From assembly GCF_023100945.1 (NCBI RefSeq), contig NZ_CP064689.1, positions 2,090,001 to 2,154,000 of the forward strand: DNA of 64,000 nucleotides, given 5' to 3'. The notes below the pieces were generated by a model, which did not search any database, had not been told where the DNA came from, and saw only the letters and a program-made list of their open reading frames with translations. The position numbers and the translations under genes are program-made. This DNA comes from Bradyrhizobium sp. 200. Lineage in GTDB: Bacteria > Pseudomonadota > Alphaproteobacteria > Rhizobiales > Xanthobacteraceae. Positions within the stretch are counted from its first letter, which is position 1. Each line of letters begins with the position of its first letter. Positions 1 to 64,000 of this stretch are shown in pieces.

Positions 1-2
1 CG

Positions 3-3000
3 CCCAACAGCTCCGAGCTCAAGTCGTTCGAGACTGTCTTTCGACAGGATCTGAACGGCGACGGTGTCGTAGGTGCCAGCCCGGCGCCTGTCAGCGGCGT
101 GTGCGGATCGGCGAACGGCACGACGGTATCGTCTAAACCCTCGGCCAACCTTTGCTCCGCCGGCACGGCATCGTCCGTCGCGGGCTCGGGCCCGTGGACA
201 TGGAGCTGCGGCGGCGCCAACGGCGGCGCCACTGCGACCTGCACTGCGTCGCTCGCGACTCCGACTCCGACACCAACTCCGACGCCAACGCCAACGCCAA
301 CGCCAACACCAGGTCCTGTTAGCGGAAATTGCGGCATGCAGTTGGGCGGTAAAGCTATCTTCTGTGAGACCTTTGATAATAAAAATCCTGGCATCCCGAG
401 CCGCACCGGCGATCTCGATCCCAATGTCTGGGGAGTATCGCGTGCTTCGGGCGATAGATGGGTGGCGACTCGGGTCGAGGCCTGCAATGGCCTGACGGCA
501 CCCTCCGCGCACGATCTCGTTATCTGCAACGGTCAGTTGCGGCAGGCAAGTCACGACAATCACGGTGTAACGGTTCTTGCGATGTATCCGAAACAGCCGT
601 TCGATTTTGCGGGTCGCACTGGTACAGTTTCATTTGATGTGTCCAACGACACTCAAGGCGGTCACGCCGCATGGCCGGAATTCTGGATCACTGATACGCC
701 TGTCCCCGCACCGTTCAGTCACTTCAATTCATGGCTCGCGCTTCCCAAGAATGGCCTTGGAATTCGATTTGCGGCCAACGGCGAAGTCGGACAGTTCGGC
801 CTCTGCCCCAACGGCAACAATTCGAATAAACGACGCTGGACTGTGGATTCTGCAATCGTTATTCGCAACTATACATACGAAGATGTCGGCGCGCTTGGTC
901 TGGCATTTGCGCACCCTGCGGGTGGCACAGGAATGAAGGTTAGCGTCCTCGACTGTGTCATCTCATCGCCGGGACCAAATGGGCCCCTGAATCATATTGA
1001 GATAAGGGTTGCCCAAAACTTACTTGAAGTGTGGGCGTCAGACGCTGGTTCTACGGTGCTGCGCAAAATTGCCACGATCACCAATCCAAACCTGAGCTTT
1101 TCTCGCGGATTGGTCTGGATCCAGGATGCACACTATAACCCGACCAAGGGTGCATGCCCGCCGCAATATAGTGGCAACCCGGTCTGTCAGACTGAGCATA
1201 CATTTACCTGGGACAATGTTGCGTTCGATGGGCCGTTCACATACCGCGATTTCAGCTACGACGCGCTCGACAACAACACTACGCCTGACAGCAGCGGTCA
1301 AATGACTATAACGAAGTCCGCACCATCGAATCAGATGACGACGTGGAACGTGCTCAATATGCCTGCTAATCCGCAGGCGGCGGCAGTCCGCGTCTTGTTC
1401 AATTGGATGACGTATTCCGGTAGAGCGCCAGCCAACATTATCGTGAAGGTAAATGGCCACGCGCACACGGTGCCGTATCCATATCCCGCAAACGACACGT
1501 TAGCCGCTGATGGAACTTCTTTCGGTGTCAGCTCATGGCGCACATACCCGCTCACCATTCCGATCACTGAACTCGTGGCAGGCACGAATGTCGTTGAGAT
1601 TGGTACCGACATTCAAAATGACACCACGGGTGTATCGAATGTAAACATCGTGCTCGTGGATGTTCCCGGCGGCGTGCCCGTGTTGCCCGGATCAAATAAT
1701 GCGTATCCTGCCAGCGGCACCTCGGGTGGTGGAAACTCGGGCGGCAATATTCCGCCACCCACGGTGACAATTTCGGCGAGCCCGACCAACATAACGTCCG
1801 GCAAAGTCTCGGTCGTGACCTGGTCCTCGACCAACGCGACCTCATGCGCCGCCTCGGGCGGTTGGACGGGGACGAAGGCGACCAGCGGTACCCTTGCGGC
1901 ATCGCCGACAGGCACTACGGCCTACACGCTGACCTGCACCGGGAGTGGCGGTACGTCCGCAGCAGCCAGTACGACGGTAGCGGTGAGTGCCAGCCCGGCG
2001 CCTGTCAGCGGCGTGTGCGGATCGGCGAATGGCACGACGGTATCGTCTAAACCCTCGGCCAATCTTTGCTCCGCCGGTACGGCATCGTCCGTCGCGGGCT
2101 CGGGCCCGTGGACATGGAGCTGCGGCGGTGCCAACGGCGGCGCCACTGCGACCTGCACTGCGTCGCTCGCGACTCCGACTCCGACTCCGACACCAACTCC
2201 GACGCCAACGCCAACGCCAACGCCAACACCAGGTCCTGTTAGCGGAAATTGCGGCATGCAGTTGGGCGGTAAAGCTATCTTCTGTGAGACCTTTGATAAT
2301 AAAAATCCTGGCATCCCGAGCCGCACCGGCGATCTCGATCCCAATGTCTGGGGAGTATCGCGTGCTTCGGGCGATAGATGGGTGGCGACTCGGGTCGAGG
2401 CCTGCAATGGCCTGACGGCACCCTCCGCGCACGATCTCGTTATCTGCAACGGTCAGTTGCGGCAGGCAAGTCACGACAATCACGGTGTAACGGTTCTTGC
2501 GATGTATCCGAAACAGCCGTTCGATTTTGCGGGTCGCACTGGTACAGTTTCATTTGATGTGTCCAACGACACTCAAGGCGGTCACGCCGCATGGCCGGAA
2601 TTCTGGATCACTGATACGCCTGTCCCCGCACCGTTCAGTCACTTCAATTCATGGCTCGCGCTTCCCAAGAATGGCCTTGGAATTCGATTTGCGGCCAACG
2701 GCGAAGTCGGACAGTTCGGCCTCTGCCCCAACGGCAACAATTCGAATAAACGACGCTGGACTGTGGATTCTGCAATCGTTATTCGCAACTATACATACGA
2801 AGATGTCGGCGCGCTTGGTCTGGCATTTGCGCACCCTGCGGGTGGCACAGGAATGAAGGTTAGCGTCCTCGACTGTGTCATCTCATCGCCGGGACCAAAT
2901 GGGCCCCTGAATCATATTGAGATAAGGGTTGCCCAAAACTTACTTGAAGTGTGGGCGTCAGACGCTGGTTCTACGGTGCTGCGCAAAATTGCCACGATCA

Positions 3001-3641
3001 CCAATCCAAACCTGAGCTTTTCTCGCGGATTGGTCTGGATCCAGGATGCACACTATAACCCGACCAAGGGTGCATGCCCGCCGCAATATAGTGGCAACCC
3101 GGTCTGTCAGACTGAGCATACATTTACCTGGGACAATGTTGCGTTCGATGGGCCGTTCACATACCGCGATTTCAGCTACGACGCGCTCGACAACAACACT
3201 ACGCCTGACAGCAGCGGTCAAATGACTATAACGAAGTCCGCACCATCGAATCAGATGACGACGTGGAACGTGCTCAATATGCCTGCTAATCCGCAGGCGG
3301 CGGCAGTCCGCGTCTTGTTCAATTGGATGACGTATTCCGGTAGAGCGCCAGCCAACATTATCGTGAAGGTAAATGGCCACGCGCACACGGTGCCGTATCC
3401 ATATCCCGCAAACGACACGTTAGCCGCTGATGGAACTTCTTTCGGTGTCAGCTCATGGCGCACATACCCGCTCACCATTCCGATCACTGAACTCGTGGCA
3501 GGCACGAATGTCGTTGAGATTGGTACCGACATTCAAAATGACACCACGGGTGTATCGAATGTAAACATCGTGCTCGTGGATGTTCCCGGCGGCGTGCCCG
3601 TGTTGCCCGGATCAAATAATGCGTATCCCGCCTTGCGATGA
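3..3641 (+). CDS. Secreted lectin-like repeat protein, 5'-partial and 3'-truncated
   Basis: The frame is open from the window edge, so the true start lies upstream. The first residues contain FRQDLNGDGVVG, a calcium-binding EF-hand/dockerin-like loop common in secreted alphaproteobacterial proteins. The order is then a Cys-rich VCGSANGTT segment, a Pro-Thr repeat linker, a roughly 450-residue beta-rich lectin/glucanase-like module (from GNCGMQLGGKAIFCETFDN to about NAYPA), an Ig-like domain (TVTISASPTNITSG... TWSSTNATSC), and a second copy of the Cys-rich segment, linker and lectin module. The second module stops at NAYPALR, exactly where the reverse-strand recombinase pseudogene begins. The natural C-terminus is therefore probably lost. 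The protein likely acts outside the cell, binding or cutting polysaccharide. The lectin/glucanase reading is a fold-level guess; no catalytic motif was identified. Confidence 0.75.
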   Translation, partial: PNSSELKSFETVFRQDLNGDGVVGASPAPVSGVCGSANGTTVSSKPSANLCSAGTASSVAGSGPWTWSCGGANGGATATCTASLATPTPTPTPTPTPTPTPTPGPVSGNCGMQLGGKAIFCETFDNKNPGIPSRTGDLDPNVWGVSRASGDRWVATRVEACNGLTAPSAHDLVICNGQLRQASHDNHGVTVLAMYPKQPFDFAGRTGTVSFDVSNDTQGGHAAWPEFWITDTPVPAPFSHFNSWLALPKNGLGIRFAANGEVGQFGLCPNGNNSNKRRWTVDSAIVIRNYTYEDVGALGLAFAHPAGGTGMKVSVLDCVISSPGPNGPLNHIEIRVAQNLLEVWASDAGSTVLRKIATITNPNLSFSRGLVWIQDAHYNPTKGACPPQYSGNPVCQTEHTFTWDNVAFDGPFTYRDFSYDALDNNTTPDSSGQMTITKSAPSNQMTTWNVLNMPANPQAAAVRVLFNWMTYSGRAPANIIVKVNGHAHTVPYPYPANDTLAADGTSFGVSSWRTYPLTIPITELVAGTNVVEIGTDIQNDTTGVSNVNIVLVDVPGGVPVLPGSNNAYPASGTSGGGNSGGNIPPPTVTISASPTNITSGKVSVVTWSSTNATSCAASGGWTGTKATSGTLAASPTGTTAYTLTCTGSGGTSAAASTTVAVSASPAPVSGVCGSANGTTVSSKPSANLCSAGTASSVAGSGPWTWSCGGANGGATATCTASLATPTPTPTPTPTPTPTPTPTPGPVSGNCGMQLGGKAIFCETFDNKNPGIPSRTGDLDPNVWGVSRASGDRWVATRVEACNGLTAPSAHDLVICNGQLRQASHDNHGVTVLAMYPKQPFDFAGRTGTVSFDVSNDTQGGHAAWPEFWITDTPVPAPFSHFNSWLALPKNGLGIRFAANGEVGQFGLCPNGNNSNKRRWTVDSAIVIRNYTYEDVGALGLAFAHPAGGTGMKVSVLDCVISSPGPNGPLNHIEIRVAQNLLEVWASDAGSTVLRKIATITNPNLSFSRGLVWIQDAHYNPTKGACPPQYSGNPVCQTEHTFTWDNVAFDGPFTYRDFSYDALDNNTTPDSSGQMTITKSAPSNQMTTWNVLNMPANPQAAAVRVLFNWMTYSGRAPANIIVKVNGHAHTVPYPYPANDTLAADGTSFGVSSWRTYPLTIPITELVAGTNVVEIGTDIQNDTTGVSNVNIVLVDVPGGVPVLPGSNNAYPALR
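75..3627 (+). repeat. 1.9-kb tandem duplication inside the lectin-like gene
   Basis: Unit 1 runs from about 75 to 1988. Unit 2 runs from about 1989 to 3627 and lacks the last ~280 bases of the unit (the Ig-like domain). The offset is 1914 bases before the Pro-Thr linker and 1920 after it, because unit 2 has one extra Pro-Thr pair (6 bases). Bases about 301-1707 and 2221-3627 look identical line by line, while the ~220 bases before the linker carry at least four single-base differences. Confidence 0.95.
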
Positions 3642-5145
3642 TCCCTGCGGGTCACCGGATTCTCCCACAGGGCCGGAAGGCGACTTCCGAGTGCGACCAC
3701 CTTGGCCCGTAGATTCTGAGGAACGCCGATAGGATCATTGGCCTTGGACACCGAGTGCTGGGTCAACGCCTCCTCGGCTTGTCGAAGCGCCAAGAGGGCG
3801 GCTTCCCAGCATTTTTCCAATTCGCCGGTGACGAGCCGATTGTCCGGGTCGGCGCGATTGAACTGGCGCTCCGCGAGAGCGGCAGAGCGGCTTGGTAGCG
3901 CAGCCTTTCAACTTGCTGCTCCTCGGCTTGCCGCATGGCTCTTTCGGATTGAAGCTGAGTCTTGCGCGCTTTGGATAGCGCATCGATTTCCGCAGGCGCC
4001 ACGGCTTGCAAAAAAGCCGCCGCGACCTGCGCATCGATGGGGCCGGCCCGCAGATTCTGACATTCTGGCGCGCCACGCTGGATTTTGAGGTGATTGCAAA
4101 CATATTGACTGCCGCCCTTGTCGCGCACGGTCATCTTGTGTCCGCACTCACCGCAATAGGTAATGCCGTGGAGCAAGGCTGCCCCATCGCGGGGGATCCC
4201 GCGGCTCCTAATGTGTTGGTATTCTGCGCGATTGTCTCGCAGCATGGCCTGGATCTTCTCGAAGGAAGGTCTCCCAATCGATATAGGCAGGGTATTTGTC
4301 CCGCACCGCGATCCTCCAGTCCATTCCTGTCCGCCGCGATTTTTGTGGAGGCGCTCCTGGTGTTCGGGATGGCTTCTGCCAAGTCCTTCCATAGACAAAG
4401 GCACCCGCATAGGCCGGATTCTTCAGGATCGCGGTCACAGGCGAGACGGTGGCCGACCGCCATGGCGATCACGACGAGGCAAGGCCAAGCCGCGGCTGGT
4501 GAACATCCGCATCACCTGCGCGGCGGTCCGCGCTTCCAGGAATGTCTCGAAGAGCAGCGACAAGCGCCCCTGCACCTCGACATTGGGATCCTTGGTGACC
4601 ACGCCGGAGGGGGCGCGGACAAGGCCAGCGGGAAGTTGCAGGGTCAAGTCACCGCGTTCGGCCTTTGCCAAAAGCCCGGTGGTCATCCGGCTCGTGATCG
4701 TGGGCAATTCAAGCTCTGAGATCGTTCCCTTCAAGCCGAGCAGAAGACGCCCGTTGAGCGTTCCAGGATCATAAGCGCTATCCCGATCAGCGATCAAACA
4801 ACGACGATGCCCACAGACATCGAGGAGCGGATACCAATCCGAACAATTGCGAGCCAGGCGCGTCACGTCTATCGACAGAATAAGACCGATTTCTCCAAGA
4901 GTGACGCGCGCGACCAGATCCTTAAATCCTTTCCGGTGGGCTGCGGCACCGCCGCTCTGCCCAAGATCGCTATCAATCACATCGATATCCGCCTCGCGCC
5001 ATCCGAGCTCGCGAGCGCGCTGAGAGAGGGCGTACTGAAGCTTTAGGCATTCTTGATTGGTGATCACCTGGTGTGGCGTCGATTGCCGCACATACACCAC
5101 TGCTTTGCTGTCCAGGTGATCCGGTTTGACGAGTTCCGAGCCCAT
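3634..5145 (-). pseudogene. Large serine recombinase, frameshifted and 3'-truncated
   Basis: Reverse-strand pieces in different frames together read as a large serine recombinase (site-specific resolvase/invertase superfamily). The N-terminal piece (5145 to 4435) has the catalytic-domain signature AVVYVRQSTPHQV, with the nucleophile Ser, and later ISELELPTITSRMTTGL. A second frame near 4438-4208 has the recombinase-domain start ILKNPAYAGAFVYGR. A third (about 4280-3763) has a zinc-ribbon, ITYCGECGHKMT with a second pair of cysteines, then a Glu/Gln-rich coiled coil. A fourth (3820 to about 3634) has LPALWENPVTRRDHRK, where the family normally continues for 100 or more residues. At least three frameshifts and the missing tail make it non-functional. 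Confidence 0.85.
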
Positions 5146-5345
5146 CGCTCATCTCCCGCAGGACTTGGCAGAGATCTTCTGCGATCGCTTGCCGGAGCGT
5201 TTCCGGCAACTGCGCCAGACCTCTCGAGGTTGGATGGGCATGTGCCCCCGCTCTCTTCGGCCAACGCGATTAAGTCCTGCAGCGCGTCGAGGCTCAGCTT
5301 GGTCGGCGCGGCGCGCTGCAAGCCGTTCCGCTCAAGATTTGTCAC
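5146..5345 (-). pseudogene. Small partner gene upstream of the recombinase, frameshifted
   Basis: From a GTG at 5345 the reverse strand reads NLERNGLQRAAPTKLSLDAL and on to IALAEE. A one-base shift at a run of Gs (about 5250) then restores a sensible amphipathic helix, PETLRQAIAEDLCQVLREM, which ends against the recombinase start. Such elements often carry one or two small genes before the recombinase, so I read this as that partner, broken by a single indel. I do not recognise the family. Its start, near 5347, probably marks the right edge of the element. Confidence 0.5.
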
Positions 5346-5356
5346 CCCGAGCGGCA

Positions 5357-5859
5357 GGCCTAACGGTTCCGGCGGGCGATGCCGTCTCGCTGACGCGGGC
5401 ACTGCGGTTACAGGATCAGACTTGATCGCTTCGATCAGCGCGGAAGCGGAGCGCTGCGGCAAATCCATCTACCTCTTCGGATCACGCCCGCAGGTGCTAA
5501 ACAAGGCGTCGCGGCTTCTCCAGGAGCGCAATGCAGGTCTGACAATCGCGGGCGTTTTTGCGCCGCCGCAGGGGTTCGATCCTACATCCGAATATGCACG
5601 CCACTGCATCGCGACAATCGGTCGCTCAGGAGCCGATCTCTGCTTCGTCGCCCTCGGCGCACCCAAGCAGGAGCTGTTTGCCGATCACGGAGGCAGCCTC
5701 CTGCCCAATACTTCGTTTGTCTGCATTGGCGCCGGACTGGATTTCATCGCTGGGGCACAAGTGCGTGCACCGTATTGGATGCAGCGTTGGGGTCTCGAAT
5801 GGCTGTGGCGCGCTGGGAGCGATCCGCAACGACTCCTCTACCGTTACTTACTGTGGTAG
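5357..5859 (+). pseudogene. Relic of a GT4-wecG gene pair fused by deletion
   Basis: Bases 5357-5407 match the 3' part of the GT4 gene at 8815-9948 (LTVPAGDA..SLT.AL, around 9722-9772). Without a break, 5409-5859 then match the wecG-like gene at 10178-10933 from GSDLIA to YRYLL. It keeps VALGAPKQELFADHG and IGAGLDFIAGAQVRAP but lacks the N-terminal ~85 residues, which hold the TLNLDHV and ADGFPIV motifs, so it cannot be a working enzyme. Protein identity to the intact copy looks near 80-85% by eye. It ends at a TAG after YLLW, shorter than the intact copy. This is a decayed paralogous segment with an internal deletion, next to the recombinase element. Confidence 0.85.
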
Positions 5860-5924
5860 ATCAACGCTTTTGAGCACGAACTACGTTCGCCCGCACCGCT
5901 GTTCTGACGGTACACGTCCGTAGC

Positions 5925-6052
5925 TCTGCGATTCTCAGGTCCACCAGAACGGGATGCCTCATGTCCGGCTTCAGCTCGAGGTCGAGCGCACGAAATGCTT
6001 CCCGTTCCGTGGCGACGACGATCCTATTGCGATTCGCGGCGGCAGGCACCAA
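5925..6052 (-). pseudogene. Fragment of UDP-glucose 6-dehydrogenase, C-terminal part
   Basis: The reverse strand reads RIVVATEREAFRALDLE, then PVLVDLR. This is the C-terminal signature of UDP-glucose dehydrogenases (VTEW.EFRALDL, then P.LVDLRN). Only about 40 residues survive and the flanks are unrelated. It suggests that an intact ugd once lay convergent with the wecG relic. Today's wecG is followed instead by galE. Confidence 0.65.
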
Positions 6053-6165
6053 TAGAAGATTGCGACGTTAGGTCGTGATTGCAGCGCGCACGATTGCACC
6101 TCAGCGGCCGACTGCCAGCAGAAAGTGTTCAGGATTGCCGAACGTGGGCGACGCCGCTGTCGGCA

Positions 6166-6564
6166 TTACCGGCGGAAACTCTCTTTTGCGAGGTCGCGGG
6201 GGGCAATTGTAGCCGTCGTACCCGCTCCTTCGCTGCTGCCGTCTCGTCCGGCGTCATCTGACCGACGGGTCGATGATCGGCATGAGGACGCGAACAGTCG
6301 CCCGACCTTGTGGGTGTACCAAAAGGCCGCTCCCGCCCGCAAGAACAGGCCCAGAACAAAGCCCAGATTCAGGACGATCAGCAGAGCGAGAGCACCCGGG
6401 ACGCCCCATCCGGCCATCTTCTTCCAGATCACCTGCGCGATAGCCGACATGATCAAAACGGCGAGGCCGGCCGGGACCAGGACGTACACGCGGTATCGCA
6501 ACCCAAGTGCCGCCCCAAAAAGACAGACGGCAGTCACCAGCAGTGTCACCGTTTGGTCCATCAT
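6166..6564 (-). CDS. Small membrane protein, hypothetical
   Basis: A 132-residue protein with three hydrophobic helices in the first ~85 residues (TVTLLVTAVCLFGAALGL, VYVLVPAGLAVLIMSAI, GALALLIVLNLGFVLGLFL) and a polar, probably cytoplasmic tail. The reverse strand has a clear Shine-Dalgarno run, AAGGGGCGG, just before the tandem ATG ATG, which supports this start. I recognise no family. It sits alone between the ugd relic and the first EPS glycosyltransferase. The polar tail (SSCRSSTRRSDDAGRDG) may be partly degenerate. Confidence 0.6.
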   Translation of the reverse strand: MMDQTVTLLVTAVCLFGAALGLRYRVYVLVPAGLAVLIMSAIAQVIWKKMAGWGVPGALALLIVLNLGFVLGLFLRAGAAFWYTHKVGRLFASSCRSSTRRSDDAGRDGSSEGAGTTATIAPRDLAKESFRR

Positions 6565-7406
6565 CCGCCCCTTACCATTGGGCTCGTCTCCAACACGCGA
6601 AGCAGGTCTGCCGCATGTGTGTCGCGTGTAAGTTGTAGATACAGCTTAACGAGGTATGTATTGGAACTGCAAAGCATTTTTGCCAAACCTGCAGTAATTC
6701 CTTGAGTAGCCACGCTCTGCTTAGCATGACAACCTTGGCGCTTAGCTCACGCGGTCGGGAACTAGGCCGGGCGGCAAGCGGGCTCCAAGTGCGCGAGCAG
6801 GCTTAAACTTTTCCCCAGCAATCGAATCAACAATACACGATCCTGGTTCCAATACCCTTACCAAATTGACAACGCGCTGCGGCATGTCTCCGTAAAACAC
6901 AACGGCAGCAACGCCCGACCGTTCCCTTGAAATGGGGCGGTCGTCTCGCCGGGGTTGCCTCGGGGGCCGGCGCCAGATCCAGCGTGGTATGCCAGTATTC
7001 CCGGGACGGACGACTCGCGGGGAGCGTGCCGCGCGGCGGTGAGGGTCCTGCAAGCAGGACCTGAATCCATGCGCATGCTCAACATGGCCTTGGGATCAAA
7101 AGCTCGAGCCTGGCGCGCCAAGAGGTGAGGGGACGAGATTCGGGATACTGCGCTCATGCAAATATGTCCTCGGACGCATTTAATTGGACCGCATGTCTTG
7201 GGGCCGTCGAAGTTTTTAAATTATTCTGCCGGAGGCTGGCGCCAACGCGCGACGAACGCGGTGCCTCTATGCTCCGATGCGTCCGTCAGGGGCTATATTT
7301 TCGACCGTTAAATGGAATTCATGGTAAATGGCAATCAGCCGGAAACGCGTCGCCGTTTCGTGTAGGCTGGCTTTAGGTAGAAATATTTTAATTTTGGATG
7401 TGAGCC
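6565..7406. other. Gene-free stretch with a short dyad
   Basis: No reading frame here has a recognisable product. At 7044-7061 there is a perfect dyad, GGTCCTGC-AA-GCAGGACC, with no T run after it. The last 100 bases before 7407 are AT-richer (AAATATTTTAATTTTGGA) and probably hold the promoter of the GT2 gene. Confidence 0.5.
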
Positions 7407-8597
7407 ATGTTGAATGGCGTAGTGATTGCGATCGTTTGCCTGCCGGCCCTTCTGACATTCGTCTGGTTTTTCGAAGTTCTGGCAGGCTGCTTTGCCTTGC
7501 GCAACGAGAGGACCTCTCCGGTTGCTGAGCCCGGTGCGCCGGCCCATAGAACGACCGTACTCATTCCCGCGCATAATGAGGGTGCGGGAATACTTCCAAC
7601 CATCCGGGACGTGCAGGCCCAACTCGGACCTCGTGACGGCATCCTCGTGGTCGCGGATAACTGCACGGACGACACTGCCGAGATTGTCAGGGCAGCAGGG
7701 GTCGAAGTGGTTGTTCGGGCTGATCCTGCACGCCGCGGCAAAGGCTACGCACTGGAATTCGGCGTGCGGCACCTCGGTCTGGACCCGCCCGACGTGGTGG
7801 TCATCATGGATGCCGACTGCGGGCTTGGCGAGAATGCGCTGCGGCATCTGTCCGCAAACGCAATGGCCAGCAGGCGCCCGGTGCAGTCGCTCTATCTGAT
7901 GCGGGCGCCGGAGAATGCGTCGCCAGGCAAAGGGGTGAACCTTTTCGCCTGGCGCGTCAAAAACTGGATCAGGCCGCTTGGCTTGAAGTTGTTTGGGCTG
8001 CCAACTCAGCTCGTTGGCACGGGGATGGCATTCCCGTTCAGTCTGCTCGTGGGCCGCGACCTGGGAAACAGCCGGCTGGCAGAAGATTGCGCTCTGGGGA
8101 TTGCCCTCGCCTCGGCGGGCTATCCACCGCTGTTCGTGAGTGAGGCGAAGGTTCACAGTCATTTCGCGGTGTCGCAGGCCGGCAGCGAGTCTCAGCGTCA
8201 GCGTTGGGAGAAGGGGCATCTCGAGAATATCGTCGACCTGGTTCCGGGGGCTCTCGTCAAATCGCTGCGTAGCGGCAGCCCTAGCCTGGCTGCGCTCGCC
8301 GTCGACATGGCGGTGCCGCCATTGTCGCTGCTTGTGCTTGTTACCGCCCTCTGCGTGATCCTCGGCGGCGTGGCATTTTTGCTGGGTGCATCGGCCGCCG
8401 CCCTTGCCATTCCCTCGTTGAGCGTTCTGCTTGTTGTGCTCGGATCAGCGCTTGCGTGGAGAGCTGTTGGTCGCGACGTGCTGCCCGTTCCCGAATTGCT
8501 CCGTCTCCCACTGCATGCTATCCGAAAATTGGTTTTCTATCACGGGATTGCGAGCGGGAAGGCTTCCTCGTCCTGGATCAGGACCGATCGCAAGTGA
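7407..8597 (+). CDS. Processive family 2 glycosyltransferase
   Basis: A 396-residue inner-membrane GT2. An N-terminal helix (VVIAIVCLPALLTFVWFFEVL) is followed by the GT-A domain: TTVLIPAHNEG (nucleotide-sugar binding), ADNCTDDT, VIMDADCG (DxD-like metal site), and QRQRWEKGH, the Q-x-x-R-W signature of processive beta-glycosyltransferases such as cellulose and hyaluronan synthases. Two or three helices (about residues 290-350) close the protein. It probably extends or starts a repeat unit on the cytoplasmic face. It heads a forward run with the GT4 at 8815 and the WecG-type enzyme at 10178. Donor sugar cannot be told from the sequence. Confidence 0.85.
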   Translation: MLNGVVIAIVCLPALLTFVWFFEVLAGCFALRNERTSPVAEPGAPAHRTTVLIPAHNEGAGILPTIRDVQAQLGPRDGILVVADNCTDDTAEIVRAAGVEVVVRADPARRGKGYALEFGVRHLGLDPPDVVVIMDADCGLGENALRHLSANAMASRRPVQSLYLMRAPENASPGKGVNLFAWRVKNWIRPLGLKLFGLPTQLVGTGMAFPFSLLVGRDLGNSRLAEDCALGIALASAGYPPLFVSEAKVHSHFAVSQAGSESQRQRWEKGHLENIVDLVPGALVKSLRSGSPSLAALAVDMAVPPLSLLVLVTALCVILGGVAFLLGASAAALAIPSLSVLLVVLGSALAWRAVGRDVLPVPELLRLPLHAIRKLVFYHGIASGKASSSWIRTDRK

Positions 8598-8814
8598 GTG
8601 TGCCAGAAAGCTGAAGCTGACTGATCGGGTGGCGAAAGCCAGTTGGCGGATTGCTGGGAAAGACGGATGGAGTTCCGAGCTTAACTCCAGTTTCACGGAC
8701 CTGTGGGATGTCGGACGCCTGTCGCTGCCGCGTCACGCCCGGCGTGCGAGTGTGGTAAATGGAAGTTAACGGATAGACATGATGTCTGTGCGTGCGTCTG
8801 GGAGCCCAAGAACG

Positions 8815-9948
8815 ATGGCTGGTTACCAGTTCGGATTTTTGTTGGAGCAGTCGCTCGGGCACGTCACGCACACAAAGAACCTCCTCACGAACGTTGCGCT
8901 TGACCCCGAGGTGCACGCGCATTGGGGACTGATCGACTTTGAAGCCACGGGAATTGCCGGAAGGATTCCTGTGTACCGGAGCAACTGGACCGTGCGGGCA
9001 GGTGTGCGCGCGCGCCGCGAGGTCGCCCGCATCAACAGGCTGACCAGACTGGACGCTCTGTTCTTTCACACACAGGTGCCTGCTGTCTTCGCCCAGAGCT
9101 GGCTCCGCAAGATCCCCGGCATCGTTTCGCTGGACGCCACGCCACTTCAATATGACGAACTGGGCGCATTCTATAAGCACGAGCAGGGCCCGGCCTGGCT
9201 CGAGAACTGGAAATGGCGGCTGAACCGCGACTGCTTCAGGTCCGCGCGCCGGCTCGTCGCCTGGGCGGAGTGGACCAAGCTTGGCCTTGTGCGGGACTAT
9301 GAAGTGCCTGCTGACAAGATCACGGTCATTCCACCGGGCGTGAATGTGCATGAATGGCGTCGACCAACGCCGCGCGTGCCTCACGCCGATCCGGTCAAGA
9401 TCCTCTTCGTCGGGGGTGACCTCGAGCGCAAGGGCGGGCTGATGCTGCTCGAGGCCTATCGCGCGCTTCGACACCTCGGGCTCGAGCTTCATCTGGTGAC
9501 CAAGGATCGCCTCGCGCCGGAGCCGGGCGTGTTCGTCTACAACGGTCTCCAAGCCAACAGTCAGCCGCTGAAGGATCTTTACCATACCTGCGATATCTTC
9601 GCGCTGCCCACGTTCGGGGACTGTCTGCCGATGGTGCTTTCGGAGGCAGGCGCGTCTGCAATGGGGATCATCTCCACTGATGTGGCGGGGATTCCCGAGA
9701 TTGTCCGCAATGGAGAAACGGGCCTCACGGTTCCGGCGGGCGATGCAGCCTCACTGACACAGGCGCTCCGTGATCTCGCGACAAATCCCGCTCTCCGCAT
9801 GACCCTTGGTGAACGTGCCATGGCTCACGTAACGCGTCACTACGATGCCCCAACCAACGCCAGTCTTCTCCTCGACCTGCTCAAGGCAGAGGCAAACACG
9901 GCGCGTGCTGAAGGGCTTGCAGTTCCGACGTCGCGCGACGCTTCCTAG
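8815..9948 (+). CDS. Family 4 glycosyltransferase
   Basis: A GT-B retaining glycosyltransferase. The C-terminal donor domain has KILFVGGDLERKGGLMLLEA and FALPTFGDCLPMVLSEAGAS (the E-x7-E-like nucleotide-sugar motif), then IVRNGETGLTVPAGD. I chose ATG 8815 (MAGYQFGFLLEQ) because GGGAG lies about 10 bases upstream; an in-frame ATG at 8779 would add 12 residues. The 3' end of this gene is duplicated as a 50-base relic at 5357. It probably transfers a hexose onto a lipid-linked EPS intermediate. Confidence 0.85.
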   Translation: MAGYQFGFLLEQSLGHVTHTKNLLTNVALDPEVHAHWGLIDFEATGIAGRIPVYRSNWTVRAGVRARREVARINRLTRLDALFFHTQVPAVFAQSWLRKIPGIVSLDATPLQYDELGAFYKHEQGPAWLENWKWRLNRDCFRSARRLVAWAEWTKLGLVRDYEVPADKITVIPPGVNVHEWRRPTPRVPHADPVKILFVGGDLERKGGLMLLEAYRALRHLGLELHLVTKDRLAPEPGVFVYNGLQANSQPLKDLYHTCDIFALPTFGDCLPMVLSEAGASAMGIISTDVAGIPEIVRNGETGLTVPAGDAASLTQALRDLATNPALRMTLGERAMAHVTRHYDAPTNASLLLDLLKAEANTARAEGLAVPTSRDAS

Positions 9949-10177
9949 ACGCATCGGTGAGCGCCGGCGCAGATCTTGCGGGTTAAGCGTTTGCGGAAGT
10001 TTCCGCGGAAGCTCCCGACCAATGCCTGTTCAACACGCACAATTCGTGGCAGATGTTGGATAGGACGCACGCCTTCGCTTTTCGTCCTAGCACGGGTCTT
10101 GCCCTTTCATTTCAAAGGCACACTTGCGTCTGCGCGTATCGTTTTTAAGGTTAATTGAGTAGAGCGAGGCAAAGCCG

Positions 10178-10933
10178 GTGTCCTCGGATGCTGTCGTTGA
10201 AGATTTGAGGATCAGTGCGCTTCCGTTGGCGGAGGCGGCTGCGCTCATTTGCCAGAACGCGGGATCGATGGCGGCGCAAAATGTCTTTACGCTGAATCTC
10301 GACCACGTCGTCAAGATGCGCAAGGACGCGAAGTTTCGCGCAGCCTATCTGCGGGCCGGGTTGATCACGGCAGATGGCTTTCCTATCGTCCTTGCCTGCA
10401 GTCTCCAGGGCAAGCAGGTTAGTCGCGTTGCCGGATCAGACCTGATCGCCCCGATCATCGCGGAAGCGGCGCGCTCCGGCAAGTCGATCCATCTCTTCGG
10501 ATCGAACTCGCAGGTGCTTAACAAGACGTCGCGGCTCCTCCAAGAGCGAAACGCGGGCTTGAAGATCGCCGGCGTTCTTGCTCCGCCTCAGGGGTTCGAT
10601 CCTGCGTCCGAGGATGCACGCCGCTGTATCGAGGCGATCGGCAACTCAGGAGCCGATCTCTGCTTCGTCGCCCTTGGCGCACCCAAGCAGGAGCTATTTG
10701 CCGATCACGGGAAGAGACTCTTGCCCAACGTATCGTTTGTCTGCATTGGCGCCGGACTGGATTTCATCGCTGGGGCGCAGGTGCGTGCACCCCATTGGAT
10801 GCAGCGTTGGAACCTGGAATGGCTGTGGCGCGCTGCCAGCGATCCGCGGCGGCTTGTCTACCGCTACTTGCTGTGCATGGTTGCCCTGCCTGGCATTCTT
10901 GCCCGAGCAGCTTTCGTTCCGCGACAGCGTTAA
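10178..10933 (+). CDS. WecG/TagA/CpsF-family glycosyltransferase
   Basis: A 251-residue GT26 enzyme starting at GTG. It has the family signatures FTLNLDHVVKMRKD, ITADGFPIVLA, GSDLI, LGAPKQE and GAGLDFIAGAQVRAPHWMQR. Members transfer ManNAc(A), or glucose or glucuronate in some exopolysaccharide systems, onto undecaprenyl-linked sugar at the membrane. The C-terminus (WLWRAASDPRRLVYRYLL) is the usual membrane-associating helix. The intergenic gap to the GT4 upstream is 229 bases, so it may have its own promoter. A truncated second copy lies at 5409-5859. Confidence 0.88.
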   Translation: MSSDAVVEDLRISALPLAEAAALICQNAGSMAAQNVFTLNLDHVVKMRKDAKFRAAYLRAGLITADGFPIVLACSLQGKQVSRVAGSDLIAPIIAEAARSGKSIHLFGSNSQVLNKTSRLLQERNAGLKIAGVLAPPQGFDPASEDARRCIEAIGNSGADLCFVALGAPKQELFADHGKRLLPNVSFVCIGAGLDFIAGAQVRAPHWMQRWNLEWLWRAASDPRRLVYRYLLCMVALPGILARAAFVPRQR

Positions 10934-11013
10934 AATTGCCTGTGTTTCGAGCCGAAGGTCTGCGTTCACGGATACGCTGCGTGGCCCCGCTGCTCTGACG
11001 AGCCACGTCGTGC

Positions 11014-12024
11014 TTATCTTTGCCGGCTCTTCTCCTGCGCTCGCCGCTTGTTCCACTCCCACGCTGTGGAGATGATGTCATCCAGCTTGGTAATTTGCGG
11101 CGTCCATTGCAACTCGCTTGCCGCGCGCGTGGAATTGCTGATCAGTCGTGCGGGATCTCCCGGTCGCCTTTCGCCGAACTTCACCGGTACGGGGAAGCCC
11201 GTGGTGCGCTCGACCGACGCGATCACTTCGCGAACAGAATAGCCGTGGCCATTCCCCAGGTTGAACGCGCGGTGCGTGAGACCCCGTTCGAGTGCCTTCA
11301 ATGCCAGGACATGGGCCTTTGCGAGGTCGGTCACGTGGATGTAGTCACGAACGCAAGTCCCATCGGGCGTCTCGTAGTCGGTGCCGAAAACCGTGATGGC
11401 CTCTCGATCTCCGGATGCGGCATCCAGAACGAGCGGCACCAGGTGCGTTTCGGGATCGTGGTCCTCGCCGATCTCGACGTCCGGATCCGCGCCTGCCGCG
11501 TTGAAATAGCGTAGCGCTACGGACCGCAATTGGTGAGCCGCATGAAAATCGGCGAGCATGCGCTCGACCATCAGCTTCGTTGCGCCATAGGGATTGATCG
11601 GGGCTTGCGTCAACGTTTCGTCGATCGGAACCCTGTCGGGAACGCCGTAGGTGGCGCACGTGCTCGACAGCACGAACTGATCGACACCGTGATCTCTCAG
11701 GGCCTCGAGCAGCGTCAACGAGCCGACGACATTGTTGCGATAGTACTTTCCGGGGTCCGTGACCGACTCGCCAACATAGGCGAACGCCGCAAAGTGCAGG
11801 CAGGCGCTCGGACGATACTTCTCGATAGCCCGGTCGAGAGCGGTCCGATCGAGGATATCGCCTTGCTCGAGAGGTCCCCATTTGGCGGCCCAATTGTGTC
11901 CCGACGACAAATTGTCGAAAACAATGGGCTGATACCCTTCCTGCGCCAGGATCTTGCAGGTGTGCGAGCCGATATAGCCCGCGCCTCCGGTAACCAAAAC
12001 GTTTTTCGTAATAGCGTTATTCAT
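11014..12024 (-). CDS. galE: UDP-glucose 4-epimerase
   Basis: A 336-residue extended short-chain dehydrogenase. It has the NAD-binding GGAGYIGSHT near the N-terminus, DNLSSGHN, LHFAAFAYVGES, the catalytic SSTCATYG and NPYGATKLMVE (Tyr and Lys of Y-x-x-x-K), then ALRYFNAAGADP and IGEDHDPETHL, all typical of GalE. It interconverts UDP-glucose and UDP-galactose in the cytoplasm and so feeds the local glycosyltransferases. It is the last gene of a reverse-strand run with the acyltransferase and the BY-kinase, and is convergent with wecG. Confidence 0.93.
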   Translation of the reverse strand: MNNAITKNVLVTGGAGYIGSHTCKILAQEGYQPIVFDNLSSGHNWAAKWGPLEQGDILDRTALDRAIEKYRPSACLHFAAFAYVGESVTDPGKYYRNNVVGSLTLLEALRDHGVDQFVLSSTCATYGVPDRVPIDETLTQAPINPYGATKLMVERMLADFHAAHQLRSVALRYFNAAGADPDVEIGEDHDPETHLVPLVLDAASGDREAITVFGTDYETPDGTCVRDYIHVTDLAKAHVLALKALERGLTHRAFNLGNGHGYSVREVIASVERTTGFPVPVKFGERRPGDPARLISNSTRAASELQWTPQITKLDDIISTAWEWNKRRAQEKSRQR

Positions 12025-12152
12025 TTAACTCTCGCAATCGAAGCAATGAGCGGTTCTCCGCTCCTATCGAACCAGGATTTTCTCAGTCTGAAATATTCTC
12101 ATCGCTCCGCCCATGAGGTGCCGATCAGGCGGCCGAAAAGCCAGGGCATAAG

Positions 12153-12881
12153 TCAGTCGAGCTCCGTGAGATGACGAAGCACGCGCGCAGGGTTCCCCGC
12201 CGCAACACATCGCGGAGGGATATCCCTGGTGACGATGCTGCCTGCACCGATTACCGCGCGGGTCCCGATGCGGACGCCGGGCAGGATGACCACTTTTGAG
12301 CCGATCCAGACATTGTCTTCAATGATAACTGGCTTCGACGGCGGCAATTCGTTGTGCCTGACGACATCGTGCTGGTTGTTGTCCATCACGAACATGTAAT
12401 GCCCGAGATGACAGTAGGAGCCGATCTTCACCGAAGCTCGCGCGGCGATGGATGAGCCGTAGTTGATGAATGTATGTTCTCCGATTTCGATCCGTCCCGA
12501 TTCGTAGGTAATCATCTCTATGGGCACGACCGTCCCGTTAAGGCTGACGCCTTCACCGAGCACGACCTCGCCGCTACCTGAGAGTTGAATGCGGCCGCGC
12601 AGCCGCACCGAGAAAGGCGCTTTTGCCTTGCCCAGAAAGCGCAACTGGGCGTTCATGATGTGACAGAAATCAACGATCATGCTGACGAGCGAAGCCATCC
12701 GGCTGGTTGTCCCCGACTTCGGCTGCATCGAAGTCACAGCCACATCAGCATTCACCAAATCTCCGGCCGGCGCCATGCGACCTGGTGTCAGAAAGAGCGA
12801 GCGCCGCGCGGACAAAGCGGGTCGACCATTTTCGTTCGATTTTCCCGAATATATCGTCACAACGCGATTGTCCTGGCCCAC
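12153..12881 (-). CDS. Hexapeptide-repeat acyltransferase
   Basis: A left-handed beta-helix acyltransferase (LbetaH, maltose/galactoside O-acetyltransferase-like). It has hexapeptide repeats from about residue 110, HLGHYMFVMDNNQHDV, the hallmark DNVWIGSKVVILPGVRIG, and the closing VTRDIPPRCVAAGNPARVLR. It probably O-acetylates an EPS sugar using acetyl-CoA. The start is uncertain. The GTG at 12881 has no clear Shine-Dalgarno, the first ~60 residues look unconserved, and ATGs at 12728 or 12698 would give the usual ~185-residue length. A paralogue lies at 27131-27676. Confidence 0.85.
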   Translation of the reverse strand: MGQDNRVVTIYSGKSNENGRPALSARRSLFLTPGRMAPAGDLVNADVAVTSMQPKSGTTSRMASLVSMIVDFCHIMNAQLRFLGKAKAPFSVRLRGRIQLSGSGEVVLGEGVSLNGTVVPIEMITYESGRIEIGEHTFINYGSSIAARASVKIGSYCHLGHYMFVMDNNQHDVVRHNELPPSKPVIIEDNVWIGSKVVILPGVRIGTRAVIGAGSIVTRDIPPRCVAAGNPARVLRHLTELD

Positions 12882-13026
12882 GACGGGGATACGCGAATGC
12901 TTGCCCTGTTTGCGAGATGCGTGCGCTTAAACATGCTGCCGTGCCAACCTCACCTGCAAAAGTCGGGCCATCCAACATTCCGGCGCACAAGGGGGAGCGC
13001 GCCGGAATTCCGGAAATCCAGAGGTC

Positions 13027-15249
13027 TCACGCCTTCTTCTGTTCGGTGTAATAGTTCTGGAATCCATCGCCCTTGTAGTGCTCGATGCTCCGCAGCGCAG
13101 TAGGATCCACCTTGTTCAGGACCACGCACAGGACCCGATCCATTATCGCCGAGGCGTCAGAGAGGCACTCGCGGACCAGGCGTTGACTTGTCGTCCCCCA
13201 CTGGACGACGAAGATGAAGCCACTGCAGTGCCGCGCGATCATCTTGTAGTCAACGACAGCAGCCATCGGAGGTGCCTCGATGATAACCAGGTCGTAGGTT
13301 TGGCGCGCAACCTCGATAAGTTGCTCCATCTCCACTGTTCCAAGCAGCTCCGCCGCGTTGGTCAGCCGGTCGGAAGCGGGGCAGGGGAGGACATCCAGAT
13401 TCAGGCGCTCCTTCCTGACGACAAATTTGGCGAAAGCCTTTGGCTCCTCCAAGGCTTCCCTGAGCCCCGCAGTTGCATCGGGGGCTATTCTGCTCGACAG
13501 CGACTGGCGATGGAAGTCGGCATCGATGACAAGCACGCGCGTGTTCGAGTGCAGGCCAAAATGCGCTGCGAGATTGATTGCGACGGTTGTCTTGCCTTCT
13601 CCCGGGTTGGAGGAGACGACGCAAACGACCTTCGAACCGGATTCCCTCTGGGCTATATTGATGGTGGCCCAAATGCTGCGCAGGGTTTGAGAAAATCTTG
13701 AATAGGGCCAGTCCACCACGTAATCGCCGGTCCTCAAGGAGGCCTGCTCATCGGCACCAGTGAGCTCCGGGAGGACAGCGCAAGGCAGCCCCGTTGCTTG
13801 GGTCACTTGCTGGGACGTTCTGAAGACGCCAAACGGAAAGTTCCTGGCCAGTACAATAGCGCTTCCGAGGAGAAACCCGAATATCGACCCGCCGGCAATG
13901 ATCAGCCATCGCTTCTTCGAGGATTCGGTTTGCGTGGGAGGGCTTGCGCGCATGAGAACACGAACATCCGGTGTGATCGCGGGCTGCGCTTCAACCCTGT
14001 TCATCTGGCTGAACTGCTGCACCGCCTGATTGTACAGGCTCCGAAGAGTCTCCGCCGCGCTCTCCAGCTCACGCATCCGAGCCTTCACATCGCTGTTGGC
14101 GCCCTCTTCGCCCATTGCTCGCGACATTGCAGCAGCAAGCTCATCATATTGGGCGCGTGCAAGCTCGTAGTTCTTGCTGAACGATCCCGCGACACGCTTT
14201 TGCTCAGTGGCAATCGCTTCGCGCACTTCCTCCATCCGTTTGCGGACCTTGACCACAGCCAGGTGGTCCTTTCCAACGCGACCTTCGATATCTTTTGCGC
14301 GGACCGAGAGATCCAGCAGTTCGGAGCGCATCCTCGAGATGAGCTCGTTATCCGGCGCGAAGAGGGCGCTCGCATCGGGATCCCTGGCGATCCGCTCCAT
14401 GCGAGCCTTTGCTTCAGCCATCGCGACGCGGGCATTTGTCATATGGGTCTGCAGAGTGGCGAGTTGTTCGCCCGAAAGCGTGGTCGTGCCGGTGCCGACG
14501 AGATTGTTGGCCATCTTGTATTCAAGGACCGCACGCTCCGCATCCTTGGCCTGCTGCTTCAGCTCTTCGACGCGCTCCTGCACGACCTTGCCGGCGACAT
14601 TGGTCGATTTCATCTTGCTGGAAATCGTGTCATTGACGTACTTGTCGACGATTGCGTTAACGATCGCTGCCGCCTTCGCGGGGTCGTTCGACGAAAAACC
14701 GACCGATATGACGCTCGCGACATCTTCTCGACTAACTGTCAAATCCCGAACAAGCTTGCCCAGGGCGATCTTTTCCGGGTCGTTCGACTGGTTCTGAACT
14801 GGCTCCGAGTAACCCAAGGCCTCGGCCATGTTTCGAAGCAGGCCACGTACGCGCGAGCCCAGGGTTTGGCTGTCCTTTCCTCCCACGAAGTCAGGGTCGT
14901 TCGCCAGCGACAGAGACCTGATGGCCTGCAACAAGATGTTCTCGGACGAAATCACATAGGTCTGGCCCCATGTGTCATAGTCGTCGATGATCGGCTCGTT
15001 GCTGACCTTGTTTGTTTGCATGTACCGCGGCAGTGTTCTTTCGAACGCGATGCGCGAACTCGCCTTGTAGACCGGCGGCATGGTGGAGAGTATCACCAAT
15101 GCGCAGACGAGCCCGAAGATCGTGCCGGCGACTATGAAGAGCAAACCCCGGCGGGCAATTCCTAAAAGATCTGAAACTTCAGGCTGCACCGGACCGATCG
15201 CGGGGTGAGCGGCACCGTCCGTTACTTGGTTGTAATCAATGGAGGCCAT
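13027..15249 (-). CDS. BY-kinase / Wzc-type polysaccharide co-polymerase (copy 1)
   Basis: About 740 residues. A Wzz chain-length domain begins with a membrane helix (GLLFIVAGTIFGLVCALVIL), followed by a long coiled coil in the periplasm (about 170-420). A second helix (WLIIAGGSIFGFLLGSAIVL) leads to a cytoplasmic bacterial tyrosine kinase domain with Walker A SSNPGEGKTT, Walker A' VLVIDADF and Walker B LVIIEAPP. The C-terminus has a short Tyr cluster (FQNYYTEQ), the likely autophosphorylation site. Start ATG 15249 (MASIDYNQ) is chosen because the paralogue at 36751 starts MASIDYS; three more residues are possible. It controls EPS chain length and export. Confidence 0.92.
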   Translation of the reverse strand: MASIDYNQVTDGAAHPAIGPVQPEVSDLLGIARRGLLFIVAGTIFGLVCALVILSTMPPVYKASSRIAFERTLPRYMQTNKVSNEPIIDDYDTWGQTYVISSENILLQAIRSLSLANDPDFVGGKDSQTLGSRVRGLLRNMAEALGYSEPVQNQSNDPEKIALGKLVRDLTVSREDVASVISVGFSSNDPAKAAAIVNAIVDKYVNDTISSKMKSTNVAGKVVQERVEELKQQAKDAERAVLEYKMANNLVGTGTTTLSGEQLATLQTHMTNARVAMAEAKARMERIARDPDASALFAPDNELISRMRSELLDLSVRAKDIEGRVGKDHLAVVKVRKRMEEVREAIATEQKRVAGSFSKNYELARAQYDELAAAMSRAMGEEGANSDVKARMRELESAAETLRSLYNQAVQQFSQMNRVEAQPAITPDVRVLMRASPPTQTESSKKRWLIIAGGSIFGFLLGSAIVLARNFPFGVFRTSQQVTQATGLPCAVLPELTGADEQASLRTGDYVVDWPYSRFSQTLRSIWATINIAQRESGSKVVCVVSSNPGEGKTTVAINLAAHFGLHSNTRVLVIDADFHRQSLSSRIAPDATAGLREALEEPKAFAKFVVRKERLNLDVLPCPASDRLTNAAELLGTVEMEQLIEVARQTYDLVIIEAPPMAAVVDYKMIARHCSGFIFVVQWGTTSQRLVRECLSDASAIMDRVLCVVLNKVDPTALRSIEHYKGDGFQNYYTEQKKA

Positions 15250-15623
15250 GGAACTCACTTAATTTTGCTTTTATGAACTAAACGCTTCCCTCGCGTCGGG
15301 CGTAACTTAGCATTTCGGTCGGGGTTTGGTAGCCCGTCGATGCGGTTTTCACACCGGAGTTCTCCGGAGTTCTAGTTAATTATGAACGTCCTGAAAGCTG
15401 TTATTTCCGCGGACGACAGGCCCGCCGCGTTTTCGGTTAACCCAAGATTGCAGATTGGCGCGACGGCAGCGATGCAGGCTCCGCAGGGGGTAGCGCGCCA
15501 GTCTCCAAAACGTTATCTTTGCCCCGTGCACGCTAGGGGATTTTCGCTGAACTACCGAATATACTGAATTAATGGATATTTTGCCTCGATCCGGGAAGTT
15601 GGAACAATAATAGGGGGCCGTCG
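15250..15623. promoter_or_regulatory. Divergent promoter region between co-polymerase and PhyH-type gene
   Basis: This 370-base gap separates two divergently read genes, so promoters on both strands are expected. It contains a GTTAAC site at 15436 (GGTTAACC) and an AT-rich patch around 15565-15610 (ACTGAATTAATGGATATTTT). No gene is evident. Confidence 0.4.
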
Positions 15624-16397
15624 ATGACGCAGCTCAGCAAGCAGATGCAGGATTTAAGTTCGGCCTTCGCACGCGAAGGTTATGTGACGCTGCCGAACGT
15701 GGTCTCAAAGTCGCGGCTCGCGGCACTGGCCGAAGAGCTGCGAGGCGAGTATGCCCGCGCCCGAGCGAATGGCGAGTTGTTCGTGGGGGGCGGCACGATC
15801 AGCGGCCATCTCAACTGCTTCCCCGGTGCACAGTCGCGGTTCGTATATGACGAGCTTGAGCAAAACGGCGTCTTCGATTTCGTCAGGAAGCTTTCGCCGT
15901 CCGCAACGCGCATGCCCAATATCGGGTGCAATCTCAACCTGCCGAACAGCAGCGCGCAGAACCCGCACGCCGATGGCAATGTCGCGTCGCCCTTCATCAT
16001 CGTGAACGTCGCGCCCGTCGATACGGACCTCGAGAATGGCGCGATGGAGGCTGTCCCCGGTACTCACTTGCGCGAGTACAAATATTGGCAGTACGCGCTT
16101 TCCGGAAAGCCTGCGCTTCGCATGCGCATGAGTGCCGGAGACGTGATCATCCGGTTGTCTTCGCTTTGGCACCGCGGCATGCCGAATAGGAGCAAAGCGA
16201 TCCGGCCAATGCTCGCCTTCACCTGGGAAGATGGCGGCAGCGATCTTGCCGACCCCTACACTGCGCATGGCGGCAAGATCACGTTGCTCACCAATCGCTA
16301 CGCCCAGAACCTCACCGGGCGGCTGCAAGAGCGCGCTTTTGCCTCGCTGCCCGCGCTGGGAAAGAGTTATTTGTTCATTCGCTCAGTTGTTCGATAG
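15624..16397 (+). CDS. Phytanoyl-CoA dioxygenase-family Fe(II)/2-oxoglutarate oxygenase
   Basis: A 257-residue double-stranded beta-helix oxygenase. The iron triad is visible as HAD (H115, D117) and a distal His in LWHRGMPN (H183), with Arg194 in RPMLAFTW set to bind 2-oxoglutarate. GAMEAVPGTHL is a typical PhyH-family stretch. The family hydroxylates small molecules or lipid/sugar chains. Within an EPS locus it may modify a sugar, an acyl group or a lipid intermediate, but the substrate is unknown. It has a good leader (AGGGGGCCGTCG) 5' of the ATG and is convergent with the GT4 at 16440. Confidence 0.8.
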   Translation: MTQLSKQMQDLSSAFAREGYVTLPNVVSKSRLAALAEELRGEYARARANGELFVGGGTISGHLNCFPGAQSRFVYDELEQNGVFDFVRKLSPSATRMPNIGCNLNLPNSSAQNPHADGNVASPFIIVNVAPVDTDLENGAMEAVPGTHLREYKYWQYALSGKPALRMRMSAGDVIIRLSSLWHRGMPNRSKAIRPMLAFTWEDGGSDLADPYTAHGGKITLLTNRYAQNLTGRLQERAFASLPALGKSYLFIRSVVR

Positions 16398-16439
16398 GCG
16401 GCGGGCACCAGGCAGTAGCGACCCTCGAAGCAGATCGCT

Positions 16440-17627
16440 TCACGCCAACATGCGCGCATAAAGCGCGGCAAAGTCTGAAGCCATGCGCTGCGGCGTGAAA
16501 TGCTGCTCGACCCGCGAGCGGCCATACTCTCCAAATTGAGTGCGCAGCGCTGGGTCGTCCAGCAGCCTGAGGAGATTGGCAGCCAGCGCATCGATGTCGC
16601 CAGGGGGAGAGAGCAGGCCGCACTTGCCATGCTCTACAACTTCCGGAGTGCCTCCGTTGGTCAGAGCCACGACGGGGCGTTTCATCGCCATCGCTTCCGC
16701 GAACACGAGTCCGAAAGGCTCCTCGAAGCTCGGAAGCGAGAAGATGTCGCAGGCCGCCATCAGCGCTGCGATGTCCGAACGCTGGCCGGTGAATATGACG
16801 TTCTCGCCAATGCCGAGTTCGCTCGCGTGCTCCTTGAGCATCCGGGTCGTGCCGCTGTCGGCCGGGTAGTCCGAGCCCACAATCGCAAGCCGTACGTTCG
16901 GATGCTTGGGCTTGACCAGCGCGAGTGCGCTCACCAGTTCGAAGTGTCCCTTCCCGCGGAAAAGCCGCGCCACGCTCACGATGAGCGGTGCACCATCCGG
17001 CACCCCAAGCGATGCGCGCCCCGGGGCAGGATCCAGCGACGGGTCCCAACGTGAGGGGTCGATCGCATTGAGGACCGCATGCACGCGGTCTGGTCGGTAA
17101 CCTGCCTCCACGAAGGTGCTCGCTGTGTGGCTCGATACGCCGACGATCGCATCTGCCCGGCCGAATGCCCAATTAACCCCGCGGCCCATCCAGTCGCCGT
17201 AGTTGACGTGCGCGTGGATGAGGGCCTTGGCCCCCGTGAGGGCCGCAAGGACCACGCACGCTATGGCGTCGCGTGGCCGGTCAGTGGAATGCAGGATCTC
17301 GATCCGGTGGTGCCGGATGTATGCGGCGAGCCCCAACATGCTTGCTGCTGCGGCCGGCAAGCCGCCGGCCAAGCCGGCAAGCTTCTGAAGTTTGGATCGT
17401 CCCCACAGCGATGGCCCAAAATTGGTCGGACGCAGCGCGATACCGGGAATCGCTCGCAACTCGTCGAACGCCGGTGCAGACGATCCCGGTTGCCCTGCCG
17501 CGTGCAGTTCGAATTGGCCCCGCGGCAGGTTGCGCAGGAGCAGGAAATGGATCCATGTGTCCGCGCCAGCGAGGAGCGCCGAGTTGATGAAGAGAACCCG
17601 CGTTCGCCTATCCGGAGAAGAGTGCAT
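16440..17627 (-). CDS. Family 4 glycosyltransferase
   Basis: A GT-B enzyme of about 395 residues. It has TRVLFINSALLAGADTWIHF at the N-terminus, a donor domain with LIVSVARLFRGKGHFELVSA, DIFSLPSFEEPFGLVFAEAM (the E-x7-E motif) and VVEHGKCGLLSPPGDIDAL. I took ATG 17627 (MHSSPDRRTRVLFIN) as the start; a GTG at 17690 would add 21 residues. It probably adds one sugar to the lipid-linked repeat unit. Reverse strand, flanked by forward genes on both sides, so probably transcribed alone. Confidence 0.83.
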   Translation of the reverse strand: MHSSPDRRTRVLFINSALLAGADTWIHFLLLRNLPRGQFELHAAGQPGSSAPAFDELRAIPGIALRPTNFGPSLWGRSKLQKLAGLAGGLPAAAASMLGLAAYIRHHRIEILHSTDRPRDAIACVVLAALTGAKALIHAHVNYGDWMGRGVNWAFGRADAIVGVSSHTASTFVEAGYRPDRVHAVLNAIDPSRWDPSLDPAPGRASLGVPDGAPLIVSVARLFRGKGHFELVSALALVKPKHPNVRLAIVGSDYPADSGTTRMLKEHASELGIGENVIFTGQRSDIAALMAACDIFSLPSFEEPFGLVFAEAMAMKRPVVALTNGGTPEVVEHGKCGLLSPPGDIDALAANLLRLLDDPALRTQFGEYGRSRVEQHFTPQRMASDFAALYARMLA

Positions 17628-17942
17628 GAAATCCAGCGCGCATGGCTCGAAGCCCTTGGCAAGAGACCGGGCGGTGGGTAGATTGCGCACGGCGTATACG
17701 TTGAAGCCTGATCAAGTTTCTATGTGTGCATTGTGAATGACAAAAAAGCAAGGCGGGCGGTGGGGATGCGCAAATTCGCCAGTTGCATGGTGTTAACCAA
17801 AGCCTTCCGCTATGCCGGTTTGCTGGCGCCGATGGATTTACGCAATTGTCCTGGCAGATCGTCCGCACTGCTGCGCCCGATCTTGCAGCGCGGACTGGCG
17901 CAAGTGAACCCCTCCGCAGTTGAGGCCTAGTCGGCGACATCG
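17628..17942. other. Divergent intergenic region
   Basis: A gene-free gap between the reverse GT4 and the forward GT2. It holds a GTTAACC site at 17792. No clear terminator or small gene was seen. Confidence 0.35.
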
Positions 17943-18884
17943 GTGGGCAACCAGTTGAGACAAGATGACCTCCCGCTGATATCAGCACTTGTCTGCACGT
18001 ACGGTCGCGGACGTCTGGTCGTAGACACCGTGGCGTCTATCCTGGCGAACACGCATCCCAATTTTGAACTGGTTGTTGTCGATCAGAGCAAAGACAACGA
18101 GACTCTGGAGGCGCTAAGATCATTTAGCGCCGATCCCCGCCTGAGGTACCTGAAAAGCGCAACCATCGGCAAAGGGGACGCGCTCAATGCTGGCCTGATA
18201 GAGACCAAGGGTTCGGCCATCGTTATCACCGATGATGATTGCACGGTGCCACCGAACTGGCTCGAAACATTTGCCTCAATTTTCGTCACATACCCCAATG
18301 TCGCGGTTGCCTTTTGTTGTGTCGAGGCCGGGGAGCATGACCGGGCTGCCGGCTTTGTTCCAGACTTCGTTCGCACCGGCGACAGGATGTTGACGACGAT
18401 GCACGACGCGCGACACGTGCGTGGTCTCGGGGCAGGCATTGCGGTACGGCGCGACATGATTGAAGAAATCGGGGGCTTCGACCATATGCTCGGCCCCGGA
18501 TCCAAGTTTCACGACTGTGACGATCGTGACATTGCCATACGCGCACTCCTTGCGCGCCACCACGTCTATGAGACGTCGACGATTGCCGTCAAGCATTTCG
18601 GCTTTCGGAGCTGGCAACAAGGCCCGCAGCTCGCACGCAGAAACTTCCTCGGCATAGGCGCGGCATACTCGAAGTTCCTCAAGTGCGGTCGCATCGAGCT
18701 GATGTACATTCCAGCGCTTGAATTCATCAAATACGCGCTGTGGCCGCCGATCCGGGACGTGCTTCATCTTCGCCAGCCACGCGGGATCGTGCGCATCACG
18801 GCATTCGCGGAGGGCTTCGTTGATGGACTTCGCACCCCGGTCGATAGGGCGACCATGCTATTCGTTGAGGAGCGGAAAAAGTGA
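17943..18884 (+). CDS. Family 2 glycosyltransferase, DQS/TDDDC subgroup
   Basis: A 313-residue GT-A enzyme from a GTG start. Motifs are ISALVCTYGRGRLVVDTV, VVVDQSKDNET, LNAGLIETKGSAIVITDDD (D-D-D metal/donor site), CTVPPNWLE, and GFDHMLGPGSKFHDCDDRDI (the acceptor-base region). It closely resembles the GT2 proteins at 26142 and 44313, including the C-terminal GFVDGLRTPVDRATMLF. It probably adds a deoxyhexose or hexose to the repeat unit. The IS630 element is inserted 36 bases after its stop, so the insertion spared it but may block read-through into the GT39-like gene. Confidence 0.85.
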   Translation: MGNQLRQDDLPLISALVCTYGRGRLVVDTVASILANTHPNFELVVVDQSKDNETLEALRSFSADPRLRYLKSATIGKGDALNAGLIETKGSAIVITDDDCTVPPNWLETFASIFVTYPNVAVAFCCVEAGEHDRAAGFVPDFVRTGDRMLTTMHDARHVRGLGAGIAVRRDMIEEIGGFDHMLGPGSKFHDCDDRDIAIRALLARHHVYETSTIAVKHFGFRSWQQGPQLARRNFLGIGAAYSKFLKCGRIELMYIPALEFIKYALWPPIRDVLHLRQPRGIVRITAFAEGFVDGLRTPVDRATMLFVEERKK

Positions 18885-18920
18885 GCCAGGCGCCGCCGCG
18901 AGGCTTGCTCCCCCAGCCGC

Positions 18921-20042
18921 TAGTACCCGGAATCATAGCTGAGTGATACGTCGAGCTTTGAAGGGGCGCTGGCGGACTTTTTTCTTGGTCCAGACGAAGG
19001 GCTCAGCTTTGACGTTGTAGGCTTTGATATAGGCATCGATGTGCTGCTCGAGCTGTTTGAGGCTGGTGAATGAGGCGCCGCTCAAGGATTGCCCTTGTAA
19101 GATCGAAAACCACACCTCGACCTGATTGAGCCAGGACGCGCTGGTGGGCGTGAAATGAAATTTCACATTGGGATGTGCCTCGAGCCATTCCTCGTTCTTC
19201 TTGTGGGTGCTGAGATTGTCGAGAATGACGTGAAGCTGGCGGTTCGGAAATGCTGCGGTCACGCGATCCATGAAGTCGAGAAACTCGACCCGGCGACGCC
19301 GTTTCGAATGCGTCGCAAGGATCTTCCCGGTGGCGACTTCCAGCGCCGCAAACAGCGTGGTCGTGCCGTGCCGCTTGTAGTCGTGGCTTTGCCCGGTCAG
19401 GGACCTGCCGTTGGGCAGCTTCAGATAGCCCTGCGCTCTTTCCAAGGCCTGGATCGAGGGCTTCTCGTCCACGCATAGCACGATGGCCTTCCTTGGCGGG
19501 GCGACATAGAGGCCAACCACGTCGGCGGCTTTGGCCGTAAACTGCGGGTCGTTGCTCTCGCACCAGGACTTGCGAGCGGCGAGATCGATCTTGTTGCTGC
19601 GCAAGAACCGCCAGACATATTGCACGTCGACATCGCCAAGTTCCCCAGCCAGCAGAGGCCCCGTCCAGCGCGCGTACCCGGCGGGAGGCGATTTATCGAG
19701 CAACTTCAAAATCCGCTTGTCGGTGACCTTCGTATAGATCGGCTGCTTGCCCGGCAGAGGCTTGCTTTGCAGACCTTCAAGACCATGATCCGCATAGCGA
19801 TGCCGCCAAAGGCTGACAATCCGTGGCTGGACCCCAACCTCCTTGGCGATCGATCGGGTGCTGCGACCGGCCGCTGCCAGCAGCACGATCCGTGCCCGCT
19901 TCAAATCGCGCTGCAACGTCACCGGTGAGCGGCAACGTTCCTCAAGCACCTTGCGATCTTTCCTCGAAAGGTGGACTTCTCTTGCTTCGGGTATCATCCC
20001 GATGTTGAATCATGACTCACTTCCCAGGGAAAGTGGGTACTA
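18921..20042 (-). mobile_element. IS630-family insertion sequence, complete
   Basis: The element is bounded by TA on both sides (18921-18922 and 20041-20042), the target duplicated by IS630. Both ends begin TAGTACCC when read inward, so the terminal inverted repeat is short. Inner ends carry related GAATCAT motifs. It encodes one intact transposase and is about 1.12 kb inside the TA pair. Confidence 0.88.
18933..19997 (-). CDS. IS630-family transposase
   Basis: A 354-residue DDE transposase. It has an N-terminal helix-turn-helix (RARIVLLAAAGRSTRSIAKE, then PRIVSLWRHRYADHGLEGL) and a catalytic core with CVDEKPSIQALER (first D), HVILDNLSTHKKNEEW (second D) and FTPTSASWLNQVEVWF (third acidic residue, E). 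The frame is intact and full length, so it is probably active. It catalyses cut-and-paste transposition into TA. The element splits an EPS gene run. Confidence 0.93.
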   Translation of the reverse strand: MIPEAREVHLSRKDRKVLEERCRSPVTLQRDLKRARIVLLAAAGRSTRSIAKEVGVQPRIVSLWRHRYADHGLEGLQSKPLPGKQPIYTKVTDKRILKLLDKSPPAGYARWTGPLLAGELGDVDVQYVWRFLRSNKIDLAARKSWCESNDPQFTAKAADVVGLYVAPPRKAIVLCVDEKPSIQALERAQGYLKLPNGRSLTGQSHDYKRHGTTTLFAALEVATGKILATHSKRRRRVEFLDFMDRVTAAFPNRQLHVILDNLSTHKKNEEWLEAHPNVKFHFTPTSASWLNQVEVWFSILQGQSLSGASFTSLKQLEQHIDAYIKAYNVKAEPFVWTKKKVRQRPFKARRITQL

Positions 20043-20188
20043 GAGTGTCGTCGCCATCGCGCTCCGGTACCGCGACTATAGGTGGGGTGCCGTGCCCCAA
20101 GACTTGCTACCCCCAGTCATCCCGCATACGGTGATCGGCGGATAGAGGCCTTGACCCAAAGTTCAACAGAGACCCGGACATCCAGGGA

Positions 20189-21430
20189 ATGAGCGCGAGC
20201 GAGCACAACAAGTATGCCGCAGGCCTCGCCGCTGTCGCGGCTGCAGCGGCGCTGCTAATGGTATTGCTTTTCTTTCAGTTCCAGAATCTGGTTGTGAATG
20301 CGGGCGATCCGTATGATTACGGAAAGATCGCGCGTGGGTTCGTCGAGCACGGATTCACCAAAATGACCCGCCGCGCGGCATCGCTCTATCCAGAGTTTAT
20401 TGCCGTTGTGTACCGGCTTGGTGGCAACGATCACGTGATCACCCTGCTGCAGTGTCTGTTCCACGCTGCGACGTGCGTTTTGGTCTTTCGGCTTGGGCTA
20501 CGCATTTACAATGCGAGAACGGGACTGCTCGCAGGCCTTTTCTGCGCCTTTCATCCAATGTTGCTGCGTTACGTGCCAGATTTGCACATGGAAACCTTCC
20601 TCACGTTGATGTGCACATTGACGGTCTGGACGACCGTGCGCTTTTACGATCGGCCGACGATCGCAAATGGCATCCTGGTCGGCGTGGTCGGCATGTTCAC
20701 GACGCTGACCAAGGGCGTCATGCTGCCTTATCTGGGTGTATTCGGCATCATCATGGGTGTGCTCGCCCTGAAGCAACGTTCGATACAGCGCGTCGCCGCC
20801 GTGGTCGCCATGTTCGTTGCTATGGCGGTTGTCCTGGCGCCTTGGACATATCGCAACTATCAGGTCACGGGAGGCCGCTTCGTGCTGCTGACGCCGGGAG
20901 CAAGCGACTCGTTCCTGCGCGGATACGTATTCACGCGATGGGAGTTCGCAACTCTGCAAAAGCCTCCGTATACCGATGCAGAAAACGAGGTGAATAACTG
21001 GTTTCGGCAAATTGCTCGGGACGCCGGTACCGAGTGGGAAAAGGATGAGGTCGTTGACGAACAAAACAACGCTCGCGTTGCCAAGCATCTTATCGTGACT
21101 CAGCCGCTTGACACGATCCGCAAGGTTTTCGTCGGCCTGTTCACGTTCTGGTACGAAATGACCAGCCTAAGGAATTCGCTGATACCCGGCTCATTGGCGC
21201 TGCTTGGATGGGCGTTGGCGATCGTCGGTCTGATAAGGGCAAACCGGGAAGGACGGCCGTCCTGGTTGATTTGGCTTCCGATCGTGGTGATGAACGGCTT
21301 TGTTGCACTCTTGATCCCACTCGGACGCTATTCGGTACCGATAATTCCATGCCTTATGATCTTGGCTGCGTTTGGCGTCGATACGCTCCTGAGCCGACAA
21401 AAACCTGGCTTCATCCCAAGTCGATCGTGA
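20189..21430 (+). CDS. GT39/ArnT-like integral membrane glycosyltransferase
   Basis: A 413-residue protein with about ten hydrophobic helices. After the first helix comes NAGDPYDYGKIARGFVEHGF, the place where GT-C enzymes (PMT, ArnT) keep the catalytic acidic residue in the first periplasmic loop; HPMLLRYVPDLHMETF and the LAPWTYRNYQV segment are also typical of this superfamily. Such enzymes use polyprenyl-phosphate sugars on the periplasmic side. That fits the nearby UbiA-HAD-GtrA operon, which could supply such a donor. The link is inference. The IS630 element lies 150 bases upstream. Confidence 0.75.
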   Translation: MSASEHNKYAAGLAAVAAAAALLMVLLFFQFQNLVVNAGDPYDYGKIARGFVEHGFTKMTRRAASLYPEFIAVVYRLGGNDHVITLLQCLFHAATCVLVFRLGLRIYNARTGLLAGLFCAFHPMLLRYVPDLHMETFLTLMCTLTVWTTVRFYDRPTIANGILVGVVGMFTTLTKGVMLPYLGVFGIIMGVLALKQRSIQRVAAVVAMFVAMAVVLAPWTYRNYQVTGGRFVLLTPGASDSFLRGYVFTRWEFATLQKPPYTDAENEVNNWFRQIARDAGTEWEKDEVVDEQNNARVAKHLIVTQPLDTIRKVFVGLFTFWYEMTSLRNSLIPGSLALLGWALAIVGLIRANREGRPSWLIWLPIVVMNGFVALLIPLGRYSVPIIPCLMILAAFGVDTLLSRQKPGFIPSRS

Positions 21431-21874
21431 TTTCCGCCACCAGCCAAATCGGTTGGCAGTCCAGTGAACCTGACCCGCTATCGGGACGTAGCTGGGATTC
21501 CGATGAGGAGCGCGGATGCTTCGAGGAACCGAAGCCTCAGCGCCGGCCAGCAGCTCATCCAAGGGCTACTTGGAGATTGTCGACGGTAGGGTTAACCCGG
21601 TGCGAATAAGTCGCACCGCATCACCGGCCTGTGTCCATCACCACACCTGTGCCTCGTGAGTAAAAGGCCTAATCTCGAAAACGCGATAACACGCGGGATT
21701 CGGGGTTAACTCTTCGGCGCATGTGATCAAGAATGGGCTGTCCTCCTTCGCACCATTCAGGTATTTTCCCGTCAATTCGCGAGAATTTGCTGATTAATGA
21801 ATTGGCGAGCCGACTCAAGCCGGATCAAGCGCCGGCAAAATGGGAGCGCGAGCTCATGAACAATTGGATGATCC
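21431..21874. promoter_or_regulatory. Intergenic region before the UbiA operon
   Basis: A 440-base gap with no convincing gene. It has two GTTAAC sites: a GGGTTAACCC palindrome at 21589-21598 and another at 21705. An AT-rich patch (GAATTTGCTGATTAATGAAT) lies near 21782. The promoter for the following operon is probably here. Confidence 0.4.
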
Positions 21875-22852
21875 ATGGATAAGTCGATAGGTGATTTTGG
21901 GAAGATGCAAGGGAACGTGGCAGCTTATATAGCCATAGCTCGCCTGGACCACAGCACGAAGCACATATTTATCGCCCCCGGTATGATCCTCGCTTATCTT
22001 CTGCGGGGAATTCATACGAACTCGTTGGTCAGTTCCATAGCCCTCGGCCTAGTTGCCGCGATTTGCATTGCATCTGCCAACTACGTGATAAACGAGTGGT
22101 TTGATCGCGAGTTTGACAAGTTCCACCCGACCAAGTCTGAGAGGACAGCGGTCAAGACGCAGCTCAGTGGAACCATCATTTTTCTGGAGTGGACAGGCCT
22201 CGTCACGGTGGGACTGGCGTGTGCTTTCGCTGCCAGCAAGCTTACGTTGCTGGTTGCTTGCATCTTCGCTCTGCAAGGCATCGTCTACAACGTGCCGCCT
22301 ATCCGCACCAAGGACAAAGCCTATCTCGATGTAATCTCGGAAGCTATCAACAACCCTCTCCGCCTGATGATCGGATGGGCAATGATAGATCCGACAACTC
22401 TGCCGCCCAGCTCGATCATTCTCACGTATTGGGCCGGCGGCGCGTTTCTCATGGCGGCAAAGCGGCTTTCGGAATTCAGAGAGATCACCGCATCGCACGG
22501 ACGAGAACTGCTCCAGAAATACAGGGCGAGCTTCGCGGGATATTCGGAGATATCGCTTACCGTTTCGTGCTTCGTCTACGCCCTCGCAACCAGTTTCTTC
22601 CTTGCAATCTTTTTGATCAAGTATCGCGTCGAATATCTGCTCACGGTGCCTGTATTGATTGCATTGTTCGGACACTACCTCGCTCTGTCCATGGGGCCGG
22701 CATCGACAGCTCAGAGGCCCGAAAAGCTGTTCAAGGAACGCACGTTAATTGTTCTCGTAGGTTTGTTGGCCGCCACCTTCCTGTTTGCGACCTACGTGAA
22801 CATACCCGCTCTCGATCTCTTTGCCGGCCAGCGATACATCAGCCTGGAATGA
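21875..22852 (+). CDS. UbiA-family prenyltransferase, phosphoribosyl-polyprenyl synthase-like
   Basis: A 325-residue polytopic protein. The UbiA motif NYVINEWFDREFDKFHP carries the N-x3-E/D and D-x3-D acidic residues that bind Mg-pyrophosphate. The second region, YNVPPIRTKDKAYLDVISEA, resembles the subfamily that transfers phosphoribose from PRPP to polyprenyl phosphate (mycobacterial Rv3806c, Azorhizobium NoeC) more than quinone or heme pathways. It is followed after only 6 bases by a HAD phosphatase and then by GtrA. This supports a route to polyprenyl-phosphate-ribose (or arabinose). The subfamily call is from motifs and context only. Confidence 0.75.
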   Translation: MDKSIGDFGKMQGNVAAYIAIARLDHSTKHIFIAPGMILAYLLRGIHTNSLVSSIALGLVAAICIASANYVINEWFDREFDKFHPTKSERTAVKTQLSGTIIFLEWTGLVTVGLACAFAASKLTLLVACIFALQGIVYNVPPIRTKDKAYLDVISEAINNPLRLMIGWAMIDPTTLPPSSIILTYWAGGAFLMAAKRLSEFREITASHGRELLQKYRASFAGYSEISLTVSCFVYALATSFFLAIFLIKYRVEYLLTVPVLIALFGHYLALSMGPASTAQRPEKLFKERTLIVLVGLLAATFLFATYVNIPALDLFAGQRYISLE

Positions 22853-22858
22853 TGTCAC

Positions 22859-23539
22859 ATGTTTACACCCGCGGATTGGGGTAACATCCGTCTCGTCGCA
22901 TTCGACGTGGATGGTACGCTCTACAGGCAGCGCCCGTTGCGCCTGAGGATGGGGCGCGACATGGTGCTCCATGCCGTAGCGAAGCGGGATCTGAGTGCCA
23001 TTGGCGTCATTAATGCCTACCGGCGTATTAGAGAGCGCCTGGGTGACGATGAAGTCGTCGACTTCGAACGCGTTCTGATCGCCGAGACGGCCAAGGCCAC
23101 GTCGATGTCGCCCGAAAGCGTTCAAACGATCGTGTCCGAATGGATTGAAACGCGGCCGCTTCGATATTTGAGAAGCTGCCTCTTTTCGGGAGTCCCGCAA
23201 TTATTTGCGGGATTGCAACGTGCCGGCAGGAAGATCGGCATCTTTTCGGATTACCCCGCAACGGAGAAACTCGCTGCGATGGGATTGGCAGCCCATCACG
23301 TGGTCGCGGCCAGCGATGTCGGGCTGCTTAAGCCTCATGCCATTGGCCTCCAGTCGCTCATGGCCTCAGCAGGTGCGACGGCAGGCGACACCCTGTTCAT
23401 CGGCGATCGTGCAGATCGCGACGGTGTTGCCGGCCAAAGGGCCGGAGTCAGAACTTTGATCAGATCTTCGAAGCCTATCGAGGCCTTTCAAACCTTCAAG
23501 ACGTTTCACGATCCATTGTTCGATCCATTCATGCAATAG
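22859..23539 (+). CDS. HAD-superfamily phosphatase
   Basis: A 226-residue HAD hydrolase with all four motifs: AFDVDGTLY (nucleophile D16, acid/base D18), IFSDYPATEKL (Ser), LLKPH (Lys) and FIGDRADRDGVAG (Mg-binding Asp pair). A helical cap lies between motifs I and II. It starts 6 bases after the UbiA-like gene and ends 6 bases before GtrA, so the three are one transcript. The inferred job is to remove the 5-phosphate from polyprenyl-phospho-phosphoribose, as expected for the second step of such a pathway. Confidence 0.85.
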   Translation: MFTPADWGNIRLVAFDVDGTLYRQRPLRLRMGRDMVLHAVAKRDLSAIGVINAYRRIRERLGDDEVVDFERVLIAETAKATSMSPESVQTIVSEWIETRPLRYLRSCLFSGVPQLFAGLQRAGRKIGIFSDYPATEKLAAMGLAAHHVVAASDVGLLKPHAIGLQSLMASAGATAGDTLFIGDRADRDGVAGQRAGVRTLIRSSKPIEAFQTFKTFHDPLFDPFMQ

Positions 23540-23545
23540 GAACTT

Positions 23546-23929
23546 GTGGTGCTCGAATTGGCACGGAAGCTTCTACAGTATGGAGTGACTGGTGGAATAG
23601 CAGCTGTTGTTGATGCAGGCGGCTTTGTGCTGCTCGTCAATGCCAGGCTAAACATCGTTGTAGCAAGCTGCTTTAGCTTCTGCATCGCAGCTCTTGTCAA
23701 CTACAGTTTGACCAGTCGGTTCGTATTCAATCGTGAGGCAACTGTTCGCGGCCTCGCGGCGTTCACGGCTGCCGCGCTTGTTGGTCTTATGGTGAATACT
23801 GGCGTCACGCTTCTGGCGACTTTCACTGTGGGGCTGCCTCCACTTGCAGCCAAGCTCGCGGGGATTGGGACCGCATTCATCGTAAATTTCGTGATCAACT
23901 TGCGTGTTGTCTTCCATACGAGACCATAG
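23546..23929 (+). CDS. GtrA-family membrane protein (polyprenyl-P-sugar flippase type)
   Basis: A 127-residue protein with four helices from a GTG start. It has the GtrA pattern: KLLQYGVTGGIAAVVDAGGF near the start, ALVNYSLTSRFVFNR in the second helix pair, and FIVNFVINLRVVFHTR at the end. GtrA proteins move or present polyprenyl-phosphate sugars across the inner membrane for GT-C enzymes. As the last gene of the UbiA-HAD-GtrA operon it would flip the product made by the first two. Confidence 0.88.
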   Translation: MVLELARKLLQYGVTGGIAAVVDAGGFVLLVNARLNIVVASCFSFCIAALVNYSLTSRFVFNREATVRGLAAFTAAALVGLMVNTGVTLLATFTVGLPPLAAKLAGIGTAFIVNFVINLRVVFHTRP

Positions 23930-24151
23930 AGCAAGCTGGAGAAGCTTCTGATGTGATCAAAACCCACAGCAGGGGTATCCACTGCCGAGATTGTCCCGAT
24001 CGTAGGCAGTGCGTGCTGTAACAGCTTGCAGTCCCCGGAAAGTTAACCGCGACGTCGTTCCTCTGGGCCAATTTGCCTTAGACGCGAGGGGGGTGACGAT
24101 ATATTGTTTGACCCTAGGCCCTCAGATTTTTGCCGCAGCCCGGAGCCATCC

Positions 24152-25639
24152 GTGAGATCAAATACCACCAGGCTCCTGGTTCGCAACGTCGCGCACCTGG
24201 CAGTAGGACAAGTCGTAACAACAGCAATCGCCGTACTTCTAACGGCTGTCATCGGGCGGGCGTTGGATCCGGCACAGCTCGGTATCTTTTACACTGTCTT
24301 CGCCATCAGCTCATTCGTCTACGTCATCGTTGAATGGGGCCAGGGCACATATCTCGTGAGAGAAATGGCGAGGGGACGTGTTGACGAGCCCGAGTTGATT
24401 GGAAGTGCACTCCTCTTGCGGCTGGCAGCAATCGTCGTCTCGTCGATGATTGCTGTCGCCGTCGCGCTGGCTATGGGATACAGCGGCGAAATCGTTTGGT
24501 TCACACTGTTGGCCGTGGTGGCCGGGATTCCGGGCACGCTGTCCGTGCCGCTCGGTTGTTCCTTTCGCGGTCGGGACCGAATGGACATCGACGCATTTGC
24601 AACTTCGGTCGGCAAGGCGATTACCCTCATCGCGACCTATCTTGCTTTGCGCTTTGGTGGCGGGCTGACGGAAGTGATTTTGATGGGAGGCGCTGGTGGC
24701 ATTGCGACCCTGCTGGTCGCGATAGCTGCCGCTTCGCGGTTGGATATTGCAGTCAAGGCGCCTGCGACGAAGGCGTTTGGGGAAATCTTTCGGCATGGAG
24801 CACCGCTCACCGCCTTCTCACTGGTGCTGGCATCGCAGTCTTTTCTCGACATATTGCTGCTTTCTGCGCTTGCCGGTGCGACAGTGGTGGGATGGTTCGG
24901 CGCGTTCCGCAGCATTTTTGGGATTGTTATATCTCCAGCGATGATCTTGCTGGGGGCAACGTTTCCAGCGCTTTCGCGCGCGTCGCGTTCGTTACCGGAT
25001 CTTCAGCGCATGATCGACGCAACCGGGCGGATCATGTTCATCGCGGCTGCGTCTACGTCCTCGGCGCTCTACCTATTCGCGGGCGATATAGTCGCGATCG
25101 TATTCGGGCACGGTCGCTTCGAACAAACCGCGTCGATCCTTCGCGTGAGTGCCATCTTCATACCCTTGTTGTGCTTCGTGATGATTCTGGCGTCCGCCAT
25201 GAACGCAGTCGGCCGGAATAAAGAGATGGCCGTCATCAGCATCGTCAGGGTCACGTTCTGCGCGGTTATGAATTGGCTGATTATCGGCTATTGGCAGCAG
25301 AAGTTCGGAAATGGAGCCATTGCGCTTGTCATCATAGCCGGCCTGGCGGAGATACCGGCCACGATCGCCTGCATGGCTTTGCTTCCAAAGGGCGCAGTCG
25401 GATTGACCACAAGGATCAATTTTGTCCGAGCTAACGTCGCCTCGCTATGTACGGTTGTGCCGCTATCGATGCTGCAGCCGATTGGGCTCTTTTATCTCGC
25501 TCCGCTATTCGTCCTAGTGTTCGCGCTGACGGCCATGGTCACACGACTTGTAGTGCCGAGCGATCTACGGCTGGCAATGGAACTCGTGCGCGGCAGAGTT
25601 CTTGCCCCGCAGGAGGTGAAATCCGCGCCGGACGGTTGA
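24152..25639 (+). CDS. Wzx-type oligosaccharide flippase
   Basis: About 495 residues and 12-14 helices of the MOP (MATE-like) superfamily. The N-terminal LLVRNVAHLAVGQVVTTAIA and ALDPAQLGIFYTVFAISSFV are typical of Wzx/RfbX flippases, with WGQGTYLVREMARG after the second helix. It would flip the undecaprenyl-linked repeat unit to the periplasm. I chose GTG 24152 because GGAG lies 7 bases upstream; a TTG at 24104 would add 16 residues. It follows GtrA with a 220-base gap containing a GTTAACC site at 24042. Confidence 0.87.
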   Translation: MRSNTTRLLVRNVAHLAVGQVVTTAIAVLLTAVIGRALDPAQLGIFYTVFAISSFVYVIVEWGQGTYLVREMARGRVDEPELIGSALLLRLAAIVVSSMIAVAVALAMGYSGEIVWFTLLAVVAGIPGTLSVPLGCSFRGRDRMDIDAFATSVGKAITLIATYLALRFGGGLTEVILMGGAGGIATLLVAIAAASRLDIAVKAPATKAFGEIFRHGAPLTAFSLVLASQSFLDILLLSALAGATVVGWFGAFRSIFGIVISPAMILLGATFPALSRASRSLPDLQRMIDATGRIMFIAAASTSSALYLFAGDIVAIVFGHGRFEQTASILRVSAIFIPLLCFVMILASAMNAVGRNKEMAVISIVRVTFCAVMNWLIIGYWQQKFGNGAIALVIIAGLAEIPATIACMALLPKGAVGLTTRINFVRANVASLCTVVPLSMLQPIGLFYLAPLFVLVFALTAMVTRLVVPSDLRLAMELVRGRVLAPQEVKSAPDG

Positions 25640-26141
25640 TTGGTGATAGGCAAGCTGGAAGGACGATCAAGTCGGTCTTGGTCTCTTCTATAGCCATCGG
25701 CCAGACTCGCTCCCAATAGTGCATCAATGCGTCACTCACAAAAGGTGCTGCCATAAACGAAATCCAGCCTTTTTCTTCTTCGAACTCGCCCGCGCCAACG
25801 GCGCCTTACGTGGCGACTTTTGTATGACCAGGGGTTTAACCTTAAAAATCAAATCGCAGTATGGCGCGCGATCCAATCGAGCTACTTTGGTATTGGGGCT
25901 TGACGCAAGGGCCGTGCCGCGGCTTACATCAGTTGCGAGGCGCACGATGCGCTCGCTGTCGGCAGAGATGCAAACGTTGCGGATATCGAGGTAGAGTTAT
26001 CGCACCTCGCACAGAAAGGGTGCATTTGCCCGCTCTAGACTCCCAAAACAGGCTTTGGTGATAGCGGGCGCTAGACGGCGTCCAATGGTACCCGACTGCC
26101 CTAGTTATTTCGCAAACGCACCATTTGATACAAGAAACAGC
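25640..26141. other. Gene-free stretch
   Basis: 500 bases with no recognisable gene on either strand. It includes an AT-rich run, GTTTAACCTTAAAAATCAAA, around 25834-25853 that may be a promoter for the GT2 at 26142. Confidence 0.35.
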
Positions 26142-27071
26142 ATGCAAAAAGCCCCACAGCCGTTAGTGTCAGCCGCCATCTGTACGAGGAATCGGCCCGA
26201 CAAGATCGCGCGCGCAGTTGAGTCCGTCTTGGCCAATACCTTTCCAAACTTCGACCTCATGGTCATCGACCAGAGTGCGAGCGACGAGACAGAGCGCATA
26301 GTCCGCCGTATTGCAGAGCGCGACGCACGAGTTCGCTACGAGAGAATGAGCAAATCCGGTGCGTCTCGTGCGCGCAACTTGGCTATTGCGACTACGACCG
26401 GGCAATATATTGCGTGCACAGATGACGATTGCATCGTACCCGCCGACTGGATTGAAAATATTGTGAAGGCCTTTGAGGAACAGCGGGATGGCGAATTGTT
26501 ATATGGCCAGGTCCTTCCTGCGCATCCAGATGGCGACGGAGAGGCACTTACGCCAATGCTACGCATTCACAGGCCTGAGCGCCTCGACCGAGTAAACGGT
26601 TTTCGCATATTTGGGATGACAGCCAATTTCGCTGCCCGGCGCTCGGTGTTCGAACGAACCGGAATGTTCGATGAAGTGCTCGGAGCGGGCGGACGACTCA
26701 AATCTGGGGAGGACTTCGACCTGGCTTATCGCGCCTACCGGCGAAATGCCGTGATACTATTGCGGCCCGAGGTCACGGTTCGCCATGATGGACGTCGCGA
26801 GCGAGAAGAGTGGCCCGCGTTGCTCCGAGGCTATGGCTTCGGAGATGGTGCGTTTTACCTTAAGCATGCGCGGTGTCGAGACCCGTACGCTGCGTGGCTC
26901 GGAGCGAAAGCCTTCCTGCTAACCAGCGCGAAGTTCATCGTCAAGGCCGCTCTCGGGCGCCGCCCCGCCGAAATTCACTATCTCTCGGGATTTGTTCAGG
27001 GCGTCATGGGAGGACTCAAGTTCGGTGTTGACCGCACAACACTGCTGTACACTGACGAAACTAGGGCATAG
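26142..27071 (+). CDS. Family 2 glycosyltransferase, DQS/TDDDC subgroup
   Basis: A GT-A enzyme of about 309 residues from ATG 26142 (MQKAPQPLVSAAICTRNRP); an upstream in-frame start at 26055 seems too long. Motifs are MVIDQSASDETER, SGASRARNLAIATTTGQYIA, CTDDDCIVPADWIE and GMFDEVLGAGGRLKSGEDFD, ending with GVMGGLKFGVDRTTLLYTD. It is a paralogue of the GT2 genes at 17943 and 44313. It probably adds one sugar to the repeat unit. It is convergent with the acyltransferase at 27131. Confidence 0.85.
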   Translation: MQKAPQPLVSAAICTRNRPDKIARAVESVLANTFPNFDLMVIDQSASDETERIVRRIAERDARVRYERMSKSGASRARNLAIATTTGQYIACTDDDCIVPADWIENIVKAFEEQRDGELLYGQVLPAHPDGDGEALTPMLRIHRPERLDRVNGFRIFGMTANFAARRSVFERTGMFDEVLGAGGRLKSGEDFDLAYRAYRRNAVILLRPEVTVRHDGRREREEWPALLRGYGFGDGAFYLKHARCRDPYAAWLGAKAFLLTSAKFIVKAALGRRPAEIHYLSGFVQGVMGGLKFGVDRTTLLYTDETRA

Positions 27072-27130
27072 CGCTCCAAGCGAAGCCGCGCCTGCATTGG
27101 GCTGAGCCAAATGTCTTCGCGTTGCGCTGT

Positions 27131-27676
27131 TCACTCGCGTCGCCAGCCATCGGGGATATCTAGTGTTCGGATTGGCCGCGCTGGTACGCCCGCCACGAGC
27201 GTCCTTGCCGGAACGTCGTCCGTCACGACCGATCCGGTCGCGATGACAGCGTGGTCGCCAATGGTCACGCCGGGAAGGATCGTCGCAGAACGACCGACCC
27301 AGACGTTGTTGCCGAGACGAACCGGCGCAATCCGGGTTGGACGCGACGGCTCCAACGGATGGTGGTCGGAGTCGAAAATGGCCACCAGGTCCCCGAGCCG
27401 GCAATCGTCACCGAGTATGATGCTGTGATTGGCTATAACCGTGGCGCCAGTGTTGATGAAGACCCGCTCGCCGAGCACGAGAGAAGCATTGGGGCCGGCG
27501 CCCACCTCGATTGGGATCGTCTTGCAGCGCAGGAACAAGCGTCCGCACTTGATCGATCCGGCCGTGAGGAGCACCGGGCGCCGCCCATCCACAGTCACGA
27601 GGGCCGATCGTGCACCCGCCAGACGAAATACGGCCGTGGCCCATAGACTGTAGGGCACGTCACGAACCTTGAGCAC
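27131..27676 (-). CDS. Hexapeptide-repeat acyltransferase
   Basis: A 181-residue LbetaH acyltransferase. Repeats begin near residue 45. It has VFINTGATVIANHSIILGDD, the active-site-type stretch IFDSDHHPLE (catalytic His), NNVWVGRSATILPGVTIGDH and the closing VVTDDVPARTLVAGVPARPI. It probably transfers acetyl to an EPS sugar. It is shorter than the paralogue at 12153, which supports the view that the latter's extra N-terminus is over-called. Confidence 0.87.
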   Translation of the reverse strand: MLKVRDVPYSLWATAVFRLAGARSALVTVDGRRPVLLTAGSIKCGRLFLRCKTIPIEVGAGPNASLVLGERVFINTGATVIANHSIILGDDCRLGDLVAIFDSDHHPLEPSRPTRIAPVRLGNNVWVGRSATILPGVTIGDHAVIATGSVVTDDVPARTLVAGVPARPIRTLDIPDGWRRE

Positions 27677-28108
27677 CGATTATACCCTCCAGGAGTGAGC
27701 TTCGAGGTCGCGCCGCCGAACGGCGTCGCCACGGTGGCCTAGAGATGCTCATTGACCTCGTCAACCGTAATACGGTCGGCATGGTTGCCAAATGCCGCCG
27801 TTTACGAAAGGGGAGCACGCGCCGCGCCGCAGCAGGTTTTGTGGCGATACAAATCATCAATGGTTTCGAGGTAACCTTTCCAGCAGCACCCCGAGGTAAC
27901 CAAACCCTCAGGGTGTTGACACCGCGCTCGCGAGTGTCACAAATATGAAAGCAAACCTTGAAATCCTGAGTTTCGCAAGATCGAGGATCACCAGGATCGG
28001 GTGACAGAGGGATTGCGCCGGGATCGGTACTTGGTCGCGCGTGTAGCAGATATGCGCCATCCGATGCTGAATTCTTACCGAAAGTGCACCTCGGGAATGC
28101 CAAAGTTC
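27677..28108. other. Divergent intergenic region
   Basis: A 430-base gap between the reverse acyltransferase and the forward polymerase gene. No gene or clear hairpin was seen; promoters for both are expected. Confidence 0.3.
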
Positions 28109-29461
28109 ATGAATCGTGAGCAGCAATCTAACGGCACCGGTCTCTTGGGCGCCACCGTGTTGGCGATCATGCCGGTATTCGCAATTTTTTATGTTTTGCT
28201 GATCCTCCCCTTTGTTGGCGCTGACGGAAAGGACCGGGCGGAGAACATTCTGTTTTGGCCGGTTGTGGCCGGGCTGATACTGACGCTTCTTCTGCTGAAC
28301 TGGTCGCAAATAAATTTCAAGTTCTTCCGTTCCTTGCCGATATTGAGTCTGATCGCCTACCTTCTATTTGCGGCCGCAAGCGTAACATGGGCTTATAACC
28401 CGGAACTCTCCTTCAATCGGCTCCTCCTGCAGGTGCTGGTGTTCATCGTCGTCGTCGTGCCTTACGCTCTGCCCATACGCACGAAACACACGATGCAAGG
28501 CGTCCATATCTGTTACACCATCGCACTTGCGGTCAGCGCTGTTTACGTCCTGACGACACCGCCGTCTCCAATCGGTCACCCCGGATATTTTACCCATAAG
28601 CAGGAGTTGGGCCTGCTAGGCGCGATCGGCATTATCTTGTCGTGCCACGAGCTTCTGCATCGCGGCTCGCGACGTCTCGTTGGTCTTATCGCAATGGGTT
28701 TGGGATTCTGGCTCGTATTCGAGAGCCAGTCAAAAAGCGTGTTGGCGCTCTCCCTGATAGCGATACCGTGTTCGTGGCTGATATTGGTAGTTTGCAAGAA
28801 GACGCGTCTGACGCCAGCGTATATCATCGCCGCTTTCGTGGTTGCGAGCATGTTCGTATCCAGCCCGATCGAACGGTTAGGGTACCGGCTGTACGGAGAC
28901 GCCACTCTCACCGGGCGCACGGGAATATGGGGCTTCATAGAATACCAGATATCGCACAAACCCTGGTTCGGTTGGGGATTCCACTCGTACTATTTCGTCC
29001 CGAATTCTCCTCATGAGTCGGCGCCCGGGTACATTCGAGAAATGCCGTCAAGCCATAGCGGTTATTTGGAGCTCAGGCTTGAGACGGGTCGGATCGGCTA
29101 TTGGATATTTATGGTGTTTATCTACGCCTCATTGCATTTGCTGGAGTACGTGAGGCGCATAGACCCCGTGCGCGCCTGGTGTTATCTCTCAATCCAATTG
29201 TTTGCGGTGCTGATCAACCTTCTCGATTCCAACTGGCTCGGGCTCTCGCATTTCTGGCTGCTGTATCTCATCGTGGTTGCGGAATCAGTCCGGTATTCGT
29301 TGCCGACCAGGGCCCTGCGTCCGACGCAGGCAGCGATCCAAGGAGCTACAAAGAGCTTTCCTTCAGTCGGCGCCAGTGGGCCGCCTCGGGCCACCGCCCT
29401 GGAGCTATCGAAACGTCGGGGCAAAGACGTCGATAACCAAGGTGCAGCTCTGCCAAGGTAA
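28109..29461 (+). CDS. O-antigen ligase / Wzy-type polymerase family protein
   Basis: About 450 residues from ATG 28109 (MNREQQSNG); a start at 28001 would add 36 polar residues and is unlikely. It has about ten helices and the Wzy_C / WaaL features: FESQSKSVLALSLIAIP, a large periplasmic loop with TLTGRTGIWGFIEYQ, GWGFHSYY and EMPSSHSGYLELRLETGRIG. The His-rich loop is the family's catalytic region. In a locus with Wzx and Wzc proteins it is most simply the Wzy polymerase. The tail of ~55 residues after the last helix is polar and poorly conserved. Confidence 0.85.
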   Translation: MNREQQSNGTGLLGATVLAIMPVFAIFYVLLILPFVGADGKDRAENILFWPVVAGLILTLLLLNWSQINFKFFRSLPILSLIAYLLFAAASVTWAYNPELSFNRLLLQVLVFIVVVVPYALPIRTKHTMQGVHICYTIALAVSAVYVLTTPPSPIGHPGYFTHKQELGLLGAIGIILSCHELLHRGSRRLVGLIAMGLGFWLVFESQSKSVLALSLIAIPCSWLILVVCKKTRLTPAYIIAAFVVASMFVSSPIERLGYRLYGDATLTGRTGIWGFIEYQISHKPWFGWGFHSYYFVPNSPHESAPGYIREMPSSHSGYLELRLETGRIGYWIFMVFIYASLHLLEYVRRIDPVRAWCYLSIQLFAVLINLLDSNWLGLSHFWLLYLIVVAESVRYSLPTRALRPTQAAIQGATKSFPSVGASGPPRATALELSKRRGKDVDNQGAALPR

Positions 29462-29922
29462 TTCAGCGAACCCGAAAATTTCCAGCCTCGGGGCGACACG
29501 CAGCGGTCGTCGGGTTCTGCACATGCCGACCAGACGATATATTCCTTCGCGCCAAGTAGCGAAGGCGAGCGGGGTGCCGATATTACCGAACGTCCGCTAC
29601 CGCAAGCAGTCCACCGATCGCACGTTGGCAGCGCTCGTGGTCGCGTAAGCTCAGAGTATCAACTCTTCAATGCGGGGCGTCCCAAAAGCTCACCAACTTG
29701 ATCGGGGTTGTCGGTGAGCAAGGCGCAAATTGATTCCGCCCCTATGGAGAAGTCGATTCCCTGAGCCGCCCGAACCGTCGATACGGTCTGCACCGCCATC
29801 GCCTTCTCTTCCGAAGAATGCGCCAATTACCTCAAAAACTCAGGCTATCGAAGCTAATGCCATCGCGCTTTAGGCTGCAAAGCACCTGAGCTGCGCCGTC
29901 AACGTGGAGTAAACAGGGCCGC
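29462..29922. other. Intergenic region with an insertion-sequence relic
   Basis: 460 bases between the polymerase gene and the reverse-strand acyltransferase. The only recognisable content is the IS630 transposase tail at 29765-29857. Short matching ends were not found. Confidence 0.4.
29765..29857 (+). pseudogene. C-terminal scrap of a second IS630-type transposase
   Basis: The forward frame reads AARTVDTVCTAIAFSSEECA, then NYLKNSGYRS and TAA at 29855. This matches the last ~30 residues of many IS630 transposases (A.RTV..LW.AIG...D.F.P.ECANYF...GY). A stop codon directly precedes it and nothing upstream continues the protein. It is a different IS630 branch from the intact element at 18921, whose tail is unlike this one. 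Confidence 0.6.
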
Positions 29923-31032
29923 CTACGAACCATCGGCATCGCCTTGAGTCCCATTGCGTTGTTTGCGGCTTTCACTGCTGCGGCCTTGCCGATTTGTAAG
30001 CTTGACGCGTCGCGCCAATTCCGTACTGGGCCACTCAATTGCCTTCCACATCAGAAATCCAACGGTCACGCAGACGATGACATCAACAGTCAACCAAAGA
30101 AGTTCGGTTGCAACATTGCGGCCAGTGATCATAAACCCAACGCGGAAAACCGCAGCCGTGATTGGATTGTGTGTCAGGTACACACTGTACGAAACCTTGC
30201 CGAGGAACAGCAACACGTGCCAGTTCTTGCCAACCTCCAGCCTATTGTTTGTTGCCATGAACAGCAGGAATAGCGACGAGAGCGCGCAAAAGGTCGCGAA
30301 GTCGTCGCGAGTGAAGATTCCTCCGATGGCCAATACCAGCGCGTACCCGACAAACCACGGGCGTATCGCAGGTACTCTGGATGCCCAGTACGCATTGATG
30401 CCAAGCATAAACAAATAGGCGTACGGCAGGAATGCCCAGGAAGGCACGGGGAAAGCAAGTCGCAATGGCCAGAGTGCGGTGAAGATCGACACGCCGATGA
30501 TTAGCACCCTCGTGATCTTGCCGTTGGGATGGATCGGGCTCGCCCGGCCGACAAGGAGGAGAAGAACGATGGATATGTAAAACTGAAACTCATAGCACAG
30601 TGTCCAGTATGCCGGATCAATATGCTCGTAGCCCAATATGGTTTGCGCATAGAAGAAATGGGATAGGATTTGCCCCAGGGTAAAATTCGGCGACTCCTTT
30701 CCAGGCACAAATTTATACGATAGCCAAGCAAAGGTGATCATGAGGCCGATCGCGAACCAGTAGGGTGGATCAAGACGAATCGACCTTCTCGCGAGAAATC
30801 TCCAAGAAATGGAAGTGTCGATCTCGCGGTCGGCGAGATTGTGCATTATCACGAAACCGCTGATCACGAAAAATAAGCCGACCGCCCACTGACCATTGTG
30901 TATGATGAATCTGATCGGCGCGGGCATCCATTCGAAAAGCGCGTCGATATGATGTCCTTCAAACGCGTGCGCAAAGACGATCACGATCATGACCGATCGC
31001 ATGCAATCAATCAGATAGAAGCGGCCTTTCAC
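29923..31032 (-). CDS. Acyltransferase family 3 membrane protein
   Basis: A 369-residue protein with about ten helices. The N-terminus FYLIDCMRSVMIVIVFAHAF fits the AT3 signature (Asp, Arg about 10 residues before the essential His). WAVGLFFVISGFVIMH, RSIRLDPPYWFAIGL, WTLCYEFQFYISIVLLLL and GKVSYSVYLTH are further family motifs. AT3 proteins move acyl groups, often O-acetyl or succinyl, onto exported polysaccharide at the inner membrane. The C-terminal tail is charged and cytoplasmic. It likely decorates the EPS. Confidence 0.87.
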   Translation of the reverse strand: MKGRFYLIDCMRSVMIVIVFAHAFEGHHIDALFEWMPAPIRFIIHNGQWAVGLFFVISGFVIMHNLADREIDTSISWRFLARRSIRLDPPYWFAIGLMITFAWLSYKFVPGKESPNFTLGQILSHFFYAQTILGYEHIDPAYWTLCYEFQFYISIVLLLLVGRASPIHPNGKITRVLIIGVSIFTALWPLRLAFPVPSWAFLPYAYLFMLGINAYWASRVPAIRPWFVGYALVLAIGGIFTRDDFATFCALSSLFLLFMATNNRLEVGKNWHVLLFLGKVSYSVYLTHNPITAAVFRVGFMITGRNVATELLWLTVDVIVCVTVGFLMWKAIEWPSTELARRVKLTNRQGRSSESRKQRNGTQGDADGS

Positions 31033-31508
31033 GTCAATGCTCCCTCAAGCACACGGCCTGGCGCCACGAAAGTGCTTCCAACAAGATGCGACGATGCATG
31101 CACCGACGCAAGGCTACCGCATGTTTTAACGATAACACAACTTTCTTGGTTAACCGTTGCGGTGAACTGTTTGCGCAAAGCGGTCAGCAATTGCGTATCA
31201 GACGATTGGCGATTTTGCTGTCTCCAGCGCTGATGGCGCCCTCATCAATAACAGGGCGCATCCGTGTTCATTGACGCGCTCTGCGGCCCTCCTTCGCCTG
31301 AGCAGCCAGCGCGTCAGGGTACGGAGCAACTCGCTAACAAGGCGACCATCGCCAGGCGTGCCTGGCCCGAGATCGCTCAGGAGACAGGCGAGGTCGAGGC
31401 CGGTTGCGGGCTGCCGCCGTGCCGTGATATCACGTATGCACTTTTTGGTGCTTACGGCTTTTACGGTAGGTGTTGTGTAAGCTTAATTACCGATAGGAAC
31501 CTCGTGAG
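31033..31508. promoter_or_regulatory. Divergent intergenic region
   Basis: 475 bases between two divergent genes. It has a GGTTAACC palindrome at 31148-31155 beside an AT-rich stretch (TTTTAACGATAACACAACTT). Short frames are present but none looks coding. Confidence 0.4.
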
Positions 31509-32168
31509 GTGAGAAGGAAAGTACTGATCTCGTTGGCCGTGATCGCCTCGGTCGTGCTCGTGCCGCCCGCCTTGATAGTGGGTGCACGCAAGGTTTCACC
31601 TGGACCGATCACCGACAAGGTTTACTTCACAACCTTTTTTGCAACACCGTTCGACGGTCTTCGAAAGACTGACATTGTTGTTTTCGGCGATTCTCTCGTT
31701 TATCGCGCCCCATGGCGTCTGATGTATCCCCTTTCTGACATCGTGAACTTGGGCGTGATAGGGGAGACTACGCGCCAAATGATCAACCGCGTGGAGCAGG
31801 TCGAGGCGACCAAGCCTCGAACGCTATTTCTACTGGCGGGGGTGAACGACTTGGGCGATGGCGTTGCCCCCGAGGTACTAGCTCAATCCTACAAAGATCT
31901 AGCATCAAAACTCTCGTCCCGTGCGGGCAGGATGTATGCGAGCTCAATCTTGCCAAGTGACAATGATGGATTGTGGCAGAACATCCCTGCGGCAAACAAA
32001 CATATCGAAGCTGTTTGCAAGGCGCTACCTAACTGCACATTTTTGGACCTGTATACAGGCATGGAGGTAGAAGGAAAATTAAGGCCTAGCGACAGCTTGG
32101 ATGGGGTGCACCTGACGCTCCTTGGCTACTATCATCTTTGGCGGCTACTCGCGAAGCATCCTCTTTAG
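31509..32168 (+). CDS. SGNH/GDSL-family hydrolase, membrane-anchored
   Basis: A 219-residue protein from a GTG start. An N-terminal hydrophobic segment (VLISLAVIASVVLVPPALIV) should export or anchor it. The SGNH blocks are VVFGDSLVYR (Ser62), NLGVIGETTR (Gly), LLAGVNDLGD (Asn113) and SLDGVHLTLLGYYH (Asp198, His201). Such enzymes remove or transfer O-acyl groups on carbohydrates. In this locus it may de-acetylate EPS in the periplasm, opposing the acyltransferases. Confidence 0.87.
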   Translation: MRRKVLISLAVIASVVLVPPALIVGARKVSPGPITDKVYFTTFFATPFDGLRKTDIVVFGDSLVYRAPWRLMYPLSDIVNLGVIGETTRQMINRVEQVEATKPRTLFLLAGVNDLGDGVAPEVLAQSYKDLASKLSSRAGRMYASSILPSDNDGLWQNIPAANKHIEAVCKALPNCTFLDLYTGMEVEGKLRPSDSLDGVHLTLLGYYHLWRLLAKHPL

Positions 32169-32328
32169 AGCGCGAATCGAAACCCGACAAACAGCCTCGA
32201 AGAAAGAGGCTTCCTTCTGCGCCTGTGGATTGCAGAGCACCGCAAAATGAACTTTGCCTAATTATCGTTCAGCAGATTGTGAAGTAGCAGTTTGCGAAAT
32301 GGTCGTTGCAACCAGGCCAACGACGGGG

Positions 32329-32349
32329 GGGTCCCGTGTAACGGGACCC
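32329..32349. terminator. Strong GC hairpin between convergent genes
   Basis: A perfect 9-bp stem with a 3-base loop: GGGTCCCGT-GTA-ACGGGACCC. It lies in the 345-base gap between the SGNH gene (ends 32168) and the reverse-strand BNR gene (ends 32514), the right place for a bidirectional terminator. There is no long T run, so it may be a Rho-assisted or attenuating hairpin. The rest of the gap holds no gene. Confidence 0.5.
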
Positions 32350-32513
32350 ACTCCGCCGCTGATGGGCGATAGTAGAATATTGCCTTCCCAAGAACAACCG
32401 GAACAAAGCGTACCGGTCCTGGCCACGCAACATGCAAGTGGCGTCGAGGACCGCTTTCACGTCCCGGTGTTTCGGTGTTTCCGCAGGGTGACGATCTCCT
32501 TCTCCGGGCGCGC

Positions 32514-33659
32514 TCACTCGACGAGGCGCCAGAGCCCGCCGCGCCAGTTGGCTGTCAAAATGATGTAGTTGGTGCCGTCGAAGACTGTCGCTGCCTGGGC
32601 CGGTCCGATCGCCATCTCGGGCGGAGTCGGCATGCGCGCCCATCCGGAGATTGCGGGTTGAGGCGCAGACTGAAGCGCGGGGTCGAGCAGGCAGCCGCCA
32701 CACGCCCAAGCGTACATCGCGTAGACACGCTTAGGCGTGCCGAAGACAGCGGCTTGATCCATCGCGATGCCGACGCGGGTCCAGGTCTCACCATAGTCGG
32801 TGCTCCTCAGGACGCCAGCGCCGAGGTTCGAATGGACCCCCGGCATGAAGACGATGCCGCCCTTGTCCGGTTGATAGATCTGCATCTGCCCGTGTGGGTG
32901 CTCGTTGCTGTCGACGTTTTTCCACGTGCGCCCCAGGTCGCTCGTTCGCCACGTTCCGATTTTTCTCCCGCTAAACTCTGCGGTCCAGATCCATGTGGCT
33001 TTCGTTGTCTCGGCGAGACCGGTATCGATGAAAAAGATGAAACTGGTGCCGCCATTATATTTCATGCCGTCAGCGATCGGGACTTCAGACCAGTGCTCTC
33101 CGCCGTCGAAGCTCTGGACAATCAAGCATTGCTGATGCGCGGTCATCAGCAAATGATTTGGATCATAGGGATTGACGACGGGCGGATAGAAGCCCTGCCG
33201 ATCTCCGCCGGGTTCCACGCGATAGTTGGTCCAGCTCGCGCCGCCGTCCGTGGATTTCCAGAAACCAACTCCGGTGCCCCGAATGCCGGCCGAATAAAGA
33301 ATTGGAGGCTGTCCAGCCGGACCCCGTGCAATGGCCAGGCCTCCTGCGCCACTGACCCCGGCTCCGCCATGGCCGGTATTGATCGGGCCGGACCATGTGA
33401 GGCCATAGTCGACCGACTTCCAAACGCCCTGACAATGAAACTGCGTAAAAAGATCCGATGGTCGCGCGGGGTCGGCCACCATGGTGATCGACCCATAGTT
33501 CTCGCAGGAGAGCATATTCACCAGGTCGACCCCGCTGGGCGTGACGTCAGTCCACGTCCCGCTGGCAGGGACCGGTGCGGCCTCGGCTGCCACGGTAACA
33601 GAGGGGAGGTTAGGCAGGACGCTCAGGACAACGGCCAAGGTGTTAACAATTTTGTGCAT
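32514..33659 (-). CDS. Secreted BNR-repeat (sialidase/Vps10-like propeller) protein
   Basis: About 381 residues from ATG 33659. A signal peptide (IVNTLAVVLSVLPNLPSVTV, then AAEA) directs export. It has at least four Asp-box (BNR) repeats of the S-x-D-x-G-x-x-W type: KSVDYGLTWSG, KSTDGGASWTN, QSFDGGEHWSE, RTSDLGRTWKN and RSTDYGETWTR. These form a beta-propeller seen in sialidases, xyloglucanases and photosystem II assembly proteins. Catalytic residues cannot be assigned, so it could be a glycan-binding or glycan-cutting protein. It is divergent from the GT4 at 33775. Confidence 0.8.
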   Translation of the reverse strand: MHKIVNTLAVVLSVLPNLPSVTVAAEAAPVPASGTWTDVTPSGVDLVNMLSCENYGSITMVADPARPSDLFTQFHCQGVWKSVDYGLTWSGPINTGHGGAGVSGAGGLAIARGPAGQPPILYSAGIRGTGVGFWKSTDGGASWTNYRVEPGGDRQGFYPPVVNPYDPNHLLMTAHQQCLIVQSFDGGEHWSEVPIADGMKYNGGTSFIFFIDTGLAETTKATWIWTAEFSGRKIGTWRTSDLGRTWKNVDSNEHPHGQMQIYQPDKGGIVFMPGVHSNLGAGVLRSTDYGETWTRVGIAMDQAAVFGTPKRVYAMYAWACGGCLLDPALQSAPQPAISGWARMPTPPEMAIGPAQAATVFDGTNYIILTANWRGGLWRLVE

Positions 33660-33774
33660 CGTTAACCCTACCACAAAACGGGACTGCGACCTCAGGACGG
33701 ACGCTGAACTCCGAAACTTGGAGATTGTCGCATTGCATTCGGCTAAACAGTACGCTTGGTAATGACGGGGCCCG

Positions 33775-34863
33775 ATGGGGATGAGCAAGCGCGTGGTATT
33801 GACGGTGTCGGGCGTGATCGCTGCTGACATCCGCGAACAGATCGCGAGTGGCAACCGCCCCAGGGCCGACTACCTGGAGCTTGCGCGAAGCTTCAATGCT
33901 GACCTTCTCGACTACGCCGCGGCGCGAACGATCGCAGGACGAACGGGCGCGGTGCTCGAGAAGCTCGGTGGTCCTAATCTGGTTCTCGCCTACGCCTGCT
34001 GGAAGATCCGCAAAAGCTTTCAGGCGATTGTCACAGATGGCGAGCAGATTGGGCTGCCTTTGGCCGCGCTTCTCAAGTTTACGCCTGGGACGCGGCCGCG
34101 CCATTTGATGATCGTGCACGTCATTTCAGAGCCGAAGAAGACCGCCTTCCTGGACTGGCTGGGCGTGCAAAGCGCCATCGATCGCTTCATTACCTACAGC
34201 CGCTGGCAACAGCGGTTCATCGAGGAACGCTGGAAACTCGGCCGTAACCGCGTGCTGTGGACGCCGTTCATGGTTGACCAGGAATTCTTCGCACCCAAAC
34301 GGGTCACGTCAAATTCCAGCGCGCGTCCGCAGATCTGTGCCGTCGGGCTGGAGCGCCGCGACTACGAAACGCTGTTGCGCGCAGTGGAGGATCTCGACGT
34401 ACACGTGGTGATCGCTGCTGCGTCGCCGTGGGCCAAACGCGCGGAGGGTGTTGCGACACCGAACATTCCGGGCAACGTCACAGTGCGGAAGTTCACCCAG
34501 TACGAGTTGCGCCAACTCTACGCCGACAGTTGCTTCATGGTCATGCCGCTGGAGAACGTAAAGTTCCAGGCCGGAGTGACTGCGATCCTGGAGTGCCTGG
34601 CGATGGGAAAGGCCGTCATTTGTTCCCGTGTTCCCGGCCAAACCGATGTGGTGGTCGAAGGCGACAACGGGCGATATGTGCCGCCCGGCGATCCAGTGAC
34701 CCTGCGCACGGAGATCCGCCGGTTGCTGGCCGACCCGGAGGAGGCGGCCAGATTGGGCGCTAATGGGCGCAAGCTGGTCGAAAGCGAGATGAATCTCGAT
34801 CTCTATGCTCAGAGTCTGGCGGGTGTTTTAGACGAAGCGGTTAACGCTGAGGGGCGTCAATAG
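33775..34863 (+). CDS. Family 4 glycosyltransferase
   Basis: A GT-B enzyme of 362 residues. The N-terminal half is atypical (VVLTVSGVIAADIREQIASG). The donor domain is clear: ICAVGLERRDYETLLRAVED, the FMVMPLEN...GVTAILECLAMGKAV region that holds the E-x7-E-like nucleotide-sugar site, and VVEGDNGRYVPPGDPVTLRT. A second ATG at 33781 is possible. It probably transfers a hexose. It is followed by another glycosyltransferase after 252 bases. Confidence 0.82.
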   Translation: MGMSKRVVLTVSGVIAADIREQIASGNRPRADYLELARSFNADLLDYAAARTIAGRTGAVLEKLGGPNLVLAYACWKIRKSFQAIVTDGEQIGLPLAALLKFTPGTRPRHLMIVHVISEPKKTAFLDWLGVQSAIDRFITYSRWQQRFIEERWKLGRNRVLWTPFMVDQEFFAPKRVTSNSSARPQICAVGLERRDYETLLRAVEDLDVHVVIAAASPWAKRAEGVATPNIPGNVTVRKFTQYELRQLYADSCFMVMPLENVKFQAGVTAILECLAMGKAVICSRVPGQTDVVVEGDNGRYVPPGDPVTLRTEIRRLLADPEEAARLGANGRKLVESEMNLDLYAQSLAGVLDEAVNAEGRQ

Positions 34864-35115
34864 GGCGCAAGCGGCCCAGACGCTGCCGCAGCTTTTGGCT
34901 AATTGAGTTGCCGGTGTGCCGACAATGCAGGCATAAGGGCGTTAGTATGGGCTGGATGTAACGGCGGGATCACATGATGTAAGATCAGTTTGTTTGTGAT
35001 AGCAAGAGCTTGCGTTATGATAGCAAAATGATTGCAAAAAACGAAATACGGAGTTTGGGCTCCGCGCTTTTGCTCAGGCGATCGAGACCTTGCCAACGGA
35101 TTCAGGGCCTAGACA

Positions 35116-36105
35116 GTGCACCGCCCCTATTTCAGTGTTGTCGTACCGACGTACAATCGTCTCGGAAGACTACGACATGTGATCGCGGCCCTCGAGCAGC
35201 AGGCGTACCCTTCGGACGCTTATGAAGTCATCGTGATCTCTGATGGCTCGACCGACGGCACGGACGCCTATCTGGAAACGCTCCGCTCCACCATGCGGCT
35301 GCGGTGGTTGACGCAGGCCAATCAGGGACCCGCTTCCGCCCGCAATGCGGGCATCCAGAAAGCAGTCGGGGAGTTCATCGTCTTTATTGATGACGACGTC
35401 GTGCCGGAGCCTCAATTGCTGGAGGAACACGCCCGTTCACACCATGAGGCGGGCAAGGATGTTGTGGTGCTCGGGCCTCTGCTCACGCCGGAGGGCTTCG
35501 AGATGGCTCCCTGGGTCCGTTGGGAGCAAGAGATGTTGATGAAGCAGTACAGAGCTCTGCTGAGAGGAGACTGGACAGCGACGGCGCGGCAATTCTACAC
35601 GGGCAATGCCTCGCTTCGACGGGGCCATATTCTGGCTGCCGGCGGCTTCGATGAAGGCTTTCGGCGCGCCGAGGATGTTGAACTCGCATACCGGCTCGCC
35701 AACAACGGCCTCGAGTTTATTTTCAATATCGAGGCGGCAGGCATGCATTTTGCCGATCGCAGCTATCGAGCATGGCTCGATGCGGCGTATGCCTACGGAC
35801 GCAACGATGTGATCTTCGCGCGAGATCGGGATCAGAAATGGCTGCTGCCGACGATCCGCCAGGAGTTCCTGGATCGTCATTTCCTGATCCGATCGCTTGT
35901 GCGGGTGTGCAGTGGGCGATCCCGGCTGACCGGGATTGCGAGTTCGGCGCTGAAGCTTGCGGCCGATGCCGCCACGCTTTTGCAGGTTGGCGTCTTGGAG
36001 CGCAAGGCATACAGTGGCTTGTTCAACCTTCAGTACTACAATGGGTTCTTCAATGAATTGGATGACGTCCACTTCCTCTTCAGGGATGTTGAGAATCCTG
36101 TCTAG
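35116..36105 (+). CDS. Family 2 glycosyltransferase
   Basis: A 329-residue GT-A enzyme from GTG. Motifs are FSVVVPTYNRLGRLRHVIAA, IVISDGSTDGTDAYLE, NQGPASARNAGI, VFIDDDVVPEPQLLEEHA (D-D-D donor/metal site) and GGFDEGFRRAEDVELAYRL (catalytic E-D-x-E region). It is a different branch from the DQS/TDDDC group. It probably adds one sugar to the repeat unit. Downstream lies a 645-base gap before the second BY-kinase gene. Confidence 0.86.
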   Translation: MHRPYFSVVVPTYNRLGRLRHVIAALEQQAYPSDAYEVIVISDGSTDGTDAYLETLRSTMRLRWLTQANQGPASARNAGIQKAVGEFIVFIDDDVVPEPQLLEEHARSHHEAGKDVVVLGPLLTPEGFEMAPWVRWEQEMLMKQYRALLRGDWTATARQFYTGNASLRRGHILAAGGFDEGFRRAEDVELAYRLANNGLEFIFNIEAAGMHFADRSYRAWLDAAYAYGRNDVIFARDRDQKWLLPTIRQEFLDRHFLIRSLVRVCSGRSRLTGIASSALKLAADAATLLQVGVLERKAYSGLFNLQYYNGFFNELDDVHFLFRDVENPV

Positions 36106-36750
36106 CGCCCCTTGATCGATCAGTGCCGAGCCGCGATGAGGCGAGCCCGGGCGCTCGAATAGCCGGCTGATCGCTTGTTAGTGCTGCAGCCGCTGACGCA
36201 CCCGAGGAAAAGCAGCGCGTTGGCAGCCGCTTGGCGGACCACTCGATCCCGAATCGCAGCGCAGCCTGAGCCGGTGTGCTTTCCTTGCCGCGCGAATGAA
36301 CCGTACGTCTTGGCCATGCTCGATCAAGCAACAAGCGATTTGTGATGAGCGTCTGCGCACCAGCTAGTGAGTTGCTCTTTTGCATTGAAATCGCAGCAAT
36401 CTCGATCGAGTGATGAATTGAACTTAAATTCATGTCCCAATACGGGTGCCTGGATGCTTGCAAGCCGAACCAACGGCAAAAATCTCATTTTCCTCTTATT
36501 TGATTGAAGGTTATGTCATGGTATTATAGTATAAGGTATTATAGTATAATAAGTCCGTACACGTCTTTTCGGCGCGCTATCATCGCCTTGTGCCTCAAGT
36601 CTGGAGGTGCGACTATGCTGTTTTGCGGCCCTTGGCATCCGGTTTGCTTCGTCCAGACGATGAACCGTGTGTACCAAATCTAGTCTAATTCAAAGGCGGA
36701 CCAAGAGAGCTCCTCTCGACGGCTGCAGCAAGTAAACTCTAGGCATTTCC
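36106..36750. promoter_or_regulatory. Long leader of the second co-polymerase gene, with a tandem repeat
   Basis: No convincing gene in 645 bases. At 36520-36549 there is a perfect tandem 15-mer, GGTATTATAGTATAA twice, in an AT-rich island that contrasts with the GC-rich flanks and lies about 200 bases before the ATG at 36751. It is a good candidate for a promoter or a protein-binding site. Confidence 0.45.
36520..36549. repeat. Perfect tandem 15-base AT-rich repeat
   Basis: GGTATTATAGTATAA occurs at 36520-36534 and again at 36535-36549 with no mismatch. Confidence 0.9.
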
Positions 36751-38973
36751 ATGGCGTCGATTGATTACAGTGCGACTGACGAGCTTCCCCAAAAGTCCTC
36801 AGGACGTGTGCAGCCTGACATGGCGGACCTGGTGGGAATTGTGCGTCGGGGTTGGTATTACATTGTTGCAGGCACGATGCTCGGGCTGCTTGCTGCGTAT
36901 GCGGTGCTATCCAACCTTTCCCCGGTCTACAAGGCGAGCTCTCGAATCGCGTTCGAGCGAACGCTTCCGCGCTATCTGCAATCGAACAAGATCACCAACG
37001 AGCCGATCATCGACGACTATGACACATTGGGCCAGACCTATGTGATTTCGTCCGAGAGCATTGTGCTGCCGGTCGTCAAAGCGCTTTCGTTGACGACTGA
37101 CCCTGAGTTTGTCGGAGGACAGGGCACCGAGAGCTTGGGCTCCCGCATCCGTGGCCTGTTCCGAACCGCCGCGCGGGCCGTGAGTCTGCAAGAGGAGACG
37201 AGCCAGGAGGTACCGACCCAGGAGACACTCGAGAAGGCAACGGTGGACGCGATCCTTCGCAATTTGGCAGTCACGCGGGAAGATGTGGCGAGTGTCATCA
37301 ACGTTGCATTTTCGTCGAAAGACCCGGCGAAGGCGTCAAGGATCGCCAACGCGGTCGTCGACACTTATCTGGAAGCGGGCATTGCCGGAAAGCTCAAATC
37401 GACGAAGATTGCCGGCAAGGTGATGCAGGAGCGTGTCGAAGAACTGAAGCGACAGGCCGGCGATGCGGAGCGCGCGCTTCTTGACTACAAGATCGCCAAC
37501 AACCTCACTGGCAATTCCAGGGGGGCTGCGAACGAGCAACTCACGACGCTTCAGTCCCATCTCACCAGTGCGCGGGTCGCGATGGCGGAGGCCAGGGCCC
37601 GGATGGAGCGTGCCGCGAGCGCCGGCCCTGACAACTCTTTCGCTGTGGACGATGGTCTGATTACGCGGCTTCGTTCGCAGCTTTCGGACCTGTCGGTGCG
37701 GGCAAATGATTTCGAGAGCCGTGTAGGAAAAGATCACATTGCAACGGTCAAGGTGCGCAACCAGATGAAGGAGTTGCGCGAGGCGATCGCTAACGAGCAG
37801 CAGCGCATCTCGGGCAGTTTCAGCAAGGACTACGAGCTTGCGCGCGCGCGCTACGACGAGATTTCCTCAACCATGACAAACCTCATGGGCGAGGAGGGTG
37901 CCAACAGCCACACCCAGGCCAAGATCCGGGAGCTTGAGAACGCGGCAGATACCCTTCGCGGCCAGTACAACAGGGCGGTGCAGCAGCTCAGCGAGATGGG
38001 CAAGGTTGAGACGCAGCCTTCCATCGCGCCGGACGCCATCGTCCTGATGCGTGCGTCGCCGCCGACGCAGACCGAGGCGTCGAAGAAGCGGTTGCTGATT
38101 CTGGCGGGCGGGTCGCTTTTGGGCTTTCTGCTGGGAGGTTGCTTTGTCCTGCAAAGGGATTTCCCGTTCGGTGTCTTTAGAACGTCGCAGCAGGTGACCG
38201 ACGTGACGGGGCTGTTTTGCGCTGTCTTGCCGGCGGTCGAGGGCGCCGAAGAGCAGGCGTCTGTGCAGACCGGCGAGTATACTTTGAATGCTCCCTATTC
38301 GCGGTTCGTCGAGACGCTGCGCAATATCTGGGCCTTGATCAACGTCGCTCAACAGAAGTCCAATGCGAAGGTGGTCTGTGTCATCTCTTCCGTTCCCGGC
38401 GAAGGCAAGACGACCGTCGCGACCAATCTCGCAGCGCATTTCGCCCGCCATTCGACGACGCGCGTGCTCCTTGTCGATGCTGACCTCCATCACCCTTCGC
38501 TCACCGAGAGAGTGGTGCCCGACGCGAAGGTGGGCCTCAAGGAGGCTCTGTTGGAGCCGAAGAACCTCTCCAAATATGTGATGAGGAAGGAGCGGTTGAA
38601 TCTGGACGTCCTTCCATGTCCAATATCCGATCGGGTGCCCAATGCGGCGGAGTTGCTGGGAACCGCAGAGATGGGGCAACTGGTCGATACCGCACGGGAA
38701 GCCTATGATCTGGTCATCATCGAGGTGCCTCCGATGGCGGCGGTCGTTGACTACAAGATGATCGCACGGCACTGCGACCGTTTCGTCTTTGTCGTCGAGT
38801 GGGGCAAAACGAGTCAGCGCATAGTTCTTGAGTGTCTCAATGACGCTTCGGCGTTCCTGGATCGTGTTGTGTGCATCGTTCTCAACAAGGTGGACCCTTC
38901 TTCACTGCGGAGCATCGAGCGCTATAAGGGCGACCGCTTCCACCATTACTACAGCGATGAGCGGCAAGCCTGA
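36751..38973 (+). CDS. BY-kinase / Wzc-type polysaccharide co-polymerase (copy 2)
   Basis: A 740-residue paralogue of the protein at 13027-15249, with the same layout: a first helix near residue 30-52 (GWYYIVAGTMLGLLAAYAVL), a periplasmic coiled coil, a second helix (LLILAGGSLLGFLLGGCFVL), then kinase motifs SSVPGEGKTTVATNLA (Walker A), RVLLVDADLHHP (A') and DLVIIEVPPMAAVV (B). The C-terminus is FHHYYSDERQA. Long identical blocks (for example PVYKASSRIAFERTLPRY and NEPIIDDYDT) show it arose by duplication. It sets chain length and export of EPS and is probably switched by tyrosine phosphorylation. Confidence 0.92.
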   Translation: MASIDYSATDELPQKSSGRVQPDMADLVGIVRRGWYYIVAGTMLGLLAAYAVLSNLSPVYKASSRIAFERTLPRYLQSNKITNEPIIDDYDTLGQTYVISSESIVLPVVKALSLTTDPEFVGGQGTESLGSRIRGLFRTAARAVSLQEETSQEVPTQETLEKATVDAILRNLAVTREDVASVINVAFSSKDPAKASRIANAVVDTYLEAGIAGKLKSTKIAGKVMQERVEELKRQAGDAERALLDYKIANNLTGNSRGAANEQLTTLQSHLTSARVAMAEARARMERAASAGPDNSFAVDDGLITRLRSQLSDLSVRANDFESRVGKDHIATVKVRNQMKELREAIANEQQRISGSFSKDYELARARYDEISSTMTNLMGEEGANSHTQAKIRELENAADTLRGQYNRAVQQLSEMGKVETQPSIAPDAIVLMRASPPTQTEASKKRLLILAGGSLLGFLLGGCFVLQRDFPFGVFRTSQQVTDVTGLFCAVLPAVEGAEEQASVQTGEYTLNAPYSRFVETLRNIWALINVAQQKSNAKVVCVISSVPGEGKTTVATNLAAHFARHSTTRVLLVDADLHHPSLTERVVPDAKVGLKEALLEPKNLSKYVMRKERLNLDVLPCPISDRVPNAAELLGTAEMGQLVDTAREAYDLVIIEVPPMAAVVDYKMIARHCDRFVFVVEWGKTSQRIVLECLNDASAFLDRVVCIVLNKVDPSSLRSIERYKGDRFHHYYSDERQA

Positions 38974-39138
38974 GGCGGTCGGGTCCCGATTGATTTCCCG
39001 CGGCCCTCCCGCGGGGGATCGTTGGGGCAGAAACAATCCATGAAGGCGAACCATAAACGACTGCATGCCTGATCCAAGTAAATGGGCCGCGCGTGTTAGA
39101 GACGTGAGTCCGGTCGCTGCGCAGGAGAGATTAAAGAC

Positions 39139-41160
39139 GTGCGTTACGTTGCCTGGTGCCTCGCAGCTTCGTTGCTGGTCTGTACTTCCACGAGCCAGGC
39201 CCAGGTCGCTGAGACCGATGCGCAGAACCGACCAATTCTATCGAACCTTGCCGCTGCCGACTGGAAGAAAAATCTGGCGAGCGGCCCCAACGGTCCAATT
39301 CCGGCGATCGTCGTCGACCAGTTCGGGTATCCGACAAAATCAAGGAAGGTTGCTGTCGTACGCGCTCCTCAGGTCGGCTATGACAGTTCCGCACGATTTG
39401 TGCCCGGCCAATCCTACGCGTTGATCGAACTTCCGAGCGGCAAGGTCGTCAAGACGGGCTCGCCGACCGTTTGGAACGGCGGAAATACGGATCAGGCCTC
39501 GGGCGACAAGGCCTGGTGGTTCGACTTTTCCGAAATCGAGGCGCCGGGCAAGTATGCCGTCGTGGATAGCGAGAAGGGTATTCGCTCGGCAGAATTCTCG
39601 ATCGGCGAGCATGTCTACAAAGATGTCATGAAGCATGCCCTCCGCGCATTTTTCTATCAGCGGGCGGGGTTCGAGAAGAAGCCGGAATTTGCAGGCAAGG
39701 CCTGGGCTGACAAGGCGAGCCACCTTAGCCTCGGCCAGGATTCCGAGTCACGACCTTGGCACGAGGGGCGGCCGTCGAACGCTGCGAAATCGCTGATCAA
39801 GGATCTTCGTGGCGGATGGTATGACGCCGGCGACTACAACAAGTACACCTCTTGGGCGGCGCGCTACATCATCGTTCTGCTGCACGCTTACGCGGAGCAC
39901 CCGGAGGCCTTCAGCGATGACTATGGCATTCCGGAATCCGGCAACGGCCTTCCCGATATTCTCGACGAAGTAAAGTGGGGTCTGGACTGGCTTGTCCGAA
40001 TGCAGAATTCGGACGGCTCACTCCTGTGTGTTCAGGGGCTGGCCAGCGCAAGCCCGCCGTCTGACGCCAGAGGGAATAGCTACTACGGCCCCCCGACCAC
40101 GGCGGCGACCTTGATGGGGGCGGCAGCCTTTGCATACGCCTCCAAGTTCTTTGCGTCTCGGCCGGAGCCGAATCTCAAGCAATACGGAGACGACCTGAAA
40201 ACGCGCGCGACGGCGGCGTGGACTTGGGCGACCGCAAACCCCAACATTCTCTACTACAACAACGACGAGTCAAAGCAGCCGGGTTCAAAGGGGCTGGCGG
40301 CAGGGCAGCAGGAGATGGGCGAGACCGATCGGCTGCGGGCGCAGTTCGAGGCCGCAACCTATCTGTTCGAGATGACCGGCGAGGCGCAGTTCAAGCAGTT
40401 TGCTGACGCCAACTACGGCGCGCTGCTGCCGCCGTGGGGGCCGTCAATGTGGGAAGTCGATGCGCTGGAGAGCCTGCTCTACTACGCGCGGCTGCCTGGT
40501 GCCACACCTGAGGTAGCAAAGTCCATTCGCGAGAGTTTGCTGGCAAACCTGTCGCGGGCTTCACAGGCGTTTCAGGGCTCTCTGGCACAAGCGGATCCCT
40601 ATCGCGCCCCGATGAAGGACTACACGTGGGGTAGCAATAAGGGAAAGGCCATGCAGGCAAGGTTGTTCCAGTTGGCGGCCCTGCACGACGCGGATCCAGG
40701 GGTTTCCGAGACCTCGCTCGCTGCGGCCTTGGAATACGCACACTATATCCATGGCGTGAACCCGCTCGGCCTCGTCTATCTAACGAACATGGCCCTGGCC
40801 GGCGCCAGCCATTCGGCGACGACCATGTTTCATGGTTGGTTTGTACGCGGGTCGCGCTGGCAGCGGGTGACCGATCTGCTCCCAGGTCCGCCGCCAGGCT
40901 TCCTGGTGGGCGGACCCAACCCGCAGTTCTCGGTTGATGCGTGCTGCAGCGCGCCTATTGGGTCGCCCGGATATCGCTGTTACGGGGCAACGATGTTCTC
41001 CTTGTGCCAACGGAATCTCACGCCGCCGTCTGCCCAGCCGCCGGCCAAGTCATATCTTCAATTCAATGACCCGTGGCCGGTGAACTCGTGGGAGATTACG
41101 GAGCCTTCGCTGCACTACCAGTCCTTCTATGTCCGGTTGCTTGCTGCCTTCACCCGTTGA
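39139..41160 (+). CDS. Glycoside hydrolase family 9 protein (endoglucanase-like), secreted
   Basis: A 673-residue protein from GTG with a signal peptide (YVAWCLAASLLVCTSTSQAQ). An Ig-like N-terminal cellulase domain (about 50-170; IPAIVVDQFGYPTKSRKVAV) precedes the GH9 (alpha/alpha)6 barrel with GGWYDAGDYNKYTSWAARY (the catalytic-base Asp pair), DEVKWGLDWLVRMQNSDGS, HYIHGVNPLGLVYLTNM and the final NSWEITEPSLHYQSFYV (the catalytic Glu of N-x-x-E). It cuts beta-glucan chains in the periplasm or outside. Beside an EPS co-polymerase it likely trims or releases the locus's own polymer rather than plant cellulose. Its 3' end overlaps the reverse GT2 by 11 bases. Confidence 0.9.
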   Translation: MRYVAWCLAASLLVCTSTSQAQVAETDAQNRPILSNLAAADWKKNLASGPNGPIPAIVVDQFGYPTKSRKVAVVRAPQVGYDSSARFVPGQSYALIELPSGKVVKTGSPTVWNGGNTDQASGDKAWWFDFSEIEAPGKYAVVDSEKGIRSAEFSIGEHVYKDVMKHALRAFFYQRAGFEKKPEFAGKAWADKASHLSLGQDSESRPWHEGRPSNAAKSLIKDLRGGWYDAGDYNKYTSWAARYIIVLLHAYAEHPEAFSDDYGIPESGNGLPDILDEVKWGLDWLVRMQNSDGSLLCVQGLASASPPSDARGNSYYGPPTTAATLMGAAAFAYASKFFASRPEPNLKQYGDDLKTRATAAWTWATANPNILYYNNDESKQPGSKGLAAGQQEMGETDRLRAQFEAATYLFEMTGEAQFKQFADANYGALLPPWGPSMWEVDALESLLYYARLPGATPEVAKSIRESLLANLSRASQAFQGSLAQADPYRAPMKDYTWGSNKGKAMQARLFQLAALHDADPGVSETSLAAALEYAHYIHGVNPLGLVYLTNMALAGASHSATTMFHGWFVRGSRWQRVTDLLPGPPPGFLVGGPNPQFSVDACCSAPIGSPGYRCYGATMFSLCQRNLTPPSAQPPAKSYLQFNDPWPVNSWEITEPSLHYQSFYVRLLAAFTR

Positions 41161-42019
41161 CACGGCATTCGAATGTTTCGCCTTGACCCTGCGGTAGAGG
41201 GGTCTCGGCCCCAAGGCCAAGTCTATTCATCTGCTCCAACAAATACTTGGGCAACGGATCGCCGCGGCCAGACATTGCCTTTTCCCTGATCTGCAGGTCA
41301 TTGGACATGCTCGAGAAGCGATCAAGTTTGCAAAATTTCATGTGGAAATACAGCGGCTCGGGCTCTTTTTCACAAAACGATGAATAGTGACGAAGGTATG
41401 GTGACCAAAGTGTCTCGCAATATCCCAAGTCGTAATTATACGTGGAGAGAGGTCGGTAAAATAGTCGCGGCTCCATGTCCTCAAGGGGCCGACCAGCTAT
41501 GTAGCATGTGCGATCTGCATGAAGATTTATGCCGGTATGCCACAGTATCTGTGTCCTGGATTGCCGAAAACGCTTGAGGGCTGGTGCGAGCGCATCCGTT
41601 GCAATGGTGTCGCCGTCCCATTTCAGAATGTACGGCCCAGTACATTGCGCTGTGGTCCAATTATAAAAGTTCGGAAGAAACGATGGGGATTTCCTTCCAC
41701 GCCGCGTTGCTGCAAGCATCACCATCTCTTCGCCATAGCGCGCCATTTTGTGGGGGTAATTTAATGCCTTCATTTTTTTGGGAAATCGACGTGAAAAGTC
41801 GGCGATCACAACGGCGGAGCCATCCGTGCTGCAATTATCGACGACAACTAGTTCATCCACGAGGTCGATAATGGAGTTGATCGACCTCTCCAGAAATTCG
41901 ACCTCATTCTTGACGCGCATCACAGCCGAAATTTTCTTTGGCGGTCGTCCGGCCAATGCACACACAAGCGGATAACCCGCCGCAATAGCGAAATCTTTTG
42001 CAACCTTACGCAACAACAC
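41150..42019 (-). CDS. Family 2 glycosyltransferase
   Basis: A 289-residue GT-A enzyme. Motifs are ISAVMRVKNEVEFLERSINS, ELVVVDNCSTDGS and YILKWDGDTIATDALAPALK (DxD). It resembles small GT2 proteins that end polysaccharide repeat units. The C-terminal third is Cys-rich for this locus. Codon use and the AT-rich 5' region (ACTTTAATTAAAGT) differ somewhat from the neighbours, a possible sign of transfer. It has a palindrome 30 bases before its start. Confidence 0.8.
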   Translation of the reverse strand: MLLRKVAKDFAIAAGYPLVCALAGRPPKKISAVMRVKNEVEFLERSINSIIDLVDELVVVDNCSTDGSAVVIADFSRRFPKKMKALNYPHKMARYGEEMVMLAATRRGRKSPSFLPNFYNWTTAQCTGPYILKWDGDTIATDALAPALKRFRQSRTQILWHTGINLHADRTCYIAGRPLEDMEPRLFYRPLSTYNYDLGYCETLWSPYLRHYSSFCEKEPEPLYFHMKFCKLDRFSSMSNDLQIREKAMSGRGDPLPKYLLEQMNRLGLGAETPLPQGQGETFECRVNG

Positions 42020-42742
42020 GGCAAAATGCCTACTCTAGGTGCAACTATTACTTTAATTAAAGTATTCAAACTTTCAGAATATTAGCCGTTCCGCGGGTAT
42101 TCGTCTAGCTACCACCTGTTCCAGGAGGGCTCATTCATGATATGGCCTTGGTTAACCATGACTTGGGCTCTTCTGTAATCAGGCGATGGGCTCCCGTAAC
42201 GTCAGGTATATCTGCCGCCGGCCCGCGACGGAGCGTGCACGGTCGACATAAGAGAGCGTTACTCGCACGCCTCGCGGCGGGCCTCCGCCTTTGGGGCTTG
42301 CGTCGTTATAGTGCTGGAATGTTTGCAGCCCGCCCCCGACGCTTTCAGACCAGCGCCGGTCTGTCGGCCGATCCGCCCGCTAGCGACCGAGCCTTAACTC
42401 CGAAATAGAGAATAGATCGGGGATAATCTTCAGGCGACTATGAAGCGAGAAAGAAATCTGCCTCGTACCCAAAGCAAATGACTGGTAGGTTGGATCCGTG
42501 ATCAGTTCGAGCTGTTGTCCGCGTGCCGTCTTTGATTGAAGGAATTTTCAGCAATGTTAGCGTCGGGCTGATCGCGCGCCGCGGAGCTTTGCGCTGCACT
42601 TACTGGAAGAGCGTTGAACCACTTCCATGTTTCCAACGGCCGGGATTGAATGGGCCGAACGTCGTCGGGAGAATCGATCCCGATCGTGCGCGACGAAGCT
42701 CTTATTCGACCCACCCGCCGTCAAGATAAGATAAATTCAAAC
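42020..42742. other. Long gene-free region between EPS and NRPS/PKS blocks
   Basis: 720 bases with no recognisable gene. It holds the 16-base palindrome at 42049 and a GGTTAACCAT site at 42150. It marks the boundary between the exopolysaccharide block and the biosynthetic cluster. Confidence 0.4.
42049..42064. promoter_or_regulatory. Perfect 16-base palindrome before a GT2 gene
   Basis: TACTTTAATTAAAGTA reads the same on both strands. It lies 30 bases upstream of the reverse-strand GT2 start (42019), where an operator for a dimeric regulator would sit. No regulator gene is in the window. Confidence 0.5.
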
Positions 42743-44332
42743 ATGCCGATCCAGATTCAGAAGCGTGCTACGGTGTGGGACGTAGTAGTCGTGGGCTCCG
42801 GCGCCACTGGCGGTTGGGCGGCGTATCAGCTGGGGAAGCATCGCCTCAATGTCCTGGTCCTAGATGCAGGGCCGGACGAGATGGACGCTCCCGGGCAGTC
42901 TCCTGAGTTTGCGACGAGAGCGCTGCGTATGTTCGATCGAGTCCTTCGAAGGCGACGCGTCCAGTCGCGGCATCATGCATACTGGGAGCTCAATCCCCGC
43001 CTGTTCGTGCTCGATAGAGAGCATCCTTACGAGACCCCACCGGGCAAGGACTTTCAGTGGATACGCACTCGCTCCGTCAACGGGCGACTGCTCACTTGGG
43101 GCGGCGTCGGCATCCGGACGTCCGATCACGAGTTCAACGCGCCGCTCCAGGATGGCTTCGGCGCTCCGTGGCCGTTTGGGTACAAAGAACTGCATTCACA
43201 CTTTGACGACGTGGATGATTTCTTCCCCGTCTACGGCGAGCGCGATGGTCTATCCTCTATTCCAGACGGGAAGTATGTCGGCGCTGCGCGCCTGACTGAA
43301 GCTGAACGCGAGCTCAAGCACACCGTGCGCACCGCGTTCGGGCGAGCGGCTGTGAGCGGGCGTGGCGTTCTCATTCGGCCGAGTGCGCGGCCTAACGGAG
43401 AGGCCGCGCCGCCTTCGCCCTTGCGTGAAGCGATGAGGAAGTTCGGCGTTAGCCTATGTCCGAATGCCGTCGTGAGTCACGTGCTCGTAGGGCCGGAGGG
43501 CAAAGCCAGCGGCGTCGCCTTCGTCGATCGGCTCACGAAGGGCGCCCAGGAGGTGCAGGCACGCGTTGTCGTCGTGTGCGCATCCGCGATCGAGTCGGCC
43601 CGTATCTTGCTAAACTCCCGGTCGCGCCACCACCCTCAGGGTCTAGGCAACTCGTCTGGCACGCTGGGGTGCTATCTGATGGATCACCCAGGGGTCGCGG
43701 TTACTGGCTTTGCGCCCGGCCGACGCGACGAGGTGTGGAGCGATGGGTACGGGGGGCCGAAGAATGTCATGATACCGCGTTTCCACAACCTCACCAACCG
43801 GGCCGACGGCGCGTTCCTTCGCGGCTATGGCACCTTCGGCATGCTGGGCCGGTTGTCGGCGAAGGCCAGCGATTGCGATGCCGATGAAGTGCCGTTCGCC
43901 CTGGTGTCACATGGTGAAATGCTGCCTCGCATCGAGAATCATATCAGCTTGCACCCCGACAAGCGGGATGCTTGGGGCGTTCCCACATTGCGAATTGATT
44001 GTGCCTACTCCGACAACGAGCGAGCGCTGCAAACCCACATGGCGGAAGAGCTCAAAGAAATGATTGCGTCTGTTCGTGGTCGGGTGACCGGGACGCACTA
44101 TTATCCACCGGGCGGTTTTGTCCACGAGATGGGGACGGCGCGCATGGGCGCTGACGCGCGGACGTCTGTCCTCAACGGGTATGCGCAATGCTGGGATGCG
44201 CGGAATGTATTCGTGATGGACGGCGCCGCGTGGCCCTCGGGCGCGTGGCAGAACCCGACGTTCACGATGATGGCCATCGCCGGGCGCGCCAGCGCGCACC
44301 TCGTTCAGGAACTCAAGGCCGGACGGATCTGA
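42743..44332 (+). CDS. GMC-family FAD oxidoreductase (copy 1)
   Basis: About 529 residues from ATG 42743 (MPIQIQKRATVWDVVVVGSG). It has the FAD-binding G-x-G-x-x-G of VVVGSGATGGWAAYQLGKHR, NGRLLTWGGVGIR, and the C-terminal GMC signature HEMGTARMGAD followed by VFVMDGAAWPSGAWQNPTFT (His/Asn active-site pair). It oxidises an alcohol on a sugar, sterol-like or polyketide substrate and has no visible signal peptide. It is convergent with the reverse-strand GT2-DegT-NRPS run, and its 3' end overlaps that GT2 by 20 bases. A relative lies at 62347. Confidence 0.85.
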   Translation: MPIQIQKRATVWDVVVVGSGATGGWAAYQLGKHRLNVLVLDAGPDEMDAPGQSPEFATRALRMFDRVLRRRRVQSRHHAYWELNPRLFVLDREHPYETPPGKDFQWIRTRSVNGRLLTWGGVGIRTSDHEFNAPLQDGFGAPWPFGYKELHSHFDDVDDFFPVYGERDGLSSIPDGKYVGAARLTEAERELKHTVRTAFGRAAVSGRGVLIRPSARPNGEAAPPSPLREAMRKFGVSLCPNAVVSHVLVGPEGKASGVAFVDRLTKGAQEVQARVVVVCASAIESARILLNSRSRHHPQGLGNSSGTLGCYLMDHPGVAVTGFAPGRRDEVWSDGYGGPKNVMIPRFHNLTNRADGAFLRGYGTFGMLGRLSAKASDCDADEVPFALVSHGEMLPRIENHISLHPDKRDAWGVPTLRIDCAYSDNERALQTHMAEELKEMIASVRGRVTGTHYYPPGGFVHEMGTARMGADARTSVLNGYAQCWDARNVFVMDGAAWPSGAWQNPTFTMMAIAGRASAHLVQELKAGRI

Positions 44333-45383
44333 TGCTTGCCGTGCCACGCTTTGCCAGCGGCGGCCGATAGTGACCGGTGGTTCGGTTTAGCGGCGCGCGG
44401 AGGCCGTCGAAAAAACCGCGAGCGAGCATGTAGGGCCGGCGGAGCCCTTGCGGGGGGCGCCCGTTCAGTAAATCTTTCATGGGCGCGACGGCGCCGAAGC
44501 GAAAAAGGAGTGGGATCGCCATCGCCGCAATGCGCAGGTGACCCGTCTTCAGATATTTGGCCAATGTGCCGCCGATGCCGTAGAAATCGCGCATGCCGTG
44601 CGCCCGTAGCTGTTCGAGCGTGCGAAACCCGTCATGCACCACAGTCGCGTCCGCATTTTCGCATATCCACCAACCTCGCACGAGGCCCCGCCACGCGATA
44701 TCGTTGTCCTCGCACGCCGAGAACGCACATCCTGGACCAAGCATTTCGTCGAATCCCTGCACGTCCGTTAGGATCGATCGCCGGATCGCCATGCCGGCGC
44801 CCATCCACAGCGGCTGGGACGGTCTGAGGTCACGGAGGCTACGAATCAGCCGAGTCTCCGGGAAACGAATCTGCGGCGTGTGCCCCGGTTCGCTGCACGG
44901 CGCCGGCTCCACGTTGCAGTACACGACGCCAATTTCAGGATGCATCTTGAACGGCGCCGCCAACCGCGACAGCCAGTCGGGCGGGACGATGCAATCGTCG
45001 TCGGTGATAGCGATGATGGGCGCCGTCGTCAGCTCGAATCCGCGGTTACGTGCACGGCTCGTGCCCGCGATGTCGCAGTGCACGTAGCGAATCCGCGGGT
45101 CGCCGAGGAACGGCTCCAAGGCGCGCCGAGTTTCGTCGTGAGGACTCTGATCGACAATTACGAACTCGAAGTCCGATATCTCGCTGCGCAGCATCGACGC
45201 CACGACCGGGACGATCCGTGCGCCGCGGTTGTACGTGGCGATGACCACAGCGTAGCGCGGCAACGCGGACTCCGCGATGCTGTGTTGCGACGTTTCCAGA
45301 TTGGCTACGACCGTCGAGGCCAGGATGCTCTCACGCTCTCGGGGAGGAATTTCATTGCTCTCAATGACTACCCGGGAGGTCAT
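44313..45383 (-). CDS. Family 2 glycosyltransferase, DQS/TDDDC subgroup
   Basis: About 356 residues from ATG 45383, which overlaps the stop of the DegT gene as ATGA, so the two are translationally coupled. Motifs are YAVVIATYNRGARIVPVVAS, FVIVDQSPHDETRRAL, SRARNRGFELTTAPIIAI, TDDDCIVPPDWLS and GFDEMLGPGCAFSACEDNDI, ending FFDGLRAPLNRTTG. It is the third member of the subgroup, but lies inside the NRPS/PKS cluster. It may put a sugar, perhaps the aminosugar made by the coupled DegT enzyme, on the cluster's product. Confidence 0.85.
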   Translation of the reverse strand: MTSRVVIESNEIPPRERESILASTVVANLETSQHSIAESALPRYAVVIATYNRGARIVPVVASMLRSEISDFEFVIVDQSPHDETRRALEPFLGDPRIRYVHCDIAGTSRARNRGFELTTAPIIAITDDDCIVPPDWLSRLAAPFKMHPEIGVVYCNVEPAPCSEPGHTPQIRFPETRLIRSLRDLRPSQPLWMGAGMAIRRSILTDVQGFDEMLGPGCAFSACEDNDIAWRGLVRGWWICENADATVVHDGFRTLEQLRAHGMRDFYGIGGTLAKYLKTGHLRIAAMAIPLLFRFGAVAPMKDLLNGRPPQGLRRPYMLARGFFDGLRAPLNRTTGHYRPPLAKRGTASIRSVRP

Positions 45384-46516
45384 CGCTTCGTCTTCCCGAC
45401 GAGCTGCCGGTATACGAGCGTCGGGACCTCTGGAAATAGCTTGATCTCGCAAGTTCGCTCGAGGATATGGAGCGTTTGCGGGCAGCTGTCCTCGCGGATG
45501 CGCAAGTCATTACGGGATGCCCACGTGTAGGGATCCAACTTGGGATGCATGGTCGCACCGCTGCGGATCGATGCCCAGTCCTTGTAGACATGATCTCCCT
45601 CGATCAGTCGAGCAATCCCCCGCTGGGATCCGAACATACGCGCTTCCTCCGGGTCATCGAAGCACACAGTAATTCCGACGGCGGAGTCCGGATCGTTGTG
45701 GGGGCTCACCTTCATTCGATTGCCGAACGGCCCTGACAGTTTGTCCAGCCAGTAGAGGCGCCGAGCGCGACGGCGTTTGAGTTTTTTGTCCAACGTACGG
45801 ATCTGTGGCCGTAACATCGCGGCGGCTAGGTTTGTCATCCGGTAGTTTTGCCCGATGAATATCGGTTCACTTGTGCCAACCCGCCCTGGGCGAAAGTAGC
45901 TGCCGGGGTCGTGGTACATGAGCGCGCGCGTGTACGCCCGCTGCGAGTTCGTTAGCACGGCTCCACCTTCACCGGACTGGATGTTCTTCAGAACGTTGAA
46001 GCTGAAGGCTCCCGCGTCGCCCATCGTCCCGCATCGCCGGCCTCGGTAGGTCACGCCGACGGCCTGAGAGGCGTCCTCAATCACGACAAGGTTGTGTTCC
46101 TTGGCAATCGCTAGGATCGCATCCATGTCGCACACCAGGTTGAGCATGTGGACGACGATGATCGCCTTGGTGTACGGCGAGATCTTCTGCCGTATGTCCT
46201 CGGGATCGATGGTCAGCGTCTCATTGATTTCGGTCAGCACGGGGACGGCGCCGACGGCCAACGGCGCGCCGGCTGTAGCCACGTACGTGTAGCCAGGCAC
46301 AAGAACTTCGTCCCCCGGACCGATCCCACAACCTACCAGCGCGCTTATTAGAGCGCTCGTGCCGCTGTTCACCCCAAGCACGTGACGCACGCTCAGGAAA
46401 TTCTGCATCTCCTGCTCGAAGCGCTCGACGTCGGACACGCTGGAGGAGCGGTACCTGCCCAACTCGCCGCCAACAAGAACTCGAAGCGCCGAAGCTATGA
46501 CCCGCATGTCAATCAT
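45380..46516 (-). CDS. DegT/DnrJ/EryC1/StrS-family PLP aminotransferase
   Basis: A 378-residue PLP enzyme. It has GVNSGTSALISALVGCGIGP, DEVLVPGYTYVATAGAP, VVIEDASQAVGVTYRGRRCG (PLP-ring Asp) and FSFNVLKNIQSGEGGAVLTN with the Schiff-base Lys, then NYRMTNLAAAMLRPQI. Family members aminate keto-sugars on nucleotide carriers or make AHBA-like units. AGGAG lies 10 bases before the ATG. It follows the NRPS gene by 174 bases on the same strand and is coupled to the GT2, suggesting an amino-sugar or aminated starter for this cluster. Confidence 0.9.
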   Translation of the reverse strand: MIDMRVIASALRVLVGGELGRYRSSSVSDVERFEQEMQNFLSVRHVLGVNSGTSALISALVGCGIGPGDEVLVPGYTYVATAGAPLAVGAVPVLTEINETLTIDPEDIRQKISPYTKAIIVVHMLNLVCDMDAILAIAKEHNLVVIEDASQAVGVTYRGRRCGTMGDAGAFSFNVLKNIQSGEGGAVLTNSQRAYTRALMYHDPGSYFRPGRVGTSEPIFIGQNYRMTNLAAAMLRPQIRTLDKKLKRRRARRLYWLDKLSGPFGNRMKVSPHNDPDSAVGITVCFDDPEEARMFGSQRGIARLIEGDHVYKDWASIRSGATMHPKLDPYTWASRNDLRIREDSCPQTLHILERTCEIKLFPEVPTLVYRQLVGKTKR

Positions 46517-46690
46517 CAGAAGATTCTCCTACCGGAGCAGGCCTCCCACCGCAAGGGATGCAAAACCTGCATTAAGTAAAACTAACTAGCGCTCCAAAAG
46601 CAGCAATGAGCTGCCGCGTACGGTTCATTGCACACTGGGCGGGGCGGATTCCAACGGAATCCTGCCGCGCGAAGACGTTCATCATCCCGG

Positions 46691-49600
46691 CTAGCGGCCA
46701 CCGCGTACCTCGCGTCTTCGCTGCATCATTTCCCTGCGAAGCTGGCCACGATTTTGCTCCGGCGGGACCGCAGCATGGCCGGGATCGGTCTCGGAACCTG
46801 CGATCGCGGCGGCCAAGCTGCCTAATGTCGGAAACTGGAAAACACGAACAAGGGACATCTTGAGTCCCAGCTCCGCGCGGATCTTCTCGACGACCCGGAC
46901 CATCATCAAGGAATTGGCACCCAGATCGAAGAAGTTGTCGTCGACCCCTATCTCGTTCATTCCCAGCAATTCCCGGAAGATGGCAGCAAGCTTGCGCTCC
47001 ACTTCTGTGGCGGGCGGAATAAACGGCGTGGCGGTCTCCTGGCGCGCGCCGTCCGGCGAAGGCAATCCCTGGCGATCAAGCTTGCCATTGGGCGTCAGCG
47101 GCAGCGCCTCCAGCGGCACGAATGCCGAGGGAATCATGTACTCAGGCAAGGAGCTGCGCAAATGTTGTCGCAGTGCGGGCACAAGATTCGCTCCCGCGAC
47201 CGCTCGCAACGCGGGGCGATTTGCGTAGGTGGACAAGTCAGCCGCGGCGAGATCACGGCGTGACGCTCTTTCCGTCGCTGCCATTTCCGTCGGAGCCACG
47301 GCCGCTTCCGCCGCTTTTCGGAGCCGGAAGACAGCATCGAAGTATCCCGGTCCTGCGTCCGACCAATCGACGGCTACCTCATAATTCGCGTCGAGTACGC
47401 GCACGTCTTCGGGATCGATCCCCGAGGGCAGAGAGGAGGGGCCCACGGCTATCTCACCCAGCCGGTCGGCGGGAGAGCGGGCGTTGAGTGCGCGCAGCGC
47501 GGCCAGCGGCGCCGAAACCCGAGCGTTGGGGATTCCGGTAATACGCAGCGAGGCCGGCTCGGACCGCACCATCGTCTTCAGGGCCTCGAGCGTGCAGGGC
47601 TCGGGGGCTCGCCTGGTGTTTGTGACCATTGGCAATCGCGGCATTCCACCACGCTTGCGGATCACCACGTCGTAGCGGAAGCGGGTCATCTCGCTCGGCT
47701 GGCGGCCGAGCTTGAGTTCCACCTGCACGTCTTCGACTTCGGGAAGCCGCTGCCGGAGCGACAGGAACAGGTTGGGGTCCAGCACCAGTTCCGACTCTTC
47801 ATCGAGCCGTTTCTTCAACCGGGCCTGAAGCTCACCTGCGGGAGCGTCGGACGAGGCCTTCTGCAACTCAATCTCGCAGAGCATCGCCTCCAGCAGCGCG
47901 CGGCTGCGCACGTCACCCACAAAGATCGCGCCACCCGGGGCCAGCCGCTCGAAGGCCGCCACCAGCACGTCGAGGAGATACTCCACACCAGGGAAATATT
48001 GGACGACCGAGTTGATAACAATTGTGTCGAAAGGCCCGCCCTCGAGGGCAGCCAGCGTGTCGGCGGCCCTTTGCTCCAGAACCACGCCGCCCAGACCTCG
48101 CCGATCGGCCTCAGCCTTCACCCGCGCCAGAGCAGCCGCAGACAGATCGATGCCGTGATAAAGCTCGCAGCCCGGCGCGATGCGGAAGAGAACCATACCC
48201 GTACCGAAGCCTACCTCGAGCACGCGCCGTGGGCGCAGCCGCTGAATCCGTTCGGCCGTGCATTCGATCCATTCGCGCATTTGGGCTTCGGGAATCGGAT
48301 CGCCCGTATAGCTGCTCCTCCAGCCTGCGGTCTCCGAGGCGCCGTCATGCCGGTAAGTCTCGTCCCAGATCGTCTCCCAGTGCGCCGTTGTCGGAGCGCT
48401 GCCCTGGGTGGGCGCGACGACGTAAGCGATGAGCCGCTGTGCGCCGGCCGCATCCGGTCCGGCCACGACCGCGCTCTGTCGTACCGAGGGATGTCGATTC
48501 AATACAGCCTCGATCTCGCCCGGCTCAATCCGGTGACCTCGGATCTTCACTTGATGGTCGTGACGTCCCAAATACGCAAGCGTGCCATCGGGCAGCCACT
48601 GCCCGAGATCGCCAGTCCGGTAGAGGCGAGATTCAGGACCGCCAAAGGGATCGGGGACAAAGCGCTCTAGGGTCAGCTCAGGTCGCTCCAGGTAGCCTCG
48701 GGCTACGCCGGCGCCCCCAATCAGGATTTCACCGGGTACGCCGACCGGCAGCGGCCGCAGGGATCGATCGACCACATAGACCGTGGTGTTTGCAACCGGC
48801 CTTCCGATCGTGATCGGATCATCGGCGCCACCCACCGGACTGGTGGTTGACCATATGCATGTCTCCGTGGGGCCGTACATGTTGTGGATTTCGCCCCGGT
48901 AGCTTGTCCGCAATCGCTCGACCAGCGTGCGTGGCAGTGGTTCGCCGCCAACAAGCAGCTTGCGTAGCGAGCCCAACGCGTCGAGCGAGGCCTCGTCCGC
49001 AACCAGCATGCTTGCCAGGGACGGGGTGGCCTGAAGGTGGGTCACGCCGTGGCTACGAATCTGCGAAGGAATATCCAGCACCGGCGCGTTCGAGACCGGA
49101 GTAACGGACGGATTGGACATGCGACGCAATTCGTCCAGGTAGGGAAGGCTGGCCAGCACGTCATCGGCCGCGACTCCGAAGTCGATCAGGCAGGCGATCT
49201 CATCGACGCCAAATTGCTTCAGTTTTTCGATCGTGGCCATGCAGGAGGTCGGAGATCCGAACAAGCCCGCAGTCTTGAAGTAGCGATCGAACGCATGTTC
49301 CATGATGGCGTCGAGCTCTTCCGGCTCCAGGTCGGCCAGGCTCATGTTCGGCGCCGCCTGTTCTTTTCGGTCATCGCCCTTGGCGAAGGCGGTCAACTCC
49401 CATCGCATCTTGGAAATGAGATCGGTCGAAGTCTTCAAGTATTCCAGGAAGGGGCCGCGAACCTTGTTGCGCACGGCGTCCACGTCTGGGGCCACGAAGG
49501 TGTGCAGCATGAGGGTCACTATGCCCGCCCCGTCGTGGCCGGCGTCGGTCCAGGCCTTGCGGTAGATGGCAACGTTCTCAACAAGTTGCTCGGGCTTCAT

Positions 49601-52267
49601 CACCAAAAGGTTTGTCAGCACGTTGGCGCCCAGCCGTCCGGCAAGCGCAAAGGTCTCCGGCGCAGAGCTTGCGGTCACCCACATCTTGGGTTCGCGTTGC
49701 ACTGGAGGTGGAAAAGTTTTTACTTCAACCGGCTGACCGTCGCCGCCAATCGCCTTGACCGCCTCGCCGCGCCAGAGCGCCTTCACGGTTTCGATGCCGC
49801 TGGCCATAAGCTCACGGCGATTCTTGTAGTTCTCCGGCTGCAGCACGAAGTCGCGGGCGTGCCATCCAGAGGCGAAGCTCAGCCCCACCCGGCCGTTAGA
49901 GAGGTTGTCCACGACGGACCATTCCTCTGCGACACGAATCGGATTGTGCAGCGGCAGCACGACGCTCCCCGCCCGGATGCCGATGCGCCGGGTAACCGCT
50001 GCGACTGCGGCGCCAGTCAAGGCCGCGTTAGGGTACAGGCCGCCGAAAGGATGGAAATGACGCTCCGGCGTCCACACGGCGGAGAAACCGTGCTCGTCGG
50101 CATACTTTGCTCCTTCAAGCAACAGGCGGTACTTGCCGCCGGCCGCCTCGGCAGCATCGGCGGCAAAGTAAAATAGACTGAAATCGATCGGCCTCGCGTC
50201 CAGTCCCGTCCTCGTCGCCGCGCGCGCCAGCCGCTCGGGCTCCTGCTGGATGGCCACGGTGAAGCCGCGCGCCAGCGTCCAAAACAACTCCAATACCGAA
50301 ATGTCGAAGGAGATGCTGGTGGTTGCGAGCCAGACGCCGGGTTCCGTCCCCAACACCTGGTCCATGGCTGTGAAGAAATTCGCGACGTTGCGGTGTTCGA
50401 TCATGACCCCCTTGGGACGACCGGTGGAGCCCGACGTAAAGATGACATAGGCAAGGTGTTCGCCGGTCATGGCCACGCGCGGCCGAGCCGCTTCTCCGGG
50501 TTCCGCGGCCGCGTCTACACACAGCGCATGGCTGTGAGGCGGCAGCGAGCCAGCCAGGTTCGTGGTCGTTACCACCAGGCGGGCTCGCGTGTCCTCGAGC
50601 ATCAGTGCGATTCGCTCACTGGGGTAGGACGGATCCATCGGCACATAGGCTGCACCAGCCTTGAGGATGCCCAGCAGACCGACCATCATTTCGATCGACC
50701 GCTCGACGTAGATGCCGACCATCTGGTCGGGTCTCGCGCCGTTAGCGATCAGGGCTTGGGCCAGATGATTGGCACGGCGATCCAGGTCGCGGTAGGTGAG
50801 CGAGCGGTCGCCGTCGACAAGCGCGATCGCATCCGGTGTGCGGTCGGCCTGTGCTTCAAACGCCTCGTGCACGCAGTGCGGCCCCGCCAGCGGTTTTGCC
50901 GTATCATTCCAGATCCGGAGCGTCGATCGCGCATCCTCCGACGGCAGCCGTGGCATATCGCCGAGCCTGGTCTCAGGCCGGTGCGCTATCGCGACAAGGA
51001 TCGCTTGCAGCAGGTCGGCGATTCGCTCGACGGCGGCGGGTGCAAAACAGCTCGTGTCGTAGGACAGCGTGAAGGTCAACTGGGGGCCGTCATAGGCCAT
51101 CACGTTGAACGGGAAATTGGTCTGGTGGTGCATCATGGACTCGCGATGCTGCCATTCCGGACCGAACGATTTCAGGCGTGCATCGTCGGTTTGAGGATTG
51201 AAGACGATGATGGAGTCGAATAGTGACTGCCCGCGACTGACCTCGCTGGCGCGAAGAATATCGACGAGCGGGGTGTGTTCGAACCGTTGCAGCTCGATCT
51301 GCTGCTCGCGCAACTGGCGGCAGAGTTCGAGCACGGGCAGCTCGAAGGGAAGCTTGACCCGCATCGGCACCGTATTGATGAACAGCCCGAGAATACGATT
51401 AGCACCTTCGATCGACGACCGGCGGCAGGCTCTGATGACGCCATAGGCGACATCGTCCTGGGCCGAGAATGCCGAGAGCACGAGCGCCCACGCGGCCTCG
51501 ACCAAGACGGGCGTCCGCAGCGATTCCCGTTCGCAGAGCGCATGCAACTTGCTCGTATCGGTTGGCGAGAGTGCAAGTGCCAGCGTGGCGTGACCCGCCG
51601 CGGGTTGCTCATGCGAAGTTGGAATTCGTAGCGCCTCGAGATTGGTCGGCGTCCGGAAACCGACCAGAGAATTGCGCCAGTAAGCCTCGGCTGCCGCGGC
51701 GTTGGTCGTCAGATGCTGTTGCAGCCAGTCGATATGCTCCCGGTATGCCGGGCGCGCTTCGAACGACGGTGGCTCACCGCGCGCTGTCGCGGCGCAGATG
51801 TCGAACACCTCTTTCACAACGGAGGCGAAACAGGAATCGAGGATCGCGTGCGAATAGGTGAAGACGATCTGGCGGCGATCGCCGCCGAGCTGCAGCACCG
51901 TCACGCGCCACAGCGGTGCAACGTCCAGCGCGAAGGCACGCGATCGATCTTCGGCAAGGAAACGGCTCAGTGCCTCTGCCTGCTCCTCTGGCGTCATCGC
52001 CGACAGGTCGCGTATCTCGAACGGGACCACGATCTCGTGCAAGACCTCCTGAAGCGGAGCTTTCAGTCCTTCCCAGCGGAATCGGGTGCGCAGGATCGGC
52101 TGCTGCTTCGCAACCCTTGCCCAGGCGTCGGCGAGGCGGTTCGTGTCGATTGGTTCATTGAGCCGTATTTCGAGCTGCTCGACGTCCACGCCCCGGGCGC
52201 GAGCCTCGAGGTGATGAAACAGCATGCCTTGCTGAAGCGGCGAAAGAGGGTAACTGTCCTGAACCAT
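46691..52267 (-). CDS. NRPS module: C-A(luciferase-like monooxygenase, methyltransferase)-PCP
   Basis: About 1,858 residues. A condensation domain (1-430) has SHAILDS at 139-145 in place of H-H-x3-D-G. The adenylation domain starts near 470 (YVIFTSGSTGRPKGVMIEH). Between A4 (ISFDISVLELFW) and A5 (NMYGPTETCIW) lies a ~350-residue FMN luciferase-like monooxygenase (about 693-1044; FSLFYFAAD, WTPERHFHPFGG) of the MupA/Atu3671 type. After A8 (HQVKIRGHRIEPGEIEAVL) comes a SAM methyltransferase (about 1299-1539; VLEVGFGTGM). A10 (LPLTPNGKLDR) and a PCP (DNFFDLGANSLMM) end it; there is no TE. The ten A-domain residues read D655 I656 L659 Q1079 L1105 G1107 M1130 I1138 W1139 K1729, predicting glycine. 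ATG 52267 is favoured over GTG 52285. Confidence 0.92.
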   Translation of the reverse strand: MVQDSYPLSPLQQGMLFHHLEARARGVDVEQLEIRLNEPIDTNRLADAWARVAKQQPILRTRFRWEGLKAPLQEVLHEIVVPFEIRDLSAMTPEEQAEALSRFLAEDRSRAFALDVAPLWRVTVLQLGGDRRQIVFTYSHAILDSCFASVVKEVFDICAATARGEPPSFEARPAYREHIDWLQQHLTTNAAAAEAYWRNSLVGFRTPTNLEALRIPTSHEQPAAGHATLALALSPTDTSKLHALCERESLRTPVLVEAAWALVLSAFSAQDDVAYGVIRACRRSSIEGANRILGLFINTVPMRVKLPFELPVLELCRQLREQQIELQRFEHTPLVDILRASEVSRGQSLFDSIIVFNPQTDDARLKSFGPEWQHRESMMHHQTNFPFNVMAYDGPQLTFTLSYDTSCFAPAAVERIADLLQAILVAIAHRPETRLGDMPRLPSEDARSTLRIWNDTAKPLAGPHCVHEAFEAQADRTPDAIALVDGDRSLTYRDLDRRANHLAQALIANGARPDQMVGIYVERSIEMMVGLLGILKAGAAYVPMDPSYPSERIALMLEDTRARLVVTTTNLAGSLPPHSHALCVDAAAEPGEAARPRVAMTGEHLAYVIFTSGSTGRPKGVMIEHRNVANFFTAMDQVLGTEPGVWLATTSISFDISVLELFWTLARGFTVAIQQEPERLARAATRTGLDARPIDFSLFYFAADAAEAAGGKYRLLLEGAKYADEHGFSAVWTPERHFHPFGGLYPNAALTGAAVAAVTRRIGIRAGSVVLPLHNPIRVAEEWSVVDNLSNGRVGLSFASGWHARDFVLQPENYKNRRELMASGIETVKALWRGEAVKAIGGDGQPVEVKTFPPPVQREPKMWVTASSAPETFALAGRLGANVLTNLLVMKPEQLVENVAIYRKAWTDAGHDGAGIVTLMLHTFVAPDVDAVRNKVRGPFLEYLKTSTDLISKMRWELTAFAKGDDRKEQAAPNMSLADLEPEELDAIMEHAFDRYFKTAGLFGSPTSCMATIEKLKQFGVDEIACLIDFGVAADDVLASLPYLDELRRMSNPSVTPVSNAPVLDIPSQIRSHGVTHLQATPSLASMLVADEASLDALGSLRKLLVGGEPLPRTLVERLRTSYRGEIHNMYGPTETCIWSTTSPVGGADDPITIGRPVANTTVYVVDRSLRPLPVGVPGEILIGGAGVARGYLERPELTLERFVPDPFGGPESRLYRTGDLGQWLPDGTLAYLGRHDHQVKIRGHRIEPGEIEAVLNRHPSVRQSAVVAGPDAAGAQRLIAYVVAPTQGSAPTTAHWETIWDETYRHDGASETAGWRSSYTGDPIPEAQMREWIECTAERIQRLRPRRVLEVGFGTGMVLFRIAPGCELYHGIDLSAAALARVKAEADRRGLGGVVLEQRAADTLAALEGGPFDTIVINSVVQYFPGVEYLLDVLVAAFERLAPGGAIFVGDVRSRALLEAMLCEIELQKASSDAPAGELQARLKKRLDEESELVLDPNLFLSLRQRLPEVEDVQVELKLGRQPSEMTRFRYDVVIRKRGGMPRLPMVTNTRRAPEPCTLEALKTMVRSEPASLRITGIPNARVSAPLAALRALNARSPADRLGEIAVGPSSLPSGIDPEDVRVLDANYEVAVDWSDAGPGYFDAVFRLRKAAEAAVAPTEMAATERASRRDLAAADLSTYANRPALRAVAGANLVPALRQHLRSSLPEYMIPSAFVPLEALPLTPNGKLDRQGLPSPDGARQETATPFIPPATEVERKLAAIFRELLGMNEIGVDDNFFDLGANSLMMVRVVEKIRAELGLKMSLVRVFQFPTLGSLAAAIAGSETDPGHAAVPPEQNRGQLRREMMQRRREVRGGR

Positions 52268-52271
52268 GGTA

Positions 52272-52276
52272 CTCCC
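52272..52276 (-). promoter_or_regulatory. Ribosome binding site that fixes the NRPS start
   Basis: GGGAG on the reverse strand ends 4 bases before the ATG at 52267 and overlaps the coding frame of the alternative GTG at 52285. This favours the ATG. Confidence 0.6.
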
Positions 52277-52720
52277 AGAGCTCACCGCGAGCGATCGATC
52301 GGGGAGCCAAAACCGATTTGGACCCGTCGGTCACCGTTACAATAATAAACAAAATGATACTATAAATGAGGCGCAATATGGCTAATATAATCGGCCACAT
52401 TCAGGAAGCGAATCTTCGTTCGCGGTCTGTCATCAGGCTTAGGTCGGGAAGCGTACATGCAACTAACCCTTAACCTTACTATCGATGGATCGTGATCAAT
52501 CAAAGGTTTAGCCATCGCGCCCTATGAACGGGGATGCCAGATGCTTGGCGATTGCAGGCGGGATATAGTTAAAGGCAGCTTGGCCAAGCTGTCCACCGTC
52601 GATCAACCCGGCGTTGTGGCATTGAGTGTCGAGCGCAAACGCAGTCCATTAACCCACCTTCGGTTTTCAGCTTGAATCACCAGTGCTTTATCGCTGATTT
52701 ACGGCCTCGGAGCGTGCCCA
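52277..52720. promoter_or_regulatory. Shared divergent promoter region of the NRPS and PKS genes
   Basis: About 440 bases between the two megasynthase genes. The NRPS-proximal part is AT-rich (AATAATAAACAAAATGATAC, then TATAAATGA and GGCTAATATAATC), in contrast to the GC-rich genes, and near 52470 there is CTAACCCTTAACC. Both genes are probably controlled from here. No regulator gene is nearby. Confidence 0.5.
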
Positions 52721-55700
52721 GTGCAGGATTTAGTAGTGCAAGACGGAGGCACGACAGGCAGCGAAGCATCTTCCATCGCAATTGTCGGTATGTCGGGACG
52801 TTTCCCCGGCGCACCCAACGTGGCGACGTTCTGGAAGAATATTCGTGAGGGTCGTGAAACCATTCGTGTCTTCACCGAGCAGGAGTTGCTCGCCGCTGGC
52901 GAACGCCCCGAGCTTCTGCGCGACCCGGCCTATGTCAAGGCATGCGGCTACCTCGACGATATCGACAAATTCGATGCGGCGTTTTTTGGCATCTCTCCTC
53001 GCGACGCCGCGGTCTTCGACCCGCAGCACCGCTTGTTTCTCGAATGCGCATCGGAGGCGTTCGAGGATGCGGGTTACGTAGGCGGGAAGATCGGGGGCCC
53101 GGTCGCCGTCTTTGCTGCATCAGGCGCGAGCGACTACTTCACTTACAACCTCGCGACCAACGAAGAGGTTCTGCGCTCGATCGGGGTGTGGCTGCTCCGT
53201 CACACCGGCAACGATCCCAACTTTCTCGCAACGCGCGTATCCTACGAACTGGACCTCGTTGGCCCGAGCATGAATGTACAGACGGCTTGTTCGTCGTCGA
53301 TTGTTGCGGTTCATCTCGCTTGCCAGAGCCTCCTCAACGGAGAGTGCGATGTGGCGCTTGCCGGCGCCTCCACCATCTATCCGGAACAGCTAGGCTACGT
53401 GTACAGGCCGGGGGAGATCCTGTCTCCTGACGGTCACTGTCGTGCGTTCGACGCCCAGGCCGGAGGCACCGTGATGGCCTCCGCGGTCGGTTGTGTCGTT
53501 CTCAAGCGTCTCTCGGACGCCGTGCGGGACGGCGACTGTATCCGTGCCGTGATCCGCGGCTCGGCGCTCAACAACGATGGCTCCGACAAGGTGGGGTACC
53601 TCGCCCCGAGCGTCAGCGGGCAGGCTCGGGTGATTGCCGAGGCTCTGGATCTCGCCCGTGTCGCTCCCGAAGACGTGTCATATGTCGAGGCGCACGGCAC
53701 CGGCACTCTTATCGGTGATCCGATCGAGATCGCTGCCCTGGTTCAGGCTTTCGGGCCTGAAGTCCAAAAGCAATCATGCGCCATCGGCTCGGTCAAATCG
53801 AACATCGGCCACGCCGGTGAGGCCGCGGGCATGTGCAGTCTGATCAAGACCATCTGTGCCCTCGAGCACCGCGAGTTGCCGCCCTCTCTGCACTATCAAT
53901 CGCCAAATCCGCAGGCTGACCTTTCCAACTCGCCATTCTTCGTCAATACCAGCCTGCGCCCCTGGTCGGTAGCGCCTGGCAAGACGCGGATCGCGGGCGT
54001 CACGAGCCTCGGCGCGGGTGGGACCAACGCCCATCTCATCTTGGAAGAGGGCCCAATTCGACCTCCACAGACCCGCGGTGACGCAGGATCGCAACTGCTT
54101 TTGCTCTCGTCACGCAGCAGCGCTGCGCTTGAGGTGGCGGCCGGCAATCTGGCCAGCTATCTGCGGGCGCATCCAGGGCAGCCGCTGGACGAGGTCGCAT
54201 TCACGCTGACGGCCGGGCGCGAGGCCTTTGAGTTTCGTCGTTCTCTGGTGGCGTCCGATGCGGCCGCTGCGGCGGCTGCGCTGGAAGCCGGAGATCCGCA
54301 GCGCGTGTTTACAGGCAAGGCCGTGCGAGAGCCCACCTCCACGGTGTTTCTCTTCCCCGGCGGCGGAGCGCAATACGCCGGCATGGGTGCGGAACTCTAC
54401 GAAAAGGAGCCGGTCTACCGCGACGCAGTGGACGCTTGCCTCTCCGTGGTTCAGCCCCAGTTCAAGCTCGATCTGCGTCGCTTGATGTTTCCACCGCCCG
54501 ACGAGATGGCCAAGGCGGACAAGCAGTTGGAAGCACCCTCTTTGGCGCTTCCTGCACTCTTCGCGGTCGAGTATGCCCTTGCGATGCTGCTGCAATCGTG
54601 GGGCCTTGTCCCGGCCGCGCTGATCGGGCATAGCGCCGGCGAGTATGCCGCGGCCTGTATCTCCGGCGTATTCACGATGCCGGATGCAATTTCGCTTGTC
54701 GCGCTGCGCGGCATGTTGTTCGAGAAGCTGCCACGCGGTGCCATGCTATCGCTCGCGTTGCCCGAGGAGCAAGTGCGCCCGCTTCTCGGAAGCGAGCTTT
54801 CGCTTGCGGCAGTGAACGGACCTTCGCTTTGCGTCGCATCGGGACCGGTGGACGCGATCGCACGGCTCGAGTCGAAGCTCGCTGCGGAAGAGATCGAGCA
54901 TACGCGCGTGCACATCGACGTCGCCGCCCATTCGTCGATGCTTGAGCCGATCCTGTCGGAGTTCGAGCGCTTCTGCAGACCTATCGCCTTCCAGAAGCCG
55001 AAGATTCCGTTTGTGTCCAACCTGACCGGCACCTGGATCACAGACAGCGAAGCGACGGACCCGGCATACTGGGTCCGTCATCTCCGAAACACCGTGCGGT
55101 TCGACCAGGGCGCTCGGACCTTGCTGGGGACTGGAAGTCGCGCGCTGCTGGAAGTCGGACCTGGCCGCACGCTCGCCAGCCTCTGCAGGCAGCAGCCTAA
55201 GAAAGCCGCGGTGGTAGCCACCGCGCTCCGCCATCCCAGCGAAGCGGCGTCTGACGTCACTTTTCTGAAGGAGGCGGTAGGGCGGCTCTGGGTTGCAGGC
55301 ATCGAGATCGATCCCAGCCGTTTTTTCGCGCGCGATTCACAACGGCGCGTCTCGTTGCCCACCTATCCCTTTGAGAGGCAGCGATACTGGGTCGACAAGG
55401 GCGTCCGGGCCGCGCCCTCGCAGTCGCTGACACGGCGACCCGATCTGGGCCAGTGGTTCTCGGCACCTTCGTTCCTGCGTGCGGCGCCCTCCGAGCCGCT
55501 TTCCGCGGAGGAGCTTCGCAAGCCGTGGCTGGTTTTCACCGACAAGTCACCGCTGGCCAGGGCAATCGTCGAACGCTTGCGCGCGTTCGGCGCACGGGTG
55601 TCCACGGTAGTATCTTCGGGCCATTTTGCGGAGCGCGGCGAACTGAGCTTCGCGATCGATCCGGCCCGCGCAGCCGACTATTCCAAGCTGATGGAGGTGC

Positions 55701-58700
55701 TGCGAATTCAGGATGCGCTGCCGGCGCATATCGTGCACCTGTGGGCGCTGGCTCCGAGGCCCCGGCGGTTCTTTGGCTCCTCCAGCGACGCCGACCTTGC
55801 CGCCTGGGAGCGAGGAGCGGTCCGGAATTTCTACAGCTTGATGTTCCTGTCTCAGGCGTTGGCGTTCGAGGTGGACCAGGTCCGCCTGACCGCCATCGGC
55901 ACCGCGATCGAGGCACTTCCCGGCGAGCGCGAGGTGCATCCCGAAAAGGCCGTCTTGATGGGGGTCTGCCGCGTGCTGCCGCGCGAGATGCCGGGCGCAT
56001 CATGCTCGGTACTGGATGTGGTCGTGCCGCGCGCAGGATCCGACGCGGAAGCGCTCCTGGCCGATCGCCTGATCGGCGAATTGTACGGTCGCAAGCGCAA
56101 CCCACTGGTCATCCTGCGCGAGGGCGGGCGCTGGGTGCAGCGTTTTGACCCGCTCGTGCTGGACCCCGCGCCGGGCGTTCGCAGCTGGTTGCGCCCCAGC
56201 GGGGTGTATCTAGTTACCGGTGGCCTGGGCGGCATAGGTCAGGAGTTGATGGAGCATCTGGCGCGGCACGCGAAGGCTCGCCTGGTGTGCGTCGGCAGGT
56301 CTCCGATGCCACAGGAATCGGCTTGGGATCGCTGGCTGCAGGAACATGGCGAGCAGGACGATACATCGCGCAGAATCGGGAAGGTGCGGGCGTTGCAGGC
56401 GCTCGGAGCCGAAGTGATGCTGGCTACGGCCGACGTCACCGACCGCGAGGCCATGACCCATGTGGTGGGCGAGGCAAGTCGACGCTTTGGCCGGATCAAC
56501 GGTGTCTTCCATTGCGCCGGCGTGCTCAAGGATCAGTTGATCGCACTTCGCGCTCCCGATACGGCCTCTGCGGTGCTTTCGGTCAAGGCCAAAGGTGCCC
56601 TGGTTCTGCAGTCGCTGTTCGCCGATGGGGATCTGGATTTCCTGATCCACTTCTCTTCGGTCAGCTCGATCCTCGGGCTGCCAGGTCAGGTCGACTATAC
56701 CGCTGCCAACGCTGTTCTGGATGCGTTGGCGAAGGCGCACACGGCTCGGGGCAGTCGGACGCGCACCGTCAGCATCAATTGGAACGCCTGGAAGGAAGTG
56801 GGCATGCTCGCGACGCTGGTTCGCGAGCGCAGCGGGCCGACGGCAAATAATTTAAGCCGTACGGGCTCTCTCCTCGGCGACTGCGTGCTGGACGACGCCG
56901 AGCAGACGCTGTTTCACTCCGTGCTGCACCCCCGAACACATTGGCCGATAGGCGAGCATGTCGTCAGGGGCGGGCAGGCGGTAATTCCGGGCACGGGTTT
57001 CCTGGAGCTTGCGCGGGCGGCGCTTGCCTATCGGTTCGAGAACCGGCCCATCGAGATTCGCGATCTCGTATTCCTTCAGCCATTTGCTGTCGGGCCTGAC
57101 GAGACGCGTGCGATCAACATCAGGCTGAATCGCGAAAGCGATCATAGCCTCGTGATCTACGGCGATTCCGAGGAGCAGCCCTACGCGACGGCGCGCGCCG
57201 CGTATGTCGATTCGTCGCCGGGCCCAAGGCAATCGGTGTCGACCATCCGCGGCCGCTGCCGCGAGCGTGGCGAGGTGGTGAACGGCCGGTTGGTACAGAA
57301 CTTCATGGAATTCGGTCCCCGCTGGTCCAACATCCAGGCGATCCACCTCGGCCAGGGCGAGGCGTTGATCGACCTCGCGTTGCCGGCCGGCTTCGGCTCC
57401 GACGTCGCGACCTATGCGCTGCATCCGGCGCTGCTCGACATGGCAACCGGCGCCGCCCAGAAGCTGATTCCTGGATTTGCAGGCGATGACGATTTCTATG
57501 TGCCATTCTCCTATGGCCGCGTGCTGGTGACGCGGCCGGTGCCCGCAACCCTCTCCAGTCACGTGCGCTTGCGGGCAGCGGAAGGTAAAAGCGCGGTCTT
57601 TGACGTGACGTTGCTCGATGAAGAAGGCAACGAGCTGGTCTCGATCGAGCGGTTCATCATGCGCCGGGTCGAGGCGTTCGCGACCATACCGGCCTCGTCC
57701 AAGCCGGCGCGGCCAGATGGCCCCGAGACGGCCGAGGAAGGTTTCCTGCGCGAGGGCATGACCACTGCGGAGGGTCTTGAAGCGCTCGATCGTATCCTCG
57801 CCTGCAACGTCTCGCCGCAAGTCGTAGCTTCTACCCTCGACCTCGACCTCTGGCTGGATCGGCTGGACCATGGCGGTCGCGGCACTCCGGCGGAGGACGC
57901 AAACTGGTCCATTGGAACGCCCGGTCTCGTGCGTCCCGGCGGCGATGCCGGCGTCAAAGCGCCCCGCGATGCGATTGAGCGGGACCTGGCGGCAATCTGG
58001 AAGGAGATGCTGGGCGTTCAGCAGGTCTCGATCGACGATGACTTCTTCGAACTGGGCGGGCAGTCGCTGATCGCAATGCGGCTCTTCAACCGCATTCGCA
58101 AGGAGCATGGGGTCGAGCTGCCGCTATCGGTGCTGTTCCAGGCGCCAACTATCGCTGCCACGGCGGCGCTGTTGCGGGAGGCCAAGGGCTTGCCGGCGAT
58201 CGATCCGTCAGCGGACGGCGTCGATGCGTCCGTTCAGGCGAGCGCCGAAGACTTGCTCCCGGCGGCGTGCACGTCGGCAACCGCCGAACATGTGGCCAAA
58301 GATTTTCCAATCGCAGCGGACGCACAGCCATCAAGCGTTCCGGCGGCCTCCCGATCGTTGGTCGAGATTACACGGGGCGGCAATCGACCGCCGCTGTTCT
58401 GCGTCCATGGTGCCGGTGGCAATGTGCTCAACTTCCGCGACCTCTCGTGGGGGCTGCACCATGACCAGCCTTTCTTCGCGCTGCAGGCCCGCGGTGTGGA
58501 TGGCGCGACTGAGCTGCATCGCTCGATCGAGGAGATGGCTCGGGCTTACGTCGAGGAAATCCGCGCGTTGCGGCCTCACGGTCCCTATTTTCTGGCCGGC
58601 TATTCAGGCGGAGGCGTCGTCGCCTTCGAGATGGCGCAACAGCTCAAAGCGCTGGGCGAAGAGGTTCCGCTCCTCGTGTTTTTCGACACGTACCACCCTC

Positions 58701-59203
58701 AGATGCCGATCCGCGCCGTATCCCTGGGCCGCAAACTGATGCGGTTGCGCAAGGACGGCCTCAAATACGTGAAGGAGACCGCGCTCGACAGACTGGACCG
58801 CGCGCGTGCGGTGCGCGAACGGTTGCAAATCAAGCTGTGCGTCCTCGGGGGCAGGACGGTGCCGCACGCGCTGCGGGACCGCCATCTCACCGAAAGTTTC
58901 GGCCGGGCCGCCCGGCGCTACCGACCACAGCCGTGGCAAGGGAAAGCGATTCTGTTCCGGGCGGAGAGTGTTCCGTTCGTCTTCAGCGGCGGGGGGCCAT
59001 ACTACGGGTGGGACAGCGTCGTGCTGGGCGGGGTGAAGACGGTGATGATCCCCGGCAATCATGACACGCTGTTGCTTGGAGCCAACGCAAAGGTGTTGAT
59101 GGGTCCGCTCAACGCCGCTCTCGATCAGGCGAACCAGCAGATGACGTCCAAGCCCGCGCTTCCTATCGAAGAGCGTTCCGATTCACAGCGAGCCAGTGCC
59201 TAA
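52721..59203 (+). CDS. Type I PKS module: KS-AT-KR-DH-ACP-TE
   Basis: 2,160 residues from GTG with CGGAG 8 bases upstream. KS (20-440) has Cys190 (QTACSSS), His325 (EAHGTGT) and His364 (SNIGHAGE). AT (541-850) has GHSAGEY (Ser638) and VAAHSSM, a variant of the H-A-F-H malonyl motif. The KR (about 910-1395) has LVTGGLGGIGQ and QVDYTAANAVLDALA (Tyr1326). DH follows it (about 1405-1650) with EHVVRGGQAVIPGTGFLELA (His1413) and HPALLDMATGAAQ (Asp1573). ACP (1755-1820) has DDFFELGGQSL (Ser1782), and TE (1885-2140) has GYSGGG (Ser1962), Asp1989 and GNHDT. All active-site residues are present. With NRPS upstream in logic, it would extend an aminoacyl chain by one enoyl (2,3-unsaturated) ketide and release it. 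Confidence 0.93.
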   Translation: MQDLVVQDGGTTGSEASSIAIVGMSGRFPGAPNVATFWKNIREGRETIRVFTEQELLAAGERPELLRDPAYVKACGYLDDIDKFDAAFFGISPRDAAVFDPQHRLFLECASEAFEDAGYVGGKIGGPVAVFAASGASDYFTYNLATNEEVLRSIGVWLLRHTGNDPNFLATRVSYELDLVGPSMNVQTACSSSIVAVHLACQSLLNGECDVALAGASTIYPEQLGYVYRPGEILSPDGHCRAFDAQAGGTVMASAVGCVVLKRLSDAVRDGDCIRAVIRGSALNNDGSDKVGYLAPSVSGQARVIAEALDLARVAPEDVSYVEAHGTGTLIGDPIEIAALVQAFGPEVQKQSCAIGSVKSNIGHAGEAAGMCSLIKTICALEHRELPPSLHYQSPNPQADLSNSPFFVNTSLRPWSVAPGKTRIAGVTSLGAGGTNAHLILEEGPIRPPQTRGDAGSQLLLLSSRSSAALEVAAGNLASYLRAHPGQPLDEVAFTLTAGREAFEFRRSLVASDAAAAAAALEAGDPQRVFTGKAVREPTSTVFLFPGGGAQYAGMGAELYEKEPVYRDAVDACLSVVQPQFKLDLRRLMFPPPDEMAKADKQLEAPSLALPALFAVEYALAMLLQSWGLVPAALIGHSAGEYAAACISGVFTMPDAISLVALRGMLFEKLPRGAMLSLALPEEQVRPLLGSELSLAAVNGPSLCVASGPVDAIARLESKLAAEEIEHTRVHIDVAAHSSMLEPILSEFERFCRPIAFQKPKIPFVSNLTGTWITDSEATDPAYWVRHLRNTVRFDQGARTLLGTGSRALLEVGPGRTLASLCRQQPKKAAVVATALRHPSEAASDVTFLKEAVGRLWVAGIEIDPSRFFARDSQRRVSLPTYPFERQRYWVDKGVRAAPSQSLTRRPDLGQWFSAPSFLRAAPSEPLSAEELRKPWLVFTDKSPLARAIVERLRAFGARVSTVVSSGHFAERGELSFAIDPARAADYSKLMEVLRIQDALPAHIVHLWALAPRPRRFFGSSSDADLAAWERGAVRNFYSLMFLSQALAFEVDQVRLTAIGTAIEALPGEREVHPEKAVLMGVCRVLPREMPGASCSVLDVVVPRAGSDAEALLADRLIGELYGRKRNPLVILREGGRWVQRFDPLVLDPAPGVRSWLRPSGVYLVTGGLGGIGQELMEHLARHAKARLVCVGRSPMPQESAWDRWLQEHGEQDDTSRRIGKVRALQALGAEVMLATADVTDREAMTHVVGEASRRFGRINGVFHCAGVLKDQLIALRAPDTASAVLSVKAKGALVLQSLFADGDLDFLIHFSSVSSILGLPGQVDYTAANAVLDALAKAHTARGSRTRTVSINWNAWKEVGMLATLVRERSGPTANNLSRTGSLLGDCVLDDAEQTLFHSVLHPRTHWPIGEHVVRGGQAVIPGTGFLELARAALAYRFENRPIEIRDLVFLQPFAVGPDETRAINIRLNRESDHSLVIYGDSEEQPYATARAAYVDSSPGPRQSVSTIRGRCRERGEVVNGRLVQNFMEFGPRWSNIQAIHLGQGEALIDLALPAGFGSDVATYALHPALLDMATGAAQKLIPGFAGDDDFYVPFSYGRVLVTRPVPATLSSHVRLRAAEGKSAVFDVTLLDEEGNELVSIERFIMRRVEAFATIPASSKPARPDGPETAEEGFLREGMTTAEGLEALDRILACNVSPQVVASTLDLDLWLDRLDHGGRGTPAEDANWSIGTPGLVRPGGDAGVKAPRDAIERDLAAIWKEMLGVQQVSIDDDFFELGGQSLIAMRLFNRIRKEHGVELPLSVLFQAPTIAATAALLREAKGLPAIDPSADGVDASVQASAEDLLPAACTSATAEHVAKDFPIAADAQPSSVPAASRSLVEITRGGNRPPLFCVHGAGGNVLNFRDLSWGLHHDQPFFALQARGVDGATELHRSIEEMARAYVEEIRALRPHGPYFLAGYSGGGVVAFEMAQQLKALGEEVPLLVFFDTYHPQMPIRAVSLGRKLMRLRKDGLKYVKETALDRLDRARAVRERLQIKLCVLGGRTVPHALRDRHLTESFGRAARRYRPQPWQGKAILFRAESVPFVFSGGGPYYGWDSVVLGGVKTVMIPGNHDTLLLGANAKVLMGPLNAALDQANQQMTSKPALPIEERSDSQRASA

Positions 59204-59218
59204 GCCAGTCCCATGGCA

Positions 59219-59239
59219 GTGCCGGATCAGCGCCGGCAC
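59219..59239. terminator. Hairpin between the convergent PKS and SGNH genes
   Basis: GTGCCGG and CCGGCAC form a 7-bp stem with a 7-base loop in the 50-base gap between the forward PKS stop (59203) and the reverse SGNH stop (59254). It is well placed to end both transcripts, but there is no strong T run. Confidence 0.45.
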
Positions 59240-59253
59240 CGCTGCACCCATCA

Positions 59254-60375
59254 TTACCTTGGTGAAGCGAACGGGTTTTCGGCGTCGTGTCCGTCGGCAT
59301 ACTCGCGCCCACAAAGATAGGTATTGAACTGGCGCCGGATCGTGGCAAGAACCGGCACGCCTTTGCTTTGAAAAGCCGCATAGGCCGGGCAGACTTGGCT
59401 TTGCATCAGAGTCCGGCACGTCGCCATGTCCCGCCGCGCGGCGGCATTGGCCCGCTGACCGTATGAGGCCGCATATTGCCAAGCGAGCGTTTGCATGTAC
59501 CGGCCTGTCACGGGGGCGAGCGATGCGGGCATCGCGGCGCCCTCAGGGCTACGGCCGAACAGAACGGCATAGTGCGCAAGCGCGATGAAATAACGGCCGG
59601 TTTCGCTCATATGCACGTTGTCGGAGAAGAGGAGGCGCACGCGCTCACCCGGGCTGTTGGCCGCAACGCCCGGCACCTTGCCATCCCACAGCGCCGCAGC
59701 CACTTCCGCGAGCGCGCCGCCACCTGGCAGCACGCGAACGCGCGGGACATCGCCGCGCGCCGGAAGGTCGAGGTTTGCTCGGCTGGCGATGCATTCCCAC
59801 ATTGGCAATATCGCCCGCTCGTAGTCGATCCAGGGCCATGGTGCATCGGGGTCCACGTTGAGCCAGGAATGATAGAGCAGCACTTCGGCGTCGGGGTTGC
59901 CGGTCAGGAGGTGCTTCGTCATGTCGGTCAGATAGAATGCGGTACGTTCCTTGCGCGCGATTGCGGGAAGGTCGTGGCGCTCCGTGACGACGAGAACATC
60001 GTACTTGTCGGGTTGGCGCAGTTCTTCGGCGACATTCAAGCCGGCGCCTTTCCGGTTATGGCCGGCACGATAGCCCGGCCATTCGGCAGCAGAAGTTACC
60101 TCGCCTTTGGTTCGCTGGCGCAGGAGGGAATAGCCCAGAACCTGTGCCTCAAAATCCAGGCGATGTCCGAGAGAGCGTGCAATCTCTTCGACGACCTCCG
60201 GAACGCCCTCGCTGAGGCTGTGGCCTGAGTAGAAGGCGCGGACGCGATCCCTGGGCGGCCATGCCGACATGCCCGCCGCTTCACGCGCTTCTTCACTCAT
60301 AGCTACGCCCCCGCCATTGAGCATGATTAATGCCGCAAGGATCACCCTCAGCCGGCCGATACACCGTTGGCTCAC
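59254..60375 (-). CDS. Secreted SGNH-like hydrolase
   Basis: A 373-residue protein from GTG, with a signal segment (RVILAALIMLNGGGVAM). AFYSGHSLSEGVPEVVEEIA holds the nucleophile Ser53 and LLFSDNVHMSETGRYFIALA the Asp/His pair, as in SGNH hydrolases. The start overlaps the phosphopantetheinyl transferase stop (GTGA), so the two are coupled. Cys residues in the C-terminus (CRTLMQSQVCPAY, YLCGREY) suggest disulfides outside the cytoplasm. It might hydrolyse an acyl bond on the cluster's product or on the EPS; the substrate is unknown. Confidence 0.78.
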   Translation of the reverse strand: MSQRCIGRLRVILAALIMLNGGGVAMSEEAREAAGMSAWPPRDRVRAFYSGHSLSEGVPEVVEEIARSLGHRLDFEAQVLGYSLLRQRTKGEVTSAAEWPGYRAGHNRKGAGLNVAEELRQPDKYDVLVVTERHDLPAIARKERTAFYLTDMTKHLLTGNPDAEVLLYHSWLNVDPDAPWPWIDYERAILPMWECIASRANLDLPARGDVPRVRVLPGGGALAEVAAALWDGKVPGVAANSPGERVRLLFSDNVHMSETGRYFIALAHYAVLFGRSPEGAAMPASLAPVTGRYMQTLAWQYAASYGQRANAAARRDMATCRTLMQSQVCPAYAAFQSKGVPVLATIRRQFNTYLCGREYADGHDAENPFASPR

Positions 60376-61127
60376 CGCACATGCTCCGAAGTCACAACGA
60401 CCGCGCTTGCGATATGGTCCGCGGCGATAGCGAATCGTCCGAAGAGCCGATCATGAACGTCGAACGGGGGCACGGCCTTCCGATATGCCGCAGCAAAGGT
60501 TCCAGCTTCGGCGTCGACGTCGATGGCGAGATCGGCAAACTCCAGCATCGCGCGACTGAGCGCATACTGGCACTTGAAAGCCGCCTCCTTCATGCAGAAA
60601 GCGAGACGCGCCGCGAGGCCCGGTGTCATACCGCGAATGACCGTCAGCTTCGCCTGTTCCTCCGGCGCGCAGACAGACGCCCACAAGTCGGGCGGCAGCG
60701 CGGCCGCCCGCTCGAGGTCGATCCCGATTGCAACGAAGCCTTGATCACGCCGCGCCACGGCGGCAGCCGCCCAATCGTCCGCATGGGTGATGTTGCCGAC
60801 AAGATCGTCCGGCCAGATCGGCACACGGTCTTGTCCCCTGGGTATGGAGGCCTTTGCGTAGCCCAGAGCCGCCATGGCCTGCCGCGCGCAATCCCGCCCT
60901 GTTGCGAATTCCAGGCGACGGCGCGGGACGGCATGGGCGATGCTGAGCGCTTCGTCGGCCGGCAGATCCGGAGGCTCACCACTCAATGGTGCCTCGGCGA
61001 CCGCAATTCTTGGATCCAGCAGCGTGGCGAAGAATCCCACGGCGCTCAACTCCCACGGCGTCCGGAGCGAACCGCGAGCGCATTGCGCCGCGTCGCCGCG
61101 CGCCGGCCAAGCAACGACGTGCCGCAC
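60372..61127 (-). CDS. Sfp/EntD-type 4'-phosphopantetheinyl transferase
   Basis: About 251 residues from GTG 61127. It has the EntD-type pattern: RRRLEFATGRDCARQAMAAL, ITHADDWAAAAVARRD, IGIDLERAAALPPDL (Mg-binding GID.E) and CMKEAAFKCQYALSRAM (the (W/F)..KE..(F)K catalytic block). A frame open upstream to 61427 would add 100 residues with no family likeness, so I rejected it. It moves phosphopantetheine from CoA onto the carrier-domain Ser of the NRPS and PKS. Being in the cluster, it supports a self-sufficient assembly line. Confidence 0.9.
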   Translation of the reverse strand: MRHVVAWPARGDAAQCARGSLRTPWELSAVGFFATLLDPRIAVAEAPLSGEPPDLPADEALSIAHAVPRRRLEFATGRDCARQAMAALGYAKASIPRGQDRVPIWPDDLVGNITHADDWAAAAVARRDQGFVAIGIDLERAAALPPDLWASVCAPEEQAKLTVIRGMTPGLAARLAFCMKEAAFKCQYALSRAMLEFADLAIDVDAEAGTFAAAYRKAVPPFDVHDRLFGRFAIAADHIASAVVVTSEHVR

Positions 61128-61350
61128 TGGACCAGCAGCGAACCGTCGCAAATCGGCAGATAACTGAGCGTGGCTGCGGCGAGAGAAGCCCTCATTCTGA
61201 ATTTCCTGAAGGATACTTCGGCTGCAAGCCGATGGAATTATAATACGCAATTGTCTAGCAGCCGGGCAGGGGTGTTTCAAGCGCTCGCTCCGCCGCCAAG
61301 CCGCAGCACGCTGCGGCAGCCGGTGATGTTCGCAAGATACGTGCTGCGCG

Positions 61351-62334
61351 TCAGCGGGCCAGCAACTCGCGCTTCTCTTCGTTCGACAGTGGCTTTGCGG
61401 CGTAATGCTGCAGATTGGTCGCGACATGTTCAGGTGTGCGCATCCCCAGAATCGTCACGGAGATGCGCTCGACGGAGAGCGCGAACTGGAGTGCCGCTTC
61501 GAGCGCTGAGCGCTGCATCTGCTCGGCGAGCCGCTTGATCTGCAAAGCGCGTTCCCACTGCGGCTCGCTTGCACGCAATTCCGCCTCGGTGAGGGATTGT
61601 TTCAACGCGCCGCCACCGAAACAGCCTCGCGCGATGATCCCGAATTGGCGCTCGGACACTTGGTCGAACACACCGTCCAGCGCCTGCAGGTCCATCAAAC
61701 CAAAGGGCATCTGCAGGCTGGCGATCCCTTCCATGTCCAGGCAGTGCACAGCATCGTAAACGGAGTCGAGGGCAATTCCATATTCGCGGATCTTGCCTTC
61801 CGTCTTCAAACGCGCGAGGAGCCCCAACGCATCCTGGAGCCGGTTTCCGCTAAGTTCCTCTCGAGCCGGGCTGTGGAGCTGGTACAGGTCGATATGGTCG
61901 GACTGAAGCCGCCGCAACGACGCCTCCACGGCTTCCCTCAAATAACCGGGCGAAAAATCCTGTGAAACCGTACCCGACAGCGACGCCGGAACCACGCTGC
62001 GGCGCAGGCCGAGCGCCCGAACGATGGGCTTCGCGAACGGCTTGATGAGCTGAATGAGCCGCCTTTGTCTCGGAAGGTAATAGCCGCCCTTGGTTGCTAT
62101 GAAAACCTTGTCGCGCTTGTCGCGAAAGGCCTTGCCGACCAGGATCTCGCTTTCCCCTTGCGAATACATGTCCGCAGTATCGAAGAAATTTATCCCCGCG
62201 TCGCAGGCAGCCTTAAGTGTTCTCAGCGAGGTCGCCCTGCCACCGTCCTGGGCGAGCAGCCCCCCGATGCGCGCTCCGCCGAATCCGATTTCGGAAACGC
62301 GCCATCCGGTTTTACCAAACTGCCTGTAGCGCAT
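61351..62334 (-). CDS. Aldo/keto reductase
   Basis: A 327-residue (beta/alpha)8 AKR. It begins MRYRQFGKTGWRVSEIGFGG and has the catalytic tetrad in FFDTADMYSQGESE (Asp, Tyr), VFIATKGG (Lys) and DLYQLHSP (His). The C-terminus has VTILGMRTPEHVATNLQ, a NADPH-binding segment typical of the family. It begins 12 bases after the GMC oxidoreductase stop, so they share a transcript. The pair could oxidise and re-reduce (epimerise) a hydroxyl on the product or a sugar. Confidence 0.9.
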   Translation of the reverse strand: MRYRQFGKTGWRVSEIGFGGARIGGLLAQDGGRATSLRTLKAACDAGINFFDTADMYSQGESEILVGKAFRDKRDKVFIATKGGYYLPRQRRLIQLIKPFAKPIVRALGLRRSVVPASLSGTVSQDFSPGYLREAVEASLRRLQSDHIDLYQLHSPAREELSGNRLQDALGLLARLKTEGKIREYGIALDSVYDAVHCLDMEGIASLQMPFGLMDLQALDGVFDQVSERQFGIIARGCFGGGALKQSLTEAELRASEPQWERALQIKRLAEQMQRSALEAALQFALSVERISVTILGMRTPEHVATNLQHYAAKPLSNEEKRELLAR

Positions 62335-62346
62335 GCCCGCTCTCCG

Positions 62347-63825
62347 TCACATGGCTTTCAGGTCACGTGCGAGGCGCTCCGCCGAGCGCGCAGCCAGCGC
62401 CATCACAGTCAGCGTGGGATTCTTCTCTGCGCCAGTCGTGAAGCAACTGGCATCTACCACCAGGACGTTGGGGATGTCATGAAGGCGGTTGAAGCCGTCG
62501 GTCACGCCGAACCTGGGCGAGGCATGCATGCGTGCCGCGCCGCCGTAATGCTTGGCCGTTCCGGGCACCAGCGTCGGGACGATCTCCCTGATCGCGCCTT
62601 TGTGCCCGGCGTCGTGCATCAATTGCATCAGGTGCTCGCGCGCCTTGACCATATTGTCCAAAACTTTTTCATCGAACCTGATGTGAACTTCCAACGCCGG
62701 GAAGCCAAACTCGTCCTTTTCGTTCAACGAGGGACGGACGTAGTACTTCTCTTCCGGCACCATGGTTCCGAAGACTTGCACGCCGAAATAAGTCGTCTTC
62801 CGTCCAAGCCGGCTCTTGATCTTGCCGACCGTTCCGAACGCACCAAGCGTCCATGACGAGGCAAGCAGCGGGTCCGACGAGGCGTGGGGCAGTCGCGTCA
62901 GGTAGGCAGGCGGGGACAGCGACGTGAGCGGGGTGTCCATGTCGACGGCCCACCACTCGCGTGGGTGATCATGAAGATACTTGCCGAGCAGGCCGGCGCT
63001 ATTGCCCATCCCGTTCGGGTGATCGTTGCAAACCGAGTTGAACAGCAGCTTGGGCGAACTGAGCGGTCCGCACGCCACGACAAATGCGCTGGCGCTCACA
63101 CGATGGTGCGCCATGGTCTGCCTGTCGCAATAGACTGCGGCTGCGACCTTCTTCTTCTGGCCGTCCCATTCCAGCTTCAACGCGTGGGCTCGGGTGATCA
63201 GCTTGAACCCGGGCTTCCCGACCAGCCCTGCGATCAACTTCGAATAGCTGTTGAACGAGGTGCCGCGGCTGAGGAGCAGGTATGGCGGCCCGTCGGCAAG
63301 CGGCATCGTCGTGAAACCCTGCCCGCGCTGCAGCGCTGCCTGCCGAACGGATTGCCAGTCCTCTGGCACCTGTTGTCGATAGTCACAATAGCCGGCCGGC
63401 AGACTTGGGACATCGCCTGGATCGGCCGTGATCTCCATCGTCCTTTCGGCAATCTCGTAATACGCAGCGATATCGCTGTAGGTGACGGGCCAGCGATATT
63501 TCTCGTGGATCTGCTCGCCTGCCGTAAAGTCCTCCGCGCAGAAGCGTGGCACGGCACCCGTCCACTGATTGGAGAGCCCACCCAGGGCATAATTGTATTC
63601 GAGGTTGGTCTCCGGATCGCCGGTGACGACGAACCCCTCCGCCTTCGTCATGGCCGGAAGACGTCGAAAGAGATTTCTGCCCGCCAGCCTGACGAGCGTG
63701 CCGTGCTGGATGTCCTCTCCGGTCTCCAGCATCGTCACTGGAATGCCCTTGCGCACAAGCTCGTACGCCGCCATCGCGCCTGCTGGGCCGCTGCCTATGA
63801 CAACGACGCGGCGATCGTCACTCAT
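62347..63825 (-). CDS. GMC-family FAD oxidoreductase (copy 2)
   Basis: A 492-residue flavoprotein. It has the FAD site VVVIGSGPAGAMAAYELVRK, YNYALGGLSNQWTGAVPRF and the C-terminal GMC region KHYGGAARMHASPRFGV with VLVVDASCFTTGAEKNPTLT (active-site Asn). It heads the reverse-strand run with AKR, phosphopantetheinyl transferase and SGNH. It is shorter than copy 1 and only distantly alike. The likely role is oxidation of an alcohol in product tailoring. Its ATG overlaps a stop codon of an upstream open frame as ATGA. Confidence 0.86.
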   Translation of the reverse strand: MSDDRRVVVIGSGPAGAMAAYELVRKGIPVTMLETGEDIQHGTLVRLAGRNLFRRLPAMTKAEGFVVTGDPETNLEYNYALGGLSNQWTGAVPRFCAEDFTAGEQIHEKYRWPVTYSDIAAYYEIAERTMEITADPGDVPSLPAGYCDYRQQVPEDWQSVRQAALQRGQGFTTMPLADGPPYLLLSRGTSFNSYSKLIAGLVGKPGFKLITRAHALKLEWDGQKKKVAAAVYCDRQTMAHHRVSASAFVVACGPLSSPKLLFNSVCNDHPNGMGNSAGLLGKYLHDHPREWWAVDMDTPLTSLSPPAYLTRLPHASSDPLLASSWTLGAFGTVGKIKSRLGRKTTYFGVQVFGTMVPEEKYYVRPSLNEKDEFGFPALEVHIRFDEKVLDNMVKAREHLMQLMHDAGHKGAIREIVPTLVPGTAKHYGGAARMHASPRFGVTDGFNRLHDIPNVLVVDASCFTTGAEKNPTLTVMALAARSAERLARDLKAM

Positions 63826-64000
63826 CCGATACCCTCGAAAATTTCTCTGCTACGCGTGTCTAGTCTCTTTCGGCCGAACTCGCCACGGCGTCGTTGAGCC
63901 AGTGCCACGCTCTCACAATCCAGACGGTTAATACGCGCGGCGCGGTTGTCCCGCCGCGTGCAACAAGTCGCGCAGAAGCGACGACCGAGCGATCTCCGGC
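63822..64000 (-). CDS. Possible partial gene running off the right edge
   Basis: The reverse strand has no stop from the window edge to TGA at 63824-63822, which overlaps the GMC start (ATGA). About 58 codons, ending LAQRRRGEFGRKRLDTRSRE, then IFEGIG. The ATGA overlap is typical of coupled genes, but the peptide is basic and I recognise nothing in it. It could be the end of a real upstream gene or chance. Confidence 0.3.
   Translation of the reverse strand, partial: RRSLGRRFCATCCTRRDNRAARINRLDCESVALAQRRRGEFGRKRLDTRSREIFEGIG

Follow-up and report, generated by a model that had tools for sequence, protein, structure and literature searches.

What does an assembly-line module produce when it selects glycine, carries two tailoring enzymes inside a single adenylation (A) domain and is encoded among genes for a polysaccharide? 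The question is raised by a non-ribosomal peptide synthetase (NRPS) of 1864 amino acids, encoded on the minus strand (positions 46691 to 52285, with a GTG start at 52285 and an ATG start at 52267) of a stretch of 64,000 nucleotides from Bradyrhizobium sp. 200, hereafter the window.

A glycine module with two built-in enzymes

The domains of the NRPS, in the order C-A(1)-LLM-A(2)-MT-A(3)-PCP and all on the minus strand, begin with a condensation (C) domain (50930 to 52264) which matches Pfam PF00668 over its full length and carries the altered motif SHAILDS where HHxxxDG is expected. The A domain that follows is interrupted twice. Its first part (50216 to 50860; A1 to A4, PF00501, with the A3 and A4 motifs) is separated by a luciferase-like FMN monooxygenase (LLM, 49124 to 50182) from a second part (48398 to 49060; A5 to A8), behind which a SAM methyltransferase (MT) with a C-terminal subdomain (47291 to 48379; Methyltransf_12) precedes the tail of the A domain (47051 to 47173; A9 to A10, NGKLDR). 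The peptidyl carrier protein (PCP, 46802 to 46993; PF00550, LGANSL) is the last domain; no thioesterase (TE) lies behind it, the TE being located on a polyketide synthase (PKS) partner.

A first-pass annotation of this DNA had proposed a glycine-specific A domain interrupted by an oxygenase between A4 and A5 and by a methyltransferase after A8, and the present analysis agrees with it on the glycine code and on the position and the kind of both inserts. The TIGR04020 profile matched between the A4 and A5 motifs with 494 bits (cut-off 244), the nearest solved relative of the LLM by sequence was PuwE (6KET, E 1.3e-106), and the assignment also draws on a model. By motif reading, the specificity code is DILQLGMIWK, which predicts glycine; the identical code is printed in the accessible text of PMC12283262 for four glycine domains with monooxygenase (MOx) character. 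The MT, located between A8 and A10, found one strong match among solved structures, the A-MT-A protein TioS (5WMM, E 5e-52 over 350 residues), the next match being at E 9e-6. It corresponds to the A-MT-A type of interrupted A domain, with an N-MT type of sequence, and across 321 residues it is 40% identical to its counterpart in a corallorazine-like NRPS encoded on a Burkholderia glumae plasmid; N-methylglycine is reported for corallorazine itself in the accessible text of PMC11342130. N-methylation is thus the most likely role of the MT, the choice of N- over O-methylation being judged by family alone.

Purifying selection was detected on all NRPS domains when dN/dS was calculated against relatives. 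In the comparison with the relative L019 it was strongest on the LLM (dN 0.06, dS 0.93), with dN 0.145 and dS 0.905 for the C domain and dN 0.118 and dS 0.768 for the MT. Decay of the module was considered and rejected on the basis of the open frame, the motifs present outside the C domain and the purifying selection. The double-insert glycine module is confirmed as real and intact.

Distribution of the oxygenase insert and of the double insertion

Among 195 genomes drawn from the genus, 8 contained a TIGR04020 match above cut-off, and a double-insert NRPS was found in 5 of these, that of the window included. In one of the other three (G091, locus L024), a formyltransferase (F) domain and an LLM were recovered on a contig that ends inside the LLM. 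Draws from the order and the phylum, which overlap and both include the genome of the window, gave TIGR04020 matches at E 1e-90 in 16 of 397 and 19 of 398 genomes; an MT follows the LLM in three and two of these, respectively.

A scan of one genome per species recovered at least 542 stretches encoding a relative, while a scan of viral contigs found none. The best 80 of the at least 542 were analyzed further, their domains being labelled by phmmer with domains of the window and of a few relatives rather than by Pfam. In all 80 the match starts ahead of A4, runs across the LLM and extends at least to A5, which makes the single insertion common; an MT was also present in 9 of these 80. In a tree of LLM sequences (91 rows, SH-aLRT), the window falls within a starred group of 13 rows which all carry an MT, with one further MT-bearing row (L040) placed just outside it. 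The LLM of the corallorazine-like B. glumae NRPS is located far from this clade, on long branches. Since at least three changes of the MT label are needed on this tree, the double insertion is likely to have had more than one origin.

The first-pass impression that the double insertion is rare holds as far as its frequency is concerned. Its novelty is not supported, because 38 corallorazine-like pathways with a MOx inside the nMT-bearing glycine A domain had been described in 2024; according to the accessible text of PMC11342130, they come from Serratia and Pseudomonas without exception. The double insertion is therefore uncommon, not new. A corallorazine-like cluster whose glycine A domain contains an LLM and an MT was also observed on the B. 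glumae plasmid NZ_CP099586.1 (L009). A separate observation concerns a plasmid of Streptomyces sp. NBC_01006 (L010), which encodes a single-module NRPS with an LLM insert, a terminal TE and the deviating code DMVQLGMVW, neighboured by LysW/LysX, aspartate kinase and methylaspartate mutase (amino-acid pathway genes) and by a flavin reductase.

Conserved partners and the polysaccharide neighbourhood

Beyond what the first pass had described, the NRPS has a PKS partner, an SGNH-like protein and a polysaccharide locus around it. An intergenic region (52286 to 52720) separates the NRPS from a divergently encoded type I PKS of the order KS-AT-KR-DH-ACP-TE (52721 to 59203, plus strand), whose catalytic motifs were present by inspection. 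Behind the PKS, on the minus strand, are the genes of an SGNH-hydrolase-like, possibly exported protein conserved beside the PKS (59254 to 60375; motifs GHSL ... DxVH) and of a 4'-phosphopantetheinyl transferase (PPTase, 60372 to 61427; PF17837, PF01648). The label SGNH-like is taken from the motifs, because the protein had no Pfam match even at E 10, no sequence match among solved structures and no match at E 0.001 or better in a fold search, for which the model was poor (mean pLDDT 44).

The NRPS, the PKS and the SGNH-like gene occur together in all seven loci where that side is covered, namely the window, G164, G172 and G008 of the same genus, two Hyphomicrobium genomes and one close MAG (L034-L036, L114-L116), and their SGNH-like proteins are 68-76% identical to that of the window by BLAST. 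Apart from this cassette, little in the compared flanks of G164, G172 and G008 has a match in the window, and no gene for a loading protein or for an acyl or peptide donor was found among the genes common to the four. The PPTase, an aldo-keto reductase and a GMC oxidoreductase (59-64 kb) were rejected as pathway genes, since nothing in the 45-50 kb surrounding the cassette matched them in these three genomes; PPTases do recur near other relatives (in L114 by inspection). Two GMC-type oxidoreductases (42650-44332 and 62347-63825) flank the NRPS and PKS on either side in the window, and neither was matched in the compared regions of G164, G172 and G008.

The divergent orientation of PKS and NRPS is shared by the window and 7 of 7 further loci with MT and C domain that cover both genes, while the two genes lie on the same strand in 30 other listed loci. 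More widely, a KS-AT-KR-DH PKS frame accompanies an NRPS of single-module size (<2,100 aa) on the stretch examined in 34 of the best 80 relatives, a TE not being visible in all of them. A widespread arrangement of two genes, in which F-(C remnant)-A(Gly, LLM)-T precedes KS-AT-KR-DH-T(-TE), was observed as directly adjoining open frames in nine loci (L039, L059, L064, L071, L095, L097, L100, L108 and others) from hosts which, by record title, include sphingomonads, Planctomycetota, Chloroflexota, Burkholderiales and myxobacteria. In the open-licence papers searched, where an absence weighs little, no such pair, no such pair in a polysaccharide locus and no product of it was recognised.

Around the NRPS, the exopolysaccharide locus contains a DegT-type sugar aminotransferase (45380 to 46516, minus strand; PF01041), a family 2 glycosyltransferase (44313 to 45452, minus strand; PF00535), a Wzz/tyrosine-autokinase-like chain-length protein (36751 to 38973, plus strand; AAA_31 E 1.4e-12, Wzz E 2.5e-5, the latter just under the Pfam cut-off) and a Wzy_C polymerase/ligase (28001 to 29461, plus strand; PF04932), together with an acyltransferase-3 and several glycosyltransferases. 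A family 9 glycosyl hydrolase of the cellulase type is also encoded within it (39139-41160). Just right of the window, two PF02397 sugar transferases are found 15.5 and 19 kb from the LLM, and by inspection the frames further right resemble a continuation of the same locus. Three PF02397 genes were seen there within 12 kb, in one polysaccharide locus (G000, 2155711, 2159188 and 2166768). In Hyphomicrobium (L114), the cassette adjoins a PF02397 gene and, by inspection, a PPTase-like frame and Wzx-, Wzz- and Wza-like frames. By inspection, G172 contains a second NRPS-like frame (2,144 aa; L117, 11365-17796) at ~13-20 kb from the LLM, where polysaccharide-type genes and two frames resembling hydrolases adjoin it.

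A first count of polysaccharide markers was set aside as circular, its queries having been drawn from the same loci, and we relied on PF02397 for that reason. The test covered 36 chosen genomes with loci of the single-module type; 4 came from the genus, and 32 were taken from the 56 loci of this type that the best 80 relatives include. By our reading, 11 of the 36 genomes have a PF02397 gene no more than 30 kb from the LLM, where gene numbers and genome sizes predict 1.5 (tail probability 1e-7, uncorrected for kinship), and 19 have one within 60 kb (3.0 expected; tail probability 2e-12, likewise uncorrected); the gene near the LLM is broken in G214. With one genome retained per close group (genus, Hyphomicrobium-type, sphingomonads), our count was 7 of 29 and 12 of 29 at the two distances. 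None of 18 control genomes, taken from 24 loci with other LLM-NRPS layouts, had a PF02397 gene within 60 kb, contig breaks lowering test and control figures alike. The polysaccharide link thus holds for part of the group, not all of it. A polysaccharide role of the product is a correlation only, since 17 of the 36 genomes have no PF02397 gene within 60 kb (some contigs being short), the distance is 30 kb in G172, 36 kb in G164 and 52 kb in G008, and the right part of the window, the cassette excepted, is nearly unmatched in the compared flanks of these three.

Candidate chemistry and comparison with known systems

The reading that we favour, and to which we give an even chance, is that glycine is loaded, N-methylated and alpha-oxidised, and that a single extension then gives a small unsaturated unit, perhaps destined for a polysaccharide. 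From the anatomy of the genes we infer the following steps, in this order. The A domain would activate glycine and load it onto the PCP, the built-in MT would convert glycyl-PCP to sarcosyl-PCP, and the built-in FMN oxygenase would hydroxylate the alpha carbon next to the thioester, alpha-hydroxylation being the published reaction of FMO domains in glycine modules (PMC10204066, accessible text). The PCP would then hand the unit to the divergently encoded PKS, which would add one C2 unit, reduce it and dehydrate it; one extension with KR and DH leads us to expect a 4-amino-but-2-enoate, oxidised at C4 and N-methylated. The TE of the PKS would release a small product of the 4-(methylamino)-4-oxidised-but-2-enoate type, either open or closed by the TE to a hydroxypyrrolinone or an aminobutenolide. 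Butenolide and hydroxypyrrolinone natural products serve as analogies for such a product. A destination on or with the polysaccharide, for the product itself or for an acyl group derived from it, is suggested by the SGNH-like protein and by the exopolysaccharide genes nearby. A point against this scheme is that free alpha-hydroxy-sarcosine would be unstable.

How the line starts bears directly on this scheme. An N-terminal F domain was labelled by phmmer in 39 of the best 80 relatives; Pfam confirmed it in five of the six proteins submitted, the exception (L096, with only the back half of a C domain) being negative by phmmer too, and the motif N-x-H..LP..G was present in 38 of 40 F domains examined, L024 of the window's own genus being one of the 40. 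In the sister group, F stands at the N-terminus and is followed by an apparent remnant of a C domain, and F, LLM and MT are found together in L044 and L051. The NRPS of the window has a full C domain in place of the formyltransferase, and its neighbouring PKS has the same domain order as in the pairs of the type F-A(LLM)-T plus KS-AT-KR-DH-T-TE. A formyl-glycine loading module with a PKS behind it is known from phthoxazolin (PtxE; PMC5764310, accessible text). Glycine would thus be the starter, capped by a formyl group in the sister group and by a methyl group in the lineage of the window, and the NRPS is probably the first module of its line. A broader proposal, which we consider tentative and somewhat unlikely to be correct as a whole, is a widespread two-gene pathway in which a formylated or N-methylated glycine start, built-in alpha-oxidation, one PKS extension and release by the TE would give a small, reactive, amino-acid-derived C4 unit for installation on exopolysaccharide, with the SGNH-like protein as a transfer or editing enzyme in the window's branch.

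The first-pass annotation had instead drawn an analogy with the amide termini made by MtaG and MelG. In a reading of this type, an upstream acyl or peptidyl chain would be condensed onto N-methylglycine, and the oxygenase would make a carbinolamide that breaks into an N-methylamide and glyoxylyl-PCP, the latter being extended by the PKS or hydrolysed. The oxygenase does correspond, in kind and in its A4-A5 position, to the insert of those glycine domains, and the accessible texts describe such a fate for myxothiazol and melithiazol (PMC10204066) and put it forward for corallorazine pathways that carry a MOx (PMC11342130). However, the model fits poorly, because no TE follows the PCP and an adjoining PKS with KS, AT, KR, DH, ACP and TE is conserved alongside; no acyl or peptide donor is common to the window, G164, G172 and G008, and the C motif is altered. 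Cleavage of this kind is therefore unlikely here.

The same C domain could, alternatively, be active and add an acyl group from CoA or from a distant carrier, in which case the product would be a small lipopeptide, namely an N-acyl-N-methyl-alpha-hydroxyglycyl polyketide. The domain may have kept its ability to condense an acyl donor, since it is complete (PF00668 1-452) and under purifying selection, it keeps the second His and the Asp of its motif (residue 145), and HHxxxDG is intact in the MT-bearing relative L040; the intact motif also occurs in several MT-less single-module relatives (such as L080, L090, L093 and L112). The motif is altered in L037 and L041 as well, and L038 has no match to the pattern. 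Nevertheless, the first His and the final Gly are replaced, as SHAILDS, in every one of the seven loci covering the motif (window, same-genus and Hyphomicrobium-type), no loading enzyme is common to the compared genomes, and the sister group has the formyltransferase ahead of what appears to be a C remnant, so that we regard an N-acylated product as unlikely.

Oxidation of the glycine nitrogen, with the MT acting on O or N to give an O-methyl oxime or an N-methyl nitrone of glyoxylate that is extended to a methoxyimino-butenoyl unit similar to those of necroxime and lobatamide, was kept as an alternative because the necroxime model of PMC7318616 (accessible text), with its glycine primer, oxygenase, MT and dehydratase for the oxime side chain, also fits this anatomy. 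It is nonetheless unlikely, as the FMO reactions of glycine modules in the accessible text of PMC10204066 are alpha-hydroxylations of carbon. The MT also matches an N-MT-type protein, and necroxime comes from a trans-AT line. The oxygenases of oxime-forming systems are not known to be of the LLM type, which we also counted against it.

If our favoured product decorates a polysaccharide, assembly-line chemistry would gain an unexpected place in bacterial surface biology, and, if the broader two-gene proposal is true, an NRPS-PKS line would be dedicated to polysaccharide decoration, with the double-insert module as its N-methylating branch; the three-gene cassette makes the idea directly testable. 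Pairs of a single-module NRPS and a KS-AT-KR-DH PKS recur in distant bacteria, some near polysaccharide genes. The A(LLM+MT) module is also a compact natural example of two tailoring enzymes in one A domain, of use to structural studies and to engineering.

Parts of this module have counterparts in known systems. The A4-A5 place of the flavin monooxygenase in a glycine A domain, which the first pass had likened to MtaG and MelG, is the one stated for these enzymes of myxothiazol and melithiazol synthesis (PMC10204066, accessible text); however, those modules end in a TE and release an amide, whereas that of the window has an additional MT, no TE after the PCP and a PKS partner. TioS (5WMM) shares the MT inserted in an A domain, in a construct without an oxygenase insert. 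In module 4 of SolF, a glycine module with a built-in FMO, hydroxyglycine is kept in solanimycin B and the chain continues, unlike the cleavage in myxothiazol and melithiazol; the FMO is stated to lie between A8 and A9, and the term methyltransferase is absent from that paper (PMC10204066). PtxE, like LgrA a case of formylation, shares glycine initiation followed by a PKS, and the nearest large group of relatives has F and LLM, but PtxE is described as F-A-PCP without LLM or MT, and the clade of the window has a C domain instead of F. A further resemblance is with clade I of the corallorazine-like pathways with MOx (PMC11342130, accessible text) and the B. glumae NRPS L009, where a glycine A domain, which in L009 also reads DILQLGMIW, contains MOx and nMT. 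That line is a bimodular lipodipeptide system with a serine module, an A2 domain split over two genes, a thioester reductase and acyl-chain and P450 genes, while the window has one unsplit module with a PKS neighbour, an LLM that branches apart and an anatomy outside the crz definition. The novelty of the window lies in where the module is found, namely in a polysaccharide locus and as part of a conserved NRPS-PKS-SGNH cassette, which belongs to a large group of single-module NRPS and PKS pairs.
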